Shown: positions 1-64,000 of the stretch, piece by piece
Position numbering within the stretch: position 1 is the stretch's first letter
Layout of the letters: each line of letters opens with the position of its first letter
Assembly: GCF_002118315.1 (NCBI RefSeq)
Contig: NZ_MTSZ01000002.1
Coordinates: 620,001 to 684,000, forward strand
Direction: 5' to 3'
DNA: 64,000 bases
DNA from: Kiloniella majae
GTDB taxonomy: Bacteria; Pseudomonadota; Alphaproteobacteria; Kiloniellales; Kiloniellaceae
Notes under the pieces: model-generated
Database searches by the model: none
Told to the model about the DNA's origin: nothing
What the model saw: the letters and a program-made list of their open reading frames with translations, nothing else
Position numbers and translations under genes: made by a program

Positions 1-600
1 AGAACACTATGCCTTGCGGTCCTGTATCAAGGGGAAGCAAGTGGATATGAAATCAAGAAAGCGTTTAAAGAAGGAGCCTTCAGCCACTTCCAGGACGCCA
101 GTTTTGGTTCCATCTATCCCGCTCTTGGACGTCTTTCCACAGAGGGCCTCGTGGAGTGTACCCAGATGGCACAGGAAAAAAGACCAGATAAGAAAGTGTA
201 TAAACTGACGCAAAGCGGCGAAGACACACTTATTACAAGTCTTTTAGCCCCACCAACACCAGACAGATTTACCTCCGATTTTTTCTTTGTTCTATATTTT
301 GCCGAGCTTCTGCCCTTACCACAGGTCATCAAGCTACTGGATCAAAGAATTTCTTTTTATAAAGAAACCATAGAACGCATGACCCAATGCGACCCGGCAT
401 CCTTGCCCACCGGGCGTCGGCTTTGTCACGGTTTAGGTCTAACGGTTTACCAGAACTCACTCACATATTTAGAAGAAAACAAAGAACGTTTCATTACTGA
501 ACTCCGGTCTCAACATGAAACACCACGCACTTCGTCTCCCGATACAAAGACCAAAGACATAAATCTCAAGCAGATAGATACTAACAGGCACGCATCATGA
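1..600 (+). CDS. PadR family transcriptional regulator (5' partial)
   Basis: Open reading frame running in from the window edge; 199 residues are visible. The first residues (TLCLAVLYQGEASGYEIKKA) are the start of a PadR winged-helix domain, so only a handful of codons are missing. The wing follows as GSIYPALGRLSTEGLVE and then VYKLTQSG. The C-terminal part (roughly residues 95-165) is the helical dimerisation domain of this family. PadR proteins are usually ligand-responsive repressors. The stop codon overlaps the start of the adaptor gene by 4 nt (ATGA), so regulator and pump are translationally coupled and probably autoregulated. The ligand is not predictable. Family call is firm; the regulated target is inferred from context. 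Confidence 0.85.
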   Translation, partial: RTLCLAVLYQGEASGYEIKKAFKEGAFSHFQDASFGSIYPALGRLSTEGLVECTQMAQEKRPDKKVYKLTQSGEDTLITSLLAPPTPDRFTSDFFFVLYFAELLPLPQVIKLLDQRISFYKETIERMTQCDPASLPTGRRLCHGLGLTVYQNSLTYLEENKERFITELRSQHETPRTSSPDTKTKDINLKQIDTNRHAS

Positions 601-1754
601 AAGTTTCCTATTTACTCGCATTCGTACTCGCCGTCGGAACAGCTGGCTGGGTAATATCTGGACAATTGTCAGATGGCTCTGAAGCAGGTGAGGCAGGAAA
701 GCCAGAGATTAAAAAGCCCCCGGTAAACCTCTCTCGTGAAACCCAAACCCCCTCGGTGCGCGTGCAAACACAAACGGCTGTTCCCTATACGCGCTACCTG
801 ACTGTACGGGGCAGAACAGAAGCTTTACGGACCGTGGAAATAAAAAGCGAAGCCAGCGGCAAGATCATTGATCTCGCAATTGACAAAGGCGATACAATTG
901 AAGCGGGTAAGCTCATTGCCAAGCTCGACGTCAATGAGCGTTCTGCCAAAGTACAAGAGTTTAAAGCCCTGAAAGAGCAACGCGCTATTGAATATAAGGC
1001 AGCAAAACGCCTTTCGCAAAAAGGCTTTAAAGCTGAAACAAAGCTTGCAGCCAGCAAAGCAGCTCTTGAATCAGCACAAGCTGAATTAAGACGCGCACAA
1101 GTTGCCCTCTCGAATACGCTTATCCCTGCCCCCTTTACAGGTGTACTGAACAGTCGCGCTGTTGAAATTGGTGAATATGTTGATGTTGGCGACAAGATCG
1201 GCACCATCGTTGATCTGTCGACAATGCTTGTTGTTTCAGACGTAAGTGAAAGGCTGGTTCCCTTCATATCTGTAGGACACACAGCCAAAGTACGTTTAAT
1301 TACCGGACAAACAGTTGAAGGTAAGGTCAAATATATCGCTTCAATGGCTGATGCAAATACCCGTACCTTCCGTATTGAGGTTGCAGTTCCCAACCCTGAT
1401 CTGAAAATTTCGGATGGTATTACGGCAGAAACCGTACTTACACTTAACGATATGCAAGCCCATAAAGTGTCCCCCGGAATTCTCACGATTAATGCTAATG
1501 GCGCTATCGGGGTGAAGACTTTGGGCGAAAACAACAAGATTGAGTTCAAAGAAGCCAGTATTCTTGAAAACACAACCGACGGCTTGTGGCTTGGTGGTCT
1601 GCCGAAAGAGGTAACTTTTGTTGTTATCGGACAAGAGTTGATCAAAGATGGGCAAGAGGTGAAGGCAATTGATGCCGATACCCTTAAAGAATTAAATCCT
1701 GAAATACCTTCTGAGCAGACACAAGAAACTGCATCCGGAGCAGCTCAGTCATGA
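597..1754 (+). CDS. RND efflux periplasmic adaptor (membrane fusion protein)
   Basis: 385 residues. An N-terminal hydrophobic anchor (about 4-22) is followed by the HlyD/AcrA-type layout. The first lipoyl half (about 78-115) contains EASGKIIDLAIDKGDTIEAG. A coiled-coil hairpin spans about 115-170, and the second lipoyl half (about 175-205) contains PAPFTGVLNSRAVEIGEYV. A beta-barrel and membrane-proximal domain complete it. It bridges the inner-membrane RND pump to an outer-membrane channel; no TolC-type gene is in the window. Starts inside the PadR stop (ATGA) and overlaps the pump gene by 4 nt, giving a tight three-gene operon. Substrate unknown. Confidence 0.92.
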   Translation: MKVSYLLAFVLAVGTAGWVISGQLSDGSEAGEAGKPEIKKPPVNLSRETQTPSVRVQTQTAVPYTRYLTVRGRTEALRTVEIKSEASGKIIDLAIDKGDTIEAGKLIAKLDVNERSAKVQEFKALKEQRAIEYKAAKRLSQKGFKAETKLAASKAALESAQAELRRAQVALSNTLIPAPFTGVLNSRAVEIGEYVDVGDKIGTIVDLSTMLVVSDVSERLVPFISVGHTAKVRLITGQTVEGKVKYIASMADANTRTFRIEVAVPNPDLKISDGITAETVLTLNDMQAHKVSPGILTINANGAIGVKTLGENNKIEFKEASILENTTDGLWLGGLPKEVTFVVIGQELIKDGQEVKAIDADTLKELNPEIPSEQTQETASGAAQS

Positions 1755-4700
1755 CAAATATCATCTCAGGCGCCTTAGGACGGTCACGTACCGTAATACT
1801 TGGACTCATCCTTATTCTTATTGCCGGGGCAGTGTCTTACGTCACCATTCCGAAAGAAGATAACCCAGACATCACCATTCCGATCATCTACGTCAGCATG
1901 CACCACGAAGGTATTTCGCCTGTTGATGCTGAGCGCCTGTTGCTGAAACCAATGGAAAAAGAGCTTCGCAGTATCGAGGGTGTGAAGGAGATGCGCTCAA
2001 GCTCATTTCTGGGTGGTGGAAACGTCGTTATGGAATTCGAGGCTGGCTCCGATATTGACCTCGCATTGACAGATGTCAGGGAAAAAGTCGATATCGCCAA
2101 AGCCGAACTGCCTGATGATGCAGATGAACCCACCGTACATGAGGTTAATCTCAGTCTGTTCCCTATTCTTGTAGTTAATCTGTCCGGGGATGTACCTGAA
2201 AGAGCTTTGCTTGCCATTGCCAAGGACTTACAAAACAAGTTGGAAGCCATTCCTAATGTACTGGAAGCCAAGTTGGTTGGGGATCGGGATGAATTGATCG
2301 AGATTGTCGTCGATCCTCTTATCCTTGAAAGCTACAACCTTGATGCCAACGATATTATCACTGCTGTTGGCAAATCAAACCTTGTTGTTGCCGCCGGATC
2401 ACTGGATACCGGCCAAGGACGTTTTGCTATTCAGGTTCCCGGTCTGTTTGAAGACACAACAGATATTTTGAATATGCCCGTAAAGGTCAATGGCGATGCC
2501 GTTGTCCGGGTAAAAGATATCGGAATTTTGCGTAAAACGTTCAAAGACACAACAGAATATGCCCGCGTAAATAACAAACCCGCTTTGACCATGGAAATAT
2601 CAAAACGGACGGGTACCAATATTATTGAAACGATCGAGCAGGTACGTGCGGTTGTAAGCCAGCAGCAGGTGCTATGGCCGGATGCAATTGACGTTTCTTA
2701 CAGCCAGGATCAATCTACTGGCATTCGTACCATGTTACAGGACCTGCAAAATAACGTCTTGTCTGCCATCATCTTGGTGATGATTGTCGTTGTTGCCGCC
2801 CTGGGTTTCAGATCTTCCATTCTCGTGGGTATCGCAATACCCGGATCTTTCCTTGCATCTATTATGATCCTGCACGCCGCAGGCTTAACCGTAAACGTTG
2901 TTGTTCTCTTTAGCTTGATCCTATCAGTCGGTATGCTCGTGGATGGGGCGATCGTTGTCACTGAGTTTGCCGATAGAAAGATGAGCGAAGGCCTGCACAG
3001 AAGAGAAGCTTACAAACAAGCAAGTCTTCGTATGGCATGGCCGATCATAGCCTCTACTGCGACGACACTCGCCGCTTTTGCCCCTCTCATATTCTGGCCC
3101 GGCATTATGGGTGAATTTATGAAATTCATGCCTATTACCCTCATTGCAACGCTGAGTGCTTCTTTGGTCATGGCTTTGATTGTAGTTCCAACAATTGGTG
3201 GCTTAATCGGCAAAGCTGGTGGTGCTGCTGATAAAAAATCCATGGAAAATTTGGCCGCATCTGAAGCTGGGGACTTAACCGCTGTAACAGGCTTTACCGG
3301 TCTTTATATCAAGCTGATGCATCTGGTCTTAAAAATTCCGGGAACTATTGCAACCCTGACTTTTGCGTCTCTTATTGGCGTCATCATGCTTTACAGCAAT
3401 TTTGGTAAAGGTGTCGAGTTTTTCCCGGACATTGAGCCAGACAATGCCGTTTTGCAGGTACGTGCGCAGGGCAACATGTCGATTGATGAGCGAGACCACC
3501 TCGTAAAACAGGTCGAACAAATTGTCCTGGACCTCCAAAATGAAAAGCATGAACTGCATAATATCTATGTCAGCACAAATGCAGAAAGTACGACAAACAA
3601 AGATCAGCCTGAAGACGTAATCGGCAACATCCAGATGGAGTTTACCGATTGGTTCAATCGTCGCCCAGCTGATGAAATTCTTGCGGATATTCGCACCAGG
3701 ACAGCTGTCTTGGGTGGTATTTCTGTTGAGCCCCGAAAAGAAGACAAAGGTCCGTCATCGGGCAAGCCAATTCAAATCGAGATTGCATCCGTTGAACCAA
3801 GCCTTGTGTATCCTTGGGCAACAATAGTTGCCAATCATCTAAGAGAAGCAAACGGTTTTGTCGATATTGAAGATGGTTTACCCGTCCCCGGCATTGAATG
3901 GCGTATTGACGTTGACCGTGCCCAAGCGGCTAAATTCGGGGCGGACATTGCCCTGATCGGTAGTTACATCCGAATGGTCACCAATGGGATGAAGCTGGGC
4001 AGCTACCGCCCAGATGATAGCGATGAAGAAATTGATCTTGTTGTGCGCCTCCCCCGGAACAACCGGAATATTGAGCACTTGGATCAAATCAAAATTCAAA
4101 CCAATGTTGGCTTGATCCCCATATCCAACTTCATCACGCGTACAGCCGCCCCGAAAGTCGGCGTGATCAACCGCGTAGATGGTCAACGGGTAGCAACAGT
4201 AAAATCAGATATCGCACCAGGGATACTCGCGGATGATAAAGTCAAAGAGCTAACAGAATGGATGTTATCTCAGGAACTTGACCCGAGAGTAACGATCCAA
4301 TTCAAGGGAGAAAACCAAGACCAAAAAGAGTCTCAGGACTTCCTGGTAAAAGCTTTTGGTGTCGCCCTCTTTATGATCGCGATTATCCTTGTTACTCAAT
4401 TCAACAGTTTTTATAGCGCCTTCCTTATCCTATCCGCTGTAATCATGTCGACCATCGGGGTCTTGATTGGTCTGCTGATTACGGATCAGCCCTTTGGTAT
4501 TGTTATGTCAGGGATCGGTGTGATTGCGCTGGCGGGTATTGTTGTGAACAACAATATCGTTCTGATTGATACCTTTGATTATGTCTCGACAAAATTCAAA
4601 GATCAAAAAGAGGCAATCATTCGTACAGGTGCACAACGCCTAAGGCCGGTGATGCTGACAACAATCACAACCATCCTTGGCTTAATGCCAATGGTTCTGG

Positions 4701-4957
4701 CAACCAATATTGATCTGATCAACAGAACAATCCAGGTTGGTGCCCCTTCTACCCAATGGTGGACACAGCTTGCCACAGCGATTGCATTTGGCCTTTGCTT
4801 TGCGACCATCCTCACACTTGTGATCACCCCCTGCTCTTTGATGGTAAGGGTGAACAGTCGCAATCTTGTAAAGAGGATTAAAGCAAAATTTAAGAAGGAT
4901 AATGCACCATCTGACCCACCGATATCAGATGATGAAAAGGCTATGCCAGCCGAATAA
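1751..4957 (+). CDS. RND efflux transporter permease (AcrB/MdtB-like)
   Basis: 1068 residues, the usual length for a 12-TM resistance-nodulation-division pump. The N-terminus has the family signature VTIPKEDNPDITIP, two large periplasmic loops follow TM1 and TM7, and the TM4 and TM10 relay segments are recognisable. In TM4 the AcrB Asp-Asp pair appears as Asp398-Gly399 (LVDGAIVV). At the AcrB relay Lys of TM10 the sequence reads NNN (933-935, VVNNNIVLIDTF). It is therefore a non-HAE1-like branch with a reduced proton relay. It ends in a charged cytoplasmic tail. Proton-driven export of an unknown substrate is the family role. Followed by a strong terminator. Confidence 0.93.
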   Translation: MTNIISGALGRSRTVILGLILILIAGAVSYVTIPKEDNPDITIPIIYVSMHHEGISPVDAERLLLKPMEKELRSIEGVKEMRSSSFLGGGNVVMEFEAGSDIDLALTDVREKVDIAKAELPDDADEPTVHEVNLSLFPILVVNLSGDVPERALLAIAKDLQNKLEAIPNVLEAKLVGDRDELIEIVVDPLILESYNLDANDIITAVGKSNLVVAAGSLDTGQGRFAIQVPGLFEDTTDILNMPVKVNGDAVVRVKDIGILRKTFKDTTEYARVNNKPALTMEISKRTGTNIIETIEQVRAVVSQQQVLWPDAIDVSYSQDQSTGIRTMLQDLQNNVLSAIILVMIVVVAALGFRSSILVGIAIPGSFLASIMILHAAGLTVNVVVLFSLILSVGMLVDGAIVVTEFADRKMSEGLHRREAYKQASLRMAWPIIASTATTLAAFAPLIFWPGIMGEFMKFMPITLIATLSASLVMALIVVPTIGGLIGKAGGAADKKSMENLAASEAGDLTAVTGFTGLYIKLMHLVLKIPGTIATLTFASLIGVIMLYSNFGKGVEFFPDIEPDNAVLQVRAQGNMSIDERDHLVKQVEQIVLDLQNEKHELHNIYVSTNAESTTNKDQPEDVIGNIQMEFTDWFNRRPADEILADIRTRTAVLGGISVEPRKEDKGPSSGKPIQIEIASVEPSLVYPWATIVANHLREANGFVDIEDGLPVPGIEWRIDVDRAQAAKFGADIALIGSYIRMVTNGMKLGSYRPDDSDEEIDLVVRLPRNNRNIEHLDQIKIQTNVGLIPISNFITRTAAPKVGVINRVDGQRVATVKSDIAPGILADDKVKELTEWMLSQELDPRVTIQFKGENQDQKESQDFLVKAFGVALFMIAIILVTQFNSFYSAFLILSAVIMSTIGVLIGLLITDQPFGIVMSGIGVIALAGIVVNNNIVLIDTFDYVSTKFKDQKEAIIRTGAQRLRPVMLTTITTILGLMPMVLATNIDLINRTIQVGAPSTQWWTQLATAIAFGLCFATILTLVITPCSLMVRVNSRNLVKRIKAKFKKDNAPSDPPISDDEKAMPAE

Positions 4958-4984
4958 AATGAATAGCTATTTATCTTAAGAAGA

Positions 4985-5012
4985 AAGCCGGCACTTATTG
5001 CCGGCTTTTTTT
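4985..5012. terminator. Bidirectional Rho-independent terminator
   Basis: Nine-bp perfect stem AAGCCGGCA / TGCCGGCTT with a 5-nt loop, followed by a T run on the plus strand. It lies between the convergent RND pump gene and the CDP-alcohol phosphatidyltransferase gene. The minus-strand side has a weaker pyrimidine tail, so it mainly ends the efflux operon. Confidence 0.9.
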
Positions 5013-5621
5013 CTAATCATCAAAAAGACTTAAGGCTGCGTGTATTCTGAAACTTGTCGTAAGCCAGCACAGACCACCAAAAGTCCATGCCATTAAAGCA
5101 AACTTATCCGGCCAAAGACATAGAGCAAGAAAAAGCACAATAGTCTCGGTACCCTCGGTCAAACCTCCAAGGTAGTAAATACTTTTTTTACCGCGTATAT
5201 CAGTGGATATATTTTTTTTGGCGGCAACAATTGCAAAAGATAAAAAGGACGCCCCTGTCCCCATAAAGGAAAAAATAAGAAAAGCCGCCGCCAGGCTATT
5301 TTCTTCAGGCATTGCCAAGGCAAAGCCAAAAACAACTGCAGAATAGAAAATAAAGTCCAGCGTGATATCAAGATACCCCCCCAGATCGGTGATACCCTGT
5401 TTTCTTGCAACAGCTCCATCCAAGCCGTCACACAAACGATTAAAAGCAATGGCTGCTATGGCCAAATAATATGATTGGGTGGCGAGTGCGGGAATGACAA
5501 TCATTCCGCCAATAAACCCTATCCATGTTATTTGATTAGCACCAAGCCCGGAACGCGAAAGAACCTCCCCTACTTTATCAAGGGGAGGATCAATTTTTGC
5601 TCTCATCCAGGCATCAAACAT
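5013..5621 (-). CDS. CDP-alcohol phosphatidyltransferase family protein
   Basis: 202 residues with several hydrophobic helices. The metal-binding CDP-OH motif is intact: Asp65, Asp68-Gly69, Ala72-Arg73, Gly81, Asp85 and Asp89. The enzyme class transfers a phosphatidyl group from CDP-diacylglycerol to an alcohol at the inner membrane. It sits 14 nt downstream of pssA in the same operon, so it belongs to phospholipid synthesis. The acceptor (glycerol-3-phosphate, inositol phosphate, another lipid) cannot be told from sequence. It is distinct from pssA, which has its own copy of the motif. Confidence 0.85.
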   Translation of the reverse strand: MFDAWMRAKIDPPLDKVGEVLSRSGLGANQITWIGFIGGMIVIPALATQSYYLAIAAIAFNRLCDGLDGAVARKQGITDLGGYLDITLDFIFYSAVVFGFALAMPEENSLAAAFLIFSFMGTGASFLSFAIVAAKKNISTDIRGKKSIYYLGGLTEGTETIVLFLALCLWPDKFALMAWTFGGLCWLTTSFRIHAALSLFDD

Positions 5622-5635
5622 AACGTGCCTGAAAC

Positions 5636-6460
5636 TTATTCTTTTTTAGAAGTCGTATCGCCACTTGATGTGTTTGTGTCTTCTGGCTCTTTACCTTCTT
5701 GGGCCAGCATCTTCTTGCGTGTTGCCTGATAAGAAAATTGCGCCAGAATGATAGAAACCAAATATCCAACACCAGCAACACTTAGGAACACCCATGGCGT
5801 GCTGTATAGGAACATTATGCAAACAGCAAAGCCTAGTAATACAAGACCAACATATCGCCTTGGAATACGAATGCGTTTGGATGAATAGGTCGGAATCGTA
5901 CTGACAAAAAGTGCGCCCACAGCAACCAAAACCACGCCATTCAAAATAGAAGAACGAAGAATATCGTCGCCCAATTCAAACGACAGAACAACCGGGATAA
6001 GCACAAGTCCCGCGCCGCAGGGTGCAGGAATACCAGTGAAAAACTTGGACGCCCACGGTGGCGGATTTTCATCCAGCAAACTGGTATTAAATCGGGCCAA
6101 CCGCATACCGCAACAAACAGCAAAGAATAGAGATACAGCCCAGGCAAGCCCGCCCGTACCATCCATTGCCCAGAGATAAATAACCAACGAAGGAACAACA
6201 CCGAAGTTTACAAAGTCGGCAAGTGAATCAAGTTGTGCACCAAACTCACTTGTTCCCTTCATCAAGCGGGCCACAGGACCATCCAAGCCATCAAGGATCA
6301 TTGCTACAACGATACCGATAACAGCCAGCTTCCAGTTACTTTCAAGCGCCGCACGGATTGCAGATAAACCTGAACAAAGTGCCATCAACGTAATGGCGTT
6401 TGGTATCAGACGATTTACAGAAAATCCATGAAGTCGACGACGGCGCTTGAGACCAGACAT
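5636..6460 (-). CDS. pssA: CDP-diacylglycerol--serine O-phosphatidyltransferase
   Basis: 274 residues. Makes phosphatidylserine from CDP-diacylglycerol and L-serine at the inner membrane. The complete CDP-OH motif is visible: Asp57, Asp60-Gly61, Ala64-Arg65, Gly74, Asp78 and Asp82. It sits in the typical PssA segment FGAQLDSLADFVNFGVVP and is followed by membrane helices. The start codon directly abuts the stop of psd, the order found in many alphaproteobacteria. The charged C-terminal tail (from about residue 245) is extra and probably cytosolic. Product feeds straight into the Psd step encoded upstream. Confidence 0.95.
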   Translation of the reverse strand: MSGLKRRRRLHGFSVNRLIPNAITLMALCSGLSAIRAALESNWKLAVIGIVVAMILDGLDGPVARLMKGTSEFGAQLDSLADFVNFGVVPSLVIYLWAMDGTGGLAWAVSLFFAVCCGMRLARFNTSLLDENPPPWASKFFTGIPAPCGAGLVLIPVVLSFELGDDILRSSILNGVVLVAVGALFVSTIPTYSSKRIRIPRRYVGLVLLGFAVCIMFLYSTPWVFLSVAGVGYLVSIILAQFSYQATRKKMLAQEGKEPEDTNTSSGDTTSKKE

Positions 6461-7159
6461 TTAGCGTACCTCTGTTTCGCGTTGTGCTTCATCGGACAGA
6501 AGATCGGCGATCACAGTTTCGCCACCAATCATTTGCTGCCCAACAGAAACAAGAGGAGCAACCCCGTCCGGGAGGTAGATATCGGTACGGCTACCAAAGC
6601 GGATAAGACCAAAACGCTCACCAGTTTTTACTTCCTGATCCAACGTCAGATTACAAATAATCCGACGGGCGATCAGGCCTGCGATCTGCACAAAAGCAAT
6701 CTCTTTGCCATCACTTGTTTCCATTTTGACCGACATCCGCTCGTTCAACTCGGAAGCTTTATCAAGAGCCGCATTTAGAAACGCGCCGTGATGATAAGCC
6801 AATTCAGTGATTTTACCCGCTGTAGGAACACGGTTTACGTGAACATCAAAGACACTCAAAAATACGGAAACCCGCATCATAGGCTCTGTTCCCATGTTTA
6901 ATTCAGCAGGGGGAACAGCGGTCTCAACTGCGCTGACATGCCCATCAGCAGGACTGACAACAAGTCCTTCACGCACAGGTGTTTGTCTTTCCGGATCGCG
7001 GAAGAAGTAAGTACAGAATGCTGCAATGATTAGCCCAACAATGGCCAGAGGCTTCCATATCAGAGCAAATCCAACACTCAGCGCAAGAGCGCCACCAACA
7101 AAAGGCCAACCAGCTTTATTAATAGGCACTAGAATGTGCTTCAGCACTGCCGTCTCCAT
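6461..7159 (-). CDS. psd: Phosphatidylserine decarboxylase proenzyme
   Basis: 232 residues, the short form of the enzyme. Converts phosphatidylserine to phosphatidylethanolamine using a pyruvoyl group made by self-cleavage. The cleavage site is Gly189-Ser190 in RFGSRTDIYLP. The other conserved elements are SPADGHV (Asp72) and FDVHVNRVP (His107). Two hydrophobic segments lie near the N-terminus (about 18-52), typical of the membrane-associated short family. First gene of the psd-pssA-phosphatidyltransferase operon. Confidence 0.95.
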   Translation of the reverse strand: METAVLKHILVPINKAGWPFVGGALALSVGFALIWKPLAIVGLIIAAFCTYFFRDPERQTPVREGLVVSPADGHVSAVETAVPPAELNMGTEPMMRVSVFLSVFDVHVNRVPTAGKITELAYHHGAFLNAALDKASELNERMSVKMETSDGKEIAFVQIAGLIARRIICNLTLDQEVKTGERFGLIRFGSRTDIYLPDGVAPLVSVGQQMIGGETVIADLLSDEAQRETEVR

Positions 7160-7226
7160 TCAATAATTCAACAATTTGTGGCACAAACCTGCACTTAAGA
7201 CATGCGCCGTATATAACATGTGGGCT

Positions 7227-7241
7227 GTAATACTGTATTAC
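7227..7241. promoter_or_regulatory. Palindrome upstream of psd (possible operator)
   Basis: GTAATAC-T-GTATTAC is a perfect 7-bp inverted repeat with a one-base centre. It lies about 70 bp before the psd start and after the end of the LysM gene. Its shape is that of a dimeric repressor site. No cognate regulator is identifiable in the window. Confidence 0.35.
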
Positions 7242-7297
7242 GAAGACCAATGTAAGGTATTTTCCACAAAACTCTTAATTTTACATCAAACCGTTGC

Positions 7298-8494
7298 TTA
7301 ATTATCCTTAGGCAAGACAAAGATTTGCCCGGGATAAATCAGATCCGGGTTTCTGATTTGGTCTTGATTACGATCAAAAATGACCGCATAACGCGCACCT
7401 TCACCATAGATAGCACGAGAAATCCGCCACAGACTATTCCCTGGCTGGACAGTTACAACGCGCTCATCAGGTCGGGATTCAACTTTACCAGATCGAGAAA
7501 AAGGGATTTCGACACGGGCTATTACTTTTCCTTCACCATCAACCTGATCAATTCTTAACTGGTGAAGACCTTCCTGCACTTTTTTCTCTGCCTCGACAAC
7601 CCAACGGCCTTCTTCATCAGTTACGCCCTGACCAACAAACTCGTTATTCAAATAGCCAACAACTTTTTGTCCCGGCTGTGATGTGCCCCCAATAACAGTT
7701 TGTCCCACATCGTCATAATCCACACTATCCAGCGCCAAGTCTCCATCCTTGATACCTTCATCTTCAACCTTTTCAGGAAGCTGGATCACTTTTGATACGC
7801 CTCCCTTTTCCTCGGGAACCAGAACGGCAAGCGCGGATTTATCTCCAACAGGGACATCTACAATTGCGACATCCGAAGATTTTAGTTTAACGCCCTCTTC
7901 TTCCTTATTCACCTGCAGGCCGAGTTCATGAGTCCCCGGAGCCAGTGGTGTTTCCAATACGTATGCCCACTGTCCATTCTCATCAGCCTCTACACTTCCC
8001 AGTAGCGTTGTGCCATCCACAATACGGACATCACTACCCGCCGGGGCTCTGCCCGCAAGCACAGTATCACCTGTTTTTTCTACCCTGATCACATCAAAAG
8101 AAAGAGATGAATCAACAATAACAGCAGCCTTTTGTTCGCCATTGGCGTCTGTCTCTTCAGAAGCCTCTGATTCATTTTCAACAGTTGGTTCTGGAGAGCT
8201 TTGACTTTCACTTGAAGCAACAGAAGCAGAAGGATCGACCTCACTAGCTTGCTCTGATTCACTTGACGTTACGGCCTCGCTTGAGGAAGCTTCTGCTTCA
8301 GAAGCATCTCCCCCAGTGTCTGGAGTTTTCCCATTAAGCTTTTTTACAACCTTCTTAGGTGCATCTGTCGAAGTGCTTGTATTATCGCTCACAACAGTAG
8401 GTTCAGGGTCATCATCCAAGGCATACCAAACCGAGACGCTTCCCCCAATCAGGATGAATGCAGTTACAAGAGAAACAACGAGGGTACGGCTCAA
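7298..8494 (-). CDS. LysM and Ig-like domain envelope protein
   Basis: 398 residues. One N-terminal membrane anchor or uncleaved signal (about 5-27) is followed by a long acidic Ser/Glu-rich linker (about 30-125). Two Ig-like/carbohydrate-binding-like beta domains follow (about 128-220 and 245-330), each with a GQWAYVLE or GRWVVEAE signature. The C-terminal LysM domain (about 345-395) has VTVQPGNSLWRISRAIYGEG and ends YPGQIFVLP. LysM binds peptidoglycan, so this is a tethered periplasmic protein. Similar proteins are common in alphaproteobacteria without a defined function. The low-complexity linker is its odd feature. Confidence 0.82.
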   Translation of the reverse strand: MSRTLVVSLVTAFILIGGSVSVWYALDDDPEPTVVSDNTSTSTDAPKKVVKKLNGKTPDTGGDASEAEASSSEAVTSSESEQASEVDPSASVASSESQSSPEPTVENESEASEETDANGEQKAAVIVDSSLSFDVIRVEKTGDTVLAGRAPAGSDVRIVDGTTLLGSVEADENGQWAYVLETPLAPGTHELGLQVNKEEEGVKLKSSDVAIVDVPVGDKSALAVLVPEEKGGVSKVIQLPEKVEDEGIKDGDLALDSVDYDDVGQTVIGGTSQPGQKVVGYLNNEFVGQGVTDEEGRWVVEAEKKVQEGLHQLRIDQVDGEGKVIARVEIPFSRSGKVESRPDERVVTVQPGNSLWRISRAIYGEGARYAVIFDRNQDQIRNPDLIYPGQIFVLPKDN

Positions 8495-8807
8495 AAATGC
8501 CTCCTTAGGGCTTTTATAATAACAACAAAATCTCTACCGCCAAAAGCAGGTGGGAAATAATTCCCGCAGACTAACATTCTTATGACTCTAGGTTAAGTCC
8601 TTATGGGAAAAGAACAAGAGTTATGACAAATTTTAGGCGATAAAAATTTCCAAGATTACCAGCATAACTCTGTTTTTCCCTGATCATTGCCATTACTCAA
8701 ACTAAAGATATAATGAAACCGTCGGCACGTTGGATAGGGATTAAATCTCGCTATCTACGTGCCGTTTTGCAAATTTGCACAAAAATAATAATAAAAGGAA
8801 TTCAACG
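8495..8807. other. Divergent intergenic region, LysM gene / LOG gene
   Basis: 313 bp without a gene. It must hold the promoters of both flanking genes, but no clear -35/-10 pair stands out. It contains the hairpin listed separately at 8723-8764 and the palindrome GCAAATTTGC at 8769-8778. Nothing else is recognised. Confidence 0.5.
8723..8768 (+). terminator. Terminator-like hairpin in the leader of the LOG gene
   Basis: An outer stem CGGCACGT / ACGTGCCG (8723-8730 with 8757-8764) encloses an inner stem GATAG / CTATC, and the structure is followed by TTTTG. It ends about 40 nt before the LOG start codon with no gene immediately upstream on this strand. It is therefore either a leader attenuator or the end of a small RNA. 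The structure is seen; the function is inferred. Confidence 0.4.
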
Positions 8808-9392
8808 ATGACTAAAATCAAATCCATTTGTGTTTACTGTGGCTCTTCCAATGCGGTGAGTGAAGAGCATCTGGCAAGCGCGAATCAGCTCGGAAAACTA
8901 GCCGCAGAAAACAACATCGAAGTTATCTATGGTGGTGGCCGGGTTGGATCCATGGGTCGTGTAGCCGATGGCGCGTTGGCACATAGCGGAAAGGTAACGG
9001 GTATTATACCCGAATATCTGGATAAATTTGAAGTCGGCCATAAAGAAGTGAATGAGCTTATTGTTGTTGGTTCCATGCACACGCGAAAAATGGCGATGTT
9101 TGAGCGTTCAGACGCATTCTGCATTCTTCCCGGTGGTCTTGGAACACTGGACGAATTTTTCGAAATCGCGACTTGGAAACAACTGGGCATGCACGACAAA
9201 CCCATTATCATTATCAATCTTGAAAATTTTTGGACCCCACTTCTAGAGCTGATAAACCATCAAATATCAGCTGGGTACTTAAGGCAAAATCCTGCTGATA
9301 TATATAGTGTTGTCAACAACATAGACGAAGTTTTCGCGCAAATTCAAAGCATGCCAGAATCCCAAATCAAAGCAGATATCAAACTGCTTTGA
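8808..9392 (+). CDS. LOG family protein (TIGR00730 Rossmann-fold nucleotide hydrolase)
   Basis: 194 residues from the ATG at 8808, chosen because AAAGGAAT precedes it at good spacing; an in-frame start at 8775 would add 11 residues and lacks a ribosome site. The nucleotide-binding GGG (42-44) with GSMG (47-50) and the catalytic signature PGGLGTLDE (108-116) with the Arg of MHTRKMAMF are all present. LOG proteins are phosphoribohydrolases acting on (modified) nucleoside 5'-monophosphates, including cytokinin ribotides. In bacteria the true substrate is often unknown. Stands alone. Confidence 0.9.
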   Translation: MTKIKSICVYCGSSNAVSEEHLASANQLGKLAAENNIEVIYGGGRVGSMGRVADGALAHSGKVTGIIPEYLDKFEVGHKEVNELIVVGSMHTRKMAMFERSDAFCILPGGLGTLDEFFEIATWKQLGMHDKPIIIINLENFWTPLLELINHQISAGYLRQNPADIYSVVNNIDEVFAQIQSMPESQIKADIKLL

Positions 9393-9498
9393 TATCAATT
9401 GTTATACCGAGTTATCTTGCACTGCAGCGAAAGACTGTTATTTTCCTCTGTGAGTTCCCCAAATTATATGAAACAAGCCGACAAACAAGGAGGCGAAC

Positions 9499-10713
9499 AT
9501 GTCCAAAATTAAGGTTAAAAATCCAATCGTCGAGCTCGATGGCGATGAGATGACACGGATCATCTGGGAAAAAATCAAACAAAAATTCATTCTTCCCTAT
9601 CTTGATGTTGATCTGAAATATTTCGATCTTTCCATCGAAAGTCGCGATGAAACAGACGATCAGATCACAGTTGATGCCGCCAATGCCATCAAAGAACATC
9701 GCGTTGGTGTTAAGTGTGCAACAATCACACCTGATGAAGCACGTGTTGAAGAATTCGACCTGAAAAAAATGTGGCGTTCGCCAAACGGGACTATTCGTAA
9801 CATTCTTGGTGGTACAGTTTTCCGTCAGCCAATTATCATGGAAAATGTGCCACGTCTTGTTCCTGGCTGGACACAACCAATTGTTATTGGTCGTCACGCT
9901 TTTGGTGATCAATATAAAGCGACTGACTTCCTTGTCCCTGGTGCTGGTAAACTAACTATGACTTTCCAACCAGAAGACGGTGGCGAGCCAATTACCCGTG
10001 AAATTTTCGAATTCCCAGAAGCTGGTGTCGCAATGGGCATGTACAATCTGGACGAATCAATTCGTGGATTTGCCCGTGCATGCATGAACTACGGCCTTGA
10101 TCTTGGCTGGCCTGTATACCTGTCTACAAAGAACACTATCCTGAAAGCTTACGATGGCCGCTTTAAAGATCTGTTCGAAGAAGTCTACCAGACAGAGTTC
10201 GCCAACAAATTTGCAGCCAAAGGCATTTCATATGAGCACCGTCTGATTGATGACATGGTTGCTGCAGCCATGAAATGGTCAGGTGGTTTTGTATGGGCTT
10301 GTAAAAACTATGACGGCGATGTTCAGTCTGATACCGTTGCACAGGGCTTTGGTTCGCTTGGTCTGATGACATCTGTTCTCATGACACCAGATGGACAGAC
10401 TGTAGAAGCAGAAGCAGCACACGGTACTGTGACACGTCACTATCGCTTACACCAACAAGGCAAAGACACATCAACAAACCCAATCGCTTCTATTTTCGCA
10501 TGGTCACGCGGCCTCAAATTCCGCGGACAGTTTGACGAAACGCCAGAAGTTGTTGAGTTTGCCGAAACGCTTGAAAAAGTGTGTATTGATACAGTCGAAT
10601 CCGGAAAGATGACAAAAGATCTGGCGCTTCTGATCAGCCCTAATCAGGACTGGTTGACCACAGATCAATTCCTGGATGCAATTGATGCCAATCTACAGAA
10701 AGCAATGAGCTAA
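9499..10713 (+). CDS. icd: NADP-dependent isocitrate dehydrogenase
   Basis: 404 residues, the homodimeric eukaryote-like NADP enzyme typical of alphaproteobacteria. Converts isocitrate to 2-oxoglutarate and CO2 with NADPH formation in the TCA cycle. Visible hallmarks: [13 protein letters not shown] at the N-terminus, the phosphate/isocitrate-binding SPNGTIRN and [12 protein letters not shown], the metal-binding [11 protein letters not shown], and the NADP-binding [11 protein letters not shown]. Start has a strong AAGGAGG. The gene ends 5 nt before the exported cyclophilin gene, so the two are likely co-transcribed. Confidence 0.97.
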
Positions 10714-10718
10714 CAAAG

Positions 10719-11264
10719 ATGCCAAAGATCCTACGTAATTTACTCGCTGGCCTACTTGCCCTGACCTTCGCGTCAACCAGTTCACAGGCTGCTGACCCTG
10801 AAAATACACTGGTGATTGAGCTTAAAACCGGTAAAGTCTTCATTGAGATGCTTCCCAATCTTGCCCCTAACCACGTGGCAAGAATCAAAGAGCTGACCCG
10901 CGATGGCTTTTATGATGGAATAGTATTTCATCGGGTAATCGCAGGATTTATGGCACAGACCGGTGACCCCAAAGGTCTTGGTACTGGCGGGTCAGGTAAA
11001 AAATTAAAGGCTGAGTTCTCTCGCGAACCTTATGTACGCGGTACCGTTGGCATGGCACGTTCCCAGAATGTAAATTCCGGGGACAGCCAGTTTTTTATCA
11101 TGTTCAAAAGAACCCCGTCGCTTGATGGTCAATACACTGTATGGGGTAAAGTCATACAAGGTATGGAACATGTCGATGCCATTAAAAAGGGGCAACCTGG
11201 TAGCGGCAAAGTTAGCGATCCGGATAAAATGATTTCTGTACGTGTTCTTACTGATATTCAGTAA
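10719..11264 (+). CDS. Peptidyl-prolyl cis-trans isomerase, cyclophilin type, exported
   Basis: 181 residues: a cleavable signal peptide (about 1-24, ending SSQA) followed by a compact bacterial cyclophilin. The active-site stretch FHRVIAGFMAQTGDP carries the Arg, Phe and Gln of the family, and GDSQFFIMF is present. Acts on proline bonds during periplasmic protein folding. Directly behind icd. The next gene is a close paralogue without a signal peptide, so the pair arose by duplication and serves two compartments. Confidence 0.93.
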   Translation: MPKILRNLLAGLLALTFASTSSQAADPENTLVIELKTGKVFIEMLPNLAPNHVARIKELTRDGFYDGIVFHRVIAGFMAQTGDPKGLGTGGSGKKLKAEFSREPYVRGTVGMARSQNVNSGDSQFFIMFKRTPSLDGQYTVWGKVIQGMEHVDAIKKGQPGSGKVSDPDKMISVRVLTDIQ

Positions 11265-11289
11265 ATATCACACAAGAAAAAATACATAG

Positions 11290-11330
11290 AAAAGCGCTGT
11301 ACTCTTTATGAGATACAGCGCTTTTTCTTT
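11290..11330 (+). terminator. Rho-independent terminator after icd-cyclophilin
   Basis: Twelve-bp stem AAAAGCGCTGTA / TACAGCGCTTTT (11290-11301 with 11314-11325), a 12-nt loop and a downstream T-rich run. Ends the icd operon before the second cyclophilin gene. Confidence 0.9.
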
Positions 11331-11456
11331 TTAAACAAAATAACCACGTCGTAAAGCCTACCTAAATTTTCAATCCCATACAGATGTCGCCTTGCAAAAA
11401 CACACTCCGATACTTATTTTGCTGGTAGTTTATCACACTTACTTAAGGCCGAAGCC

Positions 11457-11948
11457 ATGACAGAAGAAACCACACCCGATCTGGAAAACACCCTCGTTAT
11501 CGAACTGGAAACCGGAAAAGTAACGATTGAAATGCTACCAGATTTAGCCCCGACTCACGTTGCACGCATCAAAGAACTTGCACGTGAAGGCTTTTACGAT
11601 GGCATCGTATTCCATCGTGTTATCGACGGCTTCATGGCTCAGACTGGTGACCCAACCGGAACAGGTACAAGTGGCTCGGGTAAAAAACTACGTGCTGAAT
11701 TCACACAGGAACCATTTGTTCGCGGTGTCGTAGGTATGGCACGCGCTCAGAACCCGCATTCCGGTGATAGTCAGTTCTTCATCATGTTTGAAAGCGCACC
11801 ATCTCTCAACGGCCAGTATACAGTTTGGGGTCGCGTTACTGATGGCATGGATCTTGTCGATGGCATCAAAAAAGGTGCTCCCGGCAGTGGTGCTGTTGAT
11901 GATCCTGATCGAATGGTATCAGTCAAAGTTCTCGCTGACGCCGAGTAA
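11457..11948 (+). CDS. Peptidyl-prolyl cis-trans isomerase, cyclophilin type, cytoplasmic
   Basis: 163 residues with no signal peptide. Strongly similar to the exported cyclophilin upstream: both have the NTLVIE.ETGKV.IEMLP opening, FHRVI.GFMAQTGDP and GDSQFFIMF. Accelerates prolyl bond isomerisation in the cytosol. Separated from its paralogue by a strong terminator, so independently transcribed. Its own terminator lies at 12015-12049. Confidence 0.94.
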   Translation: MTEETTPDLENTLVIELETGKVTIEMLPDLAPTHVARIKELAREGFYDGIVFHRVIDGFMAQTGDPTGTGTSGSGKKLRAEFTQEPFVRGVVGMARAQNPHSGDSQFFIMFESAPSLNGQYTVWGRVTDGMDLVDGIKKGAPGSGAVDDPDRMVSVKVLADAE

Positions 11949-12014
11949 TTCTTACGATTTAATAAGCTGCCATCCCCAATAAAACAGGTTGGTATTTTTA
12001 CTAGGTGATTTTTC

Positions 12015-12049
12015 AAAGCCCTCGCTGTAGTATCTGCAGCGGGGGTTTT
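12015..12049 (+). terminator. Rho-independent terminator after second cyclophilin
   Basis: CCCTCGCTGTA pairs with TGCAGCGGGGG (one internal G-T pair) around a 5-nt loop, followed by TTTT. The T run overlaps the first possible TTG start of the downstream frame, which argues that the mscS-like gene starts further downstream. Confidence 0.8.
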
Positions 12050-12107
12050 GTCCAATGAGGGTTTATCCGGGGGACAGCCTGTAATCTTAAAAAGAGGAAC
12101 TTTGGTT

Positions 12108-12950
12108 GTGACAATCACCGAAGAATACAAAGAGCTTGTAGAACAACTAACACAGACAGCACTGGATTTCTCATTAGAAATTCTGGCTGCACTCGCCATT
12201 CTTATTGTTGGTATTTTTATCGCAGGGCGTATTGCAAAATATACCGATAAGCTACTTGGTAAATCTGGCAAAATAGATTCAACCCTGAAACCAGTCATCG
12301 TCAAGATCGTTCGCTATACGATTATGGTTTTCGTTCTCATCGCCGTTCTGGCACGTTTCGGTGTGGAGACCACAAGTATCATAGCCGTTCTTGGTGCAGC
12401 TGGCTTGGCTATTGGTCTAGCATTGCAAGGAACAATGCAAAACATTGCTGCCGGTTTCATGCTTCTGTTTCTCCGCCCCTTGAAAGTCGGCGAGTTTGTT
12501 GATGCAGACGGTATTTCAGGAACGGTTGAAGAAATCAGCCTGTTTATCACGCACATGACCACAGTAGATGGCCTTTACCTTTCCGTACCAAACTCCAAGC
12601 TTTGGTCAGCAACTGTCACAAACTACAGTAGAAACAGCACACGACGGACAGACCTGGCAATTGGCATTGGCTATGGGGATGACATCGCCAAAGCAGAGAA
12701 GGTTGCACTCGCAGTCCTTTCAGGTGACGCACGCATTCATAAAGATCCTGCCGCGCAGGTAATTACAACCGGACTGGGTGAGAGTTCCGTGGACCTGAAT
12801 GTCCGCTACTGGACAGACAGTGGTGATTACTGGCCTGCCCTGAGTGATAATCGTCGTGCAATTAAAGAAGCCTTTGACAAAGAAGGTATCTCTATCCCGT
12901 TCCCACAACGCGATTTGCACATTATCTCTGACGTTAAAGCCAAAGCTTGA
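12108..12950 (+). CDS. MscS family mechanosensitive ion channel
   Basis: 280 residues from a GTG at 12108, chosen because AGAGGA lies 9 nt upstream; a TTG at 12048 sits inside the preceding terminator and is unlikely, and a TTG at 12102 is possible. Three N-terminal membrane helices end in the pore helix GAAGLAIGLALQGTMQNIAAG, rich in Gly/Ala as in MscS TM3. A beta domain follows (FLRPLKVGEFVDADGISGTVEEI), and a C-terminal alpha/beta domain ends FPQRDLHI. Opens under membrane tension during hypo-osmotic shock. Confidence 0.92.
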   Translation: MTITEEYKELVEQLTQTALDFSLEILAALAILIVGIFIAGRIAKYTDKLLGKSGKIDSTLKPVIVKIVRYTIMVFVLIAVLARFGVETTSIIAVLGAAGLAIGLALQGTMQNIAAGFMLLFLRPLKVGEFVDADGISGTVEEISLFITHMTTVDGLYLSVPNSKLWSATVTNYSRNSTRRTDLAIGIGYGDDIAKAEKVALAVLSGDARIHKDPAAQVITTGLGESSVDLNVRYWTDSGDYWPALSDNRRAIKEAFDKEGISIPFPQRDLHIISDVKAKA

Positions 12951-12979
12951 TATCAGTAAACGCGATACAGCATGAAAGA

Positions 12980-13003
12980 GGCCGCTAACTGCGGCCTTTT
13001 TTT
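12980..13003 (+). terminator. Rho-independent terminator after mscS-like gene
   Basis: GGCCGC / GCGGCC stem with a 5-nt loop TAACT followed by seven T residues. Confidence 0.92.
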
Positions 13004-13174
13004 ATATCCAGAGATTATTAAAGTACATGAACTCATAAGCAACTAACCTTATCTCTTCCTGATCCATATTTGATCCACACACGAGATCGTGACTTCCCGA
13101 TCAAATTCTTATTCGACAAATCATGATCTGCTCAATACTTTAAAAGCCTCATTCCTTTATCCTGCCAGAGTAAT

Positions 13175-14389
13175 ATGACACCTATTTCTGATAAATGGCT
13201 TTCTTTAAGCATATTGGCACTTTGTCAGGTAGCAGCCATGGCTCTCTGGTTCTCTGCATCAGCAGTTCTTCCTTCTCTGATAACAGACTATAATCTTAGT
13301 TCTTTCCAACAAGCCCTGTTCACCTCAAGCGTTCAAGTTGGCTTTGTTGCGGGGAGCCTGTCTTCTGCCATGTTTGGATTAGCAGATCGCTTACCGCCGA
13401 AATTATTTTTCTTAAGCTCAGCCATAATTGCCGCCATTGCCAATGCCATATTATTAATCGTTGAGCCAACCGATGCCATTGTGCCGTTGCTTCGGTTTAT
13501 CACCGGGATCTGTATGGCTGGTATTTATCCAGTCGGAATGCGCATGGCTGCAACCTGGGCAAAAGGGGATATGGGGCTTCTTGTTGGTATTCTCGTCGGT
13601 GCTTTAACCTTGGGGTCGGCCTCTCCCCACCTTTTTAATGCAATTGGCGGCATTGACTGGCGCTTTACAATTGCAGCAGCATCAGCCTGTGCAATCTTCT
13701 CGGCTATTGGTATTCTTTTTTTTAAAATGGGCCCCGCGTACACTAAGGCTCCAAAGTTTCACCCTCTTCACATTCTCTCTGCCTGGAAAATAAAGTCTGT
13801 CCGTCTGGCAAACCTTGGTTACCTAGGTCATATGTGGGAATTATACGCAATGTGGGCCTGGATTGGCATATTCCTGACAGCCAGTTTTTCATTGTCGATG
13901 AGCAATGACAGAGCAAACGAACTCGCCAAGCTAGCAACCTTCGGAACAATGGCGGCAGGAGCCATCGGCTGTTTTGCTGCTGGCTACATGGCGGATAAAC
14001 TCGGCCGTACCACGCTAACCATTATCGCTATGTTGATTAGTGGCAGCTGCGCCCTGTCAGTTGGTTTTTTATTCGGGGCATCCCCTCTTTGGCTGACATT
14101 ACTCTGTATTCTGTGGGGCATCAGTATCATTGCGGACTCAGCTCAATTTTCAGCATCAGTTGCTGAATTATCCCCACCTGAAATCGTAGGGACTATGCTA
14201 ACGCTCCAAACATCGATAGGCTTCACACTCACCCTGATCACCATTCATTTGATGCCCTACGCTGTTGATCTTCTGAGCTGGCACTATGCCTTTGCCCCCT
14301 TAGCCATAGGACCGTTCTTTGGTGTTTGGGCGATGATAAAGTTACGTCAACATCCTGACGCCCAAAAACTCGCCAATGGTAAAAAATAA
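13175..14389 (+). CDS. Major facilitator superfamily transporter
   Basis: 404 residues with about 12 hydrophobic segments. The loop 2-3 signature appears as GLADRLPPK near residues 67-75, and its counterpart in the second half is GYMADKLGRTTL. The family imports or exports small solutes by proton coupling. The substrate cannot be deduced. It stands alone, convergent with alaS and sharing a bidirectional hairpin at its 3' end. Confidence 0.88.
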   Translation: MTPISDKWLSLSILALCQVAAMALWFSASAVLPSLITDYNLSSFQQALFTSSVQVGFVAGSLSSAMFGLADRLPPKLFFLSSAIIAAIANAILLIVEPTDAIVPLLRFITGICMAGIYPVGMRMAATWAKGDMGLLVGILVGALTLGSASPHLFNAIGGIDWRFTIAAASACAIFSAIGILFFKMGPAYTKAPKFHPLHILSAWKIKSVRLANLGYLGHMWELYAMWAWIGIFLTASFSLSMSNDRANELAKLATFGTMAAGAIGCFAAGYMADKLGRTTLTIIAMLISGSCALSVGFLFGASPLWLTLLCILWGISIIADSAQFSASVAELSPPEIVGTMLTLQTSIGFTLTLITIHLMPYAVDLLSWHYAFAPLAIGPFFGVWAMIKLRQHPDAQKLANGKK

Positions 14390-14430
14390 CACTTGGTAGG
14401 TTTCCTACTAACAAAAACTTTTAGAGACAT

Positions 14431-14467
14431 AAAAAAAGCTCCGCAGCCTTCATAACTGCGGAGCTTT
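14431..14467. terminator. Bidirectional terminator, MFS gene / alaS
   Basis: AAAGCTCCGCAG (14435-14446) pairs perfectly with CTGCGGAGCTTT (14456-14467). The A run at 14431-14437 gives a strong U tract on the minus strand, so it chiefly terminates alaS. Confidence 0.88.
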
Positions 14468-14488
14468 ATATCTTGTGCAACATACTCG

Positions 14489-17140
14489 CTAGCCAAGTAA
14501 AGCTTCGATAGCCTGTATCGCATCTTGGGCCTTTGAAGCGTCAGGGCCGCCAGCTTGTGCCATATCAGGGCGTCCACCCCCGCCTTTACCGCCAAGTGCA
14601 GCGGAACCAGCACGAACTAAATCAACCGCAGAAACCTTTTCAGTGAGATCATCCGTCACGGCAACAACGATAGAGGCCTTGCCATCTGTATCAGCGATCA
14701 ACACAATAACACCGGTCCCAATCTGTTTTTTCAATTCATCGGCCGTTGGTTTCAGATCTTTCGGTAAAACACCTTCCAGAACCCGAGCAGCAACTTTAAT
14801 ACCGTTTACATCCTTAAACTCGGCATCTCCTGATGCACCGCCGCCAGCAGCAAGCTTGCGACGTGCATCAGTCAAGTCACGCTCAAGTCGCTTTCTTTCT
14901 TCCAGAAGAGACGTCACACGTGCTTCCAATTCAGCAGGGGATGCTTTCATTGCCGCCGCAGCAGCAGCCAGTTGTGTCTCCTGTGCGGATACATATTCCA
15001 GCGCAGCCTGACCTGTGACTGCCTCAATACGGCGAACACCAGACGCAAGCGCTGCTTCGGATACAATTTTGAAGAAACCGATATCTCCGGTTCTTTTGAC
15101 ATGCGTACCGCCACATAACTCTGTGGAGTAATATCCACTTCCTGTAGAGCTATCTGAACCGCCCATTGAAACAACGCGGACTTCTTCACCGTACTTCTCA
15201 CCAAAGAGCGCCATTGCCCCTTCTTTGATTGCTTCGTCCGGGGTCATCAAACGCGTTGTAACCGGATCATTGCGGCGAATGTAATCATTCACTTCACATT
15301 CAACAGCGGCAATATCATCCGCTTCCAACGGCTTTGGTTGGCTGATATCAAAACGAAGACGTTCTTTTGCCACCAAGGAACCTTTCTGGGTTACGTGTGT
15401 CCCTAAACGTCGACGTAAAGCTTCGTGCAACAGGTGCGTTGCAGAGTGATGAGCACGCAAAGCAGATCGGCGAGAAACATCTACCTTCATTTCCAGCGCA
15501 AGATCCACTGTAATCTCGCCACGGGTAACGTCGCCGATATGAACAAATAGATTGCCCAGCTTTTTCTGAGTGTCTTTGATTGTAACTTCCGCACCCTCAG
15601 CCGAGAACAGAAGACCGTGATCACCTTGCTGGCCACCACTTTCTCCATAGAAAGGTGTCTGGTTGGTGATAATCATCACCTGATCACCAGCCTTTGCATC
15701 AGAAACTTCACCACCGTCTTTTAAGATTGCCAGAACCTGACCTTCGGCTGTCTCGGTATCGTAGCCAAGGAACTCTGTTCCCCCGACACGCTCTTGTATT
15801 TCAAACCAGACTTTTTCTGTTGCAGCATCACCTGAACCGCTCCATGCTTTACGCGCAGCAGCACGCTGCTGCTCCATCGCCGCATTAAAACCTTCGGTAT
15901 CCACAGACTGTCCCTGCCCCCGCAAAACATCCTGTGTGAGATCAAGTGGGAAGCCATAGGTATCGTAGAGCTTAAAGGCAACTTCACCATTAAGTGTGCC
16001 CTTGTCTCCCAACTTGTCCGTTTCAGCTGACAGCAACTTCATGCCGCGATCAAGCGTTTGACCGAACCGATTTTCTTCCAGCTTAAGCGTTTCTGTGATG
16101 AGAGATTCTGCACGTGTCAGTTCAGGGAAAGCAGTCCCCATCATCCCAACAAGGGACGGAACCAATTTATAGATCGCTGGATCTTTAACACCAATTTTGT
16201 GCACATGGCGCATGGCACGTCGCATAATACGACGCAAAACATATCCACGTCCTTCGTTAGATGGCAAAACACCATCCGCAATCAGGAACGCTGTCGAACG
16301 AAGGTGATCAGCAATAACGCGATGAGATACAGCATGATCCCCATCTGCATCAACACCTGTTTCATGCGCTGACGCCTCAATGATGGTGCGAAGCAAATCA
16401 ACATCGTAGTTATCGTGTTTACCTTGAAGAACTGCAGTAATGCGTTCTAGCCCCATCCCGGTATCAATTGACGGCTTAGGTAGATCAACCCGTGTCTGCG
16501 CATCAATCTGCTCATATTGCATAAACACAAGGTTCCAGATTTCAATAAACCTGTCGCCATCTTCATCCGGGCTTCCCGGAGGACCGCCAAAGATGTGATC
16601 TCCGTGGTCATAGAATATTTCTGAACATGGTCCACAAGGTCCTGTCGGCCCCATAGACCAAAAGTTATCACTTGTCGAAATACGAATGATACGATCATCG
16701 CTAAGGCCAGCAATTTTACGCCAAAGTGCAGCAGCTTCTTCATCTTCGGAATAGACCGTGACCAAAAGTTTTTCTTCGGGCACACCATATTCTTTTGTGA
16801 TCAGGTTCCAAGCATGTTCAATCGCCACATCCTTGAAGTAATCCCCAAAGGAAAAGTTCCCCATCATTTCAAAGAAGGTGTGGTGTCTTGCGGTATAACC
16901 TACGTTTTCAAGGTCGTTGTGTTTACCACCTGCGCGCACACATTTTTGCGAGGTTGCCGCGCGGCTATAGGGACGTGTCTCGTTACCGGTAAAGACATTT
17001 TTGAATTGCACCATACCTGCGTTGGTAAACATCAACGTTGGATCATTTCGCGGCACCAACGGCGAAGATTCTACAGTTTGATGACCATGTTTTGCAAAAT
17101 AGTCGAGAAAGACCCTACGGATCTCATTGCCGGTAATCAT
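14489..17140 (-). CDS. alaS: Alanyl-tRNA synthetase
   Basis: 883 residues from the ATG at 17140; an in-frame GTG at 17149 would add three residues. Charges tRNA-Ala and edits mischarged Ser/Gly. The class II catalytic core occupies the N-terminal half (opens [24 protein letters not shown]). The editing domain carries His565-x3-His569 (HSATH) and Cys676...His680 (CGGTH), the zinc site. A coiled coil (about 700-760) and C-terminal C-Ala domain with a Gly-rich [13 protein letters not shown] follow. Near recA, a common alphaproteobacterial arrangement, here separated by the ialB-like gene. Confidence 0.97.
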
Positions 17141-17401
17141 TTTAATCACTTACCCTAAAACTTGGACAGGACGCATTCTTTTTACAATAGAATACGGGAA
17201 ATCTTATCTGCGGTTTTAACGTGCTGCCAAGGCTCTGTCTAGACTTCGCTTACAGCATTACAATTTCCCAGCCTCAACCTTCACACAGTCCTGATAATAA
17301 CTTGCCTTTAATTTTCCACGATTATTCGATATAGCTAGAACACATATCTTATAAATCTGCGTTTACGAACATTCATTACTTCAATTGATAAGCTTGAAAT
17401 C

Positions 17402-17932
17402 ATGGCCTTTATAAAATCCATTAATAGTCTTAAATCTGTTGCCTGTTGCTGCCTGTTTCTTATTGCAACATCATCACTTGCCACAGCCCAACAACAGGCT
17501 CCACAAAGATCAACTGAGCGATTTGGGAACTGGGCATCTCATTGTACAGTAAACGAGCCCCTCAGTTGCTACATTGTGCATAATGTAACACTCGGTGAGA
17601 ACCCAACGCCTGTTTTGAATCTCGCTGTCGGGCGACCAGACAATAACACAGCGGGGATCACAACTCTTATCCTGACGCTTCCATTAGGCATTCGTCTACC
17701 AGAAGGATTTTCACTGGAGGTTGGACCACAACTCAAGAGGCAATATCCCTTTATCCGTTGTTTAAGAACCGGCTGTCAGTCTGAGATCCAAATAGATAAC
17801 GAGCTTCTAAGTAATTTAAAAAGCCAGAATGAAGGACGCGTTGTCTTCTTTGATGCTGTTAAAAAGAAAATTGCGATCCCCTTTTCTCTTAAAGGTTTCA
17901 CAAAAGCTTTTGGACGGGTCACCAATCCGTAA
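17402..17932 (+). CDS. Invasion-associated locus B (IalB) family protein
   Basis: 176 residues: signal peptide (about 1-29, ending TATA), then a single IalB-type beta domain. Signatures are ERFGNWASHCTV (the family's FGDW.v.C motif) and CYIVHNVTL, with later Cys residues (CLRTGC) probably forming disulfides. Periplasmic or secreted; the molecular role in free-living alphaproteobacteria is undefined. Faces recA across a shared terminator. Confidence 0.85.
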   Translation: MAFIKSINSLKSVACCCLFLIATSSLATAQQQAPQRSTERFGNWASHCTVNEPLSCYIVHNVTLGENPTPVLNLAVGRPDNNTAGITTLILTLPLGIRLPEGFSLEVGPQLKRQYPFIRCLRTGCQSEIQIDNELLSNLKSQNEGRVVFFDAVKKKIAIPFSLKGFTKAFGRVTNP

Positions 17933-17965
17933 GTTTTTTTTCAGGCCTAGACACAACACGCAAAG

Positions 17966-17997
17966 AAAAAGGAGCCTTAAGTTGGCTCCTTTTTTTA
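17966..17997. terminator. Bidirectional terminator, ialB-like gene / recA
   Basis: AAAAAGGAGCC (17966-17976) pairs with GGCTCCTTTTT (17984-17994), with A and T runs on both sides. Serves both convergent genes. Confidence 0.92.
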
Positions 17998-18016
17998 TTG
18001 GTAAACGGCAGAACGA

Positions 18017-19087
18017 TTAAGCGTCTTCTGTTTCGCCTTCTTCTTTTCCTTCAAGCATCGCATTCGCAACAATGCCGGCATTTTTACGTACAGCTGTTTC
18101 AATCTTTGCCGCAACTTCCGGATTTTCTGTCAGGAACTTCTTAGCGTTTTCACGTCCCTGGCCAATACGTTGTCCATCACAAGAGAACCAGGCTCCCGCT
18201 TTTTCAACAACACCAGCCTGAACCCCGAGATCCAGCATTTCACCGGTTTTTGAAATACCTTCACCGTACATGATATCAAACTCTACCACACGAAATGGAG
18301 GGGCCATTTTATTTTTAACAACCTTCACCCGGGTTTGGTTACCCGTAATGTTCTCCCGATCTTTAATCGCACCAATACGGCGAATATCAAGACGTACAGA
18401 AGAATAGAACTTCAGGGCGTTACCACCCGTTGTTGTTTCCGGGTTACCAAACATCACCCCGATTTTCATACGGATCTGGTTGATAAAGATAACCAATGTG
18501 CGGGATTTGGAAATCGAGCTTGTCAACTTACGCATTGCCTGGCTCATCAAACGCGCTTGCAAACCAGGAAGAGAATCACCCATATCGCCTTCGAGTTCTG
18601 CTTTAGGAACCAAGGCAGCCACGGAATCCACGACCAGCACATCCAACGCACCGGAACGTACCAATGTGTCCGTAATTTCCAAGGCCTGTTCACCAGCATC
18701 AGGCTGAGAAATCAACAACTCGCTTACGTCAACTCCAAGCTTATTTGCATAGGCAGGATCAAGAGCATGTTCCGCATCGATAAAGGCACAGGTACCACCA
18801 GCTTTTTGTGCTTCAGCAACAACGTGCAAAGCCAAGGTTGTTTTACCTGATGACTCCGGGCCGTAAACCTCAACAATACGTCCTCGTGGCAAACCACCAA
18901 TACCCAAGCCGATATCCAGCCCCAAAGACCCCGTGGAAATAACTTCGGTCTCGACCGCTTTACCTTCACCCAATTTCATGATCGAGCCTTTACCAAAAGC
19001 GCGTTCAATCTGTCCCAGGGCTGCATCTAATGCCTTTTGTTTGTCCACCGTGCTATTCTCCACTAACTGTAAGACGTTTTGTGCCAT
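18017..19087 (-). CDS. recA: Recombinase A
   Basis: 356 residues, full length. ATP-dependent DNA strand exchange and co-protease for LexA in the SOS response. Walker A is GPESSGKT (76-83). The L2/DNA-binding region ([27 protein letters not shown]) and the acidic C-terminus ([11 protein letters not shown]) are intact. An SOS box lies about 83 bp upstream at 19170-19184. Confidence 0.98.
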
Positions 19088-19127
19088 CGTTGCCTCCCTT
19101 ATCCCACAGGCTCACACTTGCTGCAAC

Positions 19128-19153
19128 GAGAACAACGTACCCCCTTTGTTCTC
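19128..19153. promoter_or_regulatory. Inverted repeat GAGAACAA / TTGTTCTC before recA
   Basis: Perfect 8-bp inverted repeat with a 10-bp spacer, between the SOS box and the recA start. Each arm contains a LexA-like GAAC/GTTC half-site but in inverted rather than direct orientation. It may be a leader hairpin or an accessory LexA contact. Function inferred. Confidence 0.4.
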
Positions 19154-19169
19154 AATAAGCAACAAAAAA

Positions 19170-19184
19170 GAACATTAAGAGAAC
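19170..19184 (-). promoter_or_regulatory. LexA binding site (alphaproteobacterial SOS box) of recA
   Basis: GAAC-ATTAAGA-GAAC, i.e. GTTC-N7-GTTC read on the recA strand, is an exact match to the direct-repeat SOS box known for alphaproteobacterial LexA. Its position about 83 bp before recA is as expected. Confidence 0.85.
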
Positions 19185-19278
19185 AAAGCAACACGAAAGA
19201 GTGGCAACTATAAGAGAAAATCACCTTAAAACACTGTTACTAAAAACATTATTTAAGAGGCAAGATTTTAGAATAAAC

Positions 19279-21630
19279 TTACTGAGCAGCAAGAACATCC
19301 TTAACTTTGGATGCCAACTGTTTCAAGCTAAAGGGCTTGGGCAAAAACTCAATTGCAGAATCTACATCCAGTGTTTTCCGGAAAGAATCTTCCGTATAGC
19401 CCGAAATGAAGATTACCTTCAAATCCGGATGCGTTTGATAGAGTTTCTTGATTAAGGTCGGACCATCCATCTTAGGCATCACAACATCAGTAATGACCAA
19501 ATCAATCGTTTCCCCGTCCTGCTGAAGAATCTCAAGCGCTGCTTCGCCTGAATTGGCTTCAAGCACCTTATATCCTTTATTCTCCAGTGCCCGCGCACTA
19601 AAGGATCGCACAGCATCTTCATCCTCGACCAAAAGAATATTGCCATGCCCCGTTAGATCCTGTGCTTTTGGTATTTCTGCGGCAAGCTCTTCCTGATCTT
19701 GTGCATCTTCCTGGAAATGCGGCAACAACAAAGAAAAAACAGTTCCCTGATCTGCTGTTGAATCAACAAAAACAAAACCACCGGACTGCTTCACAATACC
19801 ATAGACCGTTGATAGGCCTAGACCAGTCCCAGCCCCAACCTCTTTTGTCGAGAAGAAAGGATCAAAAATGCGATCTATAATTTCGGTTGGAATACCATGC
19901 CCCGTGTCTTGGACCTTGACCAAGACATAATCGCCCGGGGGTATTTCTTCCCCTTTGACTTTGTATGGTGCATCCACCATCACATTTGAGGTGATAATTT
20001 CTAGAACACCACCTTGGTCCATTGCATCACGGGCATTCACAGCAAGGTTAATAATAACCTGTTCCAACTGTCCCTGATCTGCTTTTACATCCCCCAGATC
20101 ACGCCCATGGGTAATACGTAATTCAATCGTCTCGCCAATAAGGCGGCGAAGAAGATGGGCGAGTTCTGCAATAATATCCGTTACATTCAAACGCCTGGGT
20201 TGAAGCGTTTGCTGGCGAGAAAAGGCTAGCAACTGACGAACAAGGTTTGCGGCCCGATTGGCATTTTGTTTAATTTGCATGATATCTGCAAAAGATTGAT
20301 CGCCCGGACGATGACGCAGAAGCAATAGATCAGAAAAACCAATCATAGCCGTCAACAGATTGTTGAAATCATGAGCGATACCGCCGGCTAACTGTCCAAC
20401 CGCCTGCATTTTTTGAGATTGTGCAAACTGGGCTTCCAGACTGCGCTGTTCAGTGGTATCCGTAAAATTCAGGATATACCCACTTGGGAGACCGGAATTC
20501 TCATCAACATGCGTGACATTCATATTGCAGACGGTGTCTGTATTGCCCGTCAAATGCACTTCCATGGCTTTGCGTTCGTAGGTCGTTGCAGAAACCAAAG
20601 CCTCTCGTACACTCTCTCTTTCCTGATCACCAATCAAAGACAGAAGCGGTTTACCCTTCACTTCCTCTGTTGTCGCCAGAAGTTCCTGAAAGGCTCGGTT
20701 ACTTTCCGTAATAACACCTCGTTCATTCAGCAGAACAATACCGACAGGGGCTTCGTTAAAGAATTTGCGGAACCGCTTTTCAGACTGTTCCAACGCAGTT
20801 GCCATCTCACGCTCAAGTGTCAGGTTCCGGACAACAGACCTTGTTCTAAATCCTTTATCCCCACTACCTTCTGCAATGTGCTGGCTAATAACGGCAAGAA
20901 TACGTTTTTCCCCATCCGCAGTTTTAAGAAAAACTTCTCCTGAACGGCTCTCGACGTCTTCAAACGGATGGTAAGCAGGAACCTCATCCAAAGATGCGTC
21001 AGCAACAATATCATGAAGCTTAATCTGTCCACTTTCCAGCTCAGACGATGAATACCCAAGCCAGTCTGTTAATGTTTGATTGGCAAAAAGGAACGCGCCC
21101 TCGGCATCTACTGAAAAGAAACCTATCGGCGCGTTTTCCAAAAGATCAACAAAACGTTGTTGCTGGTCATTAATAACCTTCTCCATCTGACGACGCATTG
21201 TAATGTCATCAACAAACCAGAACACATAACCCGGACGGTTTGGTAAAGGATAGGCAGCGACGTGACGCCATTGGACATCGTTATATCCCGGCCCGGCCCC
21301 TGGTATTTCGATCTCTACATGTCCAGAAACGCCGTTTTTCGCATTTAACTGAAGCGTTGCCAGTTTACGACCGATCTCTTCATTTCCATTACTTTCATCA
21401 AGGATCAAGTCAGGAACAGCTCTGAGGTCTCCACCAAAAAAATCTTCAAATGCAGGATTTGCAAACAAGCATTTTCCGTTGGGATCCACTATTTGCCGGG
21501 GGCGTGGAACAGCAGCAAAAGCATACTGCCGCAAAGCCAGTGTTTTTCTGTACCGCCAGATAACGAAACCAAGAACAAATATAATCAGCGCTAAAAAACT
21601 ACAAATAGCGATCCAGATGGTAGGTGACAC
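19279..21630 (-). CDS. cckA: Hybrid sensor histidine kinase, CckA type
   Basis: 783 residues, GTG start. One N-terminal membrane segment (about 5-25) and three PAS domains (about 30-145, 155-270, 280-395) come first. The HisKA helix has His420 in GGIAHDFNNLLTAMIGFSDL. An HATPase_c domain (NARDAM, DTGHGI, GTGLGLSTVYGIV) and a C-terminal receiver with Asp715 (VITDVVMPKMDG) follow. The HisKA sequence through FADIMQIKQNANRAANLVR is characteristic of CckA, which phosphorylates CtrA through ChpT. The neighbouring flhB operon and the two perfect CtrA boxes in this window fit that role. CckA assignment is from sequence hallmark and context. Confidence 0.85.
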   Translation of the reverse strand: MSPTIWIAICSFLALIIFVLGFVIWRYRKTLALRQYAFAAVPRPRQIVDPNGKCLFANPAFEDFFGGDLRAVPDLILDESNGNEEIGRKLATLQLNAKNGVSGHVEIEIPGAGPGYNDVQWRHVAAYPLPNRPGYVFWFVDDITMRRQMEKVINDQQQRFVDLLENAPIGFFSVDAEGAFLFANQTLTDWLGYSSSELESGQIKLHDIVADASLDEVPAYHPFEDVESRSGEVFLKTADGEKRILAVISQHIAEGSGDKGFRTRSVVRNLTLEREMATALEQSEKRFRKFFNEAPVGIVLLNERGVITESNRAFQELLATTEEVKGKPLLSLIGDQERESVREALVSATTYERKAMEVHLTGNTDTVCNMNVTHVDENSGLPSGYILNFTDTTEQRSLEAQFAQSQKMQAVGQLAGGIAHDFNNLLTAMIGFSDLLLLRHRPGDQSFADIMQIKQNANRAANLVRQLLAFSRQQTLQPRRLNVTDIIAELAHLLRRLIGETIELRITHGRDLGDVKADQGQLEQVIINLAVNARDAMDQGGVLEIITSNVMVDAPYKVKGEEIPPGDYVLVKVQDTGHGIPTEIIDRIFDPFFSTKEVGAGTGLGLSTVYGIVKQSGGFVFVDSTADQGTVFSLLLPHFQEDAQDQEELAAEIPKAQDLTGHGNILLVEDEDAVRSFSARALENKGYKVLEANSGEAALEILQQDGETIDLVITDVVMPKMDGPTLIKKLYQTHPDLKVIFISGYTEDSFRKTLDVDSAIEFLPKPFSLKQLASKVKDVLAAQ

Positions 21631-21783
21631 TTCCCTGCTTCCCCCACAAGATGTCTTCTTTTCCGACCAAACACCTTGGTAAGAGAAAAGAAATAAAAGG
21701 CAGTAAATGAAAGATTAACCTGAAAATCGTTTAAAAACAAACTGGATAGCGAAAGAAAGCTTCCCTGTTTCCAATAATTCTAA

Positions 21784-22845
21784 TTATTTTTTGAGTTTCA
21801 TGATGTACCCAATGATCTCAGCCACTGCTTTGTAGTGTTCTGGCGGGATCTCCTGATCAATTTCAACCCCCGCATAAAGTGCTCTGGCAAGCGGTGGATT
21901 TTCGATCACAGGAATTTTGTTTTCTTCAGCAACGTTTCGGATACGAAAAGCAACAGCATCCACCCCTTTTGCTGTCAACTTTGGTGCTTCCATAAGGATA
22001 CCGTTGTACTCAAGAGCGACAGCAAAGTGTGTTGGGTTTGTTATAACAACATCAGCATTCGGAACGGCAGCCATCATTCGTTGACGCGCTTTTTCCATTC
22101 GCAACTGGCGCAAGCGTCCCTTGACCATTGGGTCGCCTTCACTCTGTTTGGACTCATCTTTGACTTCCTGCTTCGTCATTCGAAGCTTTTTCATGTATTC
22201 GAAATACTGATACAGATAATCAAGGCCAGCAATAACAGCCATAACAGCAACCACGGCAATGACAATAAGGGTTGCCCAATCCAGCAACATCATTGTCATC
22301 TGCGCGACGTTAAGTTCTGAGAGTTGCGGCACAACTGATCGTTTAGGCCAGAGAACAAATCCGATAATGCCACCAACAATAATAAGCTTTGCCAGCCCCT
22401 TTACGAGGTTCATTACAGATTGAAGAGAGAAAAGTCGTTTGAACCCAGCCAGAGGAGAAATCTTACTTAATTTTGGCGTTAAAGATTCAGACGATAATAA
22501 AAACCCATGCTGCATTAAACCCGATGCAATCGCAAATGCGATCATAATAATGGCCGGGGCAATAAAAAGAATTCCAACATCTTTGATGAGGGAAATCGTT
22601 GCTTCATAAATGTGCCCTGTTTCAAACAGTATTGCGTCAGGGCGTTCAAAAAATGCCGCAAGCGTTGCCCCCAGTTCTTGACTAATCCAGACAGCGAAAA
22701 AACTCAGAAACAACAAAAAGCCAAAAAATGAAAACCATGAGTTCATTTCCTGAGATTTAGGAACATCACCTTTTTCACGTGCGTCAGCTAATTTCTTGGC
22801 TGTTGGTTCTTCTGTTTTCTGGGACTCATCACTCTCATTTGACAT
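21784..22845 (-). CDS. flhB: Flagellar export apparatus switch protein FlhB
   Basis: 353 residues: cytoplasmic N-terminus, four membrane helices, then the FlhB-C domain. The self-cleavage motif is Asn270-Pro271-Thr272-His273 (VVITNPTHFAVAL). Sets export specificity of the flagellar type III apparatus, switching from rod/hook to filament substrates. Last gene of the flgBC-fliE-fliQR-flhB operon. A separate short gene at 25748-26122 encodes a lone FlhB-C-like domain. Confidence 0.96.
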   Translation of the reverse strand: MSNESDESQKTEEPTAKKLADAREKGDVPKSQEMNSWFSFFGFLLFLSFFAVWISQELGATLAAFFERPDAILFETGHIYEATISLIKDVGILFIAPAIIMIAFAIASGLMQHGFLLSSESLTPKLSKISPLAGFKRLFSLQSVMNLVKGLAKLIIVGGIIGFVLWPKRSVVPQLSELNVAQMTMMLLDWATLIVIAVVAVMAVIAGLDYLYQYFEYMKKLRMTKQEVKDESKQSEGDPMVKGRLRQLRMEKARQRMMAAVPNADVVITNPTHFAVALEYNGILMEAPKLTAKGVDAVAFRIRNVAEENKIPVIENPPLARALYAGVEIDQEIPPEHYKAVAEIIGYIMKLKK

Positions 22846-22887
22846 GACGTGCGCCCTCTATATTTGTGAAACTATTCAGTATGTCTA

Positions 22888-23646
22888 TCATTTCACAAAA
22901 ACCATCCAATGCTCTTCGAGGCTAATCATATAGACCTTGATCATAACGGGAACGCAAAGAAACAGCACCGTAATTCCCATAGCAACCTGAAGAGGCATCG
23001 CAACAAAAAACACTTGCATCTGGGGCATCAATTTCGCGAGTAGCCCCAGCCCCAGAAAGAAGATCATCCCAACAACAATGAAAGGCGCAGCCATGCGTGT
23101 TGCCAAAATAAACGTGTCCCCCACAATACGGGCGATCATGTTTGAGAAATCACCCGTAGGTAATATTTGTCCCGGAACAAAAAGCTCATAACTATCCACC
23201 AATCCTAGAATGAAAAGATGATGAATATCCAAAACCATAATCAACACAATCGCGATAGCGGTTAAAAAAGTCCCCATAATAGAAGCTTGCTGTGCGGATA
23301 CAGGATCCTGAACCAACGCATTTGCCAACGAAGACATTGTCGCCGCGATCATACCCGCCGATGCTGCAGCACTTAGAAACATGCGCGCAACTGTACCCAT
23401 AAAAAAGCCAATCATGGCTTCACTGAAAACCAAGAACCCAAGCCCAGAAATTTCATCGGGCATAATGGGAATACTGGATGTCAAAATTGGGGCAACCAGA
23501 ATACTGATTAACATAGATAAGGCTAATCTGGTTCTCGGGGATACATACGACTCACCAAAGCCCGGCAACAATATCATGGCGCTGCCGATACGTGTGAATA
23601 CGATTAAAACTATGTATACACTGGAAGGAAGTAAATCATAGAGCAT
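22888..23646 (-). CDS. fliR: Flagellar biosynthetic protein FliR
   Basis: 252 residues with about six hydrophobic helices. Part of the FliPQR export-gate complex in the inner membrane. Carries the FliR signature near residues 20-45 (SAMILLPGFGESYVSPRTRLALS). Starts 3 nt after the fliQ stop. Confidence 0.94.
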   Translation of the reverse strand: MLYDLLPSSVYIVLIVFTRIGSAMILLPGFGESYVSPRTRLALSMLISILVAPILTSSIPIMPDEISGLGFLVFSEAMIGFFMGTVARMFLSAAASAGMIAATMSSLANALVQDPVSAQQASIMGTFLTAIAIVLIMVLDIHHLFILGLVDSYELFVPGQILPTGDFSNMIARIVGDTFILATRMAAPFIVVGMIFFLGLGLLAKLMPQMQVFFVAMPLQVAMGITVLFLCVPVMIKVYMISLEEHWMVFVK

Positions 23647-23649
23647 GAC

Positions 23650-23916
23650 CTATCCTAAGGCCACAATCCTGTCCATGAGCTCTTCAGTGAACGTGCCTAG
23701 AGTTTGTGCCATAAAAGGAGCTGTAGCGACAAGCGTTAAGCTAATAATAATCAGCTTGGGCACAAAGGTGAGGGTCATTTCTTGAAGTTGTGTCAAAGCT
23801 TGAAAAAGGGAAATGATCAGACCAACAAGCAAAGCAACGGAAAGAACCGGTGCGCTCATTTTCAACATCACCCACACTGCTTCTTTACCATATTCGATGA
23901 CGTCGGTTTCGCTCAT
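23650..23916 (-). CDS. fliQ: Flagellar biosynthetic protein FliQ
   Basis: 88 residues, two membrane helices, the usual size. Opens SETDVIEYGKEAVWVML; the conserved second part (LVGLIISLFQALTQLQEMTL then FVPKL) is intact. Component of the export gate with FliP and FliR. Confidence 0.95.
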   Translation of the reverse strand: MSETDVIEYGKEAVWVMLKMSAPVLSVALLVGLIISLFQALTQLQEMTLTFVPKLIIISLTLVATAPFMAQTLGTFTEELMDRIVALG

Positions 23917-23977
23917 GCCCCACCTGTAAATTTTAATTCTTGATATATAGCCAGATTAGAACATCACAGAGGTCAGA

Positions 23978-24286
23978 TCAAATAGGCATCCGTAAAATTT
24001 CCTGATAGGCCTGAACAACCTTATCCCTAACGGCAACAACAGTTTGCAACGTTACTTCCGCTTCGGACATAGCTGTTACCACATCCGTTACATCTGCTTT
24101 GCCTGCAGCGGCCATCAACGTTTTATTTTCAGCAGTTTGCATTGTCGCCAAGGTGTCTGACGCGACATCACGCAGGGTTGATGCGAAATCATCACCAACA
24201 GGGTCAGACTTATCTTTATTGCCAGCCAGCCCTTTTTCAGCAGCCTGATTATAAGCGTTTACTGCATCAACAAAATTTACAGCCAT
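23978..24286 (-). CDS. fliE: Flagellar hook-basal body protein FliE
   Basis: 102 residues. Joins the MS ring/export gate to the proximal rod. The C-terminal half has the family signature MSEAEVTLQTVVAVRDKVVQ followed by AYQEILRMPI. Between flgC and fliQ in the operon. Confidence 0.95.
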   Translation of the reverse strand: MAVNFVDAVNAYNQAAEKGLAGNKDKSDPVGDDFASTLRDVASDTLATMQTAENKTLMAAAGKADVTDVVTAMSEAEVTLQTVVAVRDKVVQAYQEILRMPI

Positions 24287-24310
24287 AATTTAAATCCTCT
24301 CACGCTTATT

Positions 24311-24721
24311 CTACTGGAGTATTTCCAAGGTACGCTGCAACATACTTTTTGATGCCTGTATCGCTTGTAGATTAGCTTCAAAACTTCTTTGAGCTTCGCG
24401 CATATCAGTCATCTCTACCAAAGAATTCACGTTCGGCTGAAGCACATATCCATCTTCATCAGCAGCAGGGTGTCCTGGCAGGTATTCTCTTTTGAATTCT
24501 GATTTATCTGTCAGCACATCTTTAACGACGACCTTCTCAACGCCAAGTTCTCGATTCAGTTCAGAACCAAAAGATACCATCTTGCGTCGGTAAGGTGCGC
24601 CGCCCGGTTCCTGAGCAACAGAATCAGCATTGGCAATATTCTCGGAAATTATGCGCAATCGGGTTCCCTGGGCTCGCATCCCAGAAGCAGAAACCTGCAT
24701 CGATTTATATAGATCGGACAT
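24311..24721 (-). CDS. flgC: Flagellar basal-body rod protein FlgC
   Basis: 136 residues. Proximal rod subunit, exported by the flagellar apparatus. The N-terminal rod motif (MQVSASGMRAQGTRLRIISE then NIANADS) and C-terminal helix (DMREAQRSFEANLQAIQASK) are both present. Confidence 0.96.
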   Translation of the reverse strand: MSDLYKSMQVSASGMRAQGTRLRIISENIANADSVAQEPGGAPYRRKMVSFGSELNRELGVEKVVVKDVLTDKSEFKREYLPGHPAADEDGYVLQPNVNSLVEMTDMREAQRSFEANLQAIQASKSMLQRTLEILQ

Positions 24722-24768
24722 CGCGTATTTTCCTAATTTATCGCCAAATATTTACGTATAAACTTCGT

Positions 24769-25170
24769 TTACGGTCCCTTAAGGGCCATCTTAAACATAT
24801 CTTGGTGCTTTTTATAAAGACGCACCATACCTTGATAATCCAATTGTGTCTGAGACATCTTGATCATCTGCTCTTCCAGAATAACAGCGTTTCCCGCCGG
24901 AGCAGTTTCATAAACATCTTTAGCCTTATTAGCCCTTGCCTGATCCCCTTTAAGAGGATTATTTGATAAGTGCCCCTCGTGACTGGAGCGTTGCGCCATG
25001 ACAGGTGCAGAACGGCTTACAAGAGATTTGAAATGATTATCTTTCAAATCAAGCGGGACATAGTTCAGAGTATCTGAATTAGCTATATTCTTAGAGATCA
25101 CAGCCTGACGCTGTGTCAGCCAATCCATTTTTCTGGCTAAAACATCTGTAATTTTCAGCTTATCAGCCAA
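24769..25170 (-). CDS. flgB: Flagellar basal-body rod protein FlgB
   Basis: 133 residues. Proximal rod subunit; N-terminal motif RQAVISKNIANSDTLNYVP. First gene of the minus-strand operon flgB-flgC-fliE-fliQ-fliR-flhB. A perfect CtrA box lies 61 bp upstream of its start. Confidence 0.95.
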   Translation of the reverse strand: MADKLKITDVLARKMDWLTQRQAVISKNIANSDTLNYVPLDLKDNHFKSLVSRSAPVMAQRSSHEGHLSNNPLKGDQARANKAKDVYETAPAGNAVILEEQMIKMSQTQLDYQGMVRLYKKHQDMFKMALKGP

Positions 25171-25230
25171 TGCCAGCTCTCCTCACATTACAATAAGGGA
25201 CACAACCCTCGAAATAATACGCTTACTCAC

Positions 25231-25245
25231 TTAATAACCTGTTAA
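25231..25245 (-). promoter_or_regulatory. CtrA binding box of the flgB operon
   Basis: TTAA-TAACCTG-TTAA, an exact TTAA-N7-TTAA CtrA site, centred about 68 bp before flgB. Placement suggests CtrA-dependent early flagellar expression. It could also affect the divergent csrA operon. Confidence 0.65.
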
Positions 25246-25287
25246 CGAATTCCAAATCTAGTAAAAAATAATCTAAAATTACAAGTT

Positions 25288-25303
25288 TGGCTCGACCTAC
25301 GCA
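25288..25303 (+). promoter_or_regulatory. Sigma-54-type -24/-12 promoter for csrA operon
   Basis: TGGCTCGACCTACGCA has GG and GC separated by exactly 10 bp and keeps TGGC and GCA of the consensus (TGGCAC-N5-TTGCA). It lies 100 bp upstream of the csrA start, on the csrA strand. Confidence 0.55.
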
Positions 25304-25402
25304 AAAAATGCACGTATAAATACGAGGATAGAACAGGTAGTTAGTTTAAAAATCCTTCCAGTCAGCACTTGGCATATAGGGACAGGGAGTCCAAAGTCCA
25401 CG

Positions 25403-25636
25403 ATGTTATACCTTACCCGAAAAATTGGTGAATCAGTCATCATTAACAATGACATAGAGGTCAAGGTTGTTGATATCCGTGGAAAATCAGTAAAAATTGG
25501 CTTCACGTTCCCAGAAGACGCAACCGTTCTACGACAGGAACTTCACGAAAGAATTCAAGAAGAAAATAAAGCCGCTGTCGCCGGATCATTGGACATGCTT
25601 GGTATCGACTTGGATCAATCCGCAGAAGAAGACTAG
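25403..25636 (+). CDS. csrA: Carbon storage regulator CsrA
   Basis: 77 residues, RNA-binding translational regulator. Begins MLYLTRKIGESVIINNDIEV; strand 5 carries the RNA-contact stretch VLRQELHERI. Binds GGA motifs in mRNA leaders, and in many bacteria it represses flagellin translation until FliW sequesters it. FliW (46998) and GGA-rich flagellin leaders are in this window. Heads a block with an FlhB-C-like gene, an unknown gene, fliO and fliP. Confidence 0.96.
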   Translation: MLYLTRKIGESVIINNDIEVKVVDIRGKSVKIGFTFPEDATVLRQELHERIQEENKAAVAGSLDMLGIDLDQSAEED

Positions 25637-25747
25637 ATCCGGCAAGCCGCATCACCGAACAATTTGAATTGCCTTTATACCTTTCGTTAAGCATACTGAG
25701 GGCAAACTGTTCGTGAAATTTTCTGATTTCATTAAGAAGAAGACAGA

Positions 25748-26122
25748 ATGAGTGTACCTGACGAAGATACTATAAAAAAATTAGCGCCTTCGTTTTCAGA
25801 CACGCAAAACGAACCAGTATCTGATGGCGACAAGGAAAAAGACGAGAATGCGCCTCAGCTTTCCATTGCTGTAAAAAGAAATACTGCGGGGCAGACCAAG
25901 GTAATCGCTAAAGGAACAGGGGAAATTGCAGAACAAATACTGCAAATTGCCTTTGACCAAGGTGTTAAAGTCAGAACAGATTCAGATTTGGCCCAAATAC
26001 TTGCAAATGTTGAATTGGAGAGCGAAATCCCTCTGGAAGCATTAACAGCTGTAGCCACAATCCTAAACTATGTTTATGATGAACAAAAACAACCTCTTGA
26101 TGAAACACTTGAGCAATCATGA
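25748..26122 (+). CDS. FlhB C-terminal-domain homologue (FlhX/EscU-YscU-HrcU family short protein)
   Basis: 124 residues: a polar N-terminal extension of about 35 residues, then a lone FlhB-C domain without membrane helices. The stretch KVIAKGTGEIAEQILQIAFD and EIPLEALTAVATILNYVY match the FlhB cytoplasmic domain after the cleavage point. The NPTH motif is absent; the equivalent segment reads LSIAVKRNT. It looks like a stand-alone half of the switch domain, as in the FlhX family, which can partly substitute for cleaved FlhB-C. Overlaps the next gene by 4 nt. Confidence 0.8.
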   Translation: MSVPDEDTIKKLAPSFSDTQNEPVSDGDKEKDENAPQLSIAVKRNTAGQTKVIAKGTGEIAEQILQIAFDQGVKVRTDSDLAQILANVELESEIPLEALTAVATILNYVYDEQKQPLDETLEQS

Positions 26123-26448
26123 CGACGTTTGAAGAACTTAAGGCACAAATAACTCATCTTTCCCAACAAATTGCTTTAGCCAATTCGACAATCAAGTCAG
26201 ACGAGGATTTTGACGTAACTGATTTGCCTAAGGTTACCGATTTTTTATGCCAGGAGCTACAACAGCTACCACCTGCAGAACGGTCTAAATTATCCCCTAA
26301 ATTATTAGCTTTAATTGAAGAGCTCGATAATCTGACAATTACCATCAACAGCAATTTGGACAAAGTTCGCGTCGAAATAAAAGAAACAACCAGTCACAAT
26401 AAAGCTGCACGCGCCTATACCAGCGCCAACATACCCGGTAAAAAATAG
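26119..26448 (+). CDS. Hypothetical protein in flagellar operon
   Basis: 109 residues, no membrane segment, mostly helical and acidic in the first 85 residues with a basic tail (TSANIPGKK). No family recognised. It overlaps the FlhX-like gene by 4 nt and ends 4 nt before fliO, so it is translated as part of the flagellar operon. Size and helical character would suit an export chaperone or regulator, but this is a guess. Confidence 0.6.
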   Translation: MTTFEELKAQITHLSQQIALANSTIKSDEDFDVTDLPKVTDFLCQELQQLPPAERSKLSPKLLALIEELDNLTITINSNLDKVRVEIKETTSHNKAARAYTSANIPGKK

Positions 26449-26452
26449 CCCG

Positions 26453-26791
26453 ATGGATTATGGTAACTATTTTCAGTTTTTCCTGAGTCTGATCTTTATT
26501 ATCGGTCTTATCTTTGCTTTTTCACTTATCGCCAAAAAACTAGGCTTAGGTAATGGTCCCGCGATAACCGGTAACAGACAAAAACGCCTTCAAATCAAGG
26601 AAGTTCGACCGCTCGATGCCAAGAGAAAAGTGGTCATTGTGCAATGTGATAATAAAGAGCACATTATTTTGGTTGGAGGTACAAACGACCTCCTTATTGA
26701 TACTATTCCTAGCGAGACTTCTTCAAATCAAGCAGATAGCCAAGAAGATGTTATTGACTTCAGGAAAACGGATGAAAGTACAAGGGTATGA
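26453..26791 (+). CDS. fliO: Flagellar biosynthetic protein FliO
   Basis: 112 residues: one N-terminal membrane helix (about 8-27) and a small cytoplasmic domain with the FliO pattern KRLQIKEVRPLDAKRKVVIV and HIILVGGTNDLLI. FliO helps assemble the FliP ring. Overlaps fliP by 4 nt. Confidence 0.88.
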   Translation: MDYGNYFQFFLSLIFIIGLIFAFSLIAKKLGLGNGPAITGNRQKRLQIKEVRPLDAKRKVVIVQCDNKEHIILVGGTNDLLIDTIPSETSSNQADSQEDVIDFRKTDESTRV

Positions 26792-27540
26792 AGAAGCATT
26801 TTAACCCTAAGTTTGTTACTCTTGCTCTACTCTCTACAGGTTTTTCATTCATTCCAGACCATAGTTGGGCACAGGCCCTTACGCTTGATTTAAATAATGA
26901 GGTCCTTGGTTCAGGCAGTGGTCGCATACTACAGATGTTGGCTCTGCTCACCATCCTCAGCTTGGCCCCGGCTATTCTGATGATGGTCACATCCTTTACC
27001 AGAATTATCGTTGTCCTGTCCTTCATTCGTACGGCGATGGGTATTCAACAGGCTCCTCCAAATACTGTTTTAATCAGCTTAGCCCTTTTTCTAACTGCTT
27101 TTATTATGACCCCGACAATGGAGAAGGTTTATCAAGACGCAATTAAACCCCTTGTCGATGAAGAAATTTCCGAAATAGAAGCATGGGATCGAGGCACCGG
27201 ACCGATAAGAGACTTTATGTTGCAGCACGTACGGGAAAAAGATCTGCGCCTTTTCCTTGATTTAGCAGAGACCGGCGAAGTAGCTGAACCATCGGCAACC
27301 CCTCTCCGAGCCCTTATACCAGCCTTTATGATCAGTGAACTAAGAAGAGCTTTTGAAATAGGGTTTCTTATCTTTTTACCCTTTTTGATTATAGACATGG
27401 TGGTTGCTTCCGTTCTCATGTCTATGGGTATGATGATGTTACCACCAATTATGCTTTCGTTGCCCTTTAAGCTAATTTTCTTTGTGATGGTCGACGGTTG
27501 GTATTTGATTGCCGGAAGTCTGGTTCGAAGTTTCGGATGA
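26788..27540 (+). CDS. fliP: Flagellar biosynthetic protein FliP
   Basis: 250 residues: signal peptide (about 1-30), then four membrane helices. Signatures: MVTSFTRIIVVLSFIRTAMG, QAPPNTVLISLALFLTAFIM and LIPAFMISELRRAFEIGF. Core of the FliPQR export gate. Ends the csrA-fliP operon; no clear terminator follows before the convergent gene. Confidence 0.96.
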   Translation: MKKHFNPKFVTLALLSTGFSFIPDHSWAQALTLDLNNEVLGSGSGRILQMLALLTILSLAPAILMMVTSFTRIIVVLSFIRTAMGIQQAPPNTVLISLALFLTAFIMTPTMEKVYQDAIKPLVDEEISEIEAWDRGTGPIRDFMLQHVREKDLRLFLDLAETGEVAEPSATPLRALIPAFMISELRRAFEIGFLIFLPFLIIDMVVASVLMSMGMMMLPPIMLSLPFKLIFFVMVDGWYLIAGSLVRSFG

Positions 27541-27661
27541 CTTAAAAAAACAAAATAACTCATGCAAACAGTTAAATGGAACTTACTCCGGCTGAAGTTG
27601 TGGAGAGTTCAAACAAATAGATAAAAGTATGAGTTCGTCAGTTTTTGTCGCCTCACACTAT

Positions 27662-27705
27662 CTTAGTTTGTTTCACTTAGGCGGGCTTAGTTTATTTCAC
27701 TCAGG
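27662..27705. repeat. Short tandem duplication at the 3' end of the AMIN/TPR gene
   Basis: CTTAGTTTGTTTCACTTAGG (27662-27681) and CTTAGTTTATTTCACTCAGG (27686-27705) differ at two bases with a 24-bp period. The second copy contains the stop codon of the 1217-residue gene, so its last codons were duplicated into the 3' flank. Confidence 0.7.
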
Positions 27706-30700
27706 GGAGATGACTTAAGCTTGCTACGGTACTGATCCATGAAGGCTTGGACCTGTGAAATTTGCTTTAACTCATCAGCAATCGACGTCACCGAACCTGA
27801 ATTTAGGCTATTGGTCAAAAGCGTGAATGTATCGCTATGTGTCCCTTTACTCATAATAGAGCTATAGCTGTCTCTCAATAACTTAAGCCCCTCATTATCC
27901 CCGGACAGAGTTTGCGCGATAGCTAGGTTAATAACAGCCTGACTTTCTTCATCACTCAAAACACGATCAGCAGGCGGAGAAGCCGGGATCAACTTTCCAA
28001 GAATTTTCCCCGCCTCATCCCATTTTCGTTGTTTCCAGAGAATATCAGCCTTCAACCGCAAAGCATCCAGACTTTGATCTTCAGCCAGCAAATCCAGTGC
28101 TTCTTTTTCCTGTGAGAGTTCCGCCAGGGCGCGCGCGCGCAAGTGTAAGCGCTGTTGTATCAAATCCGCTGGCAAGTTCTCATCATTTGTTTTATCCAGC
28201 GCAACGAGGCTTTCTTCCGCATCTCTTTCAAGCAATCGAATAAGGGCCAGACGACTGCCTACACGGGCTTTTTCTTCACCTTCAAGACGAAAATCAACCT
28301 GCTCTTCCAGCAAATTACCTGCCTGCTCAAGCAAATCAACATCAACAAGACGATCAGCGAGTTTGGTAATCATCGTATCCCCCTTGTCACCCAAAGGAGT
28401 TAATTCTTTAAACTCTTCATACAGAGCAATAGAAGATAGCGGAGGTATTCTTTCCCCTCCATCTTCAATATACATACCTTCAAAAATTTCCTGCATCCGC
28501 TTGGCAATTTTGTCGGCACGCTCAGAATGCGGAAAATAGGATGCTGCCTGTCGCAACGAGTGTAAACTTTTCCTGAAGTCCAAAATATCAGCGTAACGGT
28601 TCCCCAACTCACTAAGAATAGCAAACTCGAATTTATCCCCTCGCCAGGCAAATCTTAGCTGTTCGAGTTGTTCTATCCCCTCTTCTTGCGTAATGGTTCC
28701 CTCGTCCATTCCCAACTTTGCAAGAGCATGTCTCGCTCTGGCACTTGTCGGACGATGTCTGTTATATTTAAGACCTTTCCATATAGCTCGTGCTTCTTCA
28801 GGAAAACCATCTTGGAGCAACCTTTGCCCTTCAAGAAAATCAGCCTGAGCTTTTTCAAATTCAGTTGGGTTCCCCGACAAAACTTTGCCTATAAACAAGC
28901 TCGCGCTTCCTGTATCACCCACATTTAGTTTCGAATCAGCTGCCAGCAAATATAATTTGTTTCGGATATTTTGAGGAAAGTCATCTATCAATGTTTCGGT
29001 TTCTATAAACCCAATCGCCGCAGGTCCCCAATCCTGCCCCGATGCTGCGAGGGCAGCCTGCCACAGATTAGCTTCCCATTCCCCAGCCAACACAGGACTT
29101 GAGAGCGTCTTTTGCGCTTCATCAAATTTATCACTTAAAAACTGAGAAGCGCCCAACAGAAGCTGATAAGAAGGGTCATCACTTAGTCGGCGATTTTCTT
29201 GACCAATGAGCTTTAACATACCCGCAGCTTCAGCAACACGGCCGTGTGCAAAAAAGAACCGGGCCAGATCCAACCGCGCCAGGCCCTGCTGCATGCCTGT
29301 GGTTTCAACCGTTGCTCGCTGCAAGTCTTGTAAATTACGTAAATAATCGTCATCACTGCCCAACCGATCAACATTCAAGTTAAGCATCCGCGAAGGTACT
29401 GAGGGGGTAACCTCACCACTACGAGGGAGTGATCTGGCAGTTTCGTCAGAAACAATCAATTGGTCACGACTACGGACCACAACCGCACGAGGTGTCAGAG
29501 CAACGACTAAGCCCTCTGCTGTTGGCTGTAGAACAACCCCTTGATAGGAAGGCAAGGATCTAAACTGTGGAAACTCGTCAATATTAGATGACCCAAGATT
29601 GGGTTCTCCAATAGGAGCGACAATCAATCTATCACCAAGTTCAGGATGAGAGAGCGATAATAAACGACTAACTGACTTAACGAGGAACCGAACTTCCGGC
29701 CCATCTTCGCCTTTGCCCAAAATATTGGAAATGGACTGTACAGGTAAAGGGGAACGACGACGGATATCGACAATCCAGGTATTATCTTCCTTACTGAGCC
29801 TTGGCACTTGTGTAACAGGAGCCGTAAGACGAACCACAGTAGCCCCGGAAACCTTCTGAGTATCAACAGGTGCAAAATGCGGTACCATCGCTCCGATGGC
29901 TTCTGCCAAGTTGTCCGGTCCTTCACGGTCAAAAACGAGCCAGAGATGCTCGCCTCGACGAAAAACAACAGCCCCAGTTGGCCCATCCCAATTAAAATTC
30001 AAAATTGTTGGCGGCAACAAGTCCGCGGAACGCCCCGGCGGCGGAACAAGATTGGGAATTTCCAACGGCTCAGTCAGAGTAACTAGATCCTGCTCAATTC
30101 CAACGGCTCTCCCCTCATCAACAGTATCGTCATCTACCAATTTGAACTCTGATAATCGAACAGGGCCAGTGTTATTTCCCTGTGGCGTGGAAAGTCTTTT
30201 TTTATTGCTTGGTTTTATGAGATCGTTTTCCTCATTTGAGGATACAACCTGATCATCACGGCCTTTATCTTTAGCAGCAGAACTATCGGCGACCTTATTA
30301 TCACGACCCTCAGTCTCTAAAGCCTGGGGAGCCTCTCCTACATCCGTCGCCTCAGAACCGGCTGGCTTTGGCAGTAGAGACAAAGGTCCTGGCCCCGCGA
30401 GTTCTTGCAATTCAGGCAAGGTAATTGAAGCTCCGTCGTCTGCACCTTCAATCTTCTTATCGAGAGCCTGAGCTGTTTCTACCTTCCGAGTATTTTCTTC
30501 CTTGTTTTGTGCGGTTTCCTTTGAGTTAATTTTATCCGCAGCTGTCGTTTTTTTATCCGGAAGCTTATTTGTATTCGCCACCTCACTTACGCTGGTCTGT
30601 TGCTTTGCACGAACAGGCTGAATATCAATAACTGATTTAGGTCCAACATTAAAAAGACGTGCCTCTGCCTGTGGTACAAGTCCAAACTCAACAGTAAGCT

Positions 30701-31340
30701 TCGGTTGCGTCGCAACAACTCGTCCCCTTTGGACAAAAGGCATTTTCTGTTTATTCAATTTTTGAAGATCAACAGTGGCACCTTCATCAAAACGAACAGT
30801 CAGGGTATTCCCTGATTGAGAAAGAGTGCCTTTGACCCTTTCGGACCAATCAAAAACAAGCCTGTTATAGTCGGGGTGCTCAGCAAAACGAAAACCGACA
30901 CCTTGCACGGAGGGGCTTTTCGTTTGTTGATCTGCTTGATTTTGGGCTTGATTTTGGGGCTGGCTTTGGGGTTGGTTTAAGTCAACCTGCAGATCGACAA
31001 TAACTTTTGTCCCCGCTTTGAAAGTCTTGAGTGAAAAGTCATCCAGCAAAGGAAAAATCAGGATCTTTTTATTAGGACCAATGGATGGCTTTCCCGTGAA
31101 GCCCCTAACTCCCTGAAGAACTCTATTCAGTTGATAGTCCGCAGCCGTATTAAATTCTACTGTTAGCTGACCATTATCAATTTTTGCGCTGTAAGTTACT
31201 TGTTGAGGCCAATCAAAAACAATCCGGGCGTAGCCAGGATGAATTCCTGTTCTTACAGGAATTTCCTGAGCATCAGGAGCTGTAGAAAAAAACAACAAAA
31301 ACGCTCCTGCCAGGATTATTTGGCATAGCGCTTTAATCAA
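27687..31340 (-). CDS. Large AMIN-like and TPR-repeat periplasmic protein, flagellar motor associated
   Basis: 1217 residues with a signal peptide (about 1-24, ending APDA). Two AMIN-like beta modules lie near residues 28-130 and 148-250, each opening HPGYARIVFDWP or HPDYNRLVFDWS. A charged low-complexity linker (about 255-400), a further beta-rich region (about 430-640) and a long alpha-solenoid of TPR-type repeats to the C-terminus follow. Its start overlaps the MotB-like stop by 4 nt, so it is co-translated with the motor genes. AMIN domains bind peptidoglycan or envelope targets, so a scaffold around stator units is likely. No named family recognised; role inferred. Confidence 0.75.
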   Translation of the reverse strand: MIKALCQIILAGAFLLFFSTAPDAQEIPVRTGIHPGYARIVFDWPQQVTYSAKIDNGQLTVEFNTAADYQLNRVLQGVRGFTGKPSIGPNKKILIFPLLDDFSLKTFKAGTKVIVDLQVDLNQPQSQPQNQAQNQADQQTKSPSVQGVGFRFAEHPDYNRLVFDWSERVKGTLSQSGNTLTVRFDEGATVDLQKLNKQKMPFVQRGRVVATQPKLTVEFGLVPQAEARLFNVGPKSVIDIQPVRAKQQTSVSEVANTNKLPDKKTTAADKINSKETAQNKEENTRKVETAQALDKKIEGADDGASITLPELQELAGPGPLSLLPKPAGSEATDVGEAPQALETEGRDNKVADSSAAKDKGRDDQVVSSNEENDLIKPSNKKRLSTPQGNNTGPVRLSEFKLVDDDTVDEGRAVGIEQDLVTLTEPLEIPNLVPPPGRSADLLPPTILNFNWDGPTGAVVFRRGEHLWLVFDREGPDNLAEAIGAMVPHFAPVDTQKVSGATVVRLTAPVTQVPRLSKEDNTWIVDIRRRSPLPVQSISNILGKGEDGPEVRFLVKSVSRLLSLSHPELGDRLIVAPIGEPNLGSSNIDEFPQFRSLPSYQGVVLQPTAEGLVVALTPRAVVVRSRDQLIVSDETARSLPRSGEVTPSVPSRMLNLNVDRLGSDDDYLRNLQDLQRATVETTGMQQGLARLDLARFFFAHGRVAEAAGMLKLIGQENRRLSDDPSYQLLLGASQFLSDKFDEAQKTLSSPVLAGEWEANLWQAALAASGQDWGPAAIGFIETETLIDDFPQNIRNKLYLLAADSKLNVGDTGSASLFIGKVLSGNPTEFEKAQADFLEGQRLLQDGFPEEARAIWKGLKYNRHRPTSARARHALAKLGMDEGTITQEEGIEQLEQLRFAWRGDKFEFAILSELGNRYADILDFRKSLHSLRQAASYFPHSERADKIAKRMQEIFEGMYIEDGGERIPPLSSIALYEEFKELTPLGDKGDTMITKLADRLVDVDLLEQAGNLLEEQVDFRLEGEEKARVGSRLALIRLLERDAEESLVALDKTNDENLPADLIQQRLHLRARALAELSQEKEALDLLAEDQSLDALRLKADILWKQRKWDEAGKILGKLIPASPPADRVLSDEESQAVINLAIAQTLSGDNEGLKLLRDSYSSIMSKGTHSDTFTLLTNSLNSGSVTSIADELKQISQVQAFMDQYRSKLKSSPLSEIN

Positions 31341-32233
31341 CCATTTTCTCCTGCATAGGAATGCACAATAATATCAACACGGCGCGCGAGTTTTTTCCTC
31401 TGATCTTCGGGTAAGTTATCGGTTATCTCATCATAACGCGAATCACCGTACCCGCGCGATAGAATTGTACTCTTATATCCAGTTTTTTCCAGTAAACCAG
31501 CAACATAGTCAGCTCTGGCAACAGATAGTGGCCAATTTGTTTGAAATTCCTGCTGCCCTGACGGTACAGCAGGATCAGCATGACCTGCAATTTCAATCCG
31601 GTTATTAATGTTCTGGAATATCCGGCCCAATCTTCTCAAAACAGGTTTAGCCTCTTCCAACGGTTCGATAGCCCCTGTCGGGAACAGAATATCACCTGGA
31701 AGAGAAATCACGACACTGTCCTCTAATCTTGTAAGAATAGCTTGTGACAGGTCTTTATCTTCTTTGAATTTTTCGGATAGCAAGGCCTGTAGATAATCCA
31801 GATCTTCTCCTGGAATAAAATCAACCGGCTCCATCGTTAAACTCTTTGCAGGTTTAGGTTCCGCTGTCACTCTTTCAATTTTCAGGTTGCTTGAGAGTGA
31901 ATCAACCAAATTCCTCCATTGTTTCTCCTCCATAACAGACATTGAGTACAACAGAACAAAAAATGTCAGCATCAGTGCGACAAGATCAGTGAAGGTTACC
32001 ATCCAATTCGAACCGTAATTTACAGCAACAGACTGTTCATTTTGCCTTCTGTTTATCAACGGTTTGATCTTAGGCACATCCGGCACGCCAGTTTTTCGAT
32101 CCTTGATCTCCCTCCCCTTGTCCTCCGAAACACCTTGGCTGTTTTCATAAACCTTATCCGCCCGCGCAGAAGCAGGTTTCTCTGTCTCCCGCTTAACGTT
32201 CCCACGGTTATTTGTGTTTTTTGGGTCTGACAT
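31337..32233 (-). CDS. motB: MotB-like flagellar motor stator protein (OmpA/MotB)
   Basis: 298 residues: a long charged N-terminus (about 1-70), one membrane helix (about 75-100) and a C-terminal OmpA-like peptidoglycan-binding domain (about 165-290, IEIAGHADP...SVARADYVAGLL). The helix WMVTFTDLVALMLTFFVLLY carries Asp83 where MotB/PomB have the ion-binding Asp. The TDL..LM..FFVLL pattern is closer to PomB than to Escherichia coli MotB. No motA is present in the window. Overlaps its neighbours by 1 and 4 nt. A stator subunit is the best call. Confidence 0.85.
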   Translation of the reverse strand: MSDPKNTNNRGNVKRETEKPASARADKVYENSQGVSEDKGREIKDRKTGVPDVPKIKPLINRRQNEQSVAVNYGSNWMVTFTDLVALMLTFFVLLYSMSVMEEKQWRNLVDSLSSNLKIERVTAEPKPAKSLTMEPVDFIPGEDLDYLQALLSEKFKEDKDLSQAILTRLEDSVVISLPGDILFPTGAIEPLEEAKPVLRRLGRIFQNINNRIEIAGHADPAVPSGQQEFQTNWPLSVARADYVAGLLEKTGYKSTILSRGYGDSRYDEITDNLPEDQRKKLARRVDIIVHSYAGENG

Positions 32234-32934
32234 TACCTTTCCTCTCGATAAGAGCTGAAAGTAATATTTGGCGGGGCCTGATCGTATATCCGAATAACAA
32301 CAAAAACAGAGCCAGCTCTAGCTGGTTGCAATCCGACAGCAAGCCTGTCACTGGGAATACCTGCTGCAATCACTTCATTTGCGACAACTTCCAAACGCTT
32401 TAAGATCAGATCAAATGATGCAATTTTATTTTCAGCCGTAACCTCTGCATCACGCGCAGCGCTCCCATAGAGAAATTCAAATTCATAGTAGCTATCTTCT
32501 GCATCAAATTTTTGAAGGAACTGAGCCAATCTTTTCAAAAGAAGTTCTCGCCCAGAGGCAAGCTCGACATCATTCCCAAGAAACATGGCCTCAACAGGCA
32601 GCTTTAAACGCAGAAAGTTTTGCGTACTTCCCTGCTCTCTTTCGACAGCCGGAATTGTCGTTTCAAACAATCGTTCGATTTCGGTGACGAGATCAGCTTT
32701 ATCATCAAGGTTATCGAGAGCCTGATCAAAAGAAGCATAGCGCTCCATATGGCTGGCATCGCCACGAAAAGTATTATTTACCGATTCAAGAACTGCTCTG
32801 GCCTTCTCTTCTTCATAAGAAGAAATTGCATTAAGCATAATGAAAAAAGCCAAAAGCAGAAGCTTAAGGCTTAATAAAGCGACATAATTTCGATCGCCAT
32901 CATCTCGGCGTCTGCGAAATAAAGGGCCAAGCAT
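32233..32934 (-). CDS. MotB-like protein lacking the ion-binding Asp
   Basis: 233 residues: short basic N-terminus, one membrane helix (about 17-38) and a periplasmic domain related to the OmpA/MotB fold but diverged. The helix YVALLSLKLLLLAFFIML aligns with that of the adjacent MotB, but the catalytic Asp position is Ser22, and Lys24 follows. Sequence after the helix (EEEKARAVLESVNNTF) resembles a MotB plug/linker. It cannot carry protons like MotB; a structural or regulatory partner of the true stator is inferred. Lies 5 nt after cheZ and abuts the motB-like gene. Confidence 0.7.
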   Translation of the reverse strand: MLGPLFRRRRDDGDRNYVALLSLKLLLLAFFIMLNAISSYEEEKARAVLESVNNTFRGDASHMERYASFDQALDNLDDKADLVTEIERLFETTIPAVEREQGSTQNFLRLKLPVEAMFLGNDVELASGRELLLKRLAQFLQKFDAEDSYYEFEFLYGSAARDAEVTAENKIASFDLILKRLEVVANEVIAAGIPSDRLAVGLQPARAGSVFVVIRIYDQAPPNITFSSYREER

Positions 32935-32939
32935 ATCAA

Positions 32940-33590
32940 CTAATCAAATCCCATTAATGCATCGATATCATCTTGGCTAACACCTTCCCCGGGCAACTGA
33001 GGACCATTGAGTAGATCTTCATCAGGTCGCTCCACTCCATCAGCTCGCTTTGGTGTTGCCTTGCTGTCTGTATTGTCCGGTAAAAATTCCTCACCGCCAA
33101 ATGCACCAAGTAATTTATCTACTTTAATTTCAACGTGTTGAAGAGCATTCACAACTCTTGAAATACGTTGCCCTGTTATATCTTGGAAACTACAGGCCTC
33201 ATACACTTGGGTCACTGCGTCATTCACTTTATCAGTAAGGGCAGCATCCCCAAGCTTTTCAGAAACTTCTTCTAAAGTTTCCATCGCGGACAAGATGTTG
33301 TGGGTGGCTTGTTCGGTAGCCCCCACAATAGCATCCAGTTCATCAGCCGCGGTCGGAAGAAAATCACTCTTAATTTCATCAGGCCTCAAAGAAGCCAGTT
33401 GCGTTTTCATATCGTGAATATAACTTGCGACAGACCCAATCTCAGCCAAAAGCTTATGATTGGTTTCAACCGCATCATCACCGAAGTTTTGCAACAAGCT
33501 ATCTACCAATGCTTCAAGATCTGCATCTTGTGCATTACTGTCAAAAGCCTTTAGTTTTTCGAGTAATTCTTCTCTGACCGGATTGGCCAT
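32940..33590 (-). CDS. cheZ: Chemotaxis protein phosphatase CheZ
   Basis: 216 residues, almost all helical. The catalytic CheZ signature is CSFQDITGQRI with Asp137 and Gln141, the same spacing as Asp143/Gln147 of Escherichia coli. The long hairpin (about 45-150) and a C-terminal CheY-binding tail (ending GVSQDDIDALMGFD) are visible. Dephosphorylates CheY-P. Located between cheY and the stator genes. Confidence 0.93.
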   Translation of the reverse strand: MANPVREELLEKLKAFDSNAQDADLEALVDSLLQNFGDDAVETNHKLLAEIGSVASYIHDMKTQLASLRPDEIKSDFLPTAADELDAIVGATEQATHNILSAMETLEEVSEKLGDAALTDKVNDAVTQVYEACSFQDITGQRISRVVNALQHVEIKVDKLLGAFGGEEFLPDNTDSKATPKRADGVERPDEDLLNGPQLPGEGVSQDDIDALMGFD

Positions 33591-33602
33591 AACATCAATC
33601 CC

Positions 33603-33992
33603 TTAGAAGTTTCCAAGTACCGCGATTAACTTCTTCTTGAGGGTCGCAGCATTAAATGGCTTCACAATATAATTGTTCACGCCTGCCTGTTTTGCAGCGA
33701 TAACGTTTTCTGTTTTACTCTCAGCAGTGACCATGATGAAAGACAAGTCTTTCAAATGTGCATCAGCACGGCACTCTTTAAGTAACTGAAGACCACTCAT
33801 TGGCTCCATATTCCAGTCAGAAATAACTAGACTATATTGTTTACCACGCAATTTTTGTAACGCACTGCTGCCGTCTGTCGCTTCATCAACATTGTTGAAG
33901 CCTAGCTGCTTGAGCAAATTGCGCACAATACGCAACATGGTTTTATAATCATCCACGATGAGGATTGGCATATTCATGTCGACATCCGACAT
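33603..33992 (-). CDS. cheY: Chemotaxis response regulator CheY
   Basis: 129 residues, single receiver domain; start taken at 33992 because AAGGAG precedes it, although an open frame extends upstream. Acid pocket Asp14-Asp15, phospho-acceptor Asp59 ([13 protein letters not shown]), Thr89 and Lys111 are all in place. Binds FliM in the C ring to control rotation. First gene of cheY-cheZ-motB-like-AMIN/TPR. Confidence 0.95.
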
Positions 33993-34140
33993 CAGCAACT
34001 CCTTAACTATCTCTCTTGCACACACATTCGCTTAAATTGTGATTTTAAGCTATCAGCATAGAATTAACGCAGTGTAAACAAACCACAGCTTTTCAAGATC
34101 TTAGACTTTTATTTTTATAAAAAACTTAACTTAAATAAAC

Positions 34141-34173
34141 AAAAAGCCCCGTATCTCAACGGATACAGGGCTT
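34141..34173 (-). terminator. Rho-independent terminator after motE
   Basis: AAGCCC..GTATC / GATAC..GGGCTT stem with one internal mismatch and a 6-nt loop. On the minus strand it is followed by a T run (34141-34145). Ends the fliL-fliM-DUF6468-motE operon. Confidence 0.8.
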
Positions 34174-34232
34174 ATTTGAGGATTCGATACGTTCCTAAAG
34201 AAAATTAACCATAATTCCCGTTAGGGATTCGA

Positions 34233-34934
34233 TTACTCTTTCGATAGGGGTAATTCTCTTCTTTGCGCCAACTCAAGCGTGATGGCTTTTGCTCTTTTTG
34301 GATTCATACTTGCCAGAATAGGAGCAGTCTTTCTTTCTTTCATCCGCTCAACAACATCCAGCAGCACAATCATATCTAGCTCTTCGAAAATCCGGGCAGC
34401 ATCTTTCGGCTTCATGCTTTCGTATATCTTAACGAGGCTGATCATTTGCTTTTCACCCTGCTCGTCGTGTTTAACAATCAAACCCTCAATTGTATTTTGG
34501 AGTTTGCCGAGCTCTGCAATTTTTTCATCTATCCGACGCTCTGCAGCCAGCAAAAGAGTTTCTCTTTGCTCTACATCACGCTCGCGGGTTTCAAGCTGCT
34601 CTCTTCTGGCCGATAAAGATTGAAGGAGTTCGATTTCTTCATCCGTCATTGAAAAGGGATCCGCTTCAATTCCCTGAACTTTAGGAATCTCTTTTACATC
34701 TTCACCCACAGAAGCTGTCTCAGGCGTGTCTTCCTGAGCAACTCCTTCAGCGGTCTGGTCCTCTTCATTTTGTTTCAGCGCTTCAGTTTCGGCTTTTTCT
34801 TCAGTCTTTTCTTCGACTTCCGGTGTAGCTTGCGCAAAAGCCTCACCCGATTGATTAAGCCCTTCCCAGACCCCCCCGGCCTTAACAAGCAAAGTCAATG
34901 AAGACACAGCAATTAATACAGGCAGCAAACGCAT
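34233..34934 (-). CDS. motE: MotE-like periplasmic motility protein (MgtE-N domain)
   Basis: 233 residues: signal peptide (about 1-35), a Glu-rich linker, a long coiled coil (about 95-160) and a MgtE intracellular-N-type helical domain (about 165-225; KIYESMKPKDAARIFEELD then ASMNPKRAKAITLELA). This matches MotE of rhizobia, a periplasmic chaperone for MotC. MotC itself is not recognised in the window; the large AMIN/TPR protein is a candidate partner. Last gene of the fliL operon. Confidence 0.78.
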   Translation of the reverse strand: MRLLPVLIAVSSLTLLVKAGGVWEGLNQSGEAFAQATPEVEEKTEEKAETEALKQNEEDQTAEGVAQEDTPETASVGEDVKEIPKVQGIEADPFSMTDEEIELLQSLSARREQLETRERDVEQRETLLLAAERRIDEKIAELGKLQNTIEGLIVKHDEQGEKQMISLVKIYESMKPKDAARIFEELDMIVLLDVVERMKERKTAPILASMNPKRAKAITLELAQRRELPLSKE

Positions 34935-34946
34935 CGTATATTCTCC

Positions 34947-35450
34947 TTAACGCATGCCTTTGAGGGTTTTCAAAAGGTCTTCTGCAGCGGGTGACAAATC
35001 TTTTTTTGTCGCCCCTTCTTTACTAGATGACGTGGCCTTATTAGATGACTTGGCTTTGTCTTTTTTGACATCCCCAGACTTCACACCTTTGGGAAGCACT
35101 GTCTCTGGTGAGTTTTGTCGGGCCAAACCGAGGTCTTCTTCCAAACGATCAGCAACGACTTCGGCCCGATCCACCAAATAACTTAAATCAGATAATATCC
35201 CGTCGGCTTTAAGTGTATTTTCCTTCAGGCCAGACCCGGTATTAGAAGCGTGAGTTTTAAATTCGGCAAGGCTTCTTTCTGCCTTTGCCGTGGTCTCAGC
35301 AAATGAAACAATTAATCCTTCCATCTCGGCCTTTGCTTCTCGCAAGGCATCCAGCTTCTTGTTTAAAATTACGGCATAAACAATCGTCGCGACCAGTAAA
35401 ATGGCAACGAGGATATTAAATCCAAGCTCAATATTCGAGATATCTAACAT
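34947..35450 (-). CDS. DUF6468 domain flagellar operon protein
   Basis: 167 residues: one N-terminal membrane helix (about 8-30), a coiled coil (about 33-110) and a Lys/Ser-rich tail. The arrangement and the segment GLKENTLKADGILSDLSYLV match the DUF6468 family found next to fliM in alphaproteobacteria. It starts 4 nt after the fliM stop. Biochemical role unknown; envelope-anchored motility factor inferred. Confidence 0.7.
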   Translation of the reverse strand: MLDISNIELGFNILVAILLVATIVYAVILNKKLDALREAKAEMEGLIVSFAETTAKAERSLAEFKTHASNTGSGLKENTLKADGILSDLSYLVDRAEVVADRLEEDLGLARQNSPETVLPKGVKSGDVKKDKAKSSNKATSSSKEGATKKDLSPAAEDLLKTLKGMR

Positions 35451-35453
35451 CGT

Positions 35454-36542
35454 TTATTCGCCATCATCACGAACAATTTTATTGGCAATTTTTACCGCAA
35501 TATTACCACTTTTACGGCCCATGTTACCTTTAAACATAGAAACATCACCACATCTTAATTCAACCAGCGATTCCGGAGAGACCGTCAAGTCCATAGTATC
35601 CCCGACTTTCCAGTTCATTACATCACCAAGAGAAATATTCACCTGCTCTAACACAGCCAAAATAGAAACATCTGTCTGCCATAACTCAGCAGTAAGATGC
35701 CCTTCCCAGATAGAATCACGACCAAACTTTTCGCCCATAAACATCTGAAGCAATAGTTCACGCACAGGCTCGAGCGTTGCGTAAGGGATTAGAAGTTCAA
35801 CACGGCCACCTCGATCTTCCATATCCACACGCAAAGTAATCACGATCGCCGCATTCTCGTGCCGCGCAATCGTGGCAAAGCGCGGGTTCGTTTCCAGTCG
35901 ATCAAATCTAAACGTAACAGGTGAAAGAGGATCAAACGCACTGGATAGATCAGCCAGAACAACATGCGCAAGTCGTTGGATCAGGTTACGCTCAATTGTT
36001 GTATAAGGCCGCCCCTCAATTCTCATGGCCGCCGTACCACGACGCCCGCCAAGCAACACATCAACAATTGAATATATCAATGCTGAATCAACTGTCATCA
36101 GGCCGTAGTTATCCCACTCTTCTGCCTTAAAGACCGTCAGCATTGCTGGCAGCGGAATTGAATTGAGATAATCGCCAAATCGTGCGGACGTGATATTATC
36201 CAAACTGACTTCTACGTTGTCAGAAGTAAAGTTACGTAGAGACGTGGACATCATTCTGACCAAGCGGTCAAAAACAATATCCAACATAGGAAGACGTTCG
36301 TAAGATACCAGAGCAGAGTTGAGAATGGCCTGGATGCCTGAGTTGTCTCCGCCGTCATCATCTCCGGCATCAACACCTAGCAAGCTATCAATTTCACTTT
36401 GGTCTAGAACACGCGTGCCGCCCGGACCCTCATCGACTTCGTCGAAAACATCATCCGCTTCATCTGCGTCTTCATCCGCCATGGCCTCCCATTCGGCCAT
36501 CATGGCTTCCTGATCGACTTCTTCTTCCGTTTCGTCAGCCAT
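35454..36542 (-). CDS. fliM: Flagellar motor switch protein FliM
   Basis: 362 residues. A long acidic N-terminus (about 1-45) precedes the CheY-binding/EIDSLLG segment (LDQSEIDSLLGV), then the middle CheC-like domain (YERLPMLDIVFDRLVRMMST). A C-terminal SpoA domain (about 285-350) closes the protein. Part of the C ring that reverses rotation. Lies between fliL and the DUF6468 gene. Confidence 0.96.
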   Translation of the reverse strand: MADETEEEVDQEAMMAEWEAMADEDADEADDVFDEVDEGPGGTRVLDQSEIDSLLGVDAGDDDGGDNSGIQAILNSALVSYERLPMLDIVFDRLVRMMSTSLRNFTSDNVEVSLDNITSARFGDYLNSIPLPAMLTVFKAEEWDNYGLMTVDSALIYSIVDVLLGGRRGTAAMRIEGRPYTTIERNLIQRLAHVVLADLSSAFDPLSPVTFRFDRLETNPRFATIARHENAAIVITLRVDMEDRGGRVELLIPYATLEPVRELLLQMFMGEKFGRDSIWEGHLTAELWQTDVSILAVLEQVNISLGDVMNWKVGDTMDLTVSPESLVELRCGDVSMFKGNMGRKSGNIAVKIANKIVRDDGE

Positions 36543-36557
36543 TTTTTACCTTACAGG

Positions 36558-37082
36558 TTACTGTACCAGCATTTCCTGAAACAACACATCTTTCACCTTA
36601 ATCGGAGCAGCCGCAGCATTGACCCGAAGCAATAACTCTTCTCTCAAACGCTGAATACCCGCCGATCCGCTTAAATCTTCAATTCTGAGTTCGCGTAAAT
36701 ATACCTGAAAGTTATCAACAATCCGTGGCATTACAGCCTCAATCCCCGGAATATCTATTTGCGATTCTAACTCCAGGCTAATCGTAATTTTCAAAAAATG
36801 TTTTTTATTGCCAGAAGAGTTTAGATTTACCAACAACTCTGGCACATCATAGAACGCTGCCGGACCATGCGCGGGAATAACTTCTTCTACGACTTCTTCC
36901 TCAGCGGCTTCTTCTTTCCCCAGCAATGAATCAAGCATGCCTGTAAAATAAGCCCCTGCACCTGCGATAAGTATCAACAATAAAGGCAGTATGAAAAAAA
37001 GAACGAGTTTCTTCCCCGACATCCCACCTTTCGGGCGCGCTTCTACCTCGAGTTCTTCTTCACCAACAGTTTCATCAGTCAT
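36558..37082 (-). CDS. fliL: Flagellar basal body-associated protein FliL
   Basis: 174 residues: charged N-terminus, one membrane helix (about 25-48), an acidic linker, then the FliL periplasmic domain (YDVPELLVNLNSSGNKKHFLKITISLELE, read in parts). Surrounds stator units and aids torque. First gene of the fliL-fliM-DUF6468-motE operon, with a CtrA box upstream. Confidence 0.93.
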   Translation of the reverse strand: MTDETVGEEELEVEARPKGGMSGKKLVLFFILPLLLILIAGAGAYFTGMLDSLLGKEEAAEEEVVEEVIPAHGPAAFYDVPELLVNLNSSGNKKHFLKITISLELESQIDIPGIEAVMPRIVDNFQVYLRELRIEDLSGSAGIQRLREELLLRVNAAAAPIKVKDVLFQEMLVQ

Positions 37083-37136
37083 ACGCTGATATCAGCCTCC
37101 AATTAAAATACCCCACTTAATAAGGGGTCAAGATGG

Positions 37137-37151
37137 TTAAAAAGTCGTTAA
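37137..37151 (-). promoter_or_regulatory. CtrA binding box of the fliL operon
   Basis: TTAA-AAAGTCG-TTAA, an exact TTAA-N7-TTAA site, 55 bp before the fliL start. Matches the known CtrA control of fliLM in Caulobacter. Confidence 0.65.
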
Positions 37152-37330
37152 GTAGTATAGATGTTAAATCAGATACTTATCAGTAAAAAGATAGGCTTAA
37201 TAATTTAAACTCTTCATTTAAATAATTTGTATCCGAAAGCAGCTTACTCGAAAAGTGTTAATATCTGCTCTATATCAGATAACATCCCATAAAATTCTAT
37301 ATGACATGAATGTTAAATCTGCCTGCTCTT

Positions 37331-37340
37331 CTACCGGTAG
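37331..37340. promoter_or_regulatory. Palindrome CTACCGGTAG, possible activator site
   Basis: Perfect 10-bp palindrome upstream of the flgF sigma-54-type promoter. Could be an enhancer for FlbD-like activation; no consensus match is claimed. Confidence 0.25.
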
Positions 37341-37507
37341 CGGGTTAAACTGCTCAAATTCGGGACCAACAACTCAAATATAGAATATCATAGTTCTCTC
37401 CTCTGGCGGTAAATGTTTCCCTACACCGGAAATTGTTAGCCAGCGAAAGTTACCATTTCACGAAAGATATTTTCCTATATCCCTTGATATTCAAGCCATA
37501 ACAAAAC

Positions 37508-37523
37508 TGGCATACATCGTGCA
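37508..37523 (+). promoter_or_regulatory. Sigma-54-type -24/-12 promoter for flgF
   Basis: TGGCATACATCGTGCA: GG-N10-GC spacing is exact and it keeps TGGCA and TGCA of the consensus. It ends 40 bp before the flgF start, ideal for a short leader. Confidence 0.7.
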
Positions 37524-37563
37524 TTGATGAAGGCGAACACAAGATGGCAAGGAAGTATCCAGG

Positions 37564-38292
37564 ATGGAAAACCCCAGTTATATAGCACTTTCAAGGCAAA
37601 TGGCCCTCGGCAGAGAGATGGCAATTATTGCGAACAATGTTGCGAATATGAACACCAATGCCTACAAGAACGAAGGCATGATGTTTGTCGAGTATCTAAA
37701 AGATACCAAGACTGGTGAAAATCTTAGCTTCACACAAGATCTACGACTGGTCAGAAACCTTGCCGAAGGTCAACTTCACACAACAAACAATCCTTTGGAT
37801 GTAGCCATCTCTGGAAAAGGCTACTTTACCGTCGAAGTTGATGGTGAAAGCCGTTACACAAGAAATGGATCGTTCAAGCTAAGCCCTGATGGGGAGCTTG
37901 TTACATCAGAAGGGCACCTAGTACTTGGTGATGGAGACGCCCCAATTGCAATTCCGGCAACTGCAACAGATATAACTATTACCCGGGATGGAACCATCAC
38001 ATCCAGTGCAGGAACTGCAGGACGCCTTAAGACGGTCGATTTCGAAGATGAGCAACTGCTCGTAAAAGAAGCTGGCAGCGTTTTCAGCCCAGCAGACAAT
38101 CAAGAACCAATTGATCAGGTAACAGGTGAAATCATCCAAGGAGCCATAGAAGGCTCTAACGTTCAAGGCGTCATTGAAATGACCCGAATGATCGATACCA
38201 CACGCAGCTATACATCAATGGCTAAATTCATCAAACAAGAACATGACCGCCAGCTTCAAGCTATTCGGACACTGGCCAGTACAAAAGTTTAA
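37564..38292 (+). CDS. flgF: Flagellar basal-body rod protein FlgF
   Basis: 242 residues. Proximal/distal rod protein; N-terminal motif MAIIANNVANMNTNAYK, central GYFTVEVDGESRYTRNGSF, C-terminal RMIDTTRSYTSMAKF. First gene of flgF-flgG-flgA-flgH, behind a sigma-54-type promoter. Confidence 0.94.
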   Translation: MENPSYIALSRQMALGREMAIIANNVANMNTNAYKNEGMMFVEYLKDTKTGENLSFTQDLRLVRNLAEGQLHTTNNPLDVAISGKGYFTVEVDGESRYTRNGSFKLSPDGELVTSEGHLVLGDGDAPIAIPATATDITITRDGTITSSAGTAGRLKTVDFEDEQLLVKEAGSVFSPADNQEPIDQVTGEIIQGAIEGSNVQGVIEMTRMIDTTRSYTSMAKFIKQEHDRQLQAIRTLASTKV

Positions 38293-38305
38293 CGGGAGCC
38301 GTAAC

Positions 38306-39091
38306 ATGAGATCCTTAAATATCGGTGCAACTGGAATGCTGGCTCAACAGCTTAATGTTGAAGTCATTTCAAACAACATTGCCAACCTCAATACAACTGG
38401 TTTTAAACGTCAGCGTGCTGAATTCAGCGACCTGCTTTATCAAAACCTACGACGTGTCGGAACGAACTCATCAGATACAGGCACGGTTGTTCCAACAGGT
38501 ATTCAACTCGGCCTGGGTGTGAAACCATCCGCGACCTACCGTATTACCAGTCAGGGCGAAATGAACATCACTGATAACTCGCTGGACGTTGCTATTAATG
38601 GAGAAGGTTATTTCAACGTTGAACTTCCAAGCGGGGAAACCGGTTATACACGTGCAGGCGCACTTCAATTGTCGCCAACCGGAGACATCGTGACCCCGGA
38701 TGGTTACACCGTACAACCAGGCATCAATGTACCCACAAATGCAGTATCCATCTCTATCAATTCCGCAGGTGAAGTTTATGTAAAACTTGATGGACAGGTT
38801 AATGCTGCCTTAGCCGGACAGTTCGATCTTGCAATTTTCCCAAATGAGGCTGGGCTGGAAGCCATTGGTGACAACTACTTCCTGGAAACACCCGCATCAG
38901 GTGCCCCTACAAACGGCGCCCCGAATTCAACGGGCTTCGGTAGTATTCTTCAAGGCGCACTGGAAACATCAAATGTTAACGCCGTTTCCGAGATTACAAA
39001 CCTAATCACAGCACAACGTGCATACGAGATGAACTCAAAAATCCTCACAGCATCTGACGAAATGATGCGTTCTGTTGCGAACTTGAGATAA
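38306..39091 (+). CDS. flgG: Flagellar basal-body rod protein FlgG
   Basis: 261 residues from the ATG at 38306, supported by the homologous N-terminus RSLNIGATGMLAQQLNVEVI and an upstream CGGGAG. Distal rod subunit; motifs SNNIANLNTTGFKRQ and GYTRAGALQLSPTGDIVTPD are typical. Starts 13 nt after flgF. Confidence 0.96.
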   Translation: MRSLNIGATGMLAQQLNVEVISNNIANLNTTGFKRQRAEFSDLLYQNLRRVGTNSSDTGTVVPTGIQLGLGVKPSATYRITSQGEMNITDNSLDVAINGEGYFNVELPSGETGYTRAGALQLSPTGDIVTPDGYTVQPGINVPTNAVSISINSAGEVYVKLDGQVNAALAGQFDLAIFPNEAGLEAIGDNYFLETPASGAPTNGAPNSTGFGSILQGALETSNVNAVSEITNLITAQRAYEMNSKILTASDEMMRSVANLR

Positions 39092-39114
39092 TTGAGATCA
39101 GGCGGAGAAGAACA

Positions 39115-40110
39115 ATGCATCTATTTAAAACATTATTATTTGCTACCGGTCTATCCCTCACCGCTCAAGCTGGTTTTTCTGGGGCAAGTTTTGCCGAGGT
39201 GAATGTAAATTCAGTTCCATCAATCATTAACCTGAACAAGGATATCGTGATTGAAGGTGACATTGTTTATCTGGATGATATTTTCTCTGGTATTAATACG
39301 GAAGATAGAACAGCAATTGCCAGATCCCCAGCTTTGGGAAAAGATGTTGAACTGTCCGCGAGATGGCTTTGGGCACTCGCGCAGAAGAATGAACTCGACT
39401 GGCAACCTAGCTCACATCTAGATACAGCCATGGTAACCCGGGCCAGCCAAACAATCGATGCCATTGACATCCGCAACAGCATCGAAACGGCATTGCTGGA
39501 AAGAGGTTTGGTAGATGACAAGAAGATCGAATTTGATCGGAAAGATCGCGACCTCAAAATTCCAGCTGAAATAGAGCCAACTCTGCGTGTGGAGAACATC
39601 AGTTACAGACCTGGTCGCAATCGCTTCACAGCACAAATTGTGATCCCCGCAGAAGGTCGACCGCATATCAACAAAACAGTATCTGGCTATTTGATTGAAA
39701 TGGTTAACGTGCCCGTTCTTAAACGTCGCATTTCAAAAGGCGACATCATTCAGGCACAGGACATCCAATGGATCACCGTCAAAGAGTCCAAACTCAGTAA
39801 GAATGCCATAACCGATATCGATAACTTAATCGGGATGACACCAAAGCAAACACTAAAAGATCAAGCGATTATCCGAACCAGTGATGTTGACACGCCAAAA
39901 GCCGTTAGCAAAAACGGCCTTGTCACAATGCTTTTACAAAGCGGTTCCTTAAACCTTCGCACTCAAGGTAGAGCCTTGGAAAACGGCGCAATCGGTGAAG
40001 TTATTCGCTTGGTCAACACCCAATCCAACACAATCGTCAATGGTACAGTCACTGGTGCAGGACTGGTCACAGTCTCACTCGTCAACAAAACCATCATCGG
40101 TACTAACTAA
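39115..40110 (+). CDS. flgA: Flagellar P-ring assembly chaperone FlgA
   Basis: 331 residues with a signal peptide (about 1-28). The C-terminal SAF-like half (about 195-325) has VPVLKRRISKGDIIQAQDI and NLIGMTPKQTLKDQAII. Periplasmic chaperone for FlgI. The N-terminal half is longer than in enterics, as usual in alphaproteobacteria. Confidence 0.92.
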   Translation: MHLFKTLLFATGLSLTAQAGFSGASFAEVNVNSVPSIINLNKDIVIEGDIVYLDDIFSGINTEDRTAIARSPALGKDVELSARWLWALAQKNELDWQPSSHLDTAMVTRASQTIDAIDIRNSIETALLERGLVDDKKIEFDRKDRDLKIPAEIEPTLRVENISYRPGRNRFTAQIVIPAEGRPHINKTVSGYLIEMVNVPVLKRRISKGDIIQAQDIQWITVKESKLSKNAITDIDNLIGMTPKQTLKDQAIIRTSDVDTPKAVSKNGLVTMLLQSGSLNLRTQGRALENGAIGEVIRLVNTQSNTIVNGTVTGAGLVTVSLVNKTIIGTN

Positions 40111-40121
40111 GGAGCTCAGCT

Positions 40122-40874
40122 ATGAACACTTTACTGAAATCCACCATAAGCAGATACTTAATAGCTGGCGTGCTAGGCTTTTCTTTAACAGCCTGTAATG
40201 CGATATCCCGTATTTCCGAGATCGGGGAAGTTCCTAAGCTAAGTAAAATTGAGAACCCGGCCCCACCTCAACCAATTGCGTTACCAATGCCTGCGCCGCA
40301 AGTAGCGACAAGGCAACCAAATTCTCTGTGGCGTCCTGGCTCAAGAGCATTTCTGAAAGATCAGCGCGCAGATGAGATTGGTGATCTTTTGACAGTCGTT
40401 ATTCAGATTGATGATAAAGCGGCAGTCTCTAATACAACTGAACGTACAAGAGCCAATGCAGAAGGTGCTGGCCTGACCAACTTCCTAGGCTATGAAACAG
40501 AGTTGGGCGGTATCTTTAATGATAACCTTAATCCAGCGACACTTATTGACGGAGAAAGTACCAGCGCCTCAAAGGGCGTAGGCTCTGTCGATCGTGAAGA
40601 AGAAATCAATTTGCGTGTCGCGGCACTGGTTACACAGGTTATGCCAAACGGAAACCTTATTATTTCCGGACGCCAGGAAGTTCGTGTTAACTTTGAAGTT
40701 CGCGAGTTGCTTGTCTCTGGGATGATCAGACCAGAAGATATTACCTCAACAAACACAATCAGCTATGATCAGATCGCAGAAGCACGGATTGCCTATGGCG
40801 GGCGCGGTCAACTTAGTGACGTTCAACAACCACGTTACGGTCAACAGCTTTACGACATAATCTTCCCGTTCTAA
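40122..40874 (+). CDS. flgH: Flagellar L-ring protein FlgH (lipoprotein)
   Basis: 250 residues. Lipoprotein signal with Cys25 (GFSLTAC). Typical FlgH stretches: SLWRPGSRAFLKDQRADEIG, GNLIISGRQEVRVNFE and IRPEDITSTNTI. Forms the outer-membrane ring. Ends the flgFGAH operon at a strong terminator. Confidence 0.95.
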   Translation: MNTLLKSTISRYLIAGVLGFSLTACNAISRISEIGEVPKLSKIENPAPPQPIALPMPAPQVATRQPNSLWRPGSRAFLKDQRADEIGDLLTVVIQIDDKAAVSNTTERTRANAEGAGLTNFLGYETELGGIFNDNLNPATLIDGESTSASKGVGSVDREEEINLRVAALVTQVMPNGNLIISGRQEVRVNFEVRELLVSGMIRPEDITSTNTISYDQIAEARIAYGGRGQLSDVQQPRYGQQLYDIIFPF

Positions 40875-40894
40875 GAAACAGTACGTAATCATAT

Positions 40895-40930
40895 AAAAAG
40901 GCCCGTGAAATATATTCACGGGCCTTTTTT
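40895..40930. terminator. Bidirectional terminator, flgH / dksA
   Basis: Fifteen-bp perfect stem AAAAAGGCCCGTGAA / TTCACGGGCCTTTTT (40895-40909 with 40915-40929) with a 5-nt loop; A and T runs on both sides serve both convergent genes. Confidence 0.95.
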
Positions 40931-40948
40931 AGTTAAGCCAGAGAAAAA

Positions 40949-41365
40949 TCAATCGTCTCTGTGAACTTTTTCCATTCGCTCATGCTGTTCTTGAGCTTCC
41001 AAGGTCATTGTTGCAATTGGTCGAGCCTCAAGGCGCTTAATGCTTATTGGATCGCCAGTAATTTCACAAAACCCGTATTCATTTTCGTCGATACGACGCA
41101 GAGCTTCGTCAATTTTGCCGATGAGCTTGCGCTCACGATCCCTTGTGCGTAACTCCAAAGCACGCTCAGTTTCTGATGAAGCACGATCAGCAAGATCAGG
41201 CTCTTGTAAAGTTTCATTCTGGAGCGTCTGCAGTGTCGCAGATGATTCAGCGAGTAGTTCTTCTCTCCAAGCCAAAAGTTTATGCTTAAAGAATTCCAGC
41301 ATGACTGGATTCATAAACTCTTCGTCTTCTTGCGGACGATAATCAATTGGAAGAGGAATAGTCAT
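40949..41365 (-). CDS. dksA: RNA polymerase-binding transcription factor DksA
   Basis: 138 residues from the ATG at 41365, which has GGGGGT upstream and matches the family start; four further residues are possible. Coiled coil (about 25-95) followed by a degenerate zinc finger: only the Cys of YGFCEITG remains of four, a form known in alphaproteobacterial DksA. The C-terminal RPIATMTLEAQEQHER is conserved. Works with ppGpp on RNA polymerase. Confidence 0.92.
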   Translation of the reverse strand: MTIPLPIDYRPQEDEEFMNPVMLEFFKHKLLAWREELLAESSATLQTLQNETLQEPDLADRASSETERALELRTRDRERKLIGKIDEALRRIDENEYGFCEITGDPISIKRLEARPIATMTLEAQEQHERMEKVHRDD

Positions 41366-41480
41366 GGCAACCCCCATAAATTGGCAATTTGGGCGTGCAG
41401 TATAGGCAATTTCACTGCCACGACAAGTTAGTCATGAAGAATTAATGCTATTTTCTATTTATACGATTAAAAACAGAGGA

Positions 41481-41897
41481 TTATCGCCCTAATTTAGCGA
41501 GCTCGACAGCCGCACGGACTTCAACTTCGTTCAAAAGATCGAGGAGTCGAGGATCATTGATTTGCTCTTTTCGCTGTGCAACAAGCGATTCGATTCTTTC
41601 TAAGCGCCAAACAGGAATAGACCCAAACAACATACCAAGACGTAGTTCTTCAAGCTCATCCAGGATATCTTCAGCTTGTTTTTTGGCCTTCTGCTTACCA
41701 GTCAATGCGTCTGGAACTTCTTGAATTGAAAGCAGTCCACCGACACCACCCGCAGCTGACACTCCGCCAGCATCAGAAACAGAATCTCCTGCGCCGGCTT
41801 CCAAAGCATCGCTAAAACTACCGCTTACGCCAGAAGCTTTGCGCTTTGACTTTGCCCCGGCAGCAGGTGTGACAGATGATCCCGTTCTAATCTTCAT
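41481..41897 (-). CDS. fliX: Flagellar assembly protein FliX
   Basis: 138 residues: a Gly/Ser-rich low-complexity N-terminus (about 1-60) and a helical C-terminal FliX domain (KQAEDILDELEELRLGMLFG, then RLLDLLNEVEVRAAVELAKL). In Caulobacter FliX links basal-body assembly to FlbD, the sigma-54 activator. Divergent from flgI, whose promoter is sigma-54-type. FlbD is not in the window. Confidence 0.88.
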   Translation of the reverse strand: MKIRTGSSVTPAAGAKSKRKASGVSGSFSDALEAGAGDSVSDAGGVSAAGGVGGLLSIQEVPDALTGKQKAKKQAEDILDELEELRLGMLFGSIPVWRLERIESLVAQRKEQINDPRLLDLLNEVEVRAAVELAKLGR

Positions 41898-42036
41898 TTC
41901 CAGCCTATTACCTAATCTAACTACAGGTGAATGTTAGGGTATCGATAAATTTTGTCATCTTGTGGGCAAGTTTTACCAAATCAGTAGCACCATTGTTACC
42001 CAGCTCTCAATTAGAAGCAAAATTATTCCTAATAAA

Positions 42037-42054
42037 TTGGCAGTTTAACGCCAA
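42037..42054. promoter_or_regulatory. Inverted repeat TTGGC-N8-GCCAA upstream of flgI
   Basis: Five-bp arms, 8-bp spacer, about 20 bp before the -24 element of flgI. Candidate activator or IHF-adjacent site; function inferred. Confidence 0.3.
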
Positions 42055-42074
42055 TCGTCAAGACCTGATCATAT

Positions 42075-42090
42075 TGGCACGAAATTCGCA
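42075..42090 (+). promoter_or_regulatory. Sigma-54-type -24/-12 promoter for flgI operon
   Basis: TGGCACGAAATTCGCA has a perfect -24 element (TGGCACG), exact GG-N10-GC spacing and a one-base-off -12 element (TCGCA for TTGCA). It ends 53 bp before flgI. Confidence 0.78.
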
Positions 42091-42142
42091 TAAGGTACAG
42101 GGAACATCGTGTTGGTTTTGAAATAACAAGGCCAACCAAACA

Positions 42143-43297
42143 ATGGATAGAAGAATGAGCCTAGTACAACATATAAACATCTTATACAGAGCAACCATCT
42201 TGCTTGGTGCGTTGTTTTTGTCATTTGCTGTTCAAGTATCAGACGCTTCTGCCCAGTCACGAATTAAAGATATCACAAACTTTGAAGGTATTCGTGACAA
42301 CCTTTTGGTCGGATACGGATTGGTCGTCGGCCTTAACGGAACCGGTGATGACATTGACGATGCCGTGTTTACCCGCGAAAGTCTCATCGGTGTGTTACAG
42401 CGTTTAGGTGTCAATGCAAGAGACAACAATCTTGATACTGATAATGTCGCCGCGGTTATGATTACAGCCAACCTTCCCCCCTTCGCGCGCCAAGGAACAC
42501 GTATCGATTTGACTGTCTCTGCCATTGGGACTGCAGAAAGCCTTCAGGGTGGTACCTTACTTGTCACCCCACTCATGGGGGCTGACGGCGAGGTTTATGC
42601 CGTTGGTCAAGGTCCGATCGCCATTAACGGCTTCAGCGCAGCGGGCAATGCAGAAACAATTACCCGTGGCGTACCAACTGTAGGCAGGATTTCAAATGGA
42701 GCAATTGTTGAACGCGAAATCGATTTCGATCTGAAAGAACTTCAGAGTGTAAAAATTGCCCTTAAAAACCCAGACCTGACGACAGCAAGACGTATTGCAC
42801 AAGCAATTAATACTCAACTCGGCGGTAACTCCGCTGTTAGCACCGACCCCTCTACAGTTCAACTTGATGTACCTGAGCGTTACAGAGGCAACACCGTTGC
42901 AATGCTGACAGACATCGAGCAATTAGCAGTGCGCGTTGATACACCAGCAAAAGTCGTTATCGATGAGAAGTCAGGAGTCATTGTTATTGGAAATGATGTC
43001 CGGATCAGCACCGTCGCAATTGCCCAGGGCAACCTCACAGTCCGGATCACGGAAACACCGCAAGTAAGTCAGCCGAATGCTTTCTCGAACACAGGCACAA
43101 CAGAGGTTGTTGACCGTACAGAAATCGAGATTGATGACGATAGTGACAAACGTCTTGCCCTTCTTCCCTCAGGCGTAACCCTTCAGGAAGTTGTCAATGG
43201 TCTGAACGCATTGGGTGTTGGCCCCAGAGATATGATCGCAATTCTGCAAAGCATCAAAGCGGCTGGTGCACTTCAAGCTGATATTGAGTTGTTATAA
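42143..43297 (+). CDS. flgI: Flagellar P-ring protein FlgI
   Basis: 384 residues with a signal peptide (about 1-36, ending DASA). Conserved N-terminus RIKDITNFEGIRDNLLVGYG, LVVGLNGTGDD and C-terminal LNALGVGPRDMIAILQSIKA. Forms the peptidoglycan-level ring. A start at the ATG 42155 is also possible. First gene of flgI-flgJ-flgN-flgK-flgL-fliW. Confidence 0.95.
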   Translation: MDRRMSLVQHINILYRATILLGALFLSFAVQVSDASAQSRIKDITNFEGIRDNLLVGYGLVVGLNGTGDDIDDAVFTRESLIGVLQRLGVNARDNNLDTDNVAAVMITANLPPFARQGTRIDLTVSAIGTAESLQGGTLLVTPLMGADGEVYAVGQGPIAINGFSAAGNAETITRGVPTVGRISNGAIVEREIDFDLKELQSVKIALKNPDLTTARRIAQAINTQLGGNSAVSTDPSTVQLDVPERYRGNTVAMLTDIEQLAVRVDTPAKVVIDEKSGVIVIGNDVRISTVAIAQGNLTVRITETPQVSQPNAFSNTGTTEVVDRTEIEIDDDSDKRLALLPSGVTLQEVVNGLNALGVGPRDMIAILQSIKAAGALQADIELL

Positions 43298-43620
43298 TGC
43301 TGATTGATACACAAACATACGCAGATAGCGTAATCAACGATACAATTGTTAGCAAAGCACAGTCTCTTGCCAGCATGAAACCTAAAAACGAAGCCGAAGC
43401 AATGGCAACAGCCAAAGACTTTGAGGCCGTTTTCCTAACACAAATGTTAACCCCGATTTTTGAGAACCTGCCAACCGACGGTCCAATGGGTGGCGGTTCT
43501 GGAGAGAAAATTTTTCGCTCTCTCATGGTTCAAGAGTACGGAAAATCTCTTGCCGAATCAGGTGGCATTGGAATCTCCGATGCTGTCTATCGCGAAATCA
43601 TGAAGCTGCAGGAGGTATAA
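43297..43620 (+). CDS. flgJ: Rod-binding protein, FlgJ N-terminal type
   Basis: 107 residues: only the rod-capping domain of FlgJ, without the muramidase half, the normal alphaproteobacterial form. Signature: AKDFEAVFLTQMLTPIFEN, then FRSLMVQEYGKSLAESGGIG. ATG overlaps the flgI stop (TAATG). Guides rod assembly; the muramidase must come from elsewhere. Confidence 0.9.
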   Translation: MLIDTQTYADSVINDTIVSKAQSLASMKPKNEAEAMATAKDFEAVFLTQMLTPIFENLPTDGPMGGGSGEKIFRSLMVQEYGKSLAESGGIGISDAVYREIMKLQEV

Positions 43621-44085
43621 ATGACTACAGCAACACAAAACATACCGGAAACAACTGTTCACAGCGTCATCGCCACTGTTAAAGGCCTGGTTTCAGTCAT
43701 GAGCCGAGAAATTGAGCTTCTACGTGCAATGAAGATCAAGGAAATGAGTCAATTACAGGAACAAAAACTTGTCCTTGTAAACGCTTACGAGCAAGGCTCT
43801 TCTCAGCTCAAGAAAGATCCTTCTTTCATGCAGCATCTGGACCCACTCCTGAAAGAAGAACTCCGCGACGTTATTCAACTACTCAACACCACTGTGACTG
43901 AAAACGAAACAGCGCTTCTTGCGGCAAAAACAAGCAATGAACGTTTGATGCAAGCGGTTGTGGAAGCAGTTCAGGAGCAACAGGCAAAAAGTAGTACCAG
44001 CTATTCACAAGCAGGTGTACTCGCGGCGCAAAAAGCTCAATCAACACAGACAACAACACCTATGCACTTAAATCAGTGCCTTTAA
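43621..44085 (+). CDS. flgN: FlgN-like flagellar export chaperone
   Basis: 154 residues, helical, no membrane segment. Pattern LLRAMKIKEMSQLQEQKLVL followed by heptad repeats fits FlgN, the chaperone for FlgK and FlgL encoded directly downstream. Starts immediately after the flgJ stop. Confidence 0.75.
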   Translation: MTTATQNIPETTVHSVIATVKGLVSVMSREIELLRAMKIKEMSQLQEQKLVLVNAYEQGSSQLKKDPSFMQHLDPLLKEELRDVIQLLNTTVTENETALLAAKTSNERLMQAVVEAVQEQQAKSSTSYSQAGVLAAQKAQSTQTTTPMHLNQCL

Positions 44086-44122
44086 TTTCTGAAATGTTGA
44101 TTAAATAAGATTTGAGGACATT

Positions 44123-46000
44123 ATGTCGCTAACGATCGCCCTGAATAACGCGCTAACAGGATTGAGAGTGAACCAGAGTGCTCTGGCCGTCACGTCATCT
44201 AACCTAGCAAATATCAATAACGCGAACTATTCCCGTAAAGTTCTTTTACAGGAAACGCAGGTTATTGCTGGCGTTGGCGCAGGCGTCACAGCAGATACGA
44301 TCAGGCGTAATGTTAATACTCTGATTCAAAGAGATTTTAGAGAAGAGACAACAACACTTGCTTCTATCCAAACAGAAAGTAATTACCTGAACCGCATACA
44401 ACAGATGTTCGGCTCCGTCGCGAATAAAAACTCTGTTGGCGATCTTATCGACAAATTCAATGCATCTCTAGAGAACCTGGGAAGCAGTCCTGAAATTTCT
44501 TCAAACTACTTCACATCTGTAAATAATGGCTCCATCTTAGCTCAACGTATCCGAGACATGGCTAACACAGTTCAATCTGAACGTATTCGTGCAGATCAAG
44601 AAATAAAACTAGCTGTCGATGATATTGAGCAACAGCTTGCTATTATCGCTGAAATTAACGGAACTATTCCAGGTCAAACGGCTCTTGGCCTCCCAACAGG
44701 CGATTTAGAAGATAAACGAGATCAGGCAATTGACAAACTGGCCGAGTATATGGACATCCAATACTTCCAGACAGACAAGAACCAAGTCAATGTCTTAACA
44801 AAAACCGGTCATACACTGATCAGTGGCAGCTTTAAGGCAGATCTTTCTTTTCGACAAACAACACTAATTACCGCTAACGAAACCTATCCAGCTGTATTAG
44901 ACGGAATTCACCTTAATGCAGGTGGAAATGCCTCTGCGGCTAATGATATTACATCAAGTATTACAAGCGGTAAATTAGGCGCCCTTTTTAAAGCACGCGA
45001 TACAATTCTGCCATCCATGACAAACCAACTCGATCAAATGTCCGAAAAACTGAGAGATCAAGTTAACCGGATTCATAACCGAGGTGCCAATACACCGATC
45101 GGGTTAGGAACCGGCGCGCTGGACCCAGCCACTATGCTCGGATCCAGATCATTTCCCAACACCGCCCAAGCAATGACAATAGGCAGTGACGTCAATATGG
45201 TTCTACTGGATTCAAGCGGCGCAATGGTCGGCGGAATGGGTACAATAGCAGCTGGAGCAACCACACCAGCTGCAGTCCAAGCGTCAATCAACGGCTTTCT
45301 TGGGGCAAATGGTAGCGCCAGTTTTGATGCCAATGGCAGATTACAAATAAAGCTAAACAGCAATGTTAAATTAGCATTTAAAGATACAGGCGCCACAACA
45401 AATGGTGGGGACTCTGTTATTCAATATGATGCCGACGGCGATACTGTTCTTGAAGATTACAACGGATTTTCAAACTTCTTTGGCTTAAATGATTTTTTTG
45501 TTACTCCGCAATTATCAACAACTGTCCCAGCAGTTGAAGGACAAGGTATTCAGACGGGCATCTCTTCAGGCATTGTTGTAAGACAAGATATGATTGACAG
45601 CCCTTCAAATATTTCACGGGGTAGTTTAAGTGGTACTCCTCCAAACTATACACTTGGCCCAGGGAACAATGATGTTGCCTTGCAACTCGCTGCCGTTTTT
45701 GAACAAAATCATACTTTTAACAGTGTCGCAAACGGCCCAGATACAACATCAACGACAATAAGTGGTTATGCAGGTGTCATGCTATCTTACAGTGCAACAA
45801 CTGCACAGGCTGCTGAAAATTCATTGTCATTCCAAACATCTCTCACCGGAGATCTGCAAGTAAAAATGCAGAATGAATCAGGCGTTAATATGGATGAAGA
45901 ACTCGCCAACATGGTCATTTTTCAGAACGCTTACAACGCCGCAGCACGTGTAATACAAATTACGGGTGAAATGCTTGATACAGTTATCGAGCTCGCCTAA
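44123..46000 (+). CDS. flgK: Flagellar hook-associated protein 1, FlgK
   Basis: 625 residues. N-terminal rod-type motif ALNNALTGLRVNQSALAVTS then NLANINNANYSRK; C-terminal helix NMDEELANMVIFQNAYNAAA. Junction between hook and filament. The central region is variable as usual. Confidence 0.95.
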   Translation: MSLTIALNNALTGLRVNQSALAVTSSNLANINNANYSRKVLLQETQVIAGVGAGVTADTIRRNVNTLIQRDFREETTTLASIQTESNYLNRIQQMFGSVANKNSVGDLIDKFNASLENLGSSPEISSNYFTSVNNGSILAQRIRDMANTVQSERIRADQEIKLAVDDIEQQLAIIAEINGTIPGQTALGLPTGDLEDKRDQAIDKLAEYMDIQYFQTDKNQVNVLTKTGHTLISGSFKADLSFRQTTLITANETYPAVLDGIHLNAGGNASAANDITSSITSGKLGALFKARDTILPSMTNQLDQMSEKLRDQVNRIHNRGANTPIGLGTGALDPATMLGSRSFPNTAQAMTIGSDVNMVLLDSSGAMVGGMGTIAAGATTPAAVQASINGFLGANGSASFDANGRLQIKLNSNVKLAFKDTGATTNGGDSVIQYDADGDTVLEDYNGFSNFFGLNDFFVTPQLSTTVPAVEGQGIQTGISSGIVVRQDMIDSPSNISRGSLSGTPPNYTLGPGNNDVALQLAAVFEQNHTFNSVANGPDTTSTTISGYAGVMLSYSATTAQAAENSLSFQTSLTGDLQVKMQNESGVNMDEELANMVIFQNAYNAAARVIQITGEMLDTVIELA

Positions 46001-46011
46001 GGAGAAAATAG

Positions 46012-46932
46012 ATGATTCGCGTTTCCAGCTATGCCCAAAATCAACTATTACAAACCAATATGGCTACAACGCAGGCCAAGGTTTCAGACAGAACCGTTCA
46101 AATTGCGAGCGGAAAAATAACGCAGGAATATACAAATATTTCAGCTCAAGCTTTGGAATTGGTAAGCTTACAACGCGATAATGTACGAACCACACAGTTT
46201 GAACGTAACATCCAGACAACAAAAACAAGACTGGAAATTATGGATAGCAACATGACAACCATGTCAGAACGCATTACAAACTTGTTAAGTGACGTCCTAA
46301 ACGGCCTGAATAGCTCAAACATTCAGGAAATTCCATTGGAACAGTTTGCTGTGAGTTTCCGTCAGGAAATCACAGCCTTAATGAACGCTCAACACGAAGG
46401 GCGCTATCTTTTCTCTGGCAGCCTGACCGATACACCGCCCGTAGATATTAATGATCCTGCCTACACACCACAAGCAGGGCTTCCTGGCGTTTTTACAGCT
46501 GACTTCGACTATTACGACGGCGATAATGTCAAACTAAGCAATCGAATTGACCAAGATGCCACCCTCACCTATGGCATTACAGCAGATGATCCGACATTCG
46601 AAAAACTTCTCAGAAGTCTTGCCTATGTCGAGTATGCGGGAACGAACAATGATACCACCGTTCTACAGGAAGCATATAACCTACTCCAGACTTCGCTAGA
46701 TGGCGTTGCTTCATTCCGAAGCCAAATCGGCGCACAGTTAACTGTTTTAGAGGGTGCAAACAAAAATCACGCCGACTTTAAAACATATGTGCAAAATACA
46801 ATTTCTGGCATTGAAGACGTTGATGTCGCAGAAGCGACGAGTAAACTAGCCTTTGATCAGGTACAGCTTCAGGCCTCATATATCAGCTTGACACGAATAA
46901 ACGAGACAACCCTTTTAAATTACCTTAGATAA
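46012..46932 (+). CDS. flgL: Flagellar hook-associated protein 3, FlgL
   Basis: 306 residues, flagellin-like. N-terminus RVSSYAQNQLLQTNMATTQA, C-terminus IEDVDVAEATSKLAFDQVQL. Second hook-filament junction protein. Starts 11 nt after flgK behind AAGGAG. Confidence 0.94.
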   Translation: MIRVSSYAQNQLLQTNMATTQAKVSDRTVQIASGKITQEYTNISAQALELVSLQRDNVRTTQFERNIQTTKTRLEIMDSNMTTMSERITNLLSDVLNGLNSSNIQEIPLEQFAVSFRQEITALMNAQHEGRYLFSGSLTDTPPVDINDPAYTPQAGLPGVFTADFDYYDGDNVKLSNRIDQDATLTYGITADDPTFEKLLRSLAYVEYAGTNNDTTVLQEAYNLLQTSLDGVASFRSQIGAQLTVLEGANKNHADFKTYVQNTISGIEDVDVAEATSKLAFDQVQLQASYISLTRINETTLLNYLR

Positions 46933-46997
46933 GTCTTTGTGATTTCACGCTTACTATTCGTTAATCATGGTTGCCTATTGTGACTAGAGAGACCATT

Positions 46998-47507
46998 ATG
47001 TTGGACTTGGAAACAAATTATAAAGTTCAGAATTTTGCCGGGATCACAATGCCGAAGGCCGAGGAAGTGTCAAATAACGTTATAACGCTGAAAACCCGCT
47101 TTGGGGTGATGGAAATAGACCGCGATAAAACCATCAAAGTTCCGAAAGGTATTGTCGGTTTTTCTGAGTACAAAGAGTATGGTTTGTCAGTTCCATCACA
47201 TACAGTGCTGGACGGCTATATGCTTTTGCAGTCCATTGATGAAGCAGATTTGACTTTTATTCTAAAACCGTACGACTTAGCCAGTGGAGAGATAGAAGAC
47301 AAAGATCTCGCTGGGGCAATGAACCAATATGCTATTGCACCGGAAAACCTTGCCGTGATGTTAGTTACAACTTTACGCCAAACGCCGAATGCCATTCAAA
47401 AAACCGTTAACTTACGGGCCCCTGTTTTTATAGATACTGAAAATAAACAGGCTTGGCAGCATATTTTAAACTCTGAAAAATATAATGTTCGCCACGCGGT
47501 AAACTAG
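46998..47507 (+). CDS. fliW: Flagellar assembly factor FliW (CsrA antagonist)
   Basis: 169 residues from the ATG at 46998, which follows AGAGAG; a TTG at 46971 is in frame but lacks support. Core: TLKTRFGVMEIDRDKTIKVP then KGIVGFSEYKEYGL, and the C-terminal NLRAPVFIDTENKQAWQ. FliW binds CsrA and flagellin, releasing flagellin mRNA from CsrA when flagellin is low in the cell. Encoded at the end of the hook-filament operon, with csrA in the same cluster. Confidence 0.92.
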   Translation: MLDLETNYKVQNFAGITMPKAEEVSNNVITLKTRFGVMEIDRDKTIKVPKGIVGFSEYKEYGLSVPSHTVLDGYMLLQSIDEADLTFILKPYDLASGEIEDKDLAGAMNQYAIAPENLAVMLVTTLRQTPNAIQKTVNLRAPVFIDTENKQAWQHILNSEKYNVRHAVN

Positions 47508-47552
47508 TGTCTGTAAAGGCACGCGCGAAACTAGAAACCGGGGGTATATAGG

Positions 47553-48446
47553 GTGAAAGGGATTATATTAGCTGGTGGAACAGGTAGTCGCCTTTACCCT
47601 ATAACACGCGTAGTTAGTAAACAGTTGTTACCTGTTTACGATAAACCAATGATATACTTTCCCCTCACAACTCTGATGTTATCTGGAATCAGAGACATCC
47701 AAATCATTACAACAAAAGAACACCAGCAAGCATTCCAAACCTTATTGGGAAATGGGCATCAGTGGGGGATTAACATTTCTTGGTGCGTTCAGGATGAACC
47801 CAATGGGATAGCAGAAGCATTTATCTTATCTGAAGACTTCATCGGCGATGATCACTGCACCCTCGCCCTAGGAGATAACATTCTGTTTGGAAATGGCTTA
47901 GTTGGTCTATTACAATCCATTATGAAACCCACGTTAGGGGCCACAGTTTTTGCTTATCGTGTTAAAGACCCAGAAAACTATGGTGTCGTTTCCTTCAACA
48001 ATGAGGGGCTTGGAATCGATATTGAAGAAAAACCCAAACACCCAAAATCCAATTACGCCCTTATCGGCTTATATTGTTATGATAATAATGTCGTAAAAAT
48101 AGCAAGAGACGTAAAACCCACGCTCAATAATGAAAAGCACATAACTGATATTAACAATCACTATTTAAAACAGGGCAATCTTCATGTCCAAAGTCTTGGT
48201 CGGGGGTATGCATGGCTTGATGCAGGAACTGTTGAATCGCTACACAATGCTTCAGCTTTTGTACGGTCAGTCGAAAGTCGCCAAGGAATTAAAATAGCCT
48301 GCCCAGAAGAAATTGCCTGGCGTATGGGATACATTACCGATAGTGACTTGAATATTTTAGCAGAAAACTTAATTTCTAGTGGATATGGACATTATCTAAA
48401 AGAAATTTTACTCGAAGACAGGAAAAAGTATGACATTATCAACTGA
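47553..48446 (+). CDS. rfbA: Glucose-1-phosphate thymidylyltransferase
   Basis: 297 residues, GTG start. Makes dTDP-glucose, the entry point for deoxy- and amino-deoxy sugars. N-terminal nucleotide-binding signature MKGIILAGGTGSRLYPIT and the family stretches KQLLPVYDKPMIYFPL, EKPKHPKSNYALIGLY and YAWLDAGTVESL. rfbB/C/D are not in the window. Its place after fliW and before the glycosylation genes suggests it supplies flagellin glycan sugar. Confidence 0.94.
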   Translation: MKGIILAGGTGSRLYPITRVVSKQLLPVYDKPMIYFPLTTLMLSGIRDIQIITTKEHQQAFQTLLGNGHQWGINISWCVQDEPNGIAEAFILSEDFIGDDHCTLALGDNILFGNGLVGLLQSIMKPTLGATVFAYRVKDPENYGVVSFNNEGLGIDIEEKPKHPKSNYALIGLYCYDNNVVKIARDVKPTLNNEKHITDINNHYLKQGNLHVQSLGRGYAWLDAGTVESLHNASAFVRSVESRQGIKIACPEEIAWRMGYITDSDLNILAENLISSGYGHYLKEILLEDRKKYDIIN

Positions 48447-48680
48447 TCAAATCCTCAAAGCAAATTGAACCACTTACTGACTAATGTCGGTAAGTTTCCG
48501 TGAAGAGTGCAACTTCAGGCATGGTAAGATGGCCCCATCTGTTACATTCCCGCTTGTTTTTCAGAAGTACCCCCAAGCCTAGAGAGCGCGCCCTCTTCAG
48601 ATATCGTTTCATCATCATGCGCGATGAGCTTGACTTAAGCCACTGCATTACATTTGGCAGCGATAGATAATTGATTCTCA
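48447..48680. other. Unassigned spacer between rfbA and methyltransferase gene
   Basis: A stem-loop CTTACTGAC / GTCGGTAAG with loop TAAT (48473-48494) follows rfbA and could end it. A minus-strand open frame of 66 codons (48481-48681) starts with TTG inside the methyltransferase stop, has no ribosome site and matches no family I recognise. The stretch may be gene debris. Confidence 0.4.
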
Positions 48681-49418
48681 ATCACCTTTTCCACAAACCA
48701 GCATTATGCTCGAACAAAGATCAGGGTACACTTGCCCCAATTGATAACAACCTTCAAGATACTCTTTTGATACAATGTCAGTTTGAAGAAGTTGATCCCA
48801 TTGAAAGTTAGCGAGCGCTTTAAAGAAAATACCTGTTCGCTGATATATTTTGAGTCCGGCTTTAGCTGCATCCCGTTCCAGAGTATCCAAACCATAAGTA
48901 ATCCTGTGACCATGCTCGGATTCACCGGGAGTAACAGCTGAATTATGATCAACAATTCCCATCTTTACTGCAATTTGTCTTGATGGCGCATTAGCATTTG
49001 GGCAAATCAGGAAAAATCGTCCTTCATCAGACAAAAAATCTTTATTAATCTTGCCTAGAACCTCAACTGGATCATCTAGATGCTCGAGGACATGTGTTAA
49101 AATGATATTATCAAATCTCTTTACCGGATTGAAGTTCTCAATCAGTACGTTTTCGAGCTCAACTTGCGACTTTACACTATCATTGACATTACGCATTGCA
49201 TCAGACGAGGCCTCAACACAAGTTACGGCTGAAAACAAATTCAAATCCAGCAGTAACTTAGTAAGATGCCCTTCATAACTCCCCAACTCAAGCAAACTCC
49301 CCGCTTTCATAAAAGGTAACATTGAGCGCACCATAAAGGGATGCATTACATCATAGTCAAAGCCATAAAAATATTGTCTCTCGGCGTTATTTTCTTGTTC
49401 TCTATTATAATCCCTCAT
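48678..49418 (-). CDS. Class I SAM-dependent methyltransferase
   Basis: 246 residues. Motif I is SLLELGSYEGHLTKLLLDL, motif II/post-I CVEASSDAM, motif IV NIILTHVLEHLDDPVEVLGK. Rossmann-fold methyltransferase of the UbiE/type-11 kind. Last gene of the minus-strand sugar operon (formyltransferase, two beta-propellers, methyltransferase), so it probably O- or N-methylates a glycan residue. Substrate not determinable. Confidence 0.85.
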   Translation of the reverse strand: MRDYNREQENNAERQYFYGFDYDVMHPFMVRSMLPFMKAGSLLELGSYEGHLTKLLLDLNLFSAVTCVEASSDAMRNVNDSVKSQVELENVLIENFNPVKRFDNIILTHVLEHLDDPVEVLGKINKDFLSDEGRFFLICPNANAPSRQIAVKMGIVDHNSAVTPGESEHGHRITYGLDTLERDAAKAGLKIYQRTGIFFKALANFQWDQLLQTDIVSKEYLEGCYQLGQVYPDLCSSIMLVCGKGD

Positions 49419-49430
49419 GATCCCCCCTTG

Positions 49431-50384
49431 TTAAAATTTAATTTTTGCAACACCAAAACCATTTTCACCAAAATTGTTTCCATTATAGGCACAATATAAC
49501 TCATTATTAAGTACAAAGAGATTAGGATAACACTGCATCTCGAGATCCCATTCTCGGCGTAAAACACTCCCCTCAAAGAATGTATCATCCCGAACCCAGG
49601 AAGTCAGATCACTCGACGATGCATAACCTAGTTTATAAGCTCTTTCTCCACCAAGTCTAAAATCAAAAACATCTCTATGGCAAAAAATCATATGATACTT
49701 ACCGCGATAATATGCCACTGATGGTAAAGCCTGACACTCTTCTTTTCTGACAGGATCAATAATAAAATGTCCAGATCGTGACCAGGAGACCCGATCATCA
49801 GACGTTGCTTTTGCAATTTTGTAGTGTCTTTGAGGAATCTTCTGGCTCGTTTTGGTTAACCAGCGGTCTCCAAAAATATACCACATATGCCATTGCCCAT
49901 TAAAGGCTCGGACGAAAGCATCCCCAACCATAAAAGGTTCACTGTAATTCGATGACATTATAGGACCAGGGTAACATTTCTTAAAATGATAACCGTCCTT
50001 GCTTGTAGCCATGCCAATGGACATGTCGATATCAACACTCGACCGTCGGCTCCATCCAGTGGTATAAGCGGTATACCCGTCTTCAGTCGCAGTGACACTG
50101 AAGGGAAAAATACCATGCTCATCAAACGTTCCAAGATCACCAACATCAAGAATGTGCTCTGACGAATATCTAATTATTGACGTTAAGTTTTGATCAAACT
50201 CCACCCAATAAGGCCTGGAAAGCCATTTATTATTTTTATCTTTTACCTGCGATGTGAAATAAAAAATAACACTCTTTTCTTTGACAATTGCTTGTGGAGA
50301 TTTCGCAAATGAAAGATTTTCATCAATTTTTTTAAGATCTTCTGTATTAAAAAGTAAGCCCAAATTCTCCCATTTGGTCATCAA
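49431..50384 (-). CDS. Beta-propeller glycosidase-like protein (GH43/GH130-like), copy 2
   Basis: 317 residues, no signal peptide. Repeated blade-like strands with Trp/Tyr and Asp/Glu, for example GWSRRSSVDIDMSIGMATSK, SEPFMVGDAFVRAFNGQWHM and YRGKYHMIFCHRDVFDFR. Paralogous throughout to the next gene. The five-bladed propeller fold is that of glycosidases/phosphorylases of GH43, GH32, GH130 type. Cytosolic and within a sugar operon, so it may act on activated or assembled glycan. Starts 4 nt inside the upstream gene. Activity inferred. Confidence 0.68.
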   Translation of the reverse strand: MMTKWENLGLLFNTEDLKKIDENLSFAKSPQAIVKEKSVIFYFTSQVKDKNNKWLSRPYWVEFDQNLTSIIRYSSEHILDVGDLGTFDEHGIFPFSVTATEDGYTAYTTGWSRRSSVDIDMSIGMATSKDGYHFKKCYPGPIMSSNYSEPFMVGDAFVRAFNGQWHMWYIFGDRWLTKTSQKIPQRHYKIAKATSDDRVSWSRSGHFIIDPVRKEECQALPSVAYYRGKYHMIFCHRDVFDFRLGGERAYKLGYASSSDLTSWVRDDTFFEGSVLRREWDLEMQCYPNLFVLNNELYCAYNGNNFGENGFGVAKIKF

Positions 50385-51352
50385 AAACCCTCTATTTCCG
50401 CCAAGCCTATACCCGTTTTTCCATTTCCATTACCACCATACAGTAGATAAATTCTTCCATTCACCTCAAAGCAATGCGGATACGCAACCATCTCGCTATC
50501 CCAACCAACATCACTTCGGTCCAAGTCAGAAATTTTCTCATCATCGCGACGCCATTCCATAAGGTCCGGCGATGTCGCATAACCGATCCGATAACTATTA
50601 TCTGGATTGTTTCGAAAATCAAAAGCATCTCGATAACAGTAAAACATGTGATAGAGCCCTTTTTTATAAAAAATGTCCGGGCAAGCTTGTGCTTCCTCCC
50701 TCCCCAAACGATCTTCTATAATATTCCTCTCAAGTCTATCCCAGGAAACCAAATCATCAGAAAAAGCTATTCTGAGCTTATAAATAATCTCAGGCCGCCC
50801 CTGCTCATCGACGACCCATTTTACACCCGATGTATAAGAAAGAACGTATCGACCATTAAAACGTCTCAACTTAGGAGATGTTATAACGAACGGTTCAGAA
50901 CAATATGGCGATAAAACAGGCCCACACCCCAACTTTTGGAACGTTCTTCCTCTATCACGACTTTTAGCTATGCCAATGGAAATATTAAACGGCACTGAAC
51001 TGCACCTGGTCCACCCACCGTATGCAGCAACAATATCTTCACCGTCCTTCAAAACACTGACAGGGTAAGTTCCAAATTCGTCAAATTCACCTAGACCTCC
51101 CAGCTCGAGGCAAGGGGCACTCGAAATACCAATAATTTCTGATAAATTGTCTTTATTTAAATCAATAAACGCCATTCGACTTACATACATATTATCTGTA
51201 TCTGGCTTCCCACGAGTACAAAAATAAACTCGAACTTTATCATTAAAAACCAATGCATTAGGAGCTTGAGCAAAATCGATCATCCAATCAGGCGTTTCAA
51301 GATAATCTGCTGGGTTAAAAATAACGCCCATTTTATGTACTTGGAAATTCAT
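50381..51352 (-). CDS. Beta-propeller glycosidase-like protein (GH43/GH130-like), copy 1
   Basis: 323 residues. Same architecture as its downstream paralogue: N-terminal GVIFNPADYLETPDWMIDFA, then GLGEFDEFGTYPVSV, GGWTRCSSVPFNISIGIAKS, CSEPFVITSPKLRRFNGRYV, MFYCYRDAFDFR, and GGNGNGKTGIGLAEIE. Shared acidic and Arg positions between both copies suggest a retained active site. Overlaps the formyltransferase stop by 4 nt and the paralogue by 4 nt. Enzyme activity not proven by sequence. Confidence 0.68.
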   Translation of the reverse strand: MNFQVHKMGVIFNPADYLETPDWMIDFAQAPNALVFNDKVRVYFCTRGKPDTDNMYVSRMAFIDLNKDNLSEIIGISSAPCLELGGLGEFDEFGTYPVSVLKDGEDIVAAYGGWTRCSSVPFNISIGIAKSRDRGRTFQKLGCGPVLSPYCSEPFVITSPKLRRFNGRYVLSYTSGVKWVVDEQGRPEIIYKLRIAFSDDLVSWDRLERNIIEDRLGREEAQACPDIFYKKGLYHMFYCYRDAFDFRNNPDNSYRIGYATSPDLMEWRRDDEKISDLDRSDVGWDSEMVAYPHCFEVNGRIYLLYGGNGNGKTGIGLAEIEGF

Positions 51353-51963
51353 TGAACCCTCGTATAAGAAGTATAGATAAGTTTTAATGCAGTTATTAAA
51401 TTTGGCCCTTCTAAATCAAAAATCCTCCCGCCAAGCTCCCAAGCTGTTTCATTTGGCAAAACATTAAGTTTTTTTTGACTAATAATTTCACCCGCATCAA
51501 CATCTTCCGTAACGTAATGAACGGTACAGCCCGCGATCTGCTCTTTGTTCTTCAAAACGGCTTCTTGTACTTTTACACCATACATCCCAATCCCCCCATA
51601 ATCTGGTAAAAGAGAAGGGTGTGTATTAATGATTATTTTTCTTTTTGCTTCTTCAATAAAACACGCAGGTAAAATAGGCATAAATCCAGCCAAGATAAAA
51701 ACATCAATGGCATCAATAAGATCATTATCAAAAACCAAATCATAACTGATTTTTTGATTTACCTTAGATAAAAGTAAGTGAGGAATATTGGCTCGTTTGG
51801 CATGGTTCAGAGCATCACAAACTTTATCAACAATAACTAGTTTAATTGTAAAGTAATCGCCCCCCAAATTATCTATTAGATATTTTAGATTACCACCACC
51901 GCCTGAACAAAAAACAGCTACTCCAAGAGGTAACATAGGTTTACTAGATATAGCCTGTGACAC
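51349..51963 (-). CDS. PurN-like formyltransferase in glycosylation island
   Basis: 204 residues. Formyltransferase fold with the folate-site loop FCSGGGGNLKYLID, the catalytic stretch IINTHPSLLPDYGG (Asn and His) and YVTEDVDAGEII (Asp). All three catalytic residues of the PurN/sugar-formyltransferase group are present. The canonical GAR transformylase reads NIHPSLLP; here it is NTHPSLLP. Context in a sugar operon suggests N-formylation of an amino sugar with 10-formyl-tetrahydrofolate, but a second PurN cannot be excluded. First gene of its operon. Confidence 0.8.
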   Translation of the reverse strand: MSQAISSKPMLPLGVAVFCSGGGGNLKYLIDNLGGDYFTIKLVIVDKVCDALNHAKRANIPHLLLSKVNQKISYDLVFDNDLIDAIDVFILAGFMPILPACFIEEAKRKIIINTHPSLLPDYGGIGMYGVKVQEAVLKNKEQIAGCTVHYVTEDVDAGEIISQKKLNVLPNETAWELGGRIFDLEGPNLITALKLIYTSYTRVQ

Positions 51964-52090
51964 AACATTCTAACCAATTATATAAGAGATAAAAAACTTC
52001 ATATGATAAAGCTGAACAAATCTTCATTCAGATATGCTTTCTACTTATCACATTGTGGTAATGAATATACCAAGCTATGAAGCTCACATA

Positions 52091-52789
52091 TCATATTAAT
52101 TCGTATTTCAACAAAATATCATCCTTGATATGGCAACATGCATTAAACATCAGGACATCAATGATTGATAACCATGGAATAAAAGTATTTGAGAACTGAG
52201 CATATGAAATAGGTTTACTAAGTACAAAACTTAAATCTATTCCCATACGAGAAAAATCTTCTTTAGAATAAAGCTCTTGGCCACCAATTGCATTCACATA
52301 CTCAGTCGCCTGAACAGCCTTACAAATAGAAAAAATCTTGTCCTGCCCTTTAAGATTATGATCAATATCAATCTCTGAGCTAATCAATATTTTGGTATCG
52401 AGATTTAATTCATCGCTGACCTTGCATATCGAAGAATGAAGAAACTTAAAAAGATTTTGTTCATCATTTTCAATAATATCCGACACCATAGAGTAAGCAG
52501 GTTTAAAATAGGGGGCTTTTCTATATGCCTCTTTAATCTGGTTAAGAAACTTAATACGATTAAACGAAGGAGCAATCGATCTATCTCGAATTTCACAAAA
52601 ATCTGATTGCTTGGTTAGCGGTAATGAAATTTGAAAATCCGAATGATCTCGAAGCAACCTATTCCGATTTATCCATCCCTTTTTGGTATATTTAATATTA
52701 TCATACAAGATAAACAGATCGACAGAATGTATTAATTGGAAATAGCCAATATAAGGAAAAAAGTATGGCTGCATTATAGCTACTTTCAT
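52091..52789 (-). CDS. WbqC family protein
   Basis: 232 residues. Family start AIMQPYFFPYIGYFQLIHS and the core VNAIGGQELYSKEDF and FIPWLSIIDVLMFN. WbqC-like proteins occur in O-antigen and flagellin glycan loci and are predicted to take part in nucleotide-sugar acylation or transfer; the reaction is not established. Stands between the formyltransferase operon and the OGT gene. Confidence 0.88.
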   Translation of the reverse strand: MKVAIMQPYFFPYIGYFQLIHSVDLFILYDNIKYTKKGWINRNRLLRDHSDFQISLPLTKQSDFCEIRDRSIAPSFNRIKFLNQIKEAYRKAPYFKPAYSMVSDIIENDEQNLFKFLHSSICKVSDELNLDTKILISSEIDIDHNLKGQDKIFSICKAVQATEYVNAIGGQELYSKEDFSRMGIDLSFVLSKPISYAQFSNTFIPWLSIIDVLMFNACCHIKDDILLKYELI

Positions 52790-52861
52790 AAGAAAAAAAA
52801 TCTCCCCGATGAAATTAACACTATTCTACGCTCCTCTTTCCACTAACTCCTACTATAAATT

Positions 52862-55216
52862 TTATTCCTCCAAAGGAATATGAGAAGGTGCTTCACCATT
52901 ACAGTACTTTGACCACATCTTCTCAAAGGCATTTTCTAAAGAAGCGCACACCTTTGCCCCATTTGCAGAGACTTCGCTTAAGAAAAACGCCCTTAAAGAT
53001 AAACGTCTACTCTCCAAAATCTCAACATTTTTTGCAGCCCATACTGCCCGTTCAACATACTGTTCTAAAGAAGAGGCAATCATCTCCTCCTGACCGAAGA
53101 AACGCAGTAAAGAAGCACCTATATTTTCATGAAAAGCACGCTCTTTTGCTAGAGCAATAAAGTTTCGCCCCATATAAAGAAGGTCAAGTGACGTAGAAGC
53201 ACCATTATACGGGAAAGGATCCAGACCGATATCAAACTCATTCATTTCTTCTAAATACTCTAGGAAATGTGAACGCGCCTTCAATATCAGTCTATCTCTT
53301 TCAATACCTAGGCGATCAATGCATTCATAGAGGTCATTAGTAAATTTATCTCCCTCCAGATTATCAACTTTAATCATTAGCCTGGATTCAGGTACTTGCT
53401 GTAAAATTTCCCCCCACGTCTCTATACACACCGAGGTAGCTTTTCCAGCCCGATTAAAATTGGCAAATGTAATATACCCATTTTTCTTATACGGAAGTTC
53501 CCTAGAGAGTATCGCCTCAGACCCCTCACGAAGGTTATAACTCGTATAGCCAGCAACATGAGCAAGCTTCTCAACAAAGAGATCTTCATACTCTAATGGC
53601 ACGGATAAGGGTTGAGTAATATAATAATCAATACTATCTAGCCCAGTTGTCGCAGGGTAGCCAATATAACTCGCTTGTATTGGGGCAGGTTTATAACTTA
53701 GCGCCTTCAGACGATTACTTGCAGTATGGCCAGATAAATCGACAAGAATATGGATTTGATCATCAACAATTTGCTCACATAACTTATCATCTGACAATCC
53801 TGAGACATCTCTCCTTTTATCGTAAACTTGCTCTATTTCAGCATTAATATTTTTTGAAATATTATCTTCTCGAGATTCCTGAGAATACAAGAAAATTTCA
53901 AATTTATTCCGATCATGATGTTCTACAACAGGAAGCCAATAATATGAGACGACATGATTACCAAAATCTCCCGAAATATAACCAATACGAAGCTTTTCAA
54001 CTTTGCCAGGGTTAAACTTATAGTTCTGAACTCGCTCATCAATTGACGCAGCATGCTTATTTTGCCACTTCCGAGCCTCTTTTAAATGATCTTCGGAGGT
54101 AACGTTTTTTTCATGCAAAATGGTAAACAGAAGATTGCTATGATAATCAGATCTATCCGGGGCAAGCTCCATGGCTATCCCATAACATTCCCTGGCTTTC
54201 AGACTATCGCCCATGAGAGTGTAAGTATGACCCAAGTTATTGAAAGCATAACTATATTCAGGATTTAAATGAAGACATTCAAAGTAACACTCTAGAGCGT
54301 CACTAAGCTTACCCATACTACGAAGTGCATTACCATAATTAAATATGACATCAATATCATCAGGATCTTTTGCTCGTGCCTTTTTTAAAATCTCAACTGA
54401 CTTATCGTGTATATTCAAGCGCCCGAGCACCAGTCCATACATTTTAAGAGCAGGAAGATAGTCAGGATTTATCTCATGGGCCTTACCAGAAAATGTAAAC
54501 GCAGAATGTAGTTTAAAGTTTTTGAATGCAATAAGTGATAGTAAGTAATAATCCATTTCTGGTTGAGAGGCTTTATCAATACCTTTTCCAAGTAAAGATA
54601 CAGCTTCGTTCTCTCGACCAAGGCCATTTAGACAACTAGCAAATCCGGTTCGGATATTACTGTCATAAGGATTATCAACCAACAATCTTTTATAATACGC
54701 CAAGCCATCAGCGTGATGCCCTAGATTGACACAACACTTTGCCAATCTAGCCATTATAATGTGATTATCAGGATCTAATTCCAGTGCCTTTGTATAAGCA
54801 CCAAGGGCACCGTCATAATCTTCGAGTTTGAATACTGAGTTTCCAAGTTGTTCATATCCTTCAAAAAAATCTTCTTTAAAATGCACACAATGAGAAAAAC
54901 ACTCAACAGCAAGATTATCTAAATCATGCTGTTGAAAGAAAACTCCGAAGTTATAATAATCCGAATATCTGACAGAAGATAATTTTGACAACTCATCAAA
55001 TTTTAACCGAAATAGCTCTTCGTTACTTTGAATGAGTGCATCAATTGATTCTGTAAATAAAAAAACAGGGTGTTTATTCTTTTTTTTTAAATTTTTTTTT
55101 GCAATTTCGGATGCGCTATTAAATTCTTTATTCATTAAATATTGCAAAGCTTCTTCTGCAGCTTTTTCAACTTTAAAGTTGAATTTCTTTCCCTGCTTCA
55201 CCTGATCCCCACACAT
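52862..55216 (-). CDS. TPR-containing O-linked glycosyltransferase (GT41, OGT/SPINDLY type)
   Basis: 784 residues. The N-terminal half (about 15-375) consists of ten or so TPR repeats (for example AYTKALELDPDNHIIMARLA, SYAFNNLGHTYTLMGDSLKA). The C-terminal half is a GT41 domain: LRIGYISGDFGNHVVSYYWL, DLSGHTASNRLKALSYKPAP, IQASYIGYPATTGLDSIDYY, and FDIGLDPFPYNGASTSLDLL. These enzymes glycosylate Ser/Thr of cytosolic proteins. Placed just upstream of fliS-fliD-flagellin genes, so flagellin is the likely acceptor. Confidence 0.9.
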   Translation of the reverse strand: MCGDQVKQGKKFNFKVEKAAEEALQYLMNKEFNSASEIAKKNLKKKNKHPVFLFTESIDALIQSNEELFRLKFDELSKLSSVRYSDYYNFGVFFQQHDLDNLAVECFSHCVHFKEDFFEGYEQLGNSVFKLEDYDGALGAYTKALELDPDNHIIMARLAKCCVNLGHHADGLAYYKRLLVDNPYDSNIRTGFASCLNGLGRENEAVSLLGKGIDKASQPEMDYYLLSLIAFKNFKLHSAFTFSGKAHEINPDYLPALKMYGLVLGRLNIHDKSVEILKKARAKDPDDIDVIFNYGNALRSMGKLSDALECYFECLHLNPEYSYAFNNLGHTYTLMGDSLKARECYGIAMELAPDRSDYHSNLLFTILHEKNVTSEDHLKEARKWQNKHAASIDERVQNYKFNPGKVEKLRIGYISGDFGNHVVSYYWLPVVEHHDRNKFEIFLYSQESREDNISKNINAEIEQVYDKRRDVSGLSDDKLCEQIVDDQIHILVDLSGHTASNRLKALSYKPAPIQASYIGYPATTGLDSIDYYITQPLSVPLEYEDLFVEKLAHVAGYTSYNLREGSEAILSRELPYKKNGYITFANFNRAGKATSVCIETWGEILQQVPESRLMIKVDNLEGDKFTNDLYECIDRLGIERDRLILKARSHFLEYLEEMNEFDIGLDPFPYNGASTSLDLLYMGRNFIALAKERAFHENIGASLLRFFGQEEMIASSLEQYVERAVWAAKNVEILESRRLSLRAFFLSEVSANGAKVCASLENAFEKMWSKYCNGEAPSHIPLEE

Positions 55217-55304
55217 TGATTTTATTTAGATACAACAGTAAAAATAATAAAGAAAAAGCTTACATACTGTTTTATAACGTGGAATTACAATATATCTCTT
55301 AAGT

Positions 55305-55350
55305 GGAAATGTCTCATAAAAAAACATCCCTTGAACGGAAATGTTTCATA
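55305..55350. repeat. Direct repeat GGAAATGTYTCATA, possible insertion-sequence remnant
   Basis: GGAAATGTCTCATA (55305-55318) and GGAAATGTTTCATA (55337-55350), spaced by 32 bp, in the AT-rich gap between fliS and the OGT gene. Repeated sub-terminal motifs of this kind occur at ends of IS21/IS481-like elements, but no transposase is present. Confidence 0.3.
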
Positions 55351-55413
55351 GACAAATAAAACAGATAAGAAACAACCTATAGGTAACAGATTTAAAACGC
55401 AACAGCGCAAAAA

Positions 55414-55890
55414 CTACACACTAAATGAAGCATTTGATGGAGAAATATTCTCGCCATTTGAGGCGGAAAAATCATTCGGCTCCCCTTTTACACCGCCCCC
55501 AGATTGACTGCTATCACCAATCTGTTCAGCAACTGTAATCCACGTTTCTTTCATTGTTCTTAAACTAGTCAAAACATCTTCAAAAACAGCTTCGGGATTT
55601 CGGGAATTAGCCTGCATCATTCTCATGAACAAGCTATCATAAAATTCGTGAAGCATCGGGGAAACATCTCCCCCGTTTTCAAAGTCCAGCTGCCCTTGCA
55701 GACCAATAATAATTTTTGACGCCTTATCAATTGCAATAAATCTTGCCTCAAAATCTTGCGCATCATGTGCTTTCTTGGCATCATTAATCAAACGGATTGC
55801 ACCTTCATACAACATGATAATGGCTTTGAGCGGGCTTACATTTTTAGAAGCCTGAGAATAAGCATTTGCGCCATAAGTATTAGGATACAT
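55414..55890 (-). CDS. fliS: Flagellar export chaperone FliS
   Basis: 158 residues. N-terminal NAYSQASKNVSPLKAIIMLY and YEGAIRLINDAKKAHDAQDF match FliS; helical core, then a polar Gly/Ser-rich C-terminal tail longer than usual. Keeps flagellin unfolded and blocks premature polymerisation. Downstream of fliD. Confidence 0.93.
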   Translation of the reverse strand: MYPNTYGANAYSQASKNVSPLKAIIMLYEGAIRLINDAKKAHDAQDFEARFIAIDKASKIIIGLQGQLDFENGGDVSPMLHEFYDSLFMRMMQANSRNPEAVFEDVLTSLRTMKETWITVAEQIGDSSQSGGGVKGEPNDFSASNGENISPSNASFSV

Positions 55891-55901
55891 TGGTTACCGC
55901 C

Positions 55902-57590
55902 TTAATTTTTGCTCGCATTCGCTTGCGCTTCTAGCTGCTTTCTCATGGCATCCGCCTGCGCCAGCACTTGCTCTAACCTTGAGTATTTTTCAATCAAGAA
56001 ATTGCGCGTCAATACCAGTCTGGAATCAATGGCTATGATCTTTTCATTTAATTCTTTATTGGAATCAGCGAGTTCAAGTATGCGAGTAGGGATTTGCCCT
56101 GATCCAGGCTTGATAAAATCATCAATAGAATGGAAAAAATTCTCTGCAATACCATAAGATGTTTTAACTTCAATTGTTTGGGGACCACTTCCTGGTGTTC
56201 CAACAAAAACCATTGTCATTCCCTCAAAAACAGTGCCTGCTTTTCCTTTTAATGTATTACCGTTTACATCAAAAACATTGCCATACCCCGTTACGGATGC
56301 CCCTGTAATCTTCCCGTCACCATCAATACCGTCCAGAACTAGGGAAAAATCATCAACATTTACCCCTTTGGTACGAGATATAACCGCAAGTCGAGTATCA
56401 TCAGGCTCAAAAGTAAATTCGAAGACATTTCGGACCCCCTCAAGGTTCGTCACCAAAGCATCATCAAGCTTTGTACTGTCAACAGCCAACTTGTTCTGAT
56501 CATCAAGCTCAACACCTATTAGAGCGAGAGTATTAACGGTACCATTGTCAACACCTTCAGCACCAGTGCTCACAATACCACTCAGCGCCCGATCTACCCG
56601 CCTCAAGATATCATCCCCATACAACGGAGGCTTTGTTCCAGAAGAGGCCGACGGGTCGTAATCTCTTTGCTGCTTAACTAGATCTCTTAAAGTATTATAG
56701 GTTTCAACAAATTCATTAATTGCGGTTTTAATACCGCCTAAATTATTATTTATCTCTACCTTGATTTTGTTACCTACCTCAGCTTTGTATAACTGGACAG
56801 TAACTCCACTTATCACGTCTGTAATATTATTGGTATCACGCTCAATAACTGTGGCAATACCATCAACTTTAATTTGCGCTTTATTTCCGGCCTGCAACTC
56901 GGTTAAGACCGCCCCATCACCAAAAGTGCTTAAAAAATTACCCGCACCAGTAAGGCTAATAGCTTTGCCCGTTTCTTCAGCCGTCATGACCAAACGAAAA
57001 TCGTTATCACCAACCTTAATAACTGATGCTCTTACACCTGTATCACTCGTAGTACCATTAATCGCACTGGCAATATCATTCAAAGACATGTCAGCAGTAA
57101 TTGCGATATCTTTTGTCGTACCCCCCGTCAAACCAAGTGTAATTGTATCTGTTACCCCCTGAGCCGCTGTTGCATCGGCCACAACACCAGAAGAGATTTT
57201 ATTTGCTGTTGCCACTTGCAACACTTCAATTTCATACACGCCGGCTTCAGCAGCATTCGTAGATGAAACCCCAAGAATATCTGTTGCCGGTGTTGTCGTA
57301 GAAGAGGTTAGAAAACCTGCTTTGGCTTCAAAAATGTTCACATCGCGTCCGGTTAAACCAGGCGGATTACGCAAAGCATTTAATGAATTTCGCAAAGATG
57401 TCAGAAGCGTATTAAGTTCACCATAAGCTTTTGATTGAATCTCATTGTCGCTAATGGTGCTTTCCATTCTTACCGCAGGAAGGCGCTTAGCCAATAAAGA
57501 TGCTTCGACAATTGCGTTGGTATCAAACCCGGAGTACTGACCAGTAATTCGAGGGGATCCGTTAACGTATGTTAATGTTCCAGCTTCCAT
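55902..57590 (-). CDS. fliD: Flagellar filament cap protein FliD
   Basis: 562 residues from the ATG at 57590, which follows TTGGAG; the in-frame TTG at 57602 lies within that site. FliD-N (ITGQYSGFDTNAIVEASLLA, KAYGELNTLLTSLRNSLNAL) and FliD-C (GIKTAINEFVETYNTLRDLV) domains are present, with a C-terminal coiled coil. Caps the growing filament. Part of flaG-fliD-fliS. Confidence 0.95.
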   Translation of the reverse strand: MEAGTLTYVNGSPRITGQYSGFDTNAIVEASLLAKRLPAVRMESTISDNEIQSKAYGELNTLLTSLRNSLNALRNPPGLTGRDVNIFEAKAGFLTSSTTTPATDILGVSSTNAAEAGVYEIEVLQVATANKISSGVVADATAAQGVTDTITLGLTGGTTKDIAITADMSLNDIASAINGTTSDTGVRASVIKVGDNDFRLVMTAEETGKAISLTGAGNFLSTFGDGAVLTELQAGNKAQIKVDGIATVIERDTNNITDVISGVTVQLYKAEVGNKIKVEINNNLGGIKTAINEFVETYNTLRDLVKQQRDYDPSASSGTKPPLYGDDILRRVDRALSGIVSTGAEGVDNGTVNTLALIGVELDDQNKLAVDSTKLDDALVTNLEGVRNVFEFTFEPDDTRLAVISRTKGVNVDDFSLVLDGIDGDGKITGASVTGYGNVFDVNGNTLKGKAGTVFEGMTMVFVGTPGSGPQTIEVKTSYGIAENFFHSIDDFIKPGSGQIPTRILELADSNKELNEKIIAIDSRLVLTRNFLIEKYSRLEQVLAQADAMRKQLEAQANASKN

Positions 57591-57641
57591 GTCTCGCTCC
57601 AAATAAAAAACATAGTTTTAACAATGCAAGATGCATTCCAG

Positions 57642-58043
57642 TTATGCTTCTGTATCCAGATTAACATTTACCAAGGATGGTAAACTTGACTGCTTTGGAT
57701 AATTACCCAACATCGTTTTACTCGGGAATTCTGAAATTACAGCGTTATTATTCTCATCAATCAAACGAACAACTAAACGACCGGAATCACTATCGCGATA
57801 GGTCACAATGTTTGATGACAACTGAGACGCAGCGGCCGCATCGATAGAAACACCAGAGACAGATTGAGGTCCAGCTTTAGCGCTAAGTGATTGCGCTGTT
57901 TTTGCCTCTTCATTATGCGGAACATTAACAGCAGCTTGAGTTTTAGGTGCATTTCCCGAATTTAATCCTAAAGCACGTGAACCAGAAGCTGAAGTCTTCG
58001 GAATAGGTTGAGCAGGTTGCCCAGAGATAGTTATTTCTGACAT
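57642..58043 (-). CDS. flaG: FlaG family flagellar protein
   Basis: 133 residues: low-complexity N-terminus, then the FlaG domain (SNIVTYRDSDSGRLVVRLID, VISEFPSKTMLG). Influences filament length in other bacteria. Preceded by an unusually long, GGA-rich ribosome site (AGGAAGGAGGAGG). First gene of the flaG-fliD-fliS block. Confidence 0.85.
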   Translation of the reverse strand: MSEITISGQPAQPIPKTSASGSRALGLNSGNAPKTQAAVNVPHNEEAKTAQSLSAKAGPQSVSGVSIDAAAASQLSSNIVTYRDSDSGRLVVRLIDENNNAVISEFPSKTMLGNYPKQSSLPSLVNVNLDTEA

Positions 58044-58045
58044 CA

Positions 58046-58062
58046 GACCTCCTCCTTCCTAA
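58046..58062 (-). promoter_or_regulatory. Extended GGA-rich ribosome binding site of flaG
   Basis: On the minus strand AGGAAGGAGGAGG precedes the flaG ATG, containing three to four overlapping GGA triplets. Such a site both binds ribosomes strongly and resembles CsrA targets. Confidence 0.5.
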
Positions 58063-58102
58063 AAAATTAAAACAAAAAAAGTATAACAGATAACTAACCT
58101 TT

Positions 58103-58134
58103 AAAGAAGTCGTGGATACCGAAATACCCACGAC
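58103..58134 (-). terminator. 3' hairpin of flagellin gene 1
   Basis: Ten-bp stem GTCGTGGGTA / TATCCACGAC around TTTCGG, followed by TTCTTT on the minus strand. The same structure follows all three tandem flagellins. Confidence 0.75.
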
Positions 58135-58153
58135 CAATAACTATTATAAGAGT

Positions 58154-58966
58154 TTATTGAAGAACTCTCAATAGTGTTTGCGGTATCTGATTAGCCTGTG
58201 ACAAGGCAGAAACTGCCGCCTGCGTTAGCACATTTGCCGTTACAAGCTTGCTTTGTTCAGCAGCCAAATCCACATCTTTAAGCTGAGAGTTCGCAGCTTC
58301 AATATTCTCAATGGACGTAGCAACCTGTTGCCCGCGCGTTTCAAATCTTGAAATCAACGCACCAACATTTGCACGACCTTCCGCAATTGCATCAATCTGA
58401 GTATTGACATTTGTAAATGCAGTTGCAGCGGTACCGGTAGCTTGCACATCCCCACCAACGACAGCAACATTCACGCCAGACAAGTTAGCAGCAATATTAT
58501 TCACGGCACCTGAAGCACTTAAACCAACGAAAAAGTTCTGATTATACGAACCATCAATCAGCGCACTACCGTTAAAGGTCGTCGTTTGCTCAATTCCAAG
58601 AACTTCATCATCAAGGGCTTGAAACTCGGCATCAATATAATCACGCTCATCATCTGTAACTGTACCAGACAATGCCTGTGCCGCCAATGCCTTCATACGC
58701 TGAAGAACATCACTGACACGCGCCAAGCCACCATCGGCAACTTGTAGGATAGAAGCCGCTTGGGAAGCGTTTGTAGCCGCCTGCCTAAGCGCAGTAACGT
58801 CAGATGTCAACTTAGTACTGATCGCAAGACCGGCAGCATCATCAGATGCACGCACGATTCTAGATCCAGAAGCAAGTTTTGCAACTGAATTTGAAGCATT
58901 AGATGAATTGTTGTTAAGAAAACGAATTGCAGAGTTTGCTGCAGTATTTGTACCAACTACGGGCAT
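58154..58966 (-). CDS. Flagellin, tandem copy 1
   Basis: 270 residues from the ATG at 58966, which has AGAAGGA 9 nt upstream and gives the normal flagellin N-terminus (PVVGTNTAANSAIRFLNNNS). An open frame extends 19 codons further but lies in the leader. D0/D1 helices at both ends (SGSRIVRASDDAAGLAISTK; KDVDLAAEQSKLVTANVLTQ) with a short surface domain. Major filament subunit. The central variable stretch (GVNVAVVGGDVQATGTAATA) is shared with copy 3. Confidence 0.95.
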   Translation of the reverse strand: MPVVGTNTAANSAIRFLNNNSSNASNSVAKLASGSRIVRASDDAAGLAISTKLTSDVTALRQAATNASQAASILQVADGGLARVSDVLQRMKALAAQALSGTVTDDERDYIDAEFQALDDEVLGIEQTTTFNGSALIDGSYNQNFFVGLSASGAVNNIAANLSGVNVAVVGGDVQATGTAATAFTNVNTQIDAIAEGRANVGALISRFETRGQQVATSIENIEAANSQLKDVDLAAEQSKLVTANVLTQAAVSALSQANQIPQTLLRVLQ

Positions 58967-58997
58967 AATATAATTCCTTCTACTTGAAGTATGTTTA

Positions 58998-59020
58998 GCT
59001 AAACCCATCCTGGGTAAAGC
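58998..59020 (-). promoter_or_regulatory. Leader hairpin with AGGAU loop, flagellin 1 (CsrA-type site)
   Basis: On the mRNA ACCC-AGGAU-GGGU forms a short stem presenting GGA in the loop, extended by GCU/AGC across a UU/UU internal loop. It overlaps a GUUUAGCUAAAC palindrome. A GGA triple (AGGAAGGAACGGA, 59055-59067) lies upstream and the Shine-Dalgarno itself is AAGGA. Typical CsrA target layout. Confidence 0.55.
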
Positions 59021-59128
59021 CATTTTAAAGGTCGCCTTCTTGGTAACCCACTATTCCGTTCCTTCCTGAACCGAAATAGTTTAGCTGAAAATATACAAAA
59101 CATATCTTCAATTACGTCTTAAATTTTG

Positions 59129-59157
59129 CATGTAGAGTATTGAAATTTAGTTAACAA
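59129..59157 (-). promoter_or_regulatory. Promoter-like element of flagellin 1
   Basis: TTGTTA (59152-59157) and TACATG (59129-59134) separated by 17 bp, in a block conserved before all three tandem flagellins. The -10 is weak. No sigma-54 element is seen here. Confidence 0.35.
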
Positions 59158-59210
59158 GAGCAAAGTATCATTAACATCATACCATACATACAACTTACAA
59201 TATTGACTTT

Positions 59211-59242
59211 AAAGAAGCCGTGGATACCGAAATATCCACGAC
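59211..59242 (-). terminator. 3' hairpin of flagellin gene 2
   Basis: GTCGTGGATA / TATCCACGGC stem around TTTCGG with a following TTCTTT, the same as after copy 1 apart from compensating changes. Confidence 0.75.
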
Positions 59243-59262
59243 CAATAACTACTATTAAGAGC

Positions 59263-60075
59263 TTATTGAAGAACTCTCAATAGTGTTTGCGGTATCTGAT
59301 TAGCCTGTGACAAGGCAGAAACTGCCGCCTGCGTCAGCACATTTGCCGTTACAAGCTTACTTTGTTCAGCAGCCAAATCCACATCTTTAAGCTGAGAGTT
59401 CGCAGCTTCAATATTTTCAATGGATGTCGCAACCTGCTGTCCACGCGTTTCAAATCTTGAAATCAACGCACCAACATTTGCACGACCTTCCGCAATCGCA
59501 TCAATTTGAGTATTGACGGCCGTAAACGCAGTTCCTGCATTAGCGGTACTTTGCACATCGCCACCAGGCTGTGAAACATTCACAGTTGACAAGTTAGCAG
59601 CAATATTGTTCACGGCACCAGACGCACTCAGTCCAACAAAGAAGTTCTGATTGTAAGTACCATCAATCAACGCACTACCGTTAAAGGTCGTCGTTTGCTC
59701 AATTCCAAGAATTTCATCATCAAGGGCTTGGAACTCAGCGTCAATATAATCACGCTCATCATCTGTAACTGTACCAGACAATGCCTGTGCTGCCAGCGCC
59801 TTCATACGTTGAAGCACATCACTGACACGCGCCAGGCCACCATCAGCAACCTGAAGAATAGAAGCCGCTTGGGAAGCATTTGTAGCCGCCTGCTTAAGCG
59901 CAGTAACGTCAGATGTCAGTTTTGTACTGATCGCAAGACCGGCAGCATCATCAGATGCACGCACGATTCTAGACCCAGAAGCAAGTTTTGCCACTGACGT
60001 TGAAGCATTAGATGAATTGTTGTTAAGAAAACGAATTGCAGAGTTTGCTGCAGTATTTGTACCAACTACGGGCAT
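59263..60075 (-). CDS. Flagellin, tandem copy 2
   Basis: 270 residues, start at 60075 by the same AGAAGGA rule. Same as copy 1 except for scattered changes and a distinct surface stretch (TVNVSQPGGDVQSTANAGTA). Its 5' half is nearly identical to copy 3 instead. Filament subunit; the altered surface loop may change glycosylation or antigenicity. Confidence 0.95.
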   Translation of the reverse strand: MPVVGTNTAANSAIRFLNNNSSNASTSVAKLASGSRIVRASDDAAGLAISTKLTSDVTALKQAATNASQAASILQVADGGLARVSDVLQRMKALAAQALSGTVTDDERDYIDAEFQALDDEILGIEQTTTFNGSALIDGTYNQNFFVGLSASGAVNNIAANLSTVNVSQPGGDVQSTANAGTAFTAVNTQIDAIAEGRANVGALISRFETRGQQVATSIENIEAANSQLKDVDLAAEQSKLVTANVLTQAAVSALSQANQIPQTLLRVLQ

Positions 60076-60106
60076 AATATAATTCCTTCTACTTGAAGTA
60101 TGTTTA

Positions 60107-60129
60107 GCTAAACCCATCCTGGGTAAAGC
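60107..60129 (-). promoter_or_regulatory. Leader hairpin with AGGAU loop, flagellin 2 (CsrA-type site)
   Basis: Identical to the copy 1 hairpin (ACCC-AGGAU-GGGU plus GCU/AGC). Confidence 0.55.
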
Positions 60130-60237
60130 CACTTTAAAGGTCGCCTTCTTGGCAACCCACTATTCCGTTCCTTCCTGAATCGAAATAGTTTCGCTGAAAA
60201 TATACAAAACATATCTTCAACTACGCCTCAAGTATTG

Positions 60238-60266
60238 CATGTTGAGTATTGAAATTTAGTTAACAA
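60238..60266 (-). promoter_or_regulatory. Promoter-like element of flagellin 2
   Basis: TTGTTA (60261-60266) with 17-bp spacing to AACATG (60238-60243). The -10 is the poorest of the three, which may mean lower expression of this copy. Confidence 0.3.
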
Positions 60267-60319
60267 GAACAAAGTATCATTAACATCATACCATACATAC
60301 AACTTACAATATTGACCTT

Positions 60320-60351
60320 AAAGAAGCCGTGGATACCGAAATATCCACGAC
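60320..60351 (-). terminator. 3' hairpin of flagellin gene 3
   Basis: GTCGTGGATA / TATCCACGGC around TTTCGG, as after copy 2. Confidence 0.75.
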
Positions 60352-60371
60352 CAATAACTATTATTAAGAGC

Positions 60372-61184
60372 TTATTGAAGAACTCTCAATAGTGTTTGCG
60401 GTATCTGATTAGCCTGTGACAAGGCAGAAACTGCCGCCTGCGTTAGCACATTTGCCGTTACAAGCTTGCTTTGTTCAGCAGCCAAATCCACATCTTTAAG
60501 CTGAGAGTTCGCAGCTTCAATATTCTCAATGGACGTAGCAACCTGTTGCCCGCGCGTTTCAAATCTTGAAATCAACGCACCAACATTTGCACGACCTTCC
60601 GCAATTGCATCAATCTGAGTATTGACATTTGTAAATGCAGTTGCAGCGGTACCGGTAGCTTGCACATCCCCACCAACGACAGCAACATTCACGCCAGACA
60701 AGTTAGCAGCAATATTATTCACGGCACCTGAAGCACTTAAACCAACGAAAAAGTTCTGATTATACGAACCATCAATCAGCGCACTACCGTTAAAGGTCGT
60801 CGTTTGCTCAATTCCAAGAACTTCATCATCAAGGGCTTGAAACTCGGCGTCAATATAATCACGCTCATCATCTGTAACTGTACCAGACAATGCCTGTGCT
60901 GCCAGCGCCTTCATACGTTGAAGCACATCACTGACACGCGCCAGGCCACCATCAGCAACCTGAAGAATAGAAGCCGCTTGGGAAGCATTTGTAGCCGCCT
61001 GCTTAAGCGCAGTAACGTCAGATGTCAGTTTTGTACTGATCGCAAGACCGGCAGCATCATCAGATGCACGCACGATTCTAGACCCAGAAGCAAGTTTCGC
61101 CACTGACGTAGAAGCATTCATAGAGTTATTGTTAAGAAAACGGATTGCAGAGTTTGCTGCAGTATTTGTACCAACTACGGGCAT
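60372..61184 (-). CDS. Flagellin, tandem copy 3 (mosaic)
   Basis: 270 residues, start at 61184. The C-terminal-coding part (60373-60848) is base-for-base copy 1, while the adjoining N-terminal-coding part (60849 to about 61096) is base-for-base copy 2. The first residues then differ slightly (NNNSMNAS). This is a gene-conversion mosaic. Functionally an intact filament subunit. Confidence 0.95.
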   Translation of the reverse strand: MPVVGTNTAANSAIRFLNNNSMNASTSVAKLASGSRIVRASDDAAGLAISTKLTSDVTALKQAATNASQAASILQVADGGLARVSDVLQRMKALAAQALSGTVTDDERDYIDAEFQALDDEVLGIEQTTTFNGSALIDGSYNQNFFVGLSASGAVNNIAANLSGVNVAVVGGDVQATGTAATAFTNVNTQIDAIAEGRANVGALISRFETRGQQVATSIENIEAANSQLKDVDLAAEQSKLVTANVLTQAAVSALSQANQIPQTLLRVLQ

Positions 61185-61215
61185 AATATAGTTCCTTCTA
61201 CTTGAAGTATGCTTA

Positions 61216-61238
61216 GCTAAACCCATCCTGAGTAAAGC
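61216..61238 (-). promoter_or_regulatory. Leader hairpin with AGGAU loop, flagellin 3 (CsrA-type site)
   Basis: ACUC-AGGAU-GGGU: the C-to-U change keeps pairing through a G-U wobble, and the GCU/AGC closing pair is retained. Loop unchanged. Confidence 0.55.
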
Positions 61239-61346
61239 CACTTTAAAGGTCGCCTTCTTGGCAACCTACTATTCCATTCCTTCTTGGATCAAAATAGTTT
61301 CGCTAAAAATAAATCCAATTTATCTTCAACTACGTTACGAATCTTG

Positions 61347-61375
61347 TATATAGAATATTAAAATTTAGTTAACAA
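61347..61375 (-). promoter_or_regulatory. Promoter-like element of flagellin 3
   Basis: TTGTTA (61370-61375), 17-bp spacer, TATATA (61347-61352): the best -10 of the three copies. Confidence 0.4.
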
Positions 61376-61448
61376 ACGCAAGTGCCATTGATGAATAACA
61401 TTACAAATACCACCTATCACCTTGATAAATGATACAGTATTATGAAGA

Positions 61449-62552
61449 TTAAATAGAACGAATCCCATTAACAACGAACAAAATATCCTTTTCCGACAAG
61501 CTGGTGCTGAATGGCAAAGCAACAACAGTCTTATAAAACATATCAGCAACAGGGAAAGAATTATATGCGCTCAAGACATTAAACAATTGATTTCGATATA
61601 AGTGATCTTCCCACCAAATAGAAGCCCCAATACCTTTTTTTCTTAACGCCTTAACGACTACATTAGCTTTTTTACCATCAAGGGCTATATTAAGTGTGGA
61701 GCTTACTTTCATGTCCTCGTCAGGCAGGGAAGAAATATTTTCGCAGGTAGCAAAGTGGGCAAAATATTCTTTTCTTACCTTTGAATACCTCCGCTTCATT
61801 CCCTCAATACGATCAAATTGCGCCAGGCCAACAGCTGCGTGATATTCACTCAACTTATAATTTCCACCATAAGACAAGGCAACTCGACCATCAACAAAGC
61901 CAAACTGGCTAAATTGACGTGCTTTTTGAATAATATTCTTATCTCTAGAAATAATCGCCCCGCCCTCACCAATCCCAAAAGCTTTTGTCGCATGAAGACT
62001 AACGACAGCAGGACAGTCACCAGGCTCTAGAGAATAAAAAGAAGCAGCAGCATCTATAACCACAGGAATTCCTGCTTTTACCGATAAAGCATCCCAATCA
62101 ACAACCTTAACGGTTCCACCAAAAGGGACAACCGGCATGATGACATCAGGCCTGGGATTTGAGGGGATTGCTAAATACTCTGAAACAATTTGCGGCGTTA
62201 AAGCCCCTGTCACAGGATCGACATCACAAAACAAGACATCCATACCTACTTCAACAATCGCTTGAGCGGATGCTACAAATGTCCAAGCTGGTAACAAGCA
62301 GGTACGACGCTTATTTTTAGAGGATGCTTTAAAATCAGAAGAAACGGCTTTTAGGGCAATCGACAGACCCGATGTGGCACTTGAAACTGTCGTAATATTT
62401 TTATTCTGCACATTGAAATGGTCAGCTAAACGATCTTCAAAGGCACATAATCTTGGACCAAAATTCGTATACCACTTATCCCTATCTATCATCTCCAAAT
62501 AAGACACCAAATCTTTTACAGTCGGCATATCGGGAATCAATAACGGTATCAA
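61449..62552 (-). CDS. DegT/DnrJ/EryC1/StrS family sugar aminotransferase
   Basis: 367 residues, PLP-dependent fold type I. Lys190 in SLHATKAFGIGEGGAII is the Schiff-base lysine; VIDAAASFYSLEPGD carries the PLP-binding Asp. Typically transaminates dTDP- or UDP-keto-deoxy sugars to amino sugars. Sits between flagellin 3 and flagellin 4. With rfbA and the formyltransferase it suggests a (formylated) amino-deoxy sugar on flagellin. Regiochemistry (C3 or C4) not determinable. Confidence 0.88.
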   Translation of the reverse strand: MIPLLIPDMPTVKDLVSYLEMIDRDKWYTNFGPRLCAFEDRLADHFNVQNKNITTVSSATSGLSIALKAVSSDFKASSKNKRRTCLLPAWTFVASAQAIVEVGMDVLFCDVDPVTGALTPQIVSEYLAIPSNPRPDVIMPVVPFGGTVKVVDWDALSVKAGIPVVIDAAASFYSLEPGDCPAVVSLHATKAFGIGEGGAIISRDKNIIQKARQFSQFGFVDGRVALSYGGNYKLSEYHAAVGLAQFDRIEGMKRRYSKVRKEYFAHFATCENISSLPDEDMKVSSTLNIALDGKKANVVVKALRKKGIGASIWWEDHLYRNQLFNVLSAYNSFPVADMFYKTVVALPFSTSLSEKDILFVVNGIRSI

Positions 62553-62685
62553 AGCAGCCTCAATGAGTTAAATTAATTTTTGATTTTATATACTTAACAC
62601 ATCAGACCAAACTAAATCTTAAATATTTATTACTTTAGCCCAGCCCCTTTTAAAAACCTAAAATACAAATACGCCCTGACACATA

Positions 62686-62712
62686 TTTGGGCGCCCATCC
62701 TGGGCGCCCAAA
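62686..62712 (-). promoter_or_regulatory. Perfect 11-bp hairpin with AGGAU loop after flagellin 4
   Basis: TTTGGGCGCCC and GGGCGCCCAAA enclose AGGAT on the flagellin strand, 30 bp after the flagellin 4 stop. No T run follows, so it is not a standard terminator. The loop is the same AGGAU presented in the tandem flagellin leaders. Confidence 0.5.
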
Positions 62713-62741
62713 GAGCTATGTGAAAGTTAATAAGTACCAGG

Positions 62742-63608
62742 CTATTGCAGTAGTGATAACAGCGTCTGAGGCAACTGGTTCGCCTGAGACAATGCTGACA
62801 CCGAGGCTTGAACAAGTACCTGCGAAGATACAAGACGAGATTGCTCGGCAGCCAGATCGACATCCATCACAGATGAAAGTGCTGCATCAATGTTTTCCTT
62901 TGAAGTCGCAACCTGTTGTTGCCTGAATTCAAATCGAGAAACGATTGAGCCAAGATTTGCACGCGCTTCAGAAACTTCATTAATAGCCAGATCAACAGAG
63001 GCCATCGCTGTTGTAGCAGCAGCAGGTGTCGTCACAGTCGTAGAACTAAGAACCGTTCCACCTGAGGCCAAACCTCCCGATGTGAAATTACTTGCAGAAA
63101 TACTTAAAGACGAAATATCAACGGGAATGACATCTGCTGGCGTCACACCAACAAAAAAGTTAACCGTCCCAGTACCAAACTGTGCACCTGTACCATCCAA
63201 AAGAGACTCACCATTAAATCGCGTACTGCTTGCGATACCATTAATCTCTTCAAGTAATTGAGAGTACTCCGCATTGATAAAACCGCGTTCGATAACAGTC
63301 GGCACACCAGAAAGAGAGGCCGCAGCCAAGGATTTTAACCTCTGTAAAACATCTGCTATTCGTGCAAGACCACCATCACCGACCTGCATAACAGATGCAC
63401 CTTGCGCAGAGTTGATCGACGCTTGCTGCAACACATTACTATCAGCACGAAGTCGAGTACCAATTGCAAGTCCAGCGGCATCATCAGATGCATTCACGAT
63501 CCGAGAACCGGAAGCAAGTTTGGAAATTGAACTTCCAGATTTTGTGGAGTTCAAATTCAAAAAACGCAGCGCAGAGTTCGCTGCTGTATTCGTTGTTACT
63601 GTAGGCAT
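62742..63608 (-). CDS. Flagellin, divergent fourth copy
   Basis: 288 residues from the ATG at 63608, preceded by AAAGGA; a GTG five codons earlier lies in that site. Flagellin ends are conserved (TVTTNTAANSALRFLNLNST; MDVDLAAEQSRLVSSQVLVQ), but the middle is 18 residues longer and differs from the tandem set, with a Gly/Thr-rich insert. Probably a minor or alternate filament subunit. Confidence 0.94.
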   Translation of the reverse strand: MPTVTTNTAANSALRFLNLNSTKSGSSISKLASGSRIVNASDDAAGLAIGTRLRADSNVLQQASINSAQGASVMQVGDGGLARIADVLQRLKSLAAASLSGVPTVIERGFINAEYSQLLEEINGIASSTRFNGESLLDGTGAQFGTGTVNFFVGVTPADVIPVDISSLSISASNFTSGGLASGGTVLSSTTVTTPAAATTAMASVDLAINEVSEARANLGSIVSRFEFRQQQVATSKENIDAALSSVMDVDLAAEQSRLVSSQVLVQASVSALSQANQLPQTLLSLLQ

Positions 63609-64000
63609 GTTCTTTCCTTTCACATTTAGCTCAACGGAAGGCTGCTTGCCATTCCACCGCCCAAGACGGCATACGTTGAATTCGAAACAGAAAATGCAAA
63701 GGTCGTGCCAATTAAATTTTTATATACAAATCAAATACTTAAACAACATTTTCATATTTTATATAGAAAAAAATACCCCTATACATCTAGCAATATGTCG
63801 TTTTCTACCCCCTTTATGGAAAACGATTCCTAGTAATAAATAACAAATGAGGAAAAAAATACTCATCAACATTTCATCACCAGCAGTGCTATGCTAGCCC
63901 CCCCCCTACACATCACAAAGCTTTACTCAAATGACAAGATAACAAAAGAAACAAGAGACTTACTTCACACACAATTAAACACACGGCATTGTAATAAAAA
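63609..64000. other. Upstream region of flagellin 4 to window end
   Basis: 392 bp without a convincing gene. Near the flagellin a weak sigma-54-like element is readable on the minus strand (GGGCGG-N5-TGGCA, about 63647-63662, GG-N10-GC). A run of nine C residues lies at 63898-63906. Otherwise AT-rich with no recognised feature. Confidence 0.4.

Follow-up and report, generated by a model that had tools for sequence, protein, structure and literature searches.

Three tandem flagellin genes lie on the minus strand of the Kiloniella majae window, the whole stretch of 64,000 nucleotides analyzed here, and raise the question of whether their leaders respond to CsrA. An earlier note on this DNA had proposed that the FliW-CsrA-flagellin switch operates in this organism. 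The hairpin shape of the leaders is conserved and their loops fit CsrA, suggesting that the switch known from Bacillus and Campylobacter is present here as well; the proposal is supported by the presence of both partner proteins, the absence of FlaF and FlbT matches and the conservation of the hairpins. Judged from sequence, the three leaders are likely CsrA-responsive and under a FliW-CsrA-flagellin feedback switch, a reading to which we assign a probability of roughly 0.8.

Architecture of the three flagellin leaders

Each of the three minus-strand genes encodes 270 aa (copy 1, 58154..58966, MPVV class, with Flagellin_N and Flagellin_C; copy 2, 59263..60075; copy 3, 60372..61184). Their 114-nt leaders, also on the minus strand, have minimum free energies of -33.1 kcal/mol for copy 1 (hairpin part, 58967..59080; z -3.51), -39.1 for copy 2 (60076..60189; z -5.24) and -34.3 for copy 3 (61185..61298; z -4.02), and 1, 0 and 0 of the 200 dinucleotide shuffles made per leader, respectively, folded as well.

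All three leaders comprise four hairpins, H0 to H3. In copy 1, H0 (59050..59080, a fold prediction) encloses a GGA cluster and carries the loop AGGAAG, H1 (59029..59049) carries the loop AAGAA on a stem whose homologs covary, and H2 (58996..59022), seen in the fold and by covariation, presents the loop AGGAU (59007-59011) as the first proposed CsrA site. The second proposed site is H3 (58975..58989), which reads CUUC-AAGUA-GAAG followed by GA, so that the Shine-Dalgarno AAGGA (58979-58975) spans its 3' arm and the bases after it, with the ATG 8 nt downstream. The same loops recur in copy 2 (H0 60159-60189, H1 60138-60158, H2 60105-60131, H3 60086-60098) and copy 3 (H0 61268-61298, H1 61247-61267, H2 61214-61240, H3 61195-61207), except that the H0 loop of copy 3 is AAGAA, without GGA. 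Hairpins resembling H0 are present in some relatives within the genus.

The sequence features listed in the earlier note were recovered. The GGA cluster is AGGAAGGAACGGA at 59055-59067 in copy 1, identical in copy 2, and AAGAAGGAATGGA in copy 3, where one GGA is missing; the short hairpin presenting the AGGAU loop is ACCC-AGGAU-GGGU in copy 1 (core 59003-59015); and a Shine-Dalgarno containing AAGGA is found in all three leaders. The reported wobble rescue also holds, as copy 3 reads ACUC-AGGAU-GGGU with the C-to-U change retained as a U-G pair. Since the mean column identity of the three leader regions is 89%, this single wobble is weak evidence, and covariation comes from relatives instead. 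H1, H3 as a hairpin and H0 as a single long hairpin around the GGA cluster are additions to the earlier description.

Within the window (64 kb, both strands, stems of at least 4 bp), the three flagellin leaders contain every A[AG]GUA pentaloop hairpin (3 in all) and half of the AGGAN ones (3 of 6). Hexaloop ANGGAN sites were also considered; the window holds 4, of which 3 were located (stems of at least 5 bp), each outside the flagellin leaders. Of the 449 candidates for a model of H1 to H3 in the 4.4-Mb genome, 150 were scored, and of these the three leaders alone matched. Class-wide, the three-hairpin leader was found in at least 3 of 385 genomes, all belonging to the organism's own family; weak matches may be lost in this count because 11 candidates were scored per genome. 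Rfam gave no match over its gathering score between 57900 and 64000, the two matches seen being at chance level (E 4.3).

Two further genes lie near the three copies. The chaperone gene fliS lies at 55414..55890 on the minus strand (Pfam 2e-27). A fourth flagellin, which the earlier note had not described, occupies 62742..63608 on the minus strand; it is of the MPTV class (288 aa), its leader is unlike those of copies 1 to 3, and its 3' region contains an 11-bp perfect hairpin with an AGGAU loop (62686..62712, minus strand). An AGGAU, AGGAG or AGGUAU loop lies 3' of this gene in all 7 genus genomes in which the region was read.

Conservation of the H2 hairpin and its AGGAN loop

A set of 44 same-class (MPVV) leaders from 17 related genomes was compared at H2. 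A hairpin with a 5-nt loop closed by a C-G pair stands at this place in 44/44, and the loop is AGGAN in 33/44, on stems whose sequence varies between leaders but whose pairing is kept. In the alignment (44 leaders, 33 distinct, one row, L063:3432, moved manually by one base), 92.9% of cells are paired and 78 cells carry double changes against 24.8 in shuffles, a value that 0 of 500 shuffles reach. The covariation score is 0.801 against 0.284 when shuffled (0/500), and versions slid along the alignment give at most 0.247; the 8 of 9 pairs with a double change are matched by 117/500 shuffles and are alone not beyond chance. The H1 stem covaries as well, so the covariation among related genomes for which the earlier note had called is found in both stems.

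That note had also treated loss of the hairpin in relatives keeping csrA and fliW as evidence against its proposal. The hairpin itself persisted throughout; the AGGAN loop did not, being replaced in 11/44 leaders (AAGAA in 4, ATGAA in 2, AGGCA in 1, and TATGT, TATAT, GCGAC and GCGAT). All 11 belong to genomes that retain csrA and fliW, which counts against the switch, and the AGGAN loop is therefore not indispensable in every copy.

The leaders read at first numbered 81, a set that excludes two fragments without a start, five matches of isolated-paralog type and the weakest or truncated matches. In a shuffle test on de-duplicated leaders (stems of at least 4 bp), AGGAN loops numbered 29 against 0.52 expected in 65 family leaders and 11 against 0.21 in 21 leaders from other FliW families, and none was found in 8 FlbT leaders (0.05 expected); shuffling thus leaves AGGAN at roughly 2% of its observed frequency. 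Up to seven such leader copies occur in one genome (G015).

The loop type bears on the expected affinity. H2 is not a hexaloop ANGGAX, the high-affinity CsrA site; it is an A-GGA-X pentaloop without N, closed by C-G, and agrees with the lower-affinity site of the RsmZ SL3/SL4 type.

CsrA, FliW and the alternative FlaF/FlbT system

Both partners lie in the same cluster, as the earlier note had stated. The csrA gene (25403..25636, plus strand, 77 aa), predicted to encode the RNA-binding repressor, has Pfam PF02599 E 1.4e-20 and TIGR00202 at 81.5 bits, over the cut-off of 70.1; its product has an extended C-terminus (EENKAAVAGSLDMLG), the tail reading EENKAAVAGS... The fliW gene (46998..47507, plus strand), predicted to encode the CsrA antagonist, begins at ATG 46998 and has Pfam PF02623 E 2.7e-19, computed on the ORF from 46971; FliW scores under the NCBIfam equivalog cut-offs, which counts against the switch, yet far over those of Pfam. 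It follows flgK-flgL, as fliW does in B. subtilis. The CsrA and FliW matches are each unique in the Kiloniella majae genome, and neither FlaF nor FlbT has a match there.

Across the class, FliW and FlbT are nearly mutually exclusive, occurring together in 1 of 385 genomes against 22.3 expected, and most relatives in the class use another system or neither. Within the order, a GGA-type loop was found in 22/33 FliW-only genomes vs 0/11 FlbT-only genomes, with one leader read in each of the latter; across the class it occurs in 1/25 leaders of FlbT-only genomes, and in two genomes that encode FliW alongside FlbT it occurs in 1/3 leaders. Of the 11 FliW-only genomes in which the finder detected no GGA-type loop, 4 were represented by other flagellin classes alone. 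The loop was likewise absent from 13 non-Kiloniella alphaproteobacterial or unplaced leaders, taken without sorting by FliW status, among the 24 named loci read out of 66. These association tests ignore kinship, with no correction for phylogeny.

The CsrA tail tracks FliW in the 40 of 55 CsrA matches read in the order. The motif EN[RK]AA is present in 22/22 copies from FliW-only genomes vs 3/12 from FlbT-only genomes, in 0/1 from a genome with both and in 5/5 where neither was found. Residues 3, 36 and 43 are Y, F and L here vs I3, A36 and H43 in the E. coli-type chain, which counts against the switch. The Y3/F36/L43 set is present in 39/40 copies, some of them from FlbT-only genomes without the hairpins, and therefore fails to follow the distribution of the hairpins. 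All 11 FlbT-only genomes in the order still encode CsrA, which thus has other roles.

A second loop class and alternative explanations

The loops of H1 and H3 form another conserved class, ARGUA/AAGAA, which lacks GGA and falls outside what the CsrA model explains. The H1 stem has double changes at 7/7 pairs, which 6/500 shuffles equal, and its loop is AAGUA, AAGAA or the one-letter relative AGGUA in 33/44 leaders; two L063 rows were excluded from the H1 and model alignments because neither has an H1 stem. The H3/Shine-Dalgarno motif and AAGGA are each present in 44/44 MPVV leaders. In the shuffle test, A[AG]GUA loops numbered 43 against 0.20 expected in the 65 family leaders and 6 against 0.01 in the 21 leaders of other FliW families. 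The Shine-Dalgarno motif, CUUCA[AGU]GUAGAAGG or CCA[AU]GUAGGA, marks 28/33 FliW-only vs 0/11 FlbT-only genomes in the order and 4/8 FliW vs 0/25 FlbT-only leaders elsewhere in the class.

These observations lend some support to an RNA with two inputs, in which AGGAN would serve CsrA and C-ARGUA/AAGAA-G on H1 and H3 a second RNA-binding protein or a CsrA with a changed pocket. The near-constant Y3/F36/L43 residues and the A[AG]GUA hairpin over the Shine-Dalgarno in 5/13 non-Kiloniella alphaproteobacterial or unplaced named loci point the same way. Against it, the finder placed A[AG]GUA hairpins in 0/8 FliW leaders elsewhere in the class, the same residues occur in FlbT-only genomes without hairpins, and the interchange of AGGAA and AAGAA at H0, H1 and H2 might reflect a single binder whose sites differ in strength; we regard the two-input reading as possible, at less than even odds. 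A device working without protein appears improbable. In it, H3 would hide the Shine-Dalgarno, as it does when the leaders of copies 1 to 3 are folded, and would be opened when AAGU or GGA in an upstream loop pairs with its 5' arm (ACUU, UUC or UCC); alternatively, the hairpins would simply stabilize an abundant mRNA. The H1 loop AAGU is, by eye, complementary to the H3 ACUU in many leaders, but the pairing amounts to no more than 3 to 4 bp, the minimum-energy fold includes H3 in 33/44 family leaders rather than all, AGGAN loops are unchanged whether the H3 arm is CUUC or UCC, and the association with FliW and not FlbT is unpredicted.

Least probable, to the point of being hard to sustain, is that the leaders are alike through shared descent of one flagellin family and that AGGAN arises incidentally from sequence resembling a ribosome site. 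The identity of the tandem copies marks them as recent duplicates, and the disregard of kinship in the association tests leaves room for such an effect; however, stems turn over with pairing retained while loops stay constant, and identical loops sit on unrelated stems in other families.

A proposed FliW-CsrA-flagellin switch

The preferred reading remains the CsrA switch. The analysis shows the hairpins, covarying H1 and H2 stems, conserved AGGAN loops, a CsrA whose tail tracks FliW, and a genome that encodes FliW and has no FlaF or FlbT match. From this we infer that CsrA binds the leaders and represses them, that FliW relieves the repression and that a hook checkpoint operates. Before hook completion, unexported flagellin would hold FliW, and free CsrA dimers would occupy the H2 (and H0) AGGAN loops together with the Shine-Dalgarno GGA beside H3, blocking the ribosome. 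Flagellin export would then free FliW to dock on the C-terminal tail of CsrA, which would lift repression of all three flagellin copies at once.

A broader model is slightly more doubtful than the two-input reading: Alphaproteobacteria may have two mutually exclusive flagellin translation modules, either FlaF/FlbT or FliW plus tail-bearing CsrA on multi-hairpin leaders, the second reading a pentaloop code C-[ARGNA or AGGAN]-G through an altered-pocket CsrA (Y3/F36/L43) or another partner, with strong AGGAN and non-GGA ARGUA hairpins read jointly in each leader. If the preferred reading is true, the system offers a CsrA tail that decays where FliW is missing, and its non-GGA loop class could show a shift in CsrA specificity or reveal a new RNA-binding protein.

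Comparison with known systems

In the mostly open-access literature searched, no report of an alphaproteobacterial CsrA-FliW-flagellin system was found beyond a review of magnetotactic bacteria, which lists fliW, described as an antagonist of CsrA, within a cluster that has one fliC (PMC7175107); titles and abstract openings on Azospirillum CsrA and flagellin or on Kiloniella flagellin gave nothing on topic. The B. subtilis hag switch shares a CsrA with an extended C-terminus, FliW as antagonist and two leader CsrA sites, one on the Shine-Dalgarno (PMC7652899), whereas here there are three tandem copies with four-hairpin leaders in an alphaproteobacterium, and csrA lies ~21 kb from fliW, both within the flagellar cluster. 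The C. jejuni flaA leader shares GGA hairpins, one of them at the ribosome-binding site, and compensatory changes, and flaA mRNA offers a precedent for the earlier note's suggestion that three leaders may titrate CsrA; its two ANGGA hairpins are described as hexaloops (PMC4894983), in contrast to the A-GGA-X pentaloops and non-GGA ARGUA/AAGAA loops here. In C. jejuni SELEX sites, a base always separates A from GGA (PMC6692469), and its absence here counts against the switch.

The solved complexes of RsmZ SL3/SL4 with RsmE share the 5-nt A-GGA-X loop with closing C-G and N omitted (PMC4005645), although RsmZ is a sponge sRNA and the hairpins here lie in mRNA leaders. Because A-GGA-X without the looped-out N is the weaker site type for RsmE compared with ANGGAX (PMC4005645), binding strength here probably comes from several hairpins together. 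Within the class, the comparison is with Caulobacter FlaF/FlbT, which shares a protein acting on a flagellin 5' UTR, a tie to hook assembly and an alphaproteobacterial host (PMC3930126, PMC4894983). The literature on FliW together with FlbT and FlaF includes PMC4894983 and PMC8306008, and the former suggests that FlaF/FlbT may be an analogous system. Unlike Caulobacter, Kiloniella majae has no FlaF/FlbT match, and FlbT-only genomes are almost always without these hairpins. If the proposed switch is true, the Alphaproteobacteria, known as a FlaF/FlbT class, also have the FliW-CsrA-flagellin system, and two unrelated modules with the same job replace each other within one class.

Flagellar Cluster and Leader Hairpins

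The three tandem flagellin genes of the window (copies 1-3, minus strand, starts at 58966, 60075 and 61184) belong to the class beginning MPVV, and a fourth flagellin (62742-63608, minus strand) to the class beginning MPTV. As the earlier note had stated, csrA (25403-25636) and fliW (46998-47507, 3' of flgK and flgL) lie in one flagellar cluster; both are the sole matches to their respective families in the 4.4 Mb genome, in which FlaF and FlbT had no match. Named flagellin matches place the genome in or next to Kiloniella: one of the window flagellins shares 86-87% full-length identity with those of K. litopenaei, K. spongiae and Kiloniella sp. EL199, and 56% identity, or up to 67% over part of the protein, with the next relatives listed.

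Sugar and glycosylation genes were also observed within the cluster (61449-62552, minus; 47553-48446, plus; 48678-55216, minus), including a DegT/PseC-like aminotransferase gene between the flagellin genes, a nucleotidyl transferase, a formyl transferase, a WbqC-like gene and a TPR glycosyltransferase 41, suggesting possible flagellin glycosylation. The fourth flagellin is preceded by TTGGCACGACCTTTGCA at about 63709 (minus strand; about 6210 in stretch L046), which we take to be a sigma54-like promoter; judged by eye, no obvious promoter of this kind lies upstream of copies 1-3.

The earlier note's description of the three leaders (a GGA cluster, a short hairpin with AGGAU in its loop, a Shine-Dalgarno containing AAGGA and, in copy 3, a G-U rescue of a stem change) held throughout on re-reading. 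Folding of the last 114 nt 5' of each start codon gave four recurring hairpins: H0, whose long stem carries an AGGAAG loop (AAGAA in the third copy); H1, with loop AAGAA; H2, with loop AGGAU; and H3, CUUC-AAGUA-GAAG, whose 3' arm and following two bases form the Shine-Dalgarno AGAAGGA. Fold energies were 3.5, 5.2 and 4.0 standard deviations below those of dinucleotide shuffles, and in the lowest-energy structure as drawn, the bases at the two ends of AGGAU, A and U, pair with each other and leave GGA as the loop.

Conservation of the Leaders

Flagellin matches were found in 22 of 23 family genomes, from which 81 leaders were sampled in 30 fetched stretches (44 MPVV, 34 MPTV including 4 of an isolated paralogue, 2 MPVI and 1 MPTI). 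All 44 MPVV leaders, representing 17 genomes and three genera, carry CUUCA[AU]GUAGAAGGA 5' of the start and, directly upstream of it, a hairpin at the H2 place closed by C-G, when hairpins were sought independently of loop sequence with one row moved one base by hand. The H2 hairpin of the earlier note therefore persists in relatives (44/44), mostly with an AGGAN loop (33/44); the other 11 loops (AAGAA 4, ATGAA 2, and AGGCA, TATGT, TATAT, GCGAC and GCGAT one each) have lost GGA in genomes retaining csrA and fliW, which is a poor fit to the proposed FliW-CsrA-flagellin switch. Minimum-energy folds of the 44 leaders contained H2 in 43 and H3 in 33.

Across 33 distinct rows, 92.9% of H2 stem cells are paired, with 78 double-sided changes vs 24.8 in shuffles and a covariation score of 0.801 (shuffles 0.284, slid versions at most 0.247); double changes touch 8 of 9 pairs, a count reached by 117 of 500 shuffles. 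For H1, scored on 42 rows (29 of them distinct) after leaving out two that lack this hairpin, 95.1% of cells are paired, the score is 0.751 vs 0.288 in shuffles, and 7/7 pairs show double changes, as in 6/500 shuffles. Because H3 is invariant within the family, its support was drawn from other families, in which a UCC/GGA arm carries the AAGUA loop unchanged, and from named loci (CCUUC-AGGUA-GAAGG), a comparison made by inspection.

Association with FliW and FlbT

In the organism's order (61 genomes), CsrA was found in 53, flagellin in 51, FliW in 39, and FlbT and FlaF in 13 each; FliW and FlbT co-occur in only 2 of the 51 flagellin-bearing genomes, G030 and G031, both of one genus (g10). Across 385 genomes of the class, FliW was found in 64, FlbT in 134 and both in 1 (G407) vs 22.3 expected (Fisher p 2e-12, a statistic that ignores kinship). 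The two proteins are thus nearly mutually exclusive in Alphaproteobacteria. CsrA is kept in all 11 FlbT-only genomes, and therefore has a role wider than flagellin-leader control.

Leader elements follow the same division. Per genome in the order, FliW-only vs FlbT-only genomes (one leader per FlbT-only genome) showed a GGA-type loop in 22/33 vs 0/11, the A[AG]GUA hairpin in 21/33 vs 0/11 and the Shine-Dalgarno motif in 28/33 vs 0/11; the two genomes with both proteins had a GGA-type loop in 1 of 3 leaders. Against shuffles (121 leaders de-duplicated to 99; pentaloop hairpins, stem >= 4 bp), 65 family leaders, including one from a genome in which FliW was not found (G018), gave 29 AGGAN pentaloops vs 0.52 expected and 43 A[AG]GUA vs 0.20, and 21 leaders of other FliW families gave 11 vs 0.21 and 6 vs 0.01; the 8 FlbT leaders had neither AGGAN (0.05 expected) nor A[AG]GUA (0.02 expected). 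In FliW- or FlbT-flanking stretches of 40 further class genomes (flagellins above 180 bits), 5 FliW stretches (8 leaders) and 16 FlbT stretches (25 leaders) held flagellins; GGA-type loops occurred in 4/8 vs 1/25 leaders, the Shine-Dalgarno motif in 4/8 vs 0/25, and A[AG]GUA hairpins in 0/8 and 0/25.

Among 24 named loci chosen out of 66, all 3 Kiloniella leaders carry H1, H2 and H3. Thirteen other alphaproteobacterial or unplaced leaders, taken regardless of FliW status, include 5 whose Shine-Dalgarno carries the A[AG]GUA hairpin and none with a GGA-type loop; of the remaining 8, one lacks a start and 7 show neither element. With 150 of 449 candidates scored, an H1-H3 covariance model matched nothing in the window's genome other than the three leaders; with 11 candidates scored per genome, it matched only 3 of the 385 class genomes, all of the family.

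The window CsrA exceeds the Pfam and TIGR00202 cut-offs and falls below those of two narrower NCBIfam models. Its C-terminal EN[RK]AA resembles the tail of the solved B. subtilis CsrA 1t3o (EENNRAAALSS). Within the order (40 of 55 CsrA matches, one G056 copy sharing its C-terminal part with one G032 copy), the motif is kept in 22/22 copies of 21 FliW-only genomes, 3/12 copies of FlbT-only genomes, 5/5 copies where neither protein was found and 0/1 where both were. In characterised systems this tail is the FliW docking place (PMC7652899, PMC7366521). At one locus (L198 of G053), a second CsrA with I3/A36/H43, like gammaproteobacterial chains, was observed beside the usual alphaproteobacterial copy.

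Other Hairpins near Flagellin Genes

A strong hairpin also lies 3' of the fourth flagellin (62686-62712, minus strand; no U run directly 3') and of its counterparts in L056, L058, L059, L061, L063 and L066. Its loop is AGGAU or AGGAG in 5 of 7 genus genomes read and AGGUAU in 2, on four different stem sequences; it may be a 3'-UTR CsrA decoy. An isolated divergent flagellin paralogue on another contig (MPTVNG..., 267 aa where complete; G000:C22:193502-193870), with matches of its type in 9/9 genus genomes, has an AGGUAU-loop hairpin in its leader in the 4 genomes read (L047, L057, L060, L064).

Proposed Mechanism and Comparison with Known Systems

The RNA parts and partner proteins of a FliW-CsrA switch are present and conserved, and such control is most likely how these leaders work. 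The H1 and H3 loops, AAGUA or AAGAA, fit a CsrA reading poorly, being conserved and yet non-GGA: the core bases are reported as irreplaceable for RsmE (PMC4005645), and the C. jejuni SELEX ligands described in PMC6692469 always contained A-N-GGA. The ARGUA loops may be read by another protein, or by a looser CsrA, the window protein having Y3/F36/L43 and the E. coli-type chain I3/A36/H43, or else they may be degenerate sites.

Under FliW-CsrA control, the A-GGA-X type loops of H2 and H0 would be offered to CsrA, and a CsrA dimer would bridge one such loop and the Shine-Dalgarno GGA beside H3, barring the ribosome from the leader; upon flagellin export, FliW would remove CsrA. We infer this binding, repression and release for the flagellin leaders. 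A literature search judged on titles, abstract openings and selected passages, and mostly outside subscription journals, found no report of a FliW-CsrA flagellin leader in Alphaproteobacteria. Lack of the looped-out N lowers RsmE affinity (PMC4005645). Since a single pentaloop is the weaker type of site for RsmE, the presence of repeated hairpins in each leader and of several copies in a genome would increase CsrA locally; the leaders may also titrate CsrA, as the earlier note had proposed. The scheme follows B. subtilis and C. jejuni, and the C-G-closed A-GGA-X loop of H2 has the same form as RsmZ SL3/SL4 solved with RsmE (PMC4005645).
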